A stretch of 36,394 nucleotides of DNA, taken from positions 115,090 to 151,483 of the forward strand of contig WELB01000041.1 of assembly GCA_009602725.1 (NCBI GenBank). The letters are read 5' to 3'. Within the stretch, counting starts at the first letter, position 1, and each line of letters begins with the position of its first letter. Source of the stretch: Spirogloea muscicola. Its lineage: Eukaryota; Streptophyta; Zygnematophyceae; Spirogloeales; Spirogloeaceae. This document shows, piece by piece, positions 1 through 36,394 of the stretch. The notes below the pieces were generated by a model. That model saw only the letters and a program-made list of their open reading frames with translations. It was not told the DNA's origin and did not search any database. A program made the position numbers and the translations under genes.

Positions 1-56
1 GGCGGCGGCGGCGGCGTCGGCGGCTGCGACGGCGGCGGCGGTGGCGGCGAGGCGCG
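1..56. repeat. GGC-rich trinucleotide tract
   Basis: Imperfect GGC/GCG triplets fill the first ~50 bases, immediately upstream of the V-ATPase E start codon. This is probably GC-rich 5' UTR or promoter DNA. No TATA box is visible in the little upstream sequence available. Confidence 0.6.
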
Positions 57-110
57 CGAGACGGGGAGGAGGGTCCAGGCTTGTTGCGGGCTGGGCGGGG
101 CCGGGGCGCG

Positions 111-1529
111 ATGAACGACTCAGAGGTGTCCAAGCAGGTGGCGCAGATGGTGCAATTCATCCGCCAGGAGGCGGAGGAGAAGGCCAACGAGATCTCCGTC
201 GCCGCCGAGGAGGTGCGCACTCAGCGGCCTCCCTCTCTTCCCGCTGCCGTCGCCGCCACTGCTGCCGCCGCCGCTGCTGTGGCCGCCCACGTCAAGGAGC
301 CCCATGTTGCTCGCATGCCCCCGGCTCGCGTGCAGGAGTTCAACATTGAGAAGCTGCAGCTGGTGGAGGCGGAGAAGCGCAAGATCCGCGCCGAGTTCGA
401 GCGCAAGGAGAAGCAGGTCGACGTCCGCAAGAAGATGTGAGCCCTCGCCTGGGCTGACCCTCGATGCGCCGGCTGCCGCTCCGGTGGCCTGGCCCCGCCT
501 ATGAAGCGCCGCTTCCCTGGGCCCCAACAATTGGTCGTGTTGTCGTTCAGCTGCAATGCAAGACCGTCTTGCTGGCTGCTTCTTCTTCATCGCGGGCCAC
601 TTTGGGCTGAGCTGAGTCTTCCCTATCTACCCCCGTTCGCAGCGACTACTCCACGCAGCTCAATGCATCGCGACTCAAGGTCCTCCAGGCGCAGGACGAC
701 ATTGTGCGGCACATGAAGGAAGAGGCCGAGAAGAAGCTCCAGAGTGTCGCTGATGACTCTGAGGCCTATGGGCGCCTCCTCAAGGGGCTCATCCTCCAGG
801 TCGGACCCAGCATCAGCTTCTTCCTGTGCAGTTTGACTTGTCAAACCGAGTTCGCATTTGCTACTGTGGCTGACCTCCAGCAGAAATTGATGCTTGCTGG
901 CTGGCCTTCTTCTCCTGCGTCACAGGGCTTGGACCGCTTGAGCGAGTCCGCCGTCCAGCTGAGGTGCCGGGAGGATGACCTGAAGCTTGTCCAGGCGGCA
1001 GTCCAGGCAGCCAAGGCTGACTATGCCTCTGCCAAGATGACGGAACCGCCAAGTATTGCAGTCGACACCGCCAACTTCCTTGCCCTGTCCTCTATTGGTG
1101 GTGCAGCTGGCACGACCTGGTGAGTCTGTTTGGGATGTCATGGGTCTGAACCATGTGTTATAGGTCTTTCACTGAGTTTTGGCACCACCAAATTGCTGCT
1201 CTTTGCTCTGTGACGCTGTTGATGAACCCTCTATATTTGTGGCAGCTCGGGTGGCGTCGTCATGGCGTCCAAGGATGGCAAGATTGTCTGCATCAACACA
1301 CTCGACGCAAGACTGGACATTGTCTACAAGCAGAACCTTCCCGCGGTAAGGCCGGCACACAGTGGAGCCATTTGTTGGTAATCACTGTCTTGGTCTTCTG
1401 TACCAAATGAAATTCTTTCGCAGCTCTGGCCAGCTTCTCCTGTTACTTAGTTGGTGATGCTGAAAGAAGCTCATCGGAATGGCTGTGCAGATTCGGAAGC
1501 AGATGTTCAAGACTTCCATTGTCACCTAA
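111..1529 (+). CDS. VHA-E: V-type proton ATPase subunit E (six exons)
   Basis: Exons are 111-212, 336-436, 643-799, 926-1119, 1246-1345 and 1491-1529, joining in phase to a 230-residue protein; the family is usually about 226-230. Subunit E is a peripheral-stalk component of the V1 sector of the endomembrane proton pump and, with subunit G, holds the catalytic head. The N-terminal half is the expected charged helix: MNDSEVSKQVAQMVQFIRQE, then FNIEKLQLVEAEKRKIR and KEKQVDVRKK. The conserved core ASRLKVLQAQDD follows. The C-terminal half has RCREDDLKLVQ, AVDT and CSGGVVMASKDGKIVCINTL, and ends KTSIVT-stop. The ATG at 111 matches the family N-terminus. Donors are all GT (GTGCGC, GTGAGC, GTCGGA, GTGAGT, GTAAGG) and acceptors all AG. 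No defects are seen. The first two exons are much richer in GC than the later ones. Confidence 0.95.
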
Positions 1530-2724
1530 TATTAAGGACTCGAACCTCCGCTTACAATTAGGCTGGAGTTGTGAGGCCCGTCAGTGATAAGCTCTTGCCA
1601 CGAGACTGCTAGCCTTTGTCAGGGAGCTATCCATCTCAGACTTGACCAGCCACGGCGACAAGGAGTGAGCAGCATTGTTAGCAGCGCATCCAGGTCTTAC
1701 AAGGTCACGTCACACTCCACCTCATCCATCGCGACTGAAAGCTGCACAGACAGCTGCGGATGGTTGTGCGCTGCAATGCCACAGTTGCCATGACCCTACT
1801 ATTGCCACGACCACCTGTATTTAGCTGGGGTTACGCTGCTCACCAGTGCGGTGCCTAGGGCCGCCTAAGTAGTCTTAGACAGGAAGCTGCGTGCTGCTTC
1901 AGGTCCACATTTGGTGCCAATACGTGGCAATGAATACTTCTCAGTCACACCTCTCTTTATCTCGCACTCAGTCACAACAATCAAAGCGACTCTACACTCT
2001 CTAAAAGCCAGAAGTGCTGTTACTGCGGGGAAAGTTGGCAACTGATCTGTTTGTTGGCTGCTTTGCATCAATTCTGGGTACTTCAGCCTCTGAAACCCCT
2101 TCCACGAACATTGCTGATCAACAAGGATAAGGGCTAGCTTTGCTACAATGTCTGACCTGGATTGTAAAACCCACGAAGTTTACAGTATGGCTGCATGGAG
2201 ACTGGCAAACTTAAGGTTGATATAAGCTGGGGGAGTAGGACAAGCTCATGGGTTTGCTGCAATGTATTGCACTTGACTTCTGCAATAGCTTTTGCATGTT
2301 CACATCAGCCCAGTGCAACCACAAATGCGATGCTGATTGAGGATAGCCTTGTCATGATCGGGGGGTGGGCAAATATTGCAAGCTTGGCAAGTGGGTGCCA
2401 TCTCCTGAGTTCTTCAGGCGAGCCAGCAATATCGTGCTCGATGCTGCTCGCATGAAGAACTCAAGGTACAGGCGGAGATCTCGTGATCTGGGCATGCTAA
2501 CCTATGGTCAGCGAGGTCGTGACGACTCTCTGTGACCTTTATACCACTGCCAGCCTCGCTGCAGACTACACCAGCAAATACTGCAGGGGCTGGCAGCCAG
2601 GTGCAAATGCATATGCTGCGGCACCTGAGCCGCAACATGGCATTCAGAAACTGAGTGGGTAAGTAGAACCCATTACGCTCTAAGCTGCCACCACGTTGAG
2701 ATGCTGCCCGTTATTGGCAGCATG
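1530..2724. other. Convergent intergenic region
   Basis: About 1.2 kb lies between the stop of V-ATPase E (+) and the stop of the U-box gene (-). It must hold both 3' UTRs. The short open frames here show no family similarity, splice structure or start context that I can defend, and none of the hairpin or LINE-tail motifs found elsewhere in the window occurs here. Confidence 0.6.
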
Positions 2725-5700
2725 TCATACTGTGTCAGGGGTCCTCATGTGCCGCGCTAAATAACTGCGGGAGCAGGTCTGGCCGAGGGCAAGGTCCAGG
2801 GATGGCCGGGGGATGTCAGTGCAGAGCTTGAGGAGCAACAATACCCTCTCCCTCCCACGAGGGCTGCCTTCAGAAGTCATCTTCAGCAATAGCTGCACGG
2901 CCCCTGACTCCTGCATATGCGCCTTAAAGCGTACATTGCCCTTTCCCAGCTGCAAGTTGCCAGCATATAGCAAGTCAAGACATCATACACTGTCAAAGCA
3001 GCCTTGCAAAGTACCCCCAGAGGCTGAAATGAAAGAGAACATTGTGGATTGATTCTATCTGAAATGTGAGAAGGCAAGCGTGAAAGGTTGGACTGACGCA
3101 TGCACAATGCGATCAAGATATGACAATTGACTGTCCAGCTGCACACAATAACACCCACTCACCTGCAAGAGAATCGCCACAGCTGCTTGACGAATATCAA
3201 CATTCTCAGACTTCAAAACTTTCATGATCACACCCATGCCTCCAGCATCCATGATCGCAGTCCGACCGTCAGTGCTGGCTGCTAGATTGGCTGCAAGGTA
3301 CCCAACCATGCTTATTAACATATGCTACAACCGTGTACAAGCTGATGCTCAGCTTTGATATGCATCTTCATGTACTCAGCACAGCAGTCTGCCAAGATGC
3401 CCAACTTTGTAACAGGCTGAAGAAGAAACAAAGAATCATTGGCAATCGTGGACCTGTAGGGAAAAGACTGATTTCCTACACACTCACCCAGGATGATCAT
3501 GGCGTGTGTCAAGAGCGAGTCCGGGGCTGCCCATCGATTGGTCAGCATACAAGGTCGATCAGTTGATTGCCTTGACAGATGGCATTGCATATGCAATGAG
3601 ATGTAAGGCAAAGTCCATCTACGATATGAGAGACTCCTAAAACAGGACCAAGGACATGCAAAGCGTGAAGGTGTAGAGGGAGGTTCCAAGGGACCCACCT
3701 AGAGATGGTCTTGTGGAAGTTGCCCTGCTAACAGTCGCCAACAACTGGGGCACAAGACCTGCTCTTACAAGCTTCCCTTTGTGGATCTGTGCAAAGGTAA
3801 TGACAAGGTAATTGATTGTGATCAATATGGTAGTCAAGGCCAGGCTGGTGTAAACAAACAAAGGGAACCGAAGAGTACATGACACATGCAACCATTGGGA
3901 AGTAGATAGCAGAACATAATCACATTCAGCAACCCTGATGCAGCCAATGAGGTTGGTCAGGTGAGATGCTGCCTCAGGCTGACTGCAACAGTTCATGGAT
4001 GCCAAAGTCACCTGGTTATGGGAGAGCTTATGCAGGGCCCTGATGCAGTCTTTGTGAGCCCTGGGACCACCGGTGATGAGAACTTGCACCAAGGGAGGAA
4101 TGGCCCCCGCAGATCCAATCATCAGTCGATTATCCTCTGACTGCAACGAGCAGAAGAGCAAGTAATATTGGTGAGCCAGTACAGAGACAGAGGAGCGATA
4201 CTTCTTTTGTATCTCAATCAATACCCTGATACCTTGCTGACCACTCTTTGCAAGTAAGCTTGCATGCTGTGTCCCCAAGGTATGCTGGCAGTAGGTATGC
4301 AGCAATGCAGGAGGGGTGGTGTACGGTCTGCTGACCTGGCAGAGGCTGAAAATTGCTCCAGCAGCATGTTCTTGCACCTCAGTGTCAGAGCACTTCAGAG
4401 CTTGCACAAGAATTGGGACGGCACCAGCTTCCGGTAGCAAGCGTTTATTCTGGTCATCAATCGATATATTGACGATGGCCGCAGCTGCATTTACCATGAC
4501 TTCACGGTGCGGAACATTCAGCAGTTGCACCAGGATGCCTAGAATGACTGAAGCACCAAGGACAGCACGATTCTTGGCACTGTGTTTGACAAGGCGCCGG
4601 ACTTCTCCTGCAGCCCAGGCCTGTCATGCGTGGAAACACACAGCAACAATGAGAACAACTGAGGTTGCCTTTAGTACAAGCCACAACTACAATCTGCACA
4701 TAAGCTGGCAAGATGGCAATGACCAGAATCTAGACATGATTGTATGTCAGTATAGATGCCAAAATGAGGAGACAAATAGGTGATGAAATGCAAGTACCTG
4801 ATTGTCAGGGTCCTCATAGTCACTGAGGCACACAAATAAGTCCTCAATGTCGTTGTCAGTCACGTCCTTCACCTGCTGGTCTTCTAGTCCACCCATCGAG
4901 ACAGTCCTGGGTAAAGGACTCCTTGAGGATGAGGCAGGTGAAGCTATGGAGCTCTCCGAGCATCGGCTGGTGTCGCTAGAGAGACCAATGTCTGAATACG
5001 ATCGGCGTGAGTGGCCTCGCTGGTGAGCGGGCTGCAGGCAATGTGATGAACAATGTGTCAGAGCGTTGAATGAGACTACGTCGTGCAGTGTGCCTTGACA
5101 TGAAAACCACAGCTGCGCAGACATTGTTTGGGCATCAGCAGACTGAGGATTCGGTCAGGCTTGGCTGGGCTCTGACCTGCCCTGCATGTCGCACCATGAC
5201 GTGGCCAGCGTGATCAGGAGGGTGGACGCTGACGGTGAAACTTGCTGGTGATGAGAGAGGGGAGTCTTCTGGGATGGAGGGCGAGGTTGGGTATGAGGAC
5301 GAGTCCGGAGAGCTCCCACCGCTGTCGACTTCCGCACACCGGACAAAGTGCGGGAACCTGTCCCTACGAACATTCTCCACCCTGCCTGCATCTCTTGTCC
5401 CGGAGCCATCGTCGCACGTGACAGTGCCCTGCAAGGTCAACTCGTCCAGCCTCTGCACATGGATGGCTGGATCTGACCTTCCTGTTCCACACTTCCTGTC
5501 GTCCAGACCATATTCGGAGGGTGGGTGCGGAAGAGGGACGCCATGCTCCTCGCACCAGCCAGCAATCATAGCTTTCACTGTGTAGTTTGGCACAACGCTC
5601 ATGCTTGTGAGCGGTTGCCTCGTCTTTGGACACGTAGTGTTGCCTTGAGCAAGCCATGCCTCGATGCATCTGCAAGAGCGCGAGGCAAAAACCATCAATG

Positions 5701-6285
5701 ACGAGCTTCGAACTTCAACATCTGCTTATACACAACCCCCACCTGTACTTCCTCTACATGTGAATATGACTACACAGTTTTCGTCACTTTGGACGAGCAT
5801 GTCAACCAGGAGTACTGCGCCCTTGAGCACTCTATCTCATGAGGTTGCTCAATTACGTCATCAACAATGGCGGAAAGAAGTGCATGCCTGCGCTCATAAG
5901 TTTGTCCAGAAGAGACAATCACAGGATCAGCCATCAGCTCCAGCCAGATGGGACATCGCATCTCCATCGGAGGTACTGCCCCGTCGGATGTCCTTGGGCT
6001 GGCATATCTAGCGAGTTCGCGAAGCTGCTCTGCCGGCCTTGGTGCAGCAGATACCCTGTCTTGCATTCCACAGCTGCAACTGAAAGCAGGACAGCTGCAT
6101 GGCAGCAGCTGCTTCTGCTTCGAGGTGAGCTCTGGGCCTTCGGCGGCCGCACCTGTGGTGCAATCGCTCAGTATGACGGTTGTGTCGAGCGAGCCTTTCT
6201 CCTTGCTGACACTGAGCAGGTGCGCATCGGCCGACGTCAAGCCTCCGAGCTGGCGAGCCCGCTCGCCGGACTGAAGCAAGGCCAT
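2725..6285 (-). CDS. U-box / armadillo-repeat E3 ubiquitin ligase (nine exons)
   Basis: Exons on the minus strand: 6285-5888, 5669-5177, 5031-4798, 4620-4336, 4140-4012, 3786-3699, 3526-3488, 3290-3163, 2910-2725. They total 1980 bases, or 659 residues. The U-box spans about residues 107-180: MEMRCPIWLELMADPVIVSS, GQTYER, then CIEAWLAQGNTTCPKTRQPL. U-boxes bind E2 enzymes. A Ser/Pro-rich linker follows (about 200-350). ARM repeats run from about 376 to the end: AWAAGEVRRLVKHSAKNRAV, NAAAAIVNISIDDQNKRLL, EAGAVPILVQALKCSDTEV, GSAGAIPPLVQVL, AGLVPQLL, NLAASTDGRTAIMDAGGMGV and SGAVQLLLKMTSEGSPRGRE. This is the layout of the plant PUB13/PUB14/SPL11 group, without an obvious long N-terminal UND domain. 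Intron 1 cuts the U-box and uses a GC donor (AG|GCATGC) instead of GT; only this join gives YERRCIEAW in phase. Canonical CPIS is CPIW here. ATG at 6285 is the first in frame. Role: probably substrate ubiquitination in signalling. Confidence 0.88.
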
Positions 6286-7489
6286 GGCGCAGGCCCTACT
6301 CAGCTGCCAGGACGCCCTCCCGTCGCCGTGGCCCTGCCCGGGCCGGGCCCAGAGGGGGCTGCCATGGTCGGCAGCGGCAACTCCGCTAGTGCCGCCACAC
6401 GCCTCGCTCCTGACAAGGGACGCCGCACCGTGGAGGGCTCGAGCGGAGGCTCGTCACCGAGGAGCCGGCAGCGCGACGCGTCGCGACAGGCGCTTCCGGA
6501 CCTCGCCCGGGTGCAGCGGCCAGCGCGAGGTCGGGGGTTTGCCGGCGGGGGGAAGTGCCAAAGGCGGAGGGGGCGAAGGGGCGGCGAAGCAATGTGTCAC
6601 GTAGCGGCTGATGATGGGGGAGAAGCGGAACGAGCTCGTCCGGAAGAAGCCCGGGCGCCGGCGGTAGTGGTTAGCGACGGGCACACGAGGGCGGGAGGGG
6701 GAGGTATAATGCCCTTTCGGGCCGATGATCCTCATCGGAAGGGCGTGGGGGGGCCGATGAGGCTCATCTAAGGGGGGGCGGGCTTCCCATCCCGCCTCGG
6801 CATTCCCCATCCGGCGGCGAGCCGCGGCCAGCGGGCGCCGGCGCGCTGGCCGCCTCCATAGCCGCGCGGGCGTCAGCTATGGCGCCGCGCGGGCCCCCCT
6901 GATGATCCGCGGCGGGACGGGCGGCGGGGCCCGGGGCGCGGCGCGGCGCGGGATCTGGGGCCCTGGCAGAAGCAGCCGCGCAGGGCGCCGGCACAGTGGA
7001 CGAAACAGCTCCATTGATGGAAGGCAAGCTGGGCTCCCACGGCCATTTCCAAACGAGCAGCGATGGGATGGGGATGACGCTCGAGACGGCGGCGGTACCC
7101 CGCAGCGGGGCGGAGCCGAGGGCGCCAGCCTGGGGCGCCGTCCGCGTGGGGCGGGCGGCCCACCGACGTGTCGGGCTCGGCGTGCCAACAGCACGGCGGG
7201 CCCCGCCGGCGCGCCGGCCCCCGCGCGCCCGGGGGCCCCTTTCGCTCCCCCAATCGTACAACCGCTGGGGGCCCCGCCCCCCCCCCGTGGCGCTCCGCCG
7301 TCTCGCAACCTCCGGGCCACGTCCACCTCCCCAATCATTGCTGACGCTGCGCCCGCTCCGGACGGCCCGCGGACCCCCCCACCCGCCGCCCCGGCTCGGT
7401 TTACGGGGCCGCCCGGCGCCGCTGCCTATGCCCGGGGCATTCAGCTGTGCGGCGGCCATATTGAAAGGGAGGCCCCACCAAGTGGGCTT
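6286..7489. other. GC-rich region upstream of the U-box gene
   Basis: The DNA is very GC-rich, so nearly all six frames stay open by composition. No protein family is recognisable in any frame. It probably contains the 5' UTR and promoter of the minus-strand U-box gene and, towards 7.5 kb, the unclear 5' edge of the retrotransposon remnant. A TATA-like string (GGTATAATGCCC, about 6703-6714) is present but its role is unknown. Confidence 0.45.
6722..6768. repeat. Pair of short related palindromes
   Basis: CCGATGA-TCC-TCATCGG (6722-6738) is a perfect 7-bp inverted repeat. A second, slightly decayed version, CCGATGA-GGC-TCATC, follows at 6754-6768. They lie about 440 bases upstream of the U-box start codon. 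They could be protein-binding sites or a small duplicated hairpin; there is no further evidence. Confidence 0.5.
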
Positions 7490-7506
7490 CGCTCTACCGT
7501 CCCAAC

Positions 7507-9511
7507 ATGGATGGCCTCACGGTGCCGATCCTCCGCACGCGTTGGCCAGACCACTGTGTCCCGTGCCGTGGCGGGCCCATCACGCGCCGCGCTGTCATTT
7601 CACCAGCCCCATGCCGGCTTCTCGCGCCGGCAGCGGCTGCCGCGCCCCCGGTGGCGCGCGACCTCCTCTGGTGGACAGGGGGTGATCAGGTGGAGGTCCT
7701 GCAGTCCCGCTCGGGCACGCGGCAAGGGGACCCCCTCGCCGGCTTCTTCTTTGCGCTCGCGCACAACCGGGCTCTGCAGGCTACCGCTGCGGCCCACCCA
7801 GGAGTCCTTCTTCCCACCTACGCGGACGACACCACCATCGTCGGCCCCTCCGGAAGACGTGGCGGCGGCCTTCGTTACTTTCACGCAGCAGCTGGCCACC
7901 CTCGGCCTGACCATCCGGCCGGCGAAGTGCGCGGCTTGGTCCCCTGGCGTGATCCTACCCACCCTGGCGCTGCCCCCGGGCTGCCGGACTCCGGCAGACG
8001 GCTTCACCCTCCTGGGAGTCCCCATCGGCACGCCAGCCTTCGTGGAGGGGCAGCTGCGAGCCCGCCTCGCGGAGCACCTTCAGCCCGCGGCCCGGCTCCC
8101 CGAGCTGGAGGATATGCAGCTGTCCTTGGCCATGCTGACCAAGGCCATCGGGCAGCGGCCCCAGTACTTGACGCGGGCCACCCCGCCGTCCCCAGAGGCA
8201 TTGGCGGCGTACGCGACTTTCGACGCGGGCATGGTGGCGAGCTTGGCGGCCCTGGTCCGCCACCAGGGCTTCCCCCAGTCGCCAGCCGCTATCCACCAGG
8301 CGGCGCTACCCATCAGCCACGGGGGTCTCGGCCTGCGCCCGCTCGTCCGCTCATGCCGGGCTGCATACCTCGGCAGCTGGGCGCAGACTGCCGCCTCCGT
8401 GGCTCAGCGCTTCATGGTCCATGGCCGGCGTGCACTGGAGCAGGCGGTGGTGGAGGTGGACAAAGGCGCGCTGCCGTTCCAGGTGGCGCTTCGCACCGCC
8501 CACCAGGAGCTGCTCGCGGCGCACCCCGACATGGCCGGCCAGGCGGTCTCCTTTGCGCACCTCGCGCACACCGCTGACCTGCGCGTCCAAGCGCGCTTCG
8601 CGGCCGTCGTCGACAAGGCCGCCTACACCACCGCCGTGCTGCAGCTTCCTGAGGCTGACCTGCGCGGGCGCGCGAGACTACATTCGGCCTCCTCCCCGGG
8701 GGCAGCGGCGTGGCTCCAGGCACTCCCCATCACTGACGCCCTGACCCTCCCAGATGAGGTGTTTCGCACTGCCGTCCACCGGCTCCTGGGGCTGCCGCCT
8801 CCATGCCTCCAGGGCGTGCGTCAATGCCAGTGTGGCGAGCGAGGGGCCAAGCCTGGCGAGCTGGCTGCTCAAGTCCTGCGCTGTTCCCATGGCGGCGAGA
8901 GGACGGCGGCCCACGACCGCCTCCGGGACGCGATGCACAGCATCCTGGTGGAGGCTGGCTTCGCGGTGGCAGCGGAGCACTCCGGCGTCATGCCGCTCCA
9001 GGCCAGGGCCGACGGTCTCCACGCTCGTCGCGTCGACCTGGTGGCCACCCCACAGGCCGGCGGGCCACGTCTGCTTCTGGATGTGGTGACTACCGACGCA
9101 TTTGACCGCTCCCACTCAGCCCAGTCTGCCACCAAGGCTGGGTATGCGGTCGCCTGCGCCGCTCGGGCAAAAGAGATCAAGTACGCCGACCATCCACCGG
9201 AAGACGAGTTCTTCCCGTTGGCAATTGACATCCATGGGGCACTGGGCGCTCGGTGGCTTGAGCTACTTAACCAGCTCGCCCGCCACGCAATCGCCCGTCG
9301 CTTCCATGGTAAACCGGTAGACTTTCCTGCAGCCGGGTCGCTGGCGCAAGTGTATCGCATGCGCTTGGCCGTCTCGCTGCAGACGTCCATGGCCCGTGCG
9401 CTGCACCTTCGTGCCGGGAGAGCCCTCGCTGCTGCCTCTGGCTCTGTCCAGGGGACCCACTTCCAGGACCCTAGCCTCTCTGATTTGCGGCTGCTTAGCA
9501 GGGGTTACTGA
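7507..9511 (+). pseudogene. Broken reverse transcriptase with restriction-like endonuclease-like C-terminus
   Basis: One frame (codons at 7507+3n) carries the RT motif SGTRQGDPLAGFFFAL and the catalytic box YADD at 7819-7830. After about 7835 the homology continues in the next frame (AAAFVTFTQQLATLGLTIRP), so there is a frameshift (net +1 or -2) just after the active site. The second frame stays open to 9511. It holds a Cys/His cluster (RQCQCG at about 8819-8836, then RCSHGG, then HDRL), RVDL (about 9029-9040), LLLDVVTT (Asp at 9080) and AKEIKY. That order resembles the Cys-His finger plus PD-(D/E)xK endonuclease of R2-like LINEs; this assignment is inference. The protein ends SDLRLLSRGY-stop. 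An apparently open frame from 6902 is composition, not a real N-terminus. The element is probably inactive. Confidence 0.72.
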
Positions 9512-9526
9512 GTAATTTGTAGCTGC
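9487..9526 (+). other. Stem-loop around the LINE stop codon
   Basis: GCGGCTGC (9487-9494) can pair with GTAGCTGC (9519-9526): eight pairs, two of them G-U. The loop holds the last codons and TGA. The same arms occur in the copy at 23.4 kb. In the 14.9 kb copy, element-sense GGCTGC can pair with GTAGCC after a short length change in the loop. Confidence 0.5.
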
Positions 9527-9609
9527 TTTCTTTCTTTGTGTGCTTTGGTTTCTTAGCGCTTCCTCTGGCTTCCTCTGGCCCCCTTCTCGTTCTTTGTTCA
9601 TTCTTTTTT

Positions 9610-9628
9610 GGGCTGGCTTGTCCAGCCC
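9610..9628 (+). other. 3' UTR hairpin GGGCTGG...CCAGCCC
   Basis: Perfect 7-bp arms (9610-9616 and 9622-9628) enclose a 5-base loop. It is preceded by TTCATTCTTTTTT and followed by CAATGGGCGAGC. This is the reference copy for a module seen about 25 times in the window. Confidence 0.8.
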
Positions 9629-11082
9629 CTATCCTCAATGGGCGAGCCCTTTCTTCTGATCTCTTTCGAGTGCTTCTTGAATCCCCCCTGCCTTCTGCCA
9701 TCGACCAGCTTTACCTCACCGTCTGCGTACGCATCGTCCCCGTCGTCCGCATGGGTCTGGCAGCCCTGATTGGACTTCGACAAAATTAAAGGGCATCGCC
9801 ACTGTATGCTTGCTGCTTTAAATCATTTGCTGCATGCGACCCTCACAGGCTCTACCATCCAGCGCAAAAGTGATGTGGCCAACGTGAGTCTGTTGAGAAA
9901 CTGTTGCTCATCAAAAGGTCGGTGTGCGTTGTCTAAGCGTGCAGTCTCTTTTGTCAACGTCCATGAAGTGCCTCAAATTTGATTTGCAGGGGCACTCTTT
10001 CTATTCGCAATAATCAGAAGTATGTCTGTCCCTGGCAGTGCTTGTCTTGACTAAACAAAACAAGCTCCTCATTGCCATAGCTAAAGTTTGCCCATCCTTC
10101 ACTGATCCACTTACTCCTCTGGCTTTACTTGATGAATGCATTCATCACACGTCCAAAAAGAGCCACTGACCCGTCATCGAGAGGGACAAAAGTCTGCAGT
10201 ATGTTCTTGTGCTTATCCCTGAAGAGACAACTTCACTTTATTGAGCGTAGCGTGTACAAGTAACTCCTTTTAGGAACAAAATTATTTCTGTGGAGACAAC
10301 CGGTGGCACTTCTGTGATATTCCGCAATCAATCCTCTTGCATTCTGATTACATACGACCACTAAACAGTGTTTGTGGATGAATGCGAAGTGTTGGCCACT
10401 CAGGGCATCCATTACTTAAGACACTACCCTGGCATGGTGTCGATTATCCCTCCTTTTGGATCCACGTCTGTCTTATGATCGGCTTGACTTGTAAAGTGCA
10501 TTCGTGAGCAGTGTTTGTCTTACATGCCATACAGATCGTTATCAATTTTCTAATTCAAAAAATGATGCCTTCCAGCAGTAGCAGCAGAAAGATCTGTGCA
10601 AGTGACGAAGTTCGTCAAGCTTTTATAAATCCAGTCGCTATGGCTTTCAAGATCATGTTGGCATTCATCATACAGCTCATACCAGGCATGATCAGCAACA
10701 AGAAGATTACCAACTACAGCATATTGCATGCTATCCTCTTCATCCATGCTCGACACCCGTCAGGTATGAGTTGCTCTCCTAGAGCCAGACCGCTTGAAGT
10801 TGTAGCAGTATGCATCATGCATCCTCCCTCTACTTGAGAAGGTCGTCTCTTTTCTACTGTTAAGCAATTCAAATGACCAAAGACACTCTTCAAAGTACAA
10901 GTACTACTGTGAAGCGAAGCTTAGACCTTCTCTAATAGCAAGAACGCAAGTGACTGGCGCTGTGGTGTATTCTCGAGCTATATTGATGTGATGGATGCAC
11001 TGTCTTTATACAACAAGCTCAATGTCGGCCCACCTTCTTGGATGCAGTAGTATCTCCATGCCTTATGTCCACAATTGAGTAA

Positions 11083-11162
11083 CCTCAGGGAGAGTACCTC
11101 AGGACTCACATATTTGAGAACCCCTCAGGGAGAGTACCTCAGGACTCACATATTTGAGAACC
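11083..11162. repeat. Perfect 40-bp tandem duplication
   Basis: Two identical copies (11083-11122 and 11123-11162) begin CCTCAGGGAGAGTACCTCAG and end TTTGAGAACC. Identity is complete, so the duplication is recent, or the unit is conserved. Confidence 0.9.
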
Positions 11163-11694
11163 CAGAGTGCTGCTTCTGGACCATTCCAATCTCTCTAAGA
11201 CATGCTCAACATCCTCCCCACCTTCAAGACGTCTAGGCTTATCCCCTCATCTGCTGGTATACTCTCCAACAGGTTGGGCCTGCCATCCATGCCACCACTC
11301 TTGAGGGGAGCTACTTTTTCTCGGCTACAGCACTTCGCATTTCTTAGACCTCTGTGCAGGCACTTGAGCAATACTGACCAGTCACTTATGACGTACAAAC
11401 GTGGCGAGGGTGCAGAGCGCGTGTCTGGGTAATGTAGTGCAATGCGTCAACAACTTCTTGTCTGCTTATGCAATGCATTGGATCTCAGGCTTGATATTGC
11501 AGTCGAGCCTGCAGGGGTACTTCGTCAGCGTTCAAGGGAAACTTCCTCAGTCCAGGACGGATGTGAAAGAGAGACCCATTGTGCTCCTCAAGGTGCCTGT
11601 CTGCCACGGACAACATGTTTGGGCACGAGCCTGTGTACTGATAGATGCTCCTCCTCTGTTGCACAATCATAGACCACAATTGCTCGTGAAGTAT

Positions 11695-11752
11695 GTCTCT
11701 ATAGTTGTGGTGTTGATAACGAGGTCTCTATAGTTGTGATGTTGATGACGAG
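11695..11752. repeat. 29-bp tandem duplication, slightly diverged
   Basis: GTCTCTATAGTTGTG is followed by (G/A)TGTTGAT(A/G)ACGAG in two adjacent units (11695-11723 and 11724-11752) that differ at two positions. Confidence 0.8.
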
Positions 11753-12339
11753 GTGCTATTAGCAGAACCTAAGGACAAAAGGGCTGGGCACGTTCAGGAG
11801 TCATGATCTGCCAGCAGTTCCGTATCCATGCGGACTTTGGGCATCTTTCTGGTGAAGTGCCCACCACGTAAGACCATTGACGCCCTTCGACCCGTTCTAA
11901 ACAATAACGGTAACCGGCTTCCTATCGATCAGCCCTCCTATAAGTCTATCATTGATTGAAGCTGGTCATACAAAGGCATGCCTAAGGGATCTTTCCTTAT
12001 GCACCCCATGGCTAACCATCACTTGAGTTGCAGTTGTATATTTGCACAGGCTATCCAAGCTTAGGCCCGTGGGTTCAGGGAGGACAGAAGGTAGCATGTA
12101 CTACAATACATTCTTGTGTTGGGCTGGTCGTCCAATACATGCAATAATCTTCTATTAGATCTGCAATACTTTCTGTATATGCTCGATAGCCAACTTGCAT
12201 GCTTGGCACATGTGCGTGAGTGCCCGTAGCCATAAGCTGTCATCGTCTTTTCTCGTTCAAGCTGCATGCGAATGAGACTGTCTTTGGATGACCTTGCTCT
12301 CCGGTACCGCGACGCTGTTGCAGGCGTCAGCAGGCGGTA

Positions 12340-12795
12340 GCTGAATAGAGAAAGAGAAGAATCTTTGATGACGGGGGCAATGGCTGCGAAGGGCCAGCCC
12401 AAGAAGACGAAAGAGGTCTGAGCACGAGCTTGAAGAACGTGTATAAACAGCTCCTTCACCGTAAGGCAATGGCTTCGAGAGGCCAGCCCACAAGGAGTTA
12501 ACAAGGTCCGAAGAGGGCCAGAGAGAATGGTGCTGCTGATCGTAAGGGGAGATTGTCGTGTATTTGCAACAAACAAAGGCCTAAGGCCAAGTACAAGGCA
12601 AGCAAATTTAGAGACGTACATCACCTACAGCAGATTGACTCGCTCAGTAATCACGGGTCAATACATAAAGGTCACAAATCGATGCCTGAATGCTAGATGG
12701 CAGATACGAAGCCCTTCTGCCACTAACTAGAGCTTGCCCAGCTTACTGGTGCAAAGCATTAACCTGAGCACGTTGCAAATAGGCCGAAACGCGTC
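12340..12795 (-). mobile_element. LINE 3'-end remnant (SDLYVL family) with two hairpin modules
   Basis: Read on the minus strand, about 12795 to 12640 is the 3' end of a LINE ORF finishing C-D-L-Y-V-L-T-R-D-Y-stop. A stem-loop (arms 12634-12642 and 12654-12662, one mismatch) surrounds the stop. Downstream on the same strand lie two copies of the GGCTG...CAGCC hairpin module, at about 12459-12500 and 12366-12400. The sequence aligns base by base by eye with 24280-24440 and 36095-36340. Confidence 0.7.
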
Positions 12796-12829
12796 GTCGC
12801 AAGAACGACAGATATCAAATCGTAAGGGG

Positions 12830-13260
12830 CGGCTTTGAGATGAACAGCTCTACGAATGTACCGCAATGGCTGTGAGAGGCCAGCCCAAATGAATGAATGA
12901 ACAAGGTCTTAAAGAGCCGGATGCGCCAAAAACCGGACAAATCACAATCCATGACTTCAACGAATAGAAGCTAGCCGAGTGCATGCAGAGGGAATACGGA
13001 ACAAGTACGCGGAGCCGTCAGGCTGGGCAACAGGGCTCTCTCTCAGAAGAAGGAAGGAAGACTCTTCCAATAGTGGGCGATGGCTGTGATTGGCCAGCCC
13101 AGAAAAAGGAATGGACAGTATTCGAAGGGGCCAGAAAAGTGCTAAACCCCGTGTCAGCCGTAGGAAGTCAGATAAGCCCTGATCACATCGCACTTTGTTC
13201 ATTCGTTTTTTGGAGCTGGCCTCTCCCAGCCACCGCCCTCTACTGCAAACGTCTTCCTTA
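12830..13260. mobile_element. Nested hairpin modules and a decayed LINE tail
   Basis: Minus-strand hairpin modules lie at about 12860-12905 and 13075-13115. A decayed minus-strand tail, SDFLRLTRGL, lies at about 13178-13149, with the Tyr-stop replaced. A plus-strand module (TTGTTCATTCGTTTTTTGG followed by CTGG...CCAG) lies at about 13196-13235. Several insertions seem to be stacked here. Confidence 0.6.
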
Positions 13261-13394
13261 GATAAGCTGAGGAGAAAAGGGCCACCAGCAAACTCGCGGG
13301 CTAGGAGTGGCAGCCCGGCGAGGTGCCCCGTTAGCGGAGCTGCTTTGGGCTCCTCTGTGCGCGGGGGTATGTAGAGTATGTATTGAGGGATGGA

Positions 13395-13515
13395 GGGCTT
13401 GAGTGGCCAAGTACATAAGCAAGCACACTAACAGATATACAAGAGTGCTTACCCTAGCTGACCCGCACAGTAACCACGAAGTGAGTCAGCGCATAGAGGT
13501 CGCAAATGTTGAGCT
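13395..13515 (-). mobile_element. Degenerate LINE tail with insertion in the stop hairpin
   Basis: The sequence matches the SDLYVL-family tail (ACCACGA, GTCAGC, ATAGAGGTCGC on the plus strand). Extra bases lie between the Arg codon and the terminal GTGGTTAC, so the terminal reading frame is lost. Six outer base pairs of the stem survive (GCTGAC 13457-13462 with GTCAGC 13485-13490). Confidence 0.55.
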
Positions 13516-13573
13516 GGGCTATTCGTTAGTGTCGTATTAGGACTAACTGAATGCCCAGGACCCAGAGTCTCAC

Positions 13574-13703
13574 CATCACTCGGTTGGGGCTCAGGCCGTG
13601 AAGAAGCTTGAGGCTCAGGCGATGAGGACGCGGTGCTCTTGAATGGAGCGCCGCGCTCCTTCCTCGCCTTCTTGCCCACGGCAAAGACAGCCTTCTTGCC
13701 CAT
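13574..13703 (-). CDS. Unassigned short ORF or 5' exon, very basic N-terminus
   Basis: ATG at 13703 lies in a good context (GCCGCC...GCCATGG). It opens MGKKAVFAVGKKARKERGAP followed by a Ser/Pro/Glu-rich stretch (SSSPEPQASSRPEPQPSD). At 13574 the frame meets a consensus-like donor, GATG|GTGAGA, so it could be exon 1 of a gene, a captured gene fragment, or the start of a retroelement nucleic-acid-binding protein. Unspliced, the frame runs on into the LINE tail at about 13480. I found no convincing downstream exon on this strand. Confidence 0.3.
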
Positions 13704-13930
13704 GGCGGTGATGGCGGCAGGGTCCGGCAGGAAGCAGGCCGGCAGCAGCTCAAGGCAGGTGGCGTGGGCGCTGACAAGCAAGGAGGAGCGGTGGGCAAAA
13801 GGAGGACGGTGGCTCCTGTTAGAGTGAGCAAGCTTGAGCTCACTCGACCCCCTTTTGCCTACATAGAAAGAATGCAGAATCACATGGGCACACTGGGTCC
13901 CGGCGGGTCTACCCACCGGGGGCCCAAGGA

Positions 13931-14020
13931 GGGCCGGCTGCAGAGCCGGCCCGAGGTGTCCGTTAAGCTAGTCGGGCAGGGGCCTGCTGCAGAGCTGGCC
14001 CTAGGTGTCCGTTAAGCTGA
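13931..14020. repeat. 49-bp tandem repeat, each unit with a strong hairpin
   Basis: Unit 1 begins with GGGCCGGCT-GCAG-AGCCGGCCC (13931-13952, perfect 9-bp arms). Unit 2 begins with GGGCCTGCT-GCAG-AGCTGGCCC (13980-14001, one mismatch). Each is followed by AGGTGTCCGTTAAGCT. The surrounding 13860-14135 looks like decayed mobile DNA, possibly an LTR fragment, but no paired LTR was found. Confidence 0.7.
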
Positions 14021-14162
14021 TGTGTCCACAGGTGTGAGACACATACTCTCACGTGTGATCTGTCTACGTGTCACCCTGATGATCCGGGCAAGCCACCTCT
14101 GGAAGCGACAGGTGCTTCCCTAAGTGGGACACTTAAAATAGTATGGAGAATAACGAAAGGAG

Positions 14163-14460
14163 CTAATGCCTATATTCTAACAGCAAAGTGATGCTCGAAC
14201 CGAGGGGGCGGTGCAGCACAGCAGAGCAACTCGTCGGGACGTTGGCGTTTGCGGCACCTGGCCAGGTCGGCGAGGACGCGTGCCGCGCCGCGACGGGCCC
14301 CTGGCGCCCGTACTGCCGAGCGGGGTAGCCGCGGCAGATCTCCCCCGTCTCGGTTCTCAGATCCGGTGTCCCCCGCCCGCTTGTCCCCTCCCCGCATGTG
14401 GCTTTGCAGGGGTGACCGTCTGCCACGCTCCCTCACCTATGGAAAAGCTCGCCCATAGAA
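14163..14460. other. GC-rich block of unknown nature
   Basis: A GC-rich island inside repeat debris, open in several frames on the minus strand by composition. I could not assign it to a gene or element. It may be part of the body of the SDLYVL-family element that follows. Confidence 0.3.
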
Positions 14461-14479
14461 GAAAATGCGTGTATATTAA

Positions 14480-14835
14480 GAGATGGGGAGGCCATGTGTG
14501 GCCAAGTACAAAGGCAAGCACATTGGACAAATGTACGTCACCTGCTGCTAAGCTGACCCGCTCAGTAACCACGAGTCAGCACATAGAGGTCGCTAGCTGA
14601 CGCTCGAATACCGGACGGCAATTGACTAGCTCATGTGCCAGCAGCTAAGGCTCGACCAGCTTTCTGATGCAGAGCATACGCCTGAGCTCGTTGCAGACAG
14701 GTTGACACTCGACGTCGCAGAAATGACAGATAGGCTGCCGGCATACCCATCTGGGCTGGGAGCATATCCTCGCGTCGTGCATATCCCAGACTCGCTATGT
14801 TCTCGAGTAGGGTATGGAAGCGAGGACCCAAGCAG
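14480..14835 (-). mobile_element. LINE 3'-end remnant (SDLYVL family), frame broken
   Basis: On the minus strand, 14831-14631 encodes a piece of the LINE C-terminus, PAAYLSFLRRRVSTCLQRAQ then ALHQKAGRALAAG, and then stops. The tail SDLYVLTRGY-stop follows in another frame around 14594-14562, so this copy has a frameshift or premature stop. Stem arms are GCTGACCCG (14552-14560) and CGAGTCAGC (14572-14580). Confidence 0.7.
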
Positions 14836-14872
14836 CCGAAAGTGTCGATTGCGGCCGGGAGGAGGTGGTCGG

Positions 14873-15010
14873 AGAAGAGAGGGGCTGGCAGAAGCCAGCC
14901 AAAAAAGAATGGACAAAATCCAAAGAGGCTACAGGAGAATCACTCAGTAATCTCTGCTAAGCAGCCGCAGGTCGGAGAGGCTAGGCTCGTTGAAGTGGGT
15001 CACCTTTGCC
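14873..15010 (-). mobile_element. Short 5'-truncated copy of the SDLRLL-family LINE
   Basis: The minus strand reads THFNEPSLSDLRLLSRDY-stop (stop at 14946-14944), matching the end of the 7.5-9.66 kb element. The 3' UTR continues to a hairpin GGCTGGC-AGAA-GCCAGCC (about 14881-14898) in the expected place. Only the last few dozen bases of the ORF are present. Confidence 0.75.
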
Positions 15011-15059
15011 CCCCTTTGCCCGCCCCCTTGGCAAAGGGCTTTGCGTTGTGTAGTAGCCC

Positions 15060-15535
15060 CCCATGCTGTGCTTCAATCCTCCGCCAAAGAGAGAAGGCGC
15101 GCGGGGCGCATGAATTGAAAGGGAGGCCAATTCAAGCCAATACATTGTTCAGGCAGAGTCGAGTGCAGACTAAACAATGCTACATGATACGGAGACCTAA
15201 TCTAAGGTACCTAAGATGACATTAGTACCCACGGGTGAGCACAAACAAATCTGACAAGCTAACTTGGGGAGCTGGAGCGCCGCCACGAAAGCCGGAGGCC
15301 TGACTTAGAGCGCAAAGAGAACGGCGAGCGGTGCGCCTGAACAGTGTACTGGCTTGGGCTTGGCACCGCGCGCCTTCTCTTCCTCTGCCCCCCCTGCCGT
15401 CCGATCAGAGGGTGCCGCTGCCGCCCCGATGCCCGTGGACGAGGAGGCCTTCCAAAGAAGAAGAAAGTGCTCGCCCATTGAGAATAGGGGCTGGAAATGC
15501 CAGCCCAAAAAAGAATCAACAAAGGACGAAACTGG
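15060..15535. mobile_element. Nested non-autonomous element pieces (heads, tail, hairpin)
   Basis: A minus-strand head block (GCGCCCCGCGCGCCTTCTC, reverse complement, about 15085-15165) lies beside a minus-strand tail SDLFVLTRGY-stop (15254-15222). A plus-strand head follows at about 15340-15385 (TGAACAGTGTACTGGCTTGG then CACCGCGCGCCTTCTC). A minus-strand hairpin lies at 15488-15506 (GGGCTGG-AAATG-CCAGCCC). Orientation changes show serial insertion. Confidence 0.65.
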
Positions 15536-15624
15536 TGAAAATGGCGCGGAGTCGCTCACCATCGTGGTTGAAGAAACGCGGCAGCCGGTCGATGGCGGGC
15601 CCTTGCCCCCCACGACGTCGCGTG

Positions 15625-15860
15625 GAAACGCGCGCGGTGCGCATGGAGTAGGGAAGGAGGCCGAGCCAAGCCAGTACACTACTGTGTGAATAGAAGGCGC
15701 GCGGTGCGCATGACATAAAGGGTAGTAGCCAATTCGAAACGGATGGAAACGAAGTTCCATGTGTGGTAAGGAGGGAGAAAAGTAGGTGCGACAGTGGCTG
15801 GCCCGGGTCGGCCCAGAGAGAGAGGCGCGATAAGGGAGGCCAAATGAAGCCAATAACCAC
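15625..15860 (-). mobile_element. Three head blocks of the non-autonomous repeat
   Basis: Three minus-strand copies of the head block lie close together: 15695-15625 and 15760-15690, each with GCGCACCGCGCGC, and a more decayed copy at 15850-15800 with ATTGGCTTCATTTGGCCTCC. They lie immediately upstream of the receptor-kinase gene. Confidence 0.6.
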
Positions 15861-15870
15861 CCAAACGGCG

Positions 15871-16163
15871 GGCCGAGGCCTCCCTGTCGCCGGCGCCAGG
15901 TGCGCCGGGGAGACGTCGCTTCCACCGGCCCCTGGCCGGCTGGGGATGGCAGGTTGGCTCCCTCCTGTTCGCCCCGGCCCCCCGCGCCCCCCCTAACCCT
16001 AGCGGCCGCCGCCGCCGCCGCCGCCGCCGGCGCCCTTGGCGGCCCGCTCGAGGCCGCAGCCTGCCGGCTCTCGCGGCGCGCAGCGTGGAAGGAGCGCCGC
16101 GAGCGCGGTCGGAGCGCGGCCCACGCGGCTGCAGGCCGCTGCCGCCGCCCAAGCCAACGCGGG
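15871..16163 (+). promoter_or_regulatory. GC-rich 5' region of the receptor kinase
   Basis: GC-rich DNA with a run of about eight CCG/GCC triplets (16005-16030) directly upstream of the ATG at 16164. It presumably contains the promoter and 5' UTR. No TATA box was recognised. Confidence 0.4.
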
Positions 16164-19100
16164 ATGGCTCGGAAGTGGCCGCCGACGCTCGCCTTGGCTG
16201 CTGTGGCTGTGGCGAGCATCGTCTCTGCGGCGCTGTCACAGCCGACCAACCCGCCAGGTCTGCTACACTGGCACGGCTTCGTGGCATTGGCGGGCCATGG
16301 CGGGCTGCACATCCACAGTGATGAGCACATCACTGAAGCTCACCATCACGGCCATGTGCTGCGCTTCATTCGTCTGACCAGCAGCCGCGCGAAGTTAGCT
16401 CACATCCCCATCACGGTGGCTCACAAATGTGCAGGCTTCATCAGCATAGACTGCGGCCACAATTCGGGCAACTACCCTGTGGGCAACATCATTTGGTTAG
16501 ATGATCAGGACTACACTGGTGGAACGATTGGGCCTCTTATCAAGACGCCCACTGACCAGGCGTTCATGGAGGCCACAATACGTATCTTCCCAAGTGGCAT
16601 AAAGGGCTGCTACAATATCCCTATCACTGAGCCCACTCGCTACTATGTGCGGCTCACCCATTGGTACTACAACTATGACTCTCTGGGCGCGCCTCCAATT
16701 TTCAACATTTCTCTTGGGAACACGTTTGTCTACCAGAACGTCATGGACGACGTATCTATCAACACGCTAGAGTTCATATACAATGCCAACACGTCAGTGT
16801 ACATCTGTCTGCTGAAGGTGTGCATAAGCTGCTGTGTCAATCACAACCTTTTGACTTGCCATCCGTTCTGCTTCTCAGACAGAGTGCGTGCATCCTTACG
16901 CTGACATTGCTGTAGAAAGGCTGTGCTAAACAATGTTTAGGTGTCCCTCACAATCTATAGACTTCAGGGCAACAGTGACAGAGCCAAGACTCATAGACAG
17001 AGTTTCGCGTCTGCCTGGCTTTTGTTGGAGTGTCCGGGAAACTGTTGGGTCATTGTATTATTGCTGCTTCTCCCATGGTGAGTGCGTCATGGAGCCCTAG
17101 AGTGCTCATCTGATGTTAGTAGCTTGCCTCTCTTCAGGTCAAAGAAGTTCCTGTCATCAGTGGTCTTGAGCTTCGCAACCTCACTTCTGCGAGCTACAAC
17201 AATTCCGCTTACAGTGACCAGATACTTTCCATGTGGTTTCGCTTGAATTGCGGGTCTAATATTGCCGATTCCAGTGGGGACGTCAAGTATCCAAGTGACC
17301 CTCTGGATCGCATTTGGAGTCCCGATGCCTCACAGTATGGGAACATCGACATCGAGCCAGCGGACAAGCTCGTTGCTTTGCATATTGCAAAGAACCTTAC
17401 GGGCACTTTTGGCCCTCCAGATGACATTCCAGCATTTATCATCAACACTGCCCGCTCTGTGGCTGAACCAGGCCAAAGCCTTAATTACACCTTCAATGAT
17501 TTGAGCTCTCCTGCAACCTACATCATATACCTCTACTTTGCCGAGATTGAGGAGGGGGTTGTTGCTGGTTCGCGCATCTTTGATGTACGGCTTAATGGGC
17601 AGACGGTGGCCAGTAAGTTGTTCTCATACCATGGCCCTCTTCTTCCCAGCAAGTCTGCAGCAGGAAGTCTTCTCTGAATACTCGCCCCTCAATGTCGCAG
17701 ATGCCTTGACTAAACCCAGATCCTTGGCAATGGAAGTCCGGTGCAATGCTGTTCACAAAATTCACATTTTGTTTGACATGCTGTTCTGCATTGATTCTAA
17801 ATTACTGGTCCTGAACAGTAGCCTTGTACTCGGTCAGGTGGCGTGGACATCTATGCCAGGGTGGGGAAGAACACGCTGCTTTCCCTGTCTTTCACGGTCA
17901 GACTTGAGGAGCTCATGTTCATTGTCCTGGAGCTCAAACCCGTAGGGAAGTCGAAGCCTGTGATCAGTGGCATTGACCTAGAACAGCTTGTCCCTTTGGC
18001 CAATACGACAAGCTCTTTAGATGGTATGTTTGCTTAGCGTACTTTTTCCACTTACTCTTGCAAGTTGGACTAGCCTGCATGGCATACTTGTATCTTGTGG
18101 TAAAAACGCGCAGCTCTTCAACAGTCACACCCTAGGTTGATGTGCATGGAGGTATCAACGACTTGGAGACAATGCTTGTAGTTTGTCACACCCAGTACAA
18201 CCTTCTTGACCTGAAGTTGCCAGCTTGGCTGACCGTTCTATATTGACAACATCAAAAGAGAGAAGAGCATGAAGGAGTAATTGTTATACTTGGACTCTTA
18301 TCTCATGCAGCACAAGCGCTTCAGGATGCATACATCGCATGGAGTAAGCCTGCACAATTGCAAGACTGGATGGGGGATCCATGTGAACCTTACCCCTGGT
18401 CGGGCGCTTCTTGCAACTTCAGCACGACTCCTTATAGAGTCAATGGCCTGTGAGTTCAGCGTTTGTTGCCATGCCCTTCGCCATAGTAGCTACTAAGCCA
18501 AGCTTTGCAGCTTTTGCACTGGTGCTTCTGGTGCCAGCTTTGTCTTCTGGATCAAGTCACTGGTCGCAGACCTCTGACATCTCAATTCTGGAGGGTTTTG
18601 CTACCTATGGAGGTAGCAATAGCAAAAGCTTCAGCCCTGACTTTTATATGCTTGGACGCAATACAGGAATCTCAGCAGCTACAAACTAAGCGGCGGTGTT
18701 CCACCTGCACTTGTGAATTTGACTCAGCTGAAGAGCCTGTGAGTTTTCCATCACATATGTTCTCTCACTATTTGAGAGCTACTACACCCTTAAGCAGTTG
18801 GTGATGTATCAGTCAAGCGCTTTATGCTTCTGCCAAGCTGTGCTTTGCTTCATAAACAGCAGGCAAGTACCACATCTGCAAATTGCTGCATCTAGTACTA
18901 TCTTTTGACCTATACTTAGACCTGAATGTTGGTGTGTCAGCTTTCTCGATAACAACTACCTCACTGGACCTATTCCCGGAGCTCTTGGTAGCTTACCACA
19001 GCTGAAGACTCTGTAAGCTGAAGCTGGGCTCCCTGCTTAGGCTCTCATTTGCCCATCATGTTCTTCTTTAGGGCTGTTGAATGAATTGTTGTCAAGGCGT

Positions 19101-22069
19101 TCTAGGTGGTGGCTCCACATACTCATCAGGAAGCTTCAATTTGTAGGAGCTAAGCAGAAGCTAGGCAAGCCAGAAGCTATGTCTGCACATACAAGCTTGA
19201 TTCCAGACTCTCTTCTGTTTATCTTGGCAATATGCAGCGAGCTGCAGAACAATGCATTGAGTGGCTCAGTCCCTCCGGAGCTCTTCACTTCAAGAAGCCT
19301 GACAAGAATGTGAGTGGGAAGAGGTCTAGGAAGACTGTAGCAGTCACATTGGCAATGATCTTGATTAGCTGGCAGATTCTTCCAGTGATCTTGTGTGGCC
19401 ATCAAAGCTGTTGCTGATGTTAGGCATTAGGGTGGCTCACTTTCAAGTCATTGTTGATATTCCGATGCAGAGATCTCAGCAACAACCGCCTCAATGGCTC
19501 AATTACAAATAGGAGTAATCCTGGTGTCACTGTCTTGTAAGCACTAAAGCAACCTCCACTGTCCAATATGTGATGCACGTGCATGTATGATAACAGAGTC
19601 ACCTCATAAGTTGTATCCTGCAAGTTTGTCAAACTACTAGTTCAATAGTCTTAACATTTTGGAACTCGATTGTCATCCAGGCTCGATGGAAATGCTGGGC
19701 TTTGCTCGACAGTAGCAGGATACAACCTGCAAAATTGCAGTGCCACACCTTCTGGAAGTCCTCCCATGGTGGCACCAACCAGCAGCAAGAGCAGTAACAC
19801 CGCTGTCATCGCAGGAGTAGTTTGTGGTGGCCTTGCTGTGTTTGCTATCCTCTGTGGAGCCATCATCGTCTGGCTTCTTCGTACGAAGAAGAATCGCAAC
19901 ATGTCGAGTGTCATTGGATCGTCATCTCCAGGCACAAGTACACTCTTTGGATCCAAGCTTCTGGATGTTGTTGCTCCTTATGGCTCGAGTTGCTCTATTA
20001 GAGGGAACTTGACTTGGAGTGGAATGTTGTTGCAGGCTGACAGCTTGGTTGTGTATGCATTTGAAATTGCAATTGACAATCAATGCAATTTTCTCCTGAT
20101 CTTTTGCATCCCTCTGCTCTTTGGTTGCGTGTTTCTTTTGAATTGCTCTTCAACGCCCAGCAGACCCCAGTGAAGCTAGTCTAGGATAGAGCCATGTTCA
20201 AACATGCTCACAGCATTACATCTTCTGACTATTTTGTTGTGCTGTGCCAATCCATCCCTACAACAGCTGAATGGGAGAAGCCCAAGGAAGGCGTTGTCAT
20301 TCCCAATGGGCCTGGGGGTACGATTGCTGCCGTCAAAGGTGGTCATATGGCACGCCAATTTTGCCTTGAGGAAATGAATGTGGCGGCAGGAGGTTTCATG
20401 CCAATCAATCAAATAGGAGTTGGTGGATTTGGAGGCGTCTGGAAAGGCACTCTCCCAGATGGCACTGTGGTTGCTATCAAGAAACGCTCTGGCAACTCTA
20501 TGCAAGGCCAGCGGGAGTTCTATAATGAGGTAGGCATTGTGAAGTCTGAGCTACTATCTAATCTCTGCACCAGGTGTGCAGACAACAAATCTAATGCATG
20601 CTGACAGTGAGGACCTGAAAGCAATTGTTTCGCCGTGCAGGTGGAGCTTCTTTCACGCGTCCATCACAGACATCTGGTGAGCTTGATGGGCTTCTGCAAT
20701 GAGAACGAACAGCAAATTTTGGTGTACGAATACATGTCATTTGGGACAGTTCGTGACCATCTGTATGGTAAGTGGGCTTGCTCAGTACTGCAAGGCAGTA
20801 AAGCTTCTGAGACCTACCATTGCTTGTCTCCATCTTCATGTGCATTATGCTCATAAGGTTGTTAGTGCAGTCAACTGTAAGATTTACTTGCAGACTAAGG
20901 CCACAGATGTTCCTGTATCCTTGGCAGATAATGCCAGTAATCCCCTGGGTCAGTTGGAGTGGAGTCAACGTCTCAACATTGCACTCGGCGCTGCCAAAGG
21001 TGTGTATTGTATCTGGACCTTTGCTGCCCATATGAGGCAAGCACTGACAGTCTTATAAGATTTCTGGTGCCTAACAGGTCTGTACCTTTTGGTTGCCATG
21101 TTACTAGTGACCATAGTCTGTTGCTGCATTGGCCAGGCATTGAGTACCTGCACACTGGGAGCAACCCTTCGATCATTCATCGTGATATAAAGACAAGCAA
21201 CATCTTGTTGGATGACAAGCTGGTTGCTAAGGTTGCTGATTTCGGTCTGTCAAAGACTGGACCTAATGAAGAAGGTGGACAAACGCATGTCTCCACAATG
21301 GTCAAGGGCACCGCTGGCTACCTTGACCCCGAGTAAGCCTCAAATGCTGTTCCCCATTGCTGAATGCAGCTGCCCAGGATGAACCTATGTACTCATCGAA
21401 TCTCCATACATCCTGGATGATCATTGTCCAGAAGGACTTATGTCACAGCCCAATGCAGCTGCCAAGAGCAAAACCTATCGTATTTCTCACTTTTTACACC
21501 TGGATTGTGACTGTACAATTATGCTCTGCACTGTCACTGACCTCGGACGGACGCCTGCAGGTACTACACCATCCAGCAGTTGACCGATAAAAGCGATGTC
21601 TACAGCTTCGGCGTGGTGCTCCTTGAACTTATCACTGGCCGTGAGCCCATAAATTTGAATAGGCCTCGTCCGGAGTGGAGTTTGGTGGAATGGGTGAGCT
21701 CTCTGAGCAACTGTTTAACAGTGTTGACCCATACTGATCTCTCTATCACATCACTCTCATCACACTCATCACACTCACCATGTTGTGCAGGCTCGTCCAA
21801 ATTTGCAAAGAGGCAATCTCAAGGGCATTGTTGACCCAACACTAGGAGAGGACTACTCCTTGGAAGCAATGTGGAAGGTAGCAGAAGTAGGCATCATGTG
21901 CGTGGAGCCTGTGGGAGACAATCGGCCATCAATGAGCGACGTTGTGAAGGAGCTGAAAGAAGCTGCCTCTATTGAGCTTGGAGGCAATCGCAGCAGAGGC
22001 ACTTCCAATGTCACCTTCTCAGACTCGGCAGCTTCTGACCCCGAAGTGATTGTTGTGGAGGCGAGGTGA
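16164..22069 (+). CDS. Malectin-like LRR receptor-like protein kinase (16 exons)
   Basis: Exons: 16164-16257, 16435-16817, 17138-17612, 17838-18023, 18311-18449, 18667-18738, 18941-19012, 19238-19309, 19471-19536, 19681-19937, 20267-20529, 20641-20767, 20928-20999, 21137-21332, 21561-21693, 21791-22069; 961 residues. Order: signal peptide (1 to about 26), malectin-like ectodomain (about 32-380, opening GFISIDCG), GDPC motif ([11 protein letters not shown]), LRRs from about 425 to 519 ([20 protein letters not shown]), TM helix (about 561-586), kinase. Three LRR exons are exactly 72 bases, phase 2, as in plant LRR kinases. Kinase landmarks: [11 protein letters not shown] (656-666), VAIKK (Lys677), HRDIKTSN (774-781), DFG (794-796), [11 protein letters not shown]. 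It is an RD kinase with all key residues, so probably active Ser/Thr signalling at the plasma membrane. It resembles land-plant LRR-I/malectin kinases. The exon 10 donor (A|GTACAC) is the least certain junction. Ligand unknown. Confidence 0.9.
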
Positions 22070-22700
22070 TGAGCCATCTAGACATTGAGGTGCACACGTG
22101 CTGCATGCCAGGCGCGAGGCCTCACGAACCTCAAAGAGGCAAGAAGTTGGCCAGTCACCACCTATGTGGTGGATGCATCCGCGGATGGTGCCTACTTTGG
22201 TGAGCTTGCAGCTTTCGTCTTTGCGGTTCGTGAGACTTCCAGATTGGCCTTATTGGCAAGATGTATACTATTGCCCTTCCTTGTAGTCGCCTCTTTGATG
22301 CACTCTCCTGTGCATCAATACTATGTTCACTCGGCTTAGTTAAGGGGTTCTTGAAATATCATAATATTGCCTCAACACTTGTCAGAAGTTCCCGTGGGCT
22401 GATGACCTTTGAGAATGCATGATCTGGTCTGCATCTGCTGCACCACTCCTTTCAAAGGGCTGCATTTTGAAAGGGCAGCAGCGCCATTTTGGTTGGTTAC
22501 TATCACCCAAGCCTGGAGATTAAAGTGGAGAGTAGCGGAAGCCTCGATCACAAAGAGGAAGGTGCGTGGCAAAGCTGGATGCAAAGGCGCGGAGATGGAG
22601 CGCCACTTATGGCTTTGGCGAAGCGCTTAGCAGCCCTCGCCCCTGTTGAAGAGCTGCTCCTCTGCTAATTTGGTGTACTGGGCTGCTGTGGTGTCCCTCT
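22070..22700. other. 3' flank of the receptor kinase
   Basis: About 630 bases with no recognised gene. It should contain the 3' UTR. None of the repeat modules is seen until about 22.7 kb. Confidence 0.5.
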
Positions 22701-23090
22701 CACTTTTCTACGCACCGCGCGCCTTCTCTCTCTATTTCTTGGAGTAGCTGGTCGAAGCGGCTGGCCGAGCAGGGGCCAGGCAGGGGCTGCGGGGCAGCGG
22801 CGGGCAGCAACGTGATCTGAGGTGCAGCGCCAATGGAGGGGGGTTAGGGTGCAACGGCAGAAGGAACAGCTCTGTCAATGTAAGGTGGCTGTGAGTGGTA
22901 AGCTCATCCAAAGGGGGCGAGGGCTGTGAGAGGCCAGCTCAAAGAAAGAAAGAAAAGAGAATGTGGCTGCTATACTGAATGAGCGGCTATGAGAAGCCAG
23001 CCAGATGCATACATGTTTATGACGGAGCCACAGTCTAGGTAGACTAGGCTAGCCTCAAAGGAGTGAACAAGGTCTGAAAGGACCGGAAGT
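22700..23090. mobile_element. Repeat cluster: head block and hairpin modules
   Basis: A plus-strand head block fragment (CTACGCACCGCGCGCCTTCT, about 22709-22730) is followed by minus-strand hairpin modules at about 22865-22905, 22912-22945 (GGGCTGTGAGAGGCCAGCTC) and 22980-23005. Next comes a stretch (GCCAGCCAGATGCATACA..., 22993-23040) that recurs at 24925-24970. Confidence 0.6.
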
Positions 23091-23535
23091 CATGTTGGCC
23101 CCTTCGAACCTTCGTCAATTCTTTTCGGGCTGGCTTTTCACAGCTCGGTGGCTCGAGCTGCTCACCCAGCTCGCCCGCCATACCATCGCCCGTCGCTTTC
23201 ATGGGGAGCCAGTAGACTTTCCTGCAGCCGGGTCGGTGGCGCAAGTGTATCGTATGCGCCTGGCAGTCTCGCTGCAGAGGTCTATGGCCCGCGCGCTGCA
23301 CCTTCGTGCCGGCAGAGCCCTCGCTGCTGCCTCTGGCTCTGGCCAGGGGACCCACTTCCAGGAGCCTAGCATCTCTGATCTGCGGCTGCTTAGCAGGGGT
23401 TACTGAGTGATTCGTAGCTGCTTTGTGTCTTTGTGTGATTGTTTTCTTCGCGCTTCCCCTGGCCCCCTTCTCGTTCTCTGTTCTTTTTTGGGCTGGCTTT
23501 TCCAGCCCCTATCCTCAATGGGCGAGCACTTGCTT
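23091..23535 (+). mobile_element. 5'-truncated SDLRLL-family LINE copy fused to a foreign tail
   Basis: From about 23146 to 23406 the last 86 codons of the LINE ORF are open, from RWLELLTQLARHTIARRFHG to SDLRLLSRGY-stop. Comparing residues by eye gives 8 differences from the 9.25-9.51 kb copy. The 3' UTR and hairpin (23490-23508, perfect 7-bp arms) follow. Just upstream, 23105-23145 is a partial hairpin module (TTCTTTTCGGGCTGGCTTTT) that ends where the ORF begins, suggesting a fused or nested insertion. Confidence 0.8.
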
Positions 23536-23789
23536 GTCAAAGCCCTTGCCCTCTGAAGTGCCACTTCTTCTCTGAAGTCGAGCCGGGCCCGCGCAGGGCC
23601 GAGGTTGCCGGGCCAGGGTCGCGACTCTCAGATTGGAAAGCCAGAGAAGAAGATACAGAGAAAGGTGCACGACGCACATTTACGAGGCTAAGCCGAGCCA
23701 ACTTCTATTTACGCAAATAACGACTGAAGTGCAAAGAATGGGATACAGGGATTTCTTCCAGGAGAGTAAGAAGAGAGAAAGAATGGCTG

Positions 23790-23945
23790 GCAGACGGGGG
23801 GCGACAGCTGTGAAGGCCAGCCCAAAAGGTACTCCCAAGAAGAAACGAGAAAGTGCTCGCCCATTGAGGATAGGAGTTGGAAAAGCCAGCCCAAAAACGA
23901 ATGAACAGAGTACGAGAAGGGGGCCAGGGGACGCGCAAGAAAAGC
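23790..23945 (-). mobile_element. Tandem pair of minus-strand hairpin modules
   Basis: Two modules lie at about 23800-23830 (GACAGCTGTGAAGGCCAGCC) and 23860-23910 (GCTCGCCCATTGAGGATAG, then AGTTGG...CCAGCCC, then CGAATGAACAGAGTACGAGA). The second nearly matches 25765-25840. Confidence 0.65.
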
Positions 23946-24059
23946 ACTAACAGTCCTGGCGTGGCTGTAGCCATCGTACGGCCATTGCCACAGCCCCCTT
24001 ATGGATAATTCTCTAGCAAGAAGTAGCTCTTATTCAGGGAAGAAGAGAGGCTGCTCTAT

Positions 24060-24260
24060 CAGATAGGGGGAGGGCTATCAAAGGACAGCCCACAATAAAA
24101 GGTAGGAGAGAGGCCAGCCCAAGAAGAAGTAGCAGCTCTTCCGAAGGGGGCGGAGGGCTGTGAGGGTATAGAGCTCTTCCCAAGAGGGGGCGATCGCTGT
24201 GAAAGGCCAGCTCGAGAGAGAGAGCCCAAGAGAGAGGAGTTGCCTCCAAAGAGCAATTTT
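24060..24260 (-). mobile_element. Three consecutive hairpin modules
   Basis: Modules lie at about 24064-24100, 24140-24170 and 24180-24215, each introduced by AGCTCTTCC-like sequence and GGGGGCG. The hairpins vary (GGGCTATCAAAGGACAGCCC is a variant), which shows independent decay. Confidence 0.55.
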
Positions 24261-24279
24261 GTGGATTTGAAACAAACGA

Positions 24280-24470
24280 GGGCCCAAATGGCCAAGTACA
24301 AAGGCAAGCACATCTGAATACCTACATAAAGTTCAGCAAATTGACCCGCTCAGTAACCACGGGTCAAAACATAAAGGTCACTGATCGATGCCTGAATACT
24401 AGATGTCAGATACGAAGCCCTTCTGCCACCAAGTAGAGCTCGCCCTCCTCCAAAGCGGGCCCGCTAGGCG
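24280..24470 (-). mobile_element. LINE tail remnant (SDLYVL family) with intact stop hairpin
   Basis: The minus strand ends SDLYVLTRGY-stop. Arms TTGACCCG (24341-24348) and CGGGTCAA (24360-24367) pair perfectly around the stop. It is closely similar to 36095-36250. Confidence 0.75.
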
Positions 24471-24649
24471 ATAAGTGAAATTTTTCCACCGTAAGCCAGC
24501 GGCTCCGCAAGTGGCGAGTGCAAATGGTGCCCCTAGGAAGTAAAGAAGCCACCAGTCAATCTGGCCGCGCTTTCTTCTTTCTCCAAGAAGAAGAACCTTA
24601 GGCACCTTGATTTCGGTTTCCGTATTATGTAGCCCTGTTTAGTTTGCTC

Positions 24650-24790
24650 TAGACTCTGCCTGAACAATGTATCGGCTTGAATTGGCCTCCGTTTCATTTC
24701 ATGCGCCTCGCGCGCCTTCTCTCTTTCTCCAAGAAGCAGCTCTCACAGGTGGGGCGGGGGGCTGTGGAAGGCCAGCCAACAAAATTACGG
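24650..24790. mobile_element. Head block (+) followed by a hairpin module (-)
   Basis: 24652-24725 is the fullest plus-strand head block: CTGCCTGAACAATGTATCGG, TTGAATTGGCCTCC, then GCGCCTCGCGCGCCTTCTC. A hairpin module (GGGGGCTGTGGAAGGCCAGC) follows at about 24757-24780. Confidence 0.65.
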
Positions 24791-24919
24791 ACGAGGTCGT
24801 ACCGGAGTCGGAGAGCAAGCCCGAGTTAAGTGGGAACAGCCCAGGAAGAGAAGGCTCGCGGTGCGCCAGGAAGAGAGCAGAGAGAACAAAGCGGCTGCTG
24901 ATATTAAAGAATCGGCTGT

Positions 24920-25405
24920 AAACTGCCAGCCAGATGCATACAGGTGTTCATGACGGAGCCAAAGGCTAGGCAGACAGGGCGCCCTCAATACCCCCGTGTC
25001 AGCAGTAGGAAGTCAGATGAGCTGAGGGGAGGAAGAGCAACCCCGCTACGCGAACCAGAGGCTGCTGCAAGGGCGCGACCAGCCCGGCGAAGCAATCGCC
25101 TGGGACCGCTGTAGGCACATAGAAAAACGCATTCAGTAGAAGGATATATAGCAGGAAAAAAAGACCCGAAGGCACCGAGCCACCGGGAAGGGCTGCACCC
25201 AAAACGACAGGCCCAGGAGCAGCACGAGAACGGCCGTGGAAGAGCGGACACGGGAGGGCACGCGGCGCCAGGGGCCCCCGACCGGCTTGCGGCCGTGGCG
25301 GGCCACGGCGGATGAAGGGAAAGCTCTTCCAATGAGAATGAGAGAAGGCGCGCAGGGCGCATAAAATGAAATGGAGGCCAGTTCCAATGAAAGCCAATGG
25401 CTGTG
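24920..25405 (-). mobile_element. Non-autonomous element: head block to SDFLLLTRGY tail
   Basis: Read on the minus strand, a head block at 25405-25340 (CCTCCATTTCATTTTATGCG, then CCCTGCGCGCCTTCTC) is followed by about 320 bases of GC-rich body and the tail SDFLLLTRGY-stop (25017-24985). Downstream lies CTGGCAGTTTACAGCC, a decayed hairpin. This is one of the best candidates for a complete head-body-tail unit. Confidence 0.6.
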
Positions 25406-25407
25406 AC

Positions 25408-25535
25408 TATTCAGACTTGCATCCACTGACTAGAGGTTACTGAGCGTCCCCTTGCTGATGTGCTGGTACTTAGCACTCCGGCTCCTTCAGACCTTGTCCA
25501 TTCCTTTGGGCTGGCCCCTCCCAGCCACCAGTCAA
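25408..25535 (+). mobile_element. LINE-type tail SDLHPLTRGY with hairpin module
   Basis: The plus strand reads SDLHPLTRGY-stop at 25411-25443. A module follows at about 25493-25530: CCTTGTCCATTCC, then GGGCTGG...CCAGCC. The tail-to-hairpin spacing is shorter than in the 7.5-9.66 kb element. Confidence 0.65.
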
Positions 25536-25599
25536 TGTGGCCGCGCTTTCTTCTTGTGAGAGGCCAGGTCGACGGAGTGTACAAGAAGGGAGCATCTCG

Positions 25600-25850
25600 C
25601 CAAGAGGGCGAGGGCTGTGAAAGAAAGTGGCTCTCTCATTGGGGGGCTGTGGAAAGCCAGCCGGAAAGAGAGCACAAGGGTCCGAAGGGGCCGGAAGGCG
25701 CACATGGCAGGATACTCCATACTCCATGGATGGGGCGCGGCCGAAGGTGGCGCTGGTGGGAAGAAAGTGCTCGCCCATTGAGAATAGGGGCTGGAATAAC
25801 CAGCCCGAAAAAGAATGAACAGAGTACGAGAAGGGGGCCAGGAGAAGGGG
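25600..25850 (-). mobile_element. Three minus-strand hairpin modules
   Basis: Modules lie at about 25605-25625 (partial), 25640-25670 and 25765-25840. The last has perfect arms, GGGCTGG-AATAA-CCAGCCC, with flanks GCTCGCCCATTGAGAAT and GAATGAACAGAGTACGAGA. They end just before the F-box gene's GC-rich 5' region. Confidence 0.65.
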
Positions 25851-25987
25851 GCGCTGGTGGGAAGGGGCCGGCTGGCTGGATAGCTGGTGGCTGGTGCCGG
25901 CTGGCGGCCGCCGCCCGCCGGGCGCCGCGAGACCCGCTTCCACCCCCCCCGCGGCCCCGCCAGTCTGGCGGCGCCGCGCCGTGGCCG

Positions 25988-26323
25988 NNNNNNNNNNNNN
26001 NNNNNNNNNNNNNNNNNNNNNNNNNNNNNNNNNNNNNNNNNNNNNNNNNNNNNNNNNNNNNNNNNNNNNNNNNNNNNNNNNNNNNNNNNNNNNNNNNNNN
26101 NNNNNNNNNNNNNNNNNNNNNNNNNNNNNNNNNNNNNNNNNNNNNNNNNNNNNNNNNNNNNNNNNNNNNNNNNNNNNNNNNNNNNNNNNNNNNNNNNNNN
26201 NNNNNNNNNNNNNNNNNNNNNNNNNNNNNNNNNNNNNNNNNNNNNNNNNNNNNNNNNNNNNNNNNNNNNNNNNNNNNNNNNNNNNNNNNNNNNNNNNNNN
26301 NNNNNNNNNNNNNNNNNNNNNNN
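25988..26323. other. Assembly gap (336 N)
   Basis: A run of 336 undetermined bases, flanked on both sides by very GC-rich sequence. The true gap length may differ. It removes the 5' end of the F-box gene. Confidence 0.99.
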
Positions 26324-26325
26324 CG

Positions 26326-29300
26326 GCGGGCGCGGGCGCGCGGGTGCCCCGGTCCAAGGTCGGGGCCCTGCCGCTGGCGCCGCCGCCCGCCGACCCGGAC
26401 AGCGAGGCCGAGGACGACGCGGAGGCGCCCGACAAGGCGGACCTCACGGCGCACCTGCCGGATGAGTGCCTGGCCACCATCCTGCGCAAGCTGTCCGCAG
26501 CCGACCTCGCGCAGTGCTCCCTGGTCTGCAAGGCCTGGCGCGACGTCGACTCGCAGGCAAGTGGCGCAGGGCGGCAGGCGGCAGGGCTCGATGTTTCTGC
26601 GCAGTCTGGCGGCCCCAGCGCTGCACTATGGGACTTGGACGGCCTGCCATGGCTCGGTCAATGTGTGTAGGGCTTACGGCAGGCCTCCTTTGCCTCTAGC
26701 TGCTGGTGCTGTGATGTGAAGCAGCGCTCGGTCGGCGTTTCATCAGGATGAGCAGATAAGGAGAAGATAACGAGAGATGGGGGACCTGTGCCTCTGTCAG
26801 GATGTGGCTTATTGGTATTGTTAGCAGCCCCAGGGGACCTCAGACTGTGACCTCGTGCCTTGCTGCAGTCGCGGAAGCGCGTGACATTCCTCGCCCAGGC
26901 GGAGCTGACGCCCATGCTGCCAGGCCTCCTTACCCGCTTTGAGTGGGTCACAAAGCTGGTTCTGAAGTGCGACAAAGGTAACCCGCCTGCTTCTCGTGTG
27001 GTTGCATCAGTCTTCGCACACGGCCTGGCGAATGCTTGTCAGGCCTGGGAAGTCGGGGGGAATGGGACCATAAGTGAGCAGTCTGTGATGATGGCTCGAT
27101 GATTGATGGCTTACATTGACCTGGAACCAAGTGTGCCGGCGCCAGTGTCTGCATCGACATATAGCTGTTGGGAGATGTTCCGAGTGCCTGCCTAGGACAA
27201 TGTTGCTCATAGTTGAGCTGACATTGACAACCGCCTTGCTCACCATCCATTGCTGTTATCCAGGTATTGAGAGCATTGGGAATGATTCACTTGTCACCAT
27301 TGGCAAGCATCTCCCACTGCTCAAGCGGCTAAAGCTGAAGAACCTGAAGCAGGTGAGTTATTTTCCGGCTGCTTGTCAAGGAACTTGCAACATTCCTTGC
27401 CTCATTGATTGCCTGGCTCTGGCCAGGTGTTGACATCAGCATTTGCACAGTATATCGCCCCTAGGTAGTCGAAGACATCCATGAGTGTAGTGCATGCTTA
27501 CTTTCGTGGATTGTCATCACTTTCACCACCGTTGCTTCATCTACCATGATCGGTGGTCAGGTTCTCATCACTGTCATGACAGGCGAACTGGGACTGGCTG
27601 TTTGACAAACAGCCAGTAGCTGCTTGTCTGCCGTGCCCATATGGTTGCATTCTGTCTTTTCGTGTTTGTAGGTGACAGATGAGGGAATGATGGCTTTTGC
27701 TGGACTGTGCCCCGAGTTATTCAAGTTCTCATTTGGAGGCTGTGGCTTTGGGGGGACTGGCCTGAATGAGCTTCTTACCAAGTGCACAAGCCTGCATGAC
27801 CTCACTATCAAGAGAAGTGTCAAGACTCTCCAGAATCGTGCGTCAGAGCCGATCGGTCCAGGATGCGGCAACCTCCGGCGCATCTGTCTGAAGGTGGACT
27901 GACCTATTCCGAGAGGATGTGACTGGCATGCATTTATGTGTCATCATGCTCACGGTGCAAGTGCATGGCAGATCATTAATCCACTCAATTTGTCGACATG
28001 TATCTGCATTGACTGTGTGTGCTTGCTTTGCTTGTGTCAAGGCTTTCCTTCTTCAGACACTTGACATGCTGACATGCTGCCTGCTCCTCACAGGAGCACA
28101 AGAACGCCCACCTATGGTATGCGCTAATAGCAGGGTCAGTGAAGCTCAATACCCTGGTCCTGGCACACAACACAGGGAACTGGGACCGCGTGCTGCAGGG
28201 CGCGATGCCTCATCTTCCAGACCTTGTTCAGGTATTTGTCAACTAATAATGAAGGACCTGTGCTGGTGTCTTTCTGGACTTTACTCTCAGTCAATGTACA
28301 GCAATTGCTTGGAGTGTTGCTCAATTTCCCACATCTTTGATAGCATGCTGGATACAGAAACAGCAATGCTGAAGGTTTGCCTTTATCATGGCAGCCAACA
28401 AGTCGACTCTCAGGAGTTACTGATACACTGGCCCTTGTTTCCCAGCTTTACTTTGAGAAGGTCCAGATCACCAATATAGGCTTGCAAGCTGTTGCCAAGT
28501 GCCACAAGCTGGAAACTCTGGTGGTTGTCCACCCATCAGACTGCAGCGATGCGGGCGTGGTTGCACTCGCAAGCGGTTGCCCCATGCTTAAGAGGTTGCA
28601 TCTGGATGGCTGGCATCCGTCGTTGGTGAGTGCCGGCTTACATGTTGTGGCCCTCTCTCAGTCTAGCTACTTGGATCTGTTGCTGCGCTGCCTTCCTGAA
28701 TCGTAAGCTTGATAATTGTTAGCTGCAATGTGCACGCTAGTGAATTGGGTGTGCCGTGACTCTGTTCTCTGCTCAGCTCCTTCTGGTAAGCTGCTGCTGC
28801 AGTTGGGCGATGTTGGACTGGGAGCAATTGCCATGGGGTGCAAGCAACTCCAGGAGCTGGTCCTTGTGCGCCATTCCGCCACCTCCATTAGCCTTTCCAT
28901 GCTGGCGGAGCACTGCCCGCAGCTTGAGAGGCTGACCCTCTGTGCGAGCGAGACGGTGGGGGATGCGGAGGTGGCGTGCGTGGCGCATGGCTGCAAGGCC
29001 CTGAAGAAGCTCTGCTTGAAGGGCTGCCCGTCGTTGACGGACCTGGGCATCATTTCGTTGGTGAAGGGCTGCCCTTGCTTGCGGCGCCTCAAGGTACGTT
29101 TGCATCTTGCAGCATGATATGAGGTTCCATTAAGTTTGGACGCTTGTTATTATCTTTAGATGACTTTGCACATCCTTGACAAGGCCTTGTGCCTTCGCAG
29201 ATAGACGTGAATCATGTGTTAGTAGTCTTGCCAGTGGATTGATGTGTTGATCTGTTGTCTGCACAGATGCGCAAGTGCGCTGGGGTGACAGCAAGCAGCA

Positions 29301-29491
29301 TCGACTTCCTGAGGGAGAAGCGTAAGTCGCTGTCCATTGCGCTGGAGAAGCGGACAGCTATCATCAGCGACGACACAGACAGCGAGGCCAGGGAGGATGA
29401 GACCAGCCTCAGCATGCGGCCACGGAGAGGCTTCCGCAACCGCGTTGCAGCAGGAGCAACTGCGCTGCTTCGGACGCTGGGAGTGCACTGA
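26326..29491 (+). CDS. VFB/SKIP2-type F-box/LRR protein, 5' end lost in gap (eight exons visible)
   Basis: Visible exons: 26326-26556 (partial), 26869-26977, 27264-27352, 27672-27893, 28094-28231, 28446-28625, 28803-29093, 29267-29491; 494 residues seen. Plant VFB proteins are about 520, so only a short N-terminus is missing, and the start codon is probably within the gap. The F-box is HLPDECLATILRKLSAADLA followed by CSLVCKAWRDVDSQ. Leucine-rich repeats follow: LPLLKRLKLKNLKQVTDEGM, ASEPIGPG, LDGWHPSL, ERLTLCASETVGDAEV and KKLCLKGCPSLTDLG. The end is a basic/acidic tail (TAIISDDTDSEAREDE). F-box proteins of this type are substrate receptors of SCF ubiquitin ligases, with the F-box binding SKP1 and the LRRs binding the target. 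Intron 1 has a GC donor (CAG|GCAAGT); the join VDSQ|SRKRV is supported by phase and by family similarity. The target is unknown. Confidence 0.9.
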
Positions 29492-30894
29492 GAGTACTAC
29501 TGTCCAGAAATTTGACCACCGCACATTGGCTCTACTGTTGGGGTGGAGGACCACCACCACAGCCGCTGCAGGCAGCCAAGCAACTGTAGAAGCTCATAGT
29601 GCTGGCAAATGTCAAAAATCTAGTAGGGGCTATGAGAGGCCGGTTTCTCTCAGAACTATGTAGGTTCAGACGCTGTGGCTGTCTGTGGTGGTGCAGTCAG
29701 GCGGGGCAGGCTGAGCTGAGGGTGCGAACCACTTTGACACCGTCTGCTCAGCGCCGCCGCCAGTTCGTTGCAGCTGCAGATGGCAGCTCACATCCATCTC
29801 CTCCTCGGTGGCCTTCGTCACGAAAGTGCCTGGAAGAGTGGGGTTGGATAGGAGCTGCCAGTGCCACATTTTCGGCTGCTCTGTAGAACTTGTCATTTGT
29901 AGGGCTTGTTCGCCTATTCTCTGTTTTTCTGTCTTCTGCTAATACTCACAAATGTTCAGGATGCTGTTTACTCTGATCAGTGGCTCAAAGGTGTGAGCTG
30001 TCTATACACCAGCAGTCGTTTCAAAGCCATTTTTCCTAGTGTAATTAACCACAAATGTCTCACTATCTGCTTGCTAGTGAGAAGCACTTCATGCAAATAG
30101 GAGCAGAAAGAGACTGGATAGCCCTCTGCCTGCAATTCCGGAATCGAGAGGAGTCTGGATGTGTAAGCATGACGGCAGCATGTCGCAGCAGTGAAGATGT
30201 GGGGCTTCTATCATCGATAGGCAATGGGTGCTCCATGGTAAGGCTACAGGACCCCAGCTGTCGTCTCCTAATAATGGCATGCGGCCAAGTGGAGTTTCTA
30301 GAAGAGATCAGCTCTTTGCAAAGATCAGCTTATGGCTGCAACCTTGTGGTGGAAATGCGAACTTGGTCAGTGTGCTAGGATCTCTACATGCTTGCTGCAT
30401 GGCAGCTGCTCGCAGTCCTGTGCTGCATTACCAGCAGTACGGGACCCTGTAAGATGGGGGCTCCAGGATTGAGGTACATCCAGCATCCCAGAAAGAGTTC
30501 TCTGTGATCAAGGCTAGTGAATGAGTGAAAGCAGAGTCAGTGCACAATAATCGTACTGGCCACTACGGCAGTTGCCCCTTCGTGAAGCGTGCAGCCTTCT
30601 TCATCCTCTGTTGCTGTTTGGGGTACCTTCAGATCCATGGACGACTGTGGATCGATCACCAGGCTGTGGATATGTCAGGTTGTTGGGGAAACGTCGCATG
30701 GTAGGGGAACCGAAGGTTTGAGATGGAGCCCACCAGGTGGCCAACGGCGCAAGCGTACCGACTGGGCTTGGCTGACGGCCGCGCGGGAGATGGCCTTCGG
30801 TACAGAAGCGTCGCTGGTGGGTGGTCACGGTGGTGGCAGCTGCGGCGGTGGTGGCAGCGGTGGTGGTGGAGCCAGACGGCGATCCAGTCCGTCG
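29492..30894. other. Intergenic region between the F-box and oxidoreductase genes
   Basis: About 1.4 kb with the F-box 3' UTR and the oxidoreductase promoter. GC rises sharply after about 30.75 kb, as at the starts of the other genes. GGTGGTGG-type repeats occur at 30820-30875. Short open frames show no recognisable family. Confidence 0.5.
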
Positions 30895-33800
30895 ATGGCG
30901 GCGCCGCCCGCGCTGGCGCTGCTGGGCGCCGGCGTCTTCGCGCGCGACGCCTACGCCGGCATCCTCGCCGGCCTCGCCGGCACCGTCGCCCTGCGCGCCA
31001 TCTGGAGCCGCTCCCGGGTGCGCTCTCGCGCCGCCCGCTCCGGCCCTCCTCAGTCGCGACGATCCCCTTGACGTCGCCCCATCGCGACGCCATTGCCTTC
31101 AACGGCGGCCGCGCCGTCTGCCGCAGGAGGCGGCGGAAGCCCTGCTGCCCCTCGTCCAGCCCTTTGCGCCAAGCGCCGAGGCTCGGTGGGGCTCCGCCGG
31201 CCTGCAGGCCATTCTGGACGACCCCCACGTCCACTGCGTCGCCGTCGTCCTACCCATCCAGGTCCAGGTCAGTCCGGCACTCGTGGTGGCCATGGCCGTC
31301 GCCGGGCCAGCTCCCTCCAGCCTCACCCAGTTGCGGAGACCTTTGGAGGCAAAGTCGACAGACACTGGCCTTAGCACAAGGCCTTAGCACAAGAGCAAGG
31401 GTACCGATGCTGGCACATCCATCTCAAAGAGTTGTAATTGTGGCCGCCGTTAATTGTGGCAGCTGGTGGGTAAGCCTGCTTCAATCAGATTACGCTGAGC
31501 TAATCTGACTTACTTGCTAGAGGCTGAGAGACCCAGAGACTTGGCGAGCAGGACCATGCAGTAGAGCTCACCACACACCTGTCGGTCGTTGTCTCAGAAT
31601 TTTCCGTTATGCAGAGGAAACCTTGTTGACCCCGCTGTCGTCCTGTTGACAGGACAGCCTGAGGTGGTGATCAAGGCATTGCGAGCTGGCAAGCATGTAC
31701 TTCAAGGTGAGGACAGAGGCGATCAAGTTGGCATCTTGTACAGGCCGATCAGTTGCATTCCCAGTGGCAATCAGCACACATTGCAGGGACAGATGATGAT
31801 GCACTAGTGTCAAACATGCATCTTCAAGTTGGTCTATTTCCGGAAGGCTTGAACTCACTACGATCTAGCGGATCGCAAGCTTCACTTGCATGTCACTAAA
31901 GCATTGTTAATTGAACCACGTTTTTGCTATCTGCTTTGTTGGTGATGTGTGACACTGCACTTGTGCAGAGAAGCCTGTGGGAGCAAGTGAGTTACAGATT
32001 GTAAGACCTACCTGCAAATAATTCTCAGCTTGTGGTCGTTGAGCATTCACGTTGATCGCGTTGAAGTGCCAATCACTGAAGCCCATGTCTCCCGTATCCT
32101 ATTTGCTGATTGGAGTTCTACACTGTCCAGCTTTAGCAGCTGGTCTTGAGATATTGCAAGCCTACCGCAACATTGCTTCATCAGGAGGCCCATCTCCAAT
32201 CTGGGCTGTCGCTGAAAACTTCCGTTTTGAAACTGGGCTCGCTGAGGTTAATAGCGTCCACCTCAATGAATCTACTGTCTGTTATTGCTTAGACAAATGG
32301 AGCTGTCCAGGCATTGCAGGCATTTCCCATACTCTAGCTTAGGCATTGAGCACTTTTTCTGCACTGATCAATGGAGGTAGCTGACCCTCTTGGTGCAGGC
32401 TGGGAGACTTGTTCGCACAATGGGGAGGCTGATGTTGGTGGAGGTCAATGTAGAAGTTGCCATGAACCCAAGGAACAAGTACTTCGCCTGCGAATGGCGA
32501 CGAGATCCTGGCTTCACGGTTTGCTGTTATGACACTAGATTGTTCTCTGCCTTGTCTCTGCCGCCATTTTTCCTCCTGCATAGTGTACAGCCCTTGAATG
32601 TGCATGTATCTTAAGGCCCTGAGTAGCATACACTGTGCTTTGCGGCCATGGCAGGGTGGTTTTATCACAGACTGTGGAGTACACTTTGTAGCTGCCACAA
32701 GGCTGGTAAGCATCATACTAGCAGCCTTGAAGCTGAGTAGTGTGGCTATTATCTGCTTCTTTACCAGTGTATGTAGCAAGAAGATGACATGCACGGACGG
32801 CATGGCTGCAACCCTACTTTGCGTGCTATAGTGGTGGTTCAGCCTAAGCAGTACTCTTTGCCCTCCTACATCCTGATTCGATCTAGACTTGGCCTGTCTA
32901 GCTGACAGGTTCTGATATTTCCTCTGTTAGCGGCATTGCTACTCACTCAGAGCCAGCACTACCACCACCAGATAACTTGGTCACACTGTTGTGAGTGTGA
33001 ATCCCTTACAGCCGCTTCAAGTTGCTTCCAATCATAACTGACATACAAACATTGCGTATTGACGACCAGTGCCTCACCCTTCTTATATTTGCAGGTCATT
33101 TGTCAATGGGGCCACTGGAGTCATGAGCATTTGTTACTCTGCACCAAGCAATCGGGTATTCAATGCTGTGTCTTGAATGACTATATTCAATGTCGTGATG
33201 GACTATGGCTAAAGCAACAGGTCAAATTGCAGACGTGCAGACGGCCAGCAGCATGAGGGGGGGGTGCTTGTAGGATCGGTTTTGCCATGGTAGGCTTAAC
33301 AGGGTCTGTGTCATGCTTGACAATAGAGCGGAGCTTGCAAAGAGTCTATGAGTCTAGCTGGATACATGCTGAAAATGGGTCAAGAAGGTGCATCACTTGT
33401 AAGGAAATCTAAGTTGCTCCGGATGTGTATTTTCAATGATAGCAAGGACTGCCGTTCGTCTGCAGATGAGCTGGCGAGCGGTGTGCGCTGAGGGGACAGT
33501 TGAGGTGTCAAGAAGCACGCAGGCTGGCAACTTTGGATACCTTTGGATACCTGGTGATACCTTTGTTTCGCTTTTCCAGTGATTATGAGGAGTATAGCAT
33601 GTCTGACACGATATTGGAAGTACCTGGAGATCTGCATGATAGCTCACAGTGTCAGCTCTATTATCTGGAGATCTTTACGACAGCTCACAGTTGAGCTCTA
33701 AGTAGGGCTTGTGAGTGGGTCTACAGCGTGATTGAAGTCTTGCAGATGCTTGTCAGGTGACAGGATCACCAGCTGGAGAGAAGCCTGTGCTATCTTTCCA

Positions 33801-34207
33801 CGCGTTTTCGGGCATCGAAGAGGAACTCAAAGCTTTTGCCGAAGATGTTGCAAGTGCTGTCAAGGTTTGACCCATTACCTTAGTTATGAATTGGGCCAGA
33901 GTCTTCAGATAGCCTTGTGTCACGAGCCTCACCAATGTGTGGATATGGATGGTAGTTGATGTTCACAGAGGGTTTTCACCTGGCACTGCCACCCTCGCAA
34001 GAGGCACAACATTCCAGGAGGTTCAATTTTGTTGTGTGATCGATGCACTGCGTTTGATTGTGTTGCGTAACACAGGGTGTCGGAGCAGCCAATGTAGACA
34101 AGAGGAGCTCGCCAGAGGAAGCCCTCATCGACCTTGCCGTTATTGAGGCAGCGCTCCAGTCCGGAGTGCATGGAGGGGGCCGAAGAACCGTGCAGTTGTC
34201 CTTCTGA
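30895..34207 (+). CDS. Gfo/Idh/MocA-family NAD(P)-dependent oxidoreductase (12 exons)
   Basis: Exons: 30895-31017, 31127-31267, 31658-31706, 31969-31986, 32131-32246, 32399-32518, 32655-32705, 32902-32990, 33095-33155, 33466-33553, 33746-33864, 34076-34207; 368 residues, close to plant homologues (about 360-370). The N-terminal Rossmann fold opens ALALLGAGVFARDAYAG (dinucleotide-binding GxG), then AIWSRS and VAVVLP. AGKHVLQEKP carries the family's conserved Lys (residue 106). The C-terminal domain has IWAVAENFRFE, GGFITDCGVHFVAATRL, LPPPDN and FSGIEEELKAF, and ends VIEAALQSG...QLSF-stop. The family oxidises or reduces sugar-like and other substrates; the substrate here is not predictable. No signal peptide is seen, so it is probably cytosolic. 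Exon 4 is an 18-base microexon. The exon 10/11 junction is uncertain: donor G|GTGATA with acceptor at 33745 was preferred, but TTT|GTTTCG with acceptor GTCAG at 33756 also keeps frame. Confidence 0.88.
33624..33700. repeat. Diverged ~41-bp duplication inside oxidoreductase intron 10
   Basis: CTGGAGATCT...AGCTCACAG...GAGCTCTA-like sequence occurs twice, starting at about 33624 and 33665. It lies in the intron whose splice sites are the least certain in the gene. Confidence 0.6.
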
Positions 34208-35180
34208 TCCGGTGCTCAAGTTAGGCTATCTGCTGTGCAGTATCTGAAGCTGGCATCGTGGCATTCTGAGATTGGTGACTGCCCAGTAAGTGCCATGCAC
34301 CTGATTGCAGATTACATTGCAGAGAAGTGGTGCCAGTGAGATGGTCCGATACGGTGGTGTGTTGCAGCTGCAGTTGGGCTGGACGCATAGAACAGTCCCT
34401 TAAAGGATTGGTGAGAAAAGCAAGACCTGGACATTCAGGTGGAATTGGGTGCAAGTACTAATGAGATTTTTCCACTTACGATTTGATCAACATTGTCTTA
34501 TAAGCCGGAAGCCAATGACCGGAAGCCAATGCTTTGTGACTAAAGGAATGACAGACTGGCAACAAATTTTCAAGCTCGAAGGAGCCGAGTTGGGCGTACG
34601 TTCTATCCAACAGCCTGAGTATAGGCGTGAAAGAGTAGAATGCAGAGACTGCCTCCCGAAGGATGCAGTGATGTGCAGAGCCAGTGTTATGGATGGTCAA
34701 TTGTCTGGCAAGAGTTGCACTTAAATGAGGGCACAGCAACAAGAGGTAAACCTACTGCTGCCTTATGATCTTGTAGCCGCTAGTCAGCACGACCTAATTT
34801 GAATACACTATGGGGTGGTAGAAGTGAAGAAAGTGCCTCGCTGAAATCCTGAAGCTGCTGCGAAGGCGTGCCTGGCACACAGATGCCAGGTAATGCCTGT
34901 AACGGATGCAGCACATGCAAAGGCGGCAAGTCAAGCAAGCATGGCAAGACAGCTTGGGCTAAGATGCCGCTGCTTGCCGCTCTGTGCCTGTCGCCTTGCC
35001 TACTTGTGTCGTTCCAGCTGGAGCAGCAGGTCTGGCCAACTGGTATGTACTTTGTAATGCACGAGGACTCAAGTGGCCAGGGAGGGGGTTCCGTCCTGCA
35101 TAGAGAAGTGGCTGAATTCGTGAAGGGGCGGGTGCAAAAGCTAGCTGAGTGCATGAAGAGTTTGGGTTGAAAGTGCATGC
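34208..35180. other. 3' flank of the oxidoreductase with unassigned open frames
   Basis: The 3' UTR and about 900 bases without a recognised gene. A 14-bp tandem repeat (CCGGAAGCCAATGA/C) is at 34505-34532. The plus-strand frame 34868-35170 (100 codons, with PLLAALCLSPCLLVSF, WPTGMYFVMHED and EVAEFVKGRVQKL) looks protein-like but matches nothing I recognise; it is not called as a gene. Confidence 0.4.
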
Positions 35181-35224
35181 ATCTACACTGCACGGAGCTG
35201 CAGGTTGGACCACACTTGACCTTT

Positions 35225-35445
35225 GCGTGTCCGTAACAGGAAGTCAGATGAGTGAAGGGAGGCATAGCTGGAGGGGGAGGGTAGCGAGGTTGGCTGCCGT
35301 GGGCAGTGGGTGGGTGGCGGCGCAATTCCATTTCTGCATGCTGACCTCCCGCTGCCACCGCCCCCTTCGCGCGAGAGAAGGCACGCGGTGCGCATAAATA
35401 AAAGGGTGGCCAAATCTAGAAATACACTGTTCAGTGCAAAAAGTT
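35225..35445 (-). mobile_element. Non-autonomous element: head block to decayed SDFLL tail
   Basis: Minus strand: a head block at 35440-35365 (ACTGAACAGTGTATTTCTAG, TTTATGCGCACCGCG, TGCCTTCTC) is followed by about 120 bases and the decayed tail SSDFLLRT at about 35252-35229. Same order as 25405-24985. Confidence 0.6.
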
Positions 35446-35589
35446 GGACCACTTAAAGGGATGCCCAATTGAAATGACTAAGGCAAGAAGGCTTTTTGTT
35501 GCTGTTTGCTTGGTGCTTAGGACTTCGCAGCTCCATCCTTGGCAGTAGTTCTCCTATTTCGTCTAAACAGCAATTCGGCTCGGCTCGGT

Positions 35590-35640
35590 TTGGCCTCCCT
35601 CCTTCCTTGGGCTGGCCTCTCACAGCCACTGCTGTCAAGT
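35590..35640 (+). mobile_element. Isolated hairpin module
   Basis: Plus strand: CCTTCCTTGGGCTGGCCTCT followed by CACAGCCACTG. The stem is GGCTG...CAGCC, the long-loop variant of the module. Confidence 0.55.
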
Positions 35641-35769
35641 TGGAAGAGCTGTTTCTTGACAGTGTACCCAACAGAGTGTGACACCTGCTAGATTGCCAGT
35701 GTATATGGGCATTGACCGCTGCATCGTCCGATAACCGCTAACTACGATCTATAGATCAGTCCAATCCGC

Positions 35770-36075
35770 TACAGTATCATGCGCACCGCGCGCTTTACCT
35801 CTTCCTCTGGCCCCTTTGTCCGCTTTTCCTGCCCCGAGTTACTCTGATTTGCTGTTGCTCACACGTGGATTCTGAGCATCCATCTGCATCTCCCTCTGCA
35901 CCGTCTTGCACTTAGTAGTGTAGTCCTTTTTCGGCACTTCTTTCTTTGGCTTTGAACATTGTCCATTCTTTTTGGGTTGGCTTTGCCAGCCCCTCTTCTC
36001 AATGGGCGGGCACTATCTTCTTTGTCAATTCTTTTCGGGCTGGCTTTTCCACAGCCCTTGCCCTCATGGGAAAGA
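35770..36075 (+). mobile_element. Non-autonomous element: head, SDLLLLTRGF tail, tandem hairpin pair
   Basis: Plus strand, in order: head block fragment ATCATGCGCACCGCGCGCTT (about 35777-35796), tail SDLLLLTRGF-stop (35843-35875), hairpin 1 (arms 35974-35980 and 35986-35992, one G-U pair), CAATGGGCGGGCACT, then hairpin 2 (arms 36037-36042 and 36052-36057). All three signature blocks in one orientation within about 300 bases make this the most compact candidate unit. Confidence 0.7.
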
Positions 36076-36394
36076 GATCGTGTATTAGAAAGAAATGTAG
36101 GCCAAATGGCCAGGTACAAAGGCAAGCACATCTAAAATCTACATAACCTACAGCAGATTGACCCGCTCAATAACCACGGGTCAAAACATAAAGGTCACTA
36201 CTCGATGCATGAATACTAGATGCCAGGAACGGAGCCCTTCTGCCACCTACTAGAGCTCGCCCAGCTTTCTGGTGCAAGGCACTAGCCTGAGCACGCTGCA
36301 AACAGGCCGAAACTCGACGTCGCAAGAGCGACAGATATGCAGCTGGCAAGCCCATCTCAGCCGGAAACACATCTGCGCGTCGAGTGTAGCCTAG
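36076..36394 (-). mobile_element. SDLYVL-family LINE 3' end, running off the window
   Basis: The minus strand from 36370 to 36167 encodes the LINE C-terminus in one open frame: PAAYLSLLRRRVSACLQRAQ, then ALHQKAGRAL, then SDLYVLTRGY-stop. Stem arms TTGACCCG (36158-36165) and CGGGTCAA (36177-36184) pair perfectly around the stop. The region QRAQASALHQKAGRAL is visibly related to SMARALHLRAGRAL of the 7.5-9.66 kb element, so the two families share a C-terminal domain. The element continues beyond base 36394. Confidence 0.75.

Follow-up and report, generated by a model that had tools for sequence, protein, structure and literature searches.

A hairpin-bearing 3' tail common to related LINEs of Spirogloea muscicola, with insertions nested in older tails

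A short GGGCTGG/CCAGCCC hairpin recurs in both orientations over 36,394 nucleotides of the Spirogloea muscicola genome (contig WELB01000041.1, positions 115,090 to 151,483; here called the window, to which all results apply). It very probably belongs to a conserved stretch of ~80 nt at the 3' end of the transcripts of several related LINE families, whose own protein most likely binds the hairpin and primes at a fixed distance 3' of it, some later copies being nested in older tails. There is good support for the module as a LINE 3' tail; directly observed are its copies, the homology of the ORF ends upstream, a shared 3' end and duplications flanking three inserts. Insertion into resident hairpins is likewise well supported in two cases.

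Results

Exact matches to GGGCTGG-N(3-8)-CAGCC amount to 15 strand-hits at 11 places, four of them palindromic and counted on both strands, against a mean of 0.07 and a maximum of 1 in 30 dinucleotide shuffles in one-kb blocks. With up to one mismatch the same control gives 35 against a mean of 4.8 (maximum 9), and with up to two mismatches 91 against 51.9 (maximum 70), the last being weak if taken alone; a pattern scan of the window for GGGCTGG-N5-CCAGCCC with up to three mismatches returned 17 matches where 4.0 were expected. A profile trained on 12 tails picked as un-nested detects 29 whole or half copies at E ≤ 0.05, nine on the plus and 20 on the minus strand, while 20 shuffles gave a mean of 0.05 matches (maximum 1). 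The first-pass annotation had proposed about 25 repeats in both orientations, and all 26 places that it listed are matched by the profile at this threshold, including the 14 outside the training set; the matches beyond these places are three half-tails (24133-24107 and 23088-23046 on the minus strand, 23532-23568 on the plus strand). Of the training tails, that at 25508 proved to be part of a weak third split pair and that at 24779 lies head to head with a tail of another family, and 3' ends, consensus strings and scores were all picked post hoc with the sequence already known. The window contains a run of N at 25988-26323.

Among 22 aligned copies, the exact 7-bp stem with a 5-nt loop is found in four (9610, 15488, 23490 and 25788) and an exact GGCTG-8 nt-CAGCC in nine, with nine variants. 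These four are among the copies listed earlier as perfect or near-perfect; 35974 retains seven pairs by way of one G-U. The copies listed as decayed are real matches, but some are split rather than merely decayed: only the second half is present near 22870, 24140 and 25605, and only the first half at 23110. Both the G-U variant (35974) and the shifted-arm variant (14881) fold as had been described; in the copy at 23874 the stem has a single G-U pair and one position left unpaired.

The conserved unit of ~80 nt reads ..CCTTGTTCATTC-TTTT-hairpin-21 to 29 nt and then the insert end, with a T/C-rich run 5' of the hairpin. Upstream of many copies lies a LINE ORF end with the signature SD[L/F]xxLxRG[Y/F]-stop, and a matrix scan recognises 12 such C-termini in the window, 11 scoring at least 29 and one decayed site 20.3, with the rest of the window at or below 14.3; the matrix was built from ten of the 12 scored ends and is hence partly circular, 13178 and 25405 being the non-seed sites. 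A same-strand hairpin follows 40-155 nt downstream of nine of the 12, one of which (24932) has a variant tail with a main-profile E of 1.3, so that in the window the module does not lie mostly away from retrotransposon tails. The hairpin is absent behind two LINE-2 ends, 14562 and 36167, and behind 15222, where the tail (15086-15215) offers a different candidate hairpin, GCGC-(3 nt)-GCGC. The latter tail represents another family, belonging to a related LINE (ORF end 15222), and is found at 15086-15215, 25334-25384 and 35373-35434 on the minus strand and 24656-24730 on the plus strand; it has a T-rich stretch and no GGGCTGG hairpin, and some partial copies start just before the GCGC.

That part of the initial proposal which puts the module at the 3' end of retrotransposons is borne out by its position in their 3' UTR. 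The other part, a structure recognised by a single reverse transcriptase and borrowed by other elements, is not supported: the upstream ORF ends are homologous, the LINE-A protein matching the copy that ends at 14565 with 39% identity (E 1.5e-11), and because of this homology common descent suffices for the shared tail and a borrowed cassette is superfluous. The LINE-A copies at 9248-9655 and 23143-23535 are 87.5% identical and have the tail in common. From the homology of the ORF ends we infer that the LINE families share the tail by descent.

Table 1. Tails, inserts and half-tails in the window.
Feature	Position	Strand	Basis and remarks
Decayed LINE-A ORF	7666..9511	+	RT fragment in frame 1 (to ~7851), then frame 2 to C-terminus ..SDLRLLSRGY-stop; 5' limit provisional; C-terminus score 41.9; three-frame translation
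Type A tail of LINE-A, hairpin 9610-9628	9578..9658	+	profile E 1.4e-19, training copy
Type B tail of LINE-2 (ORF end 12644), hairpin at 12489	12442..12521	-	profile, C-terminus scan
Type B tail, hairpin at 12400	12353..12426	-	profile
Type B tail, hairpin at 12886	12839..12920	-	profile
Tail of decayed LINE (ORF end near 13140, ..SDFLRLTRGL), hairpin at 13100	13053..13135	-	profile, C-terminus scan
Bare-tail insert, 82 nt, hairpin at 13213	13178..13259	+	duplication scan, joined flanks
Tail with shifted 7-bp stem GGCTGGC/GCCAGCC, 42 nt past ORF end ..SDLRLLSRDY-stop	14857..14932	-	profile, fold, C-terminus scan
Type A tail, hairpin 15488-15506	15459..15538	-	profile, fold
First half (profile 4-53) of resident tail split by LINE-A	23095..23144	+	E 5.1e-9; join test
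5'-truncated LINE-A with type A tail (hairpin 23490-23508), inside resident hairpin	23145..23531	+	similarity to LINE-A, profile, duplication
Second half (profile 42-78) of resident tail split by LINE-A	23532..23568	+	E 0.033; join test
First half (profile 2-45) of second split tail	23046..23088	-	E 1.2e-4
Second half (profile 43-84) of second split tail	22860..22898	-	E 0.003; join score 41.0
Insert in second split tail, with two other tails	22899-23045		position between halves 22860..22898 and 23046..23088
Tail of LINE-2 copy (ORF end 24350), 3' end against half-hairpin	24172..24222	-	profile, C-terminus scan
Lone second half (profile 45-79)	24131..24165	-	E 0.0075
Lone first half (profile 22-49)	24107..24133	-	E 4.7e-4
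Tail, 3' end against half-hairpin	25619..25696	-	two profiles
Lone second half (profile 44-83)	25584..25623	-	E 0.0023
Short LINE copy (ORF end 25443), tail 25477-25555	25407..25555	+	tail E 8.5e-17, training copy
Weak opposite-strand tail halves flanking 25407..25555	25586-25555 and 25406-25382	-	E 2.0 and 0.19
Bare type A tail insert, 80-83 nt	25761..25843	-	duplication scan
Type A-like tail (GGGTTGG/CCAGCCC) of LINE ending ..SDLLLLTRGF-stop at 35875	35950..36021	+	profile, fold, C-terminus scan
Next tail, hairpin at 36037; uninterrupted relative of tail split at 23095/23532	36020..36076	+	profile, sequence

At the seven junctions read (25806, 13213, 23490, 22940, 24210, 25664 and 35974) the insert 3' end lies 21-29 nt past the 3' arm, some of these ends being ambiguous by a few bases. 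The distance to the insert end is thus near-fixed, and insert boundaries in the window are related to the module. Target-site duplications of 18-21, 8 and 12 nt bound three inserts. That around 25761-25843 is CCCACCAGCGCC[A/C]CCTTC, 18 nt with 17 identical or 21 nt counting CTT, and its score of 18 was reached by none of 20 control flanks. The insert at 13178-13259 is bounded by the 8-nt AGATAAGC at 13170-13177 and 13260-13267, which is statistically weak, its score being reached by 3 of 20 controls; the insert breaks the end of an opposite-strand LINE ORF, and the joined flanks read ..FLLSLSDFLRLTRGL. At 23145-23531 the duplication (23133-23144 and 23532-23543) is 12 nt long with 10 of 12 identical, and equals the overlap of the two profile halves (positions 42-53). 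The duplication scan, with an upstream reach of 700 nt, gave nothing convincing for 19 of 21 tails, including this 12-nt case, and the 25508 tail, for which no duplication is claimed, scored no lower than 13213. Truncated 5' ends, a constant 3' end and duplications of variable length (18-21, 12 and a weak 8 nt) are a hallmark of LINEs, and a conserved 3' UTR stem-loop at a near-fixed distance from the insert end is one of LINEs of the stringent type; both are seen here.

One decayed copy, LINE-A, appears to encode the reverse transcriptase that defines a LINE, through a fragment matching Pfam RVT_1 at E 5.6e-5. The match, at 23.4 bits, falls short of Pfam's curated threshold (29.6) and covers only part of the domain. 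This sole LINE protein is a broken ORF. Three-frame translation of its C-terminus gives C-x-C...C-x-H followed by RVDLV...LLDVVTTD...K, which by eye looks restriction-endonuclease-like; there was no Pfam, NCBIfam or PDB match to a PD-(D/E)XK-type nuclease or a zinc knuckle in this part. Comparison with solved structures returned nothing for the C-terminal part and one match for the RT fragment, a phage-capsid chain at E 0.81 that looks unrelated, and the predicted fold of the C-terminus (pLDDT 38, pTM 0.28) is too poor for use. Against viral_contigs the protein gave one 25-residue match (L001) and against genome_contigs none, the collections including no eukaryote set; in the same two collections the exact type A pattern has no match, and a 501-base piece around the hairpin has no phage match.

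The stem is the most constant part of the tail and is clearly conserved at the sequence level, with no evident selection on pairing. Over 22 sequences 89.0% of the cells of the 7-bp stem are paired; shuffles give 87.4%, with 86 of 500 reaching the observed value, and two pairs are changed on both sides against 1.2 in shuffles (111 of 500 as high), in a test of low power in that the stem hardly varies; RNAalifold keeps four pairs in the tails, none with a double change. The data thus show no excess of compensatory change in the stem. The minimum-energy fold holds the stem core, taken as at least three of the four GCTG bases paired to the 3' arm, in nine of the 12 folded tails of this group. The hairpin is embedded in a longer stem in the type A tails at 15506 and 35974, and at 9610 it is absent from the minimum-energy fold and present in the centroid only. 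The z-score is positive in four of 14 folds, 12 of these 14 tails belonging to this group. At Rfam gathering thresholds the tail matches no known RNA family, and a tRNA-derived SINE was rejected, ARAGORN (bacterial code) finding no tRNA gene.

Two tails are split by inserts that lie within the hairpin. When the halves 23095-23144 and 23532-23568 are joined, the profile score climbs from 30.6 to 44.8; when 23088-23046 is joined to 22898-22860, it climbs from 15.3 to 41.0, with equal or better joins only to an intact neighbouring tail; in the join test overall, the better-scoring joins were other tails or half-tails nearby. A third pair (25586-25555 and 25406-25382) is weak, with a join score of 19.2 exceeded at 66 of 1500 start points, and a fourth (24133/24042, join score 17.6) is unsupported and was dropped. 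The 3' ends near 24172 and 25619 each adjoin a lone second half. In seven half-tail matches at E ≤ 0.05 the inner end falls within profile positions 42-53, in the loop and 3' arm; of two partial matches off this pattern, 23003-22980 belongs to a different tail type and covers only 36-59, and 25696-25642 stops at 57 where another profile extends to 25619.

How far such landings exceed chance depends on the control. Insert 3' ends run into a half-hairpin in four of 26 cases at thresholds 8 and 9 and in three of 26 at threshold 10. Of 2000 randomisations, as many landings were reached, at thresholds 8, 9 and 10 respectively, in 184, 51 and 116 within a range of 300 nt, in 81, 22 and 45 within 600 nt, and in 16, 4 and 20 within 1500 nt. 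An initial test had marked eight of 26 flanks at p<0.05, some of which were intact downstream tails, and strong general self-targeting was given up after the stricter local test left four of 26. As a rule, landing in resident hairpins has modest statistical support and is no more than suggestive.

Two further arrangements were noted. At 24545-24582 a minus-strand LINE-2 copy has its 3' end against the second half of a minus-strand tail, and its 5' side seems to meet the second half-hairpin of a plus-strand tail, which is weak (profile E 1.1) yet 97% identical over 33 nt to the 25508 tail; this is perhaps a rearrangement in a palindrome. At 24727-24733 a plus-strand tail of another family and a minus-strand tail lie with their 3' ends head to head. 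Elsewhere the window holds likely host genes, namely armadillo-repeat and U-box pieces (3637-5698, minus strand), malectin-like domains (15900-17677, plus strand) accompanied by a weak kinase match at 20194-20604, and a V-ATPase E subunit fragment (704-1123, plus strand), as well as a 40-bp unit in two perfect tandem copies at 11083-11163.

Discussion

The tails are most readily understood as the 3' ends of LINE transcripts. Each would comprise a stretch of pyrimidines, then the GGCTG/CAGCC hairpin, of 7 bp in one type, and a final 21-29 nt up to the insert end. In LINEs of the stringent type the protein binds a 3' stem-loop (PMC4176376); here, by analogy, the LINE protein would bind the hairpin specifically and so select its own RNA. 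Target-primed reverse transcription would then begin from nicked DNA at a fixed distance 3' of the hairpin. Many copies are truncated at the 5' end, which often leaves the tail as the sole remnant. Some later copies have landed in older tails, two clearly inside the hairpin. Recognition of the hairpin RNA by the LINE protein is plausible, and is argued from analogy because compensatory change is no commoner than in shuffles.

Chance inverted repeats in G+C-rich DNA would fit the modest excess at two mismatches (91 vs 51.9), but are contradicted by the exact-pattern counts and by the profile, both set against shuffles, and we regard this origin as hardly credible. A DNA-level role for the hairpin, as a terminator, a protein-binding palindrome or a cruciform with no part in template choice, draws on the conservation of sequence in place of compensating pairs and on the T-run that adjoins the stem. 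On the RNA strand, however, that run precedes the stem on its 5' side, where an intrinsic terminator has its T-run 3', and the hairpin is fixed in position relative to the insert 3' end, downstream of a LINE ORF; such a role is in our judgement unlikely. Similarly unlikely is a SINE-like non-autonomous element of ~80 nt, made of the tail alone and mobilised by LINEs with a borrowed hairpin. It would account for the two duplication-flanked inserts, which have different tail types, are 82 nt and 80-83 nt long and begin 35 and 37 nt ahead of the hairpin. These are only two, however, and starts elsewhere differ as 5' truncation predicts: the similarity to LINE-A stops 23 nt (32 nt by profile) before the hairpin in the 15506 copy and ~50 nt before it in the 23892 copy. 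The two bare-tail inserts are the sole candidates for a non-autonomous element, 5' truncation accounts for them, and a casual look over the window noticed no such element in which a different body shares the tail.

We advance only tentatively the idea that one hairpin has two roles, as the mark on the RNA template for the LINE protein and as a preferred DNA landing site in older copies, with the LINEs nesting in one another's tails and the new 3' end joined in the loop; the element would then generate and disseminate the sites into which it inserts. Half-hairpins could instead stem from template jumping, or from slippage during replication, at the hairpin, with no insertion into resident ones; the 3' ends at 24165 and 25623 lie against a second half for which a search beyond the insert gave no first half, and the proposed pair 24133/24042 failed the join test. 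Both halves nevertheless flank an insert in 23095-23144/23532-23568, with its 12-nt duplication, and in 23088-23046/22898-22860, and we judge this origin less likely than not.

The reading as a LINE 3' tail would by itself define, for a plant-like genome, a group of LINEs with tail hairpins and provide a means to annotate its many tiny tail remnants. If resident hairpins do serve as landing sites, one sequence would link template recognition to target choice and explain the pile-up of tails. The resident hairpin itself as landing site is the possibly new element, nesting and plant LINE hairpin tails being already known; a narrow search of open-licence papers gave no earlier case among the matches listed.

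Among known systems, the L2-clade elements UnaL2 and ZfL2-1/ZfL2-2 resemble the present tails in having a 3' UTR stem-loop close to the RNA end. UnaL2 ends in TGTAA repeats (PMC3747384), whereas a simple terminal repeat is not seen here, and in ZfL2 specificity resides in the loop, while here the stem is most constant. LINEs with a restriction-like endonuclease (R2, R4, NeSL, CRE and Utopia) are mostly target-specific (PMC4640811); the possible likeness of LINE-A to them lies in its C-terminal motifs as read by eye, unmatched in Pfam, NCBIfam and PDB. A plant L1 lineage and maize SINEs have tails with a conserved 3'-end hairpin, a feature they share with the present tails and for which PMC3747384 proposes stringent recognition; their stems are variable and the structure is reported there as confirmed by stem changes, whereas the present stem is nearly invariant with no excess covariation. 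Zepp and ZeppL of green algae belong to the L1 clade and form centromeric or highly localised clusters, and the sections of PMC8226300 at hand mention no hairpin landing point; the present tails, unlike those clusters, comprise several families in both orientations in a window with genes. Those sections describe nested insertion of Zepp elements targeted to existing copies, giving arrays mostly of 3' ends; the two clear nested cases here are likewise insertions into existing copies. Should the landing-site reading hold, the tails of S. muscicola would offer a compact case for comparison with Zepp nesting.
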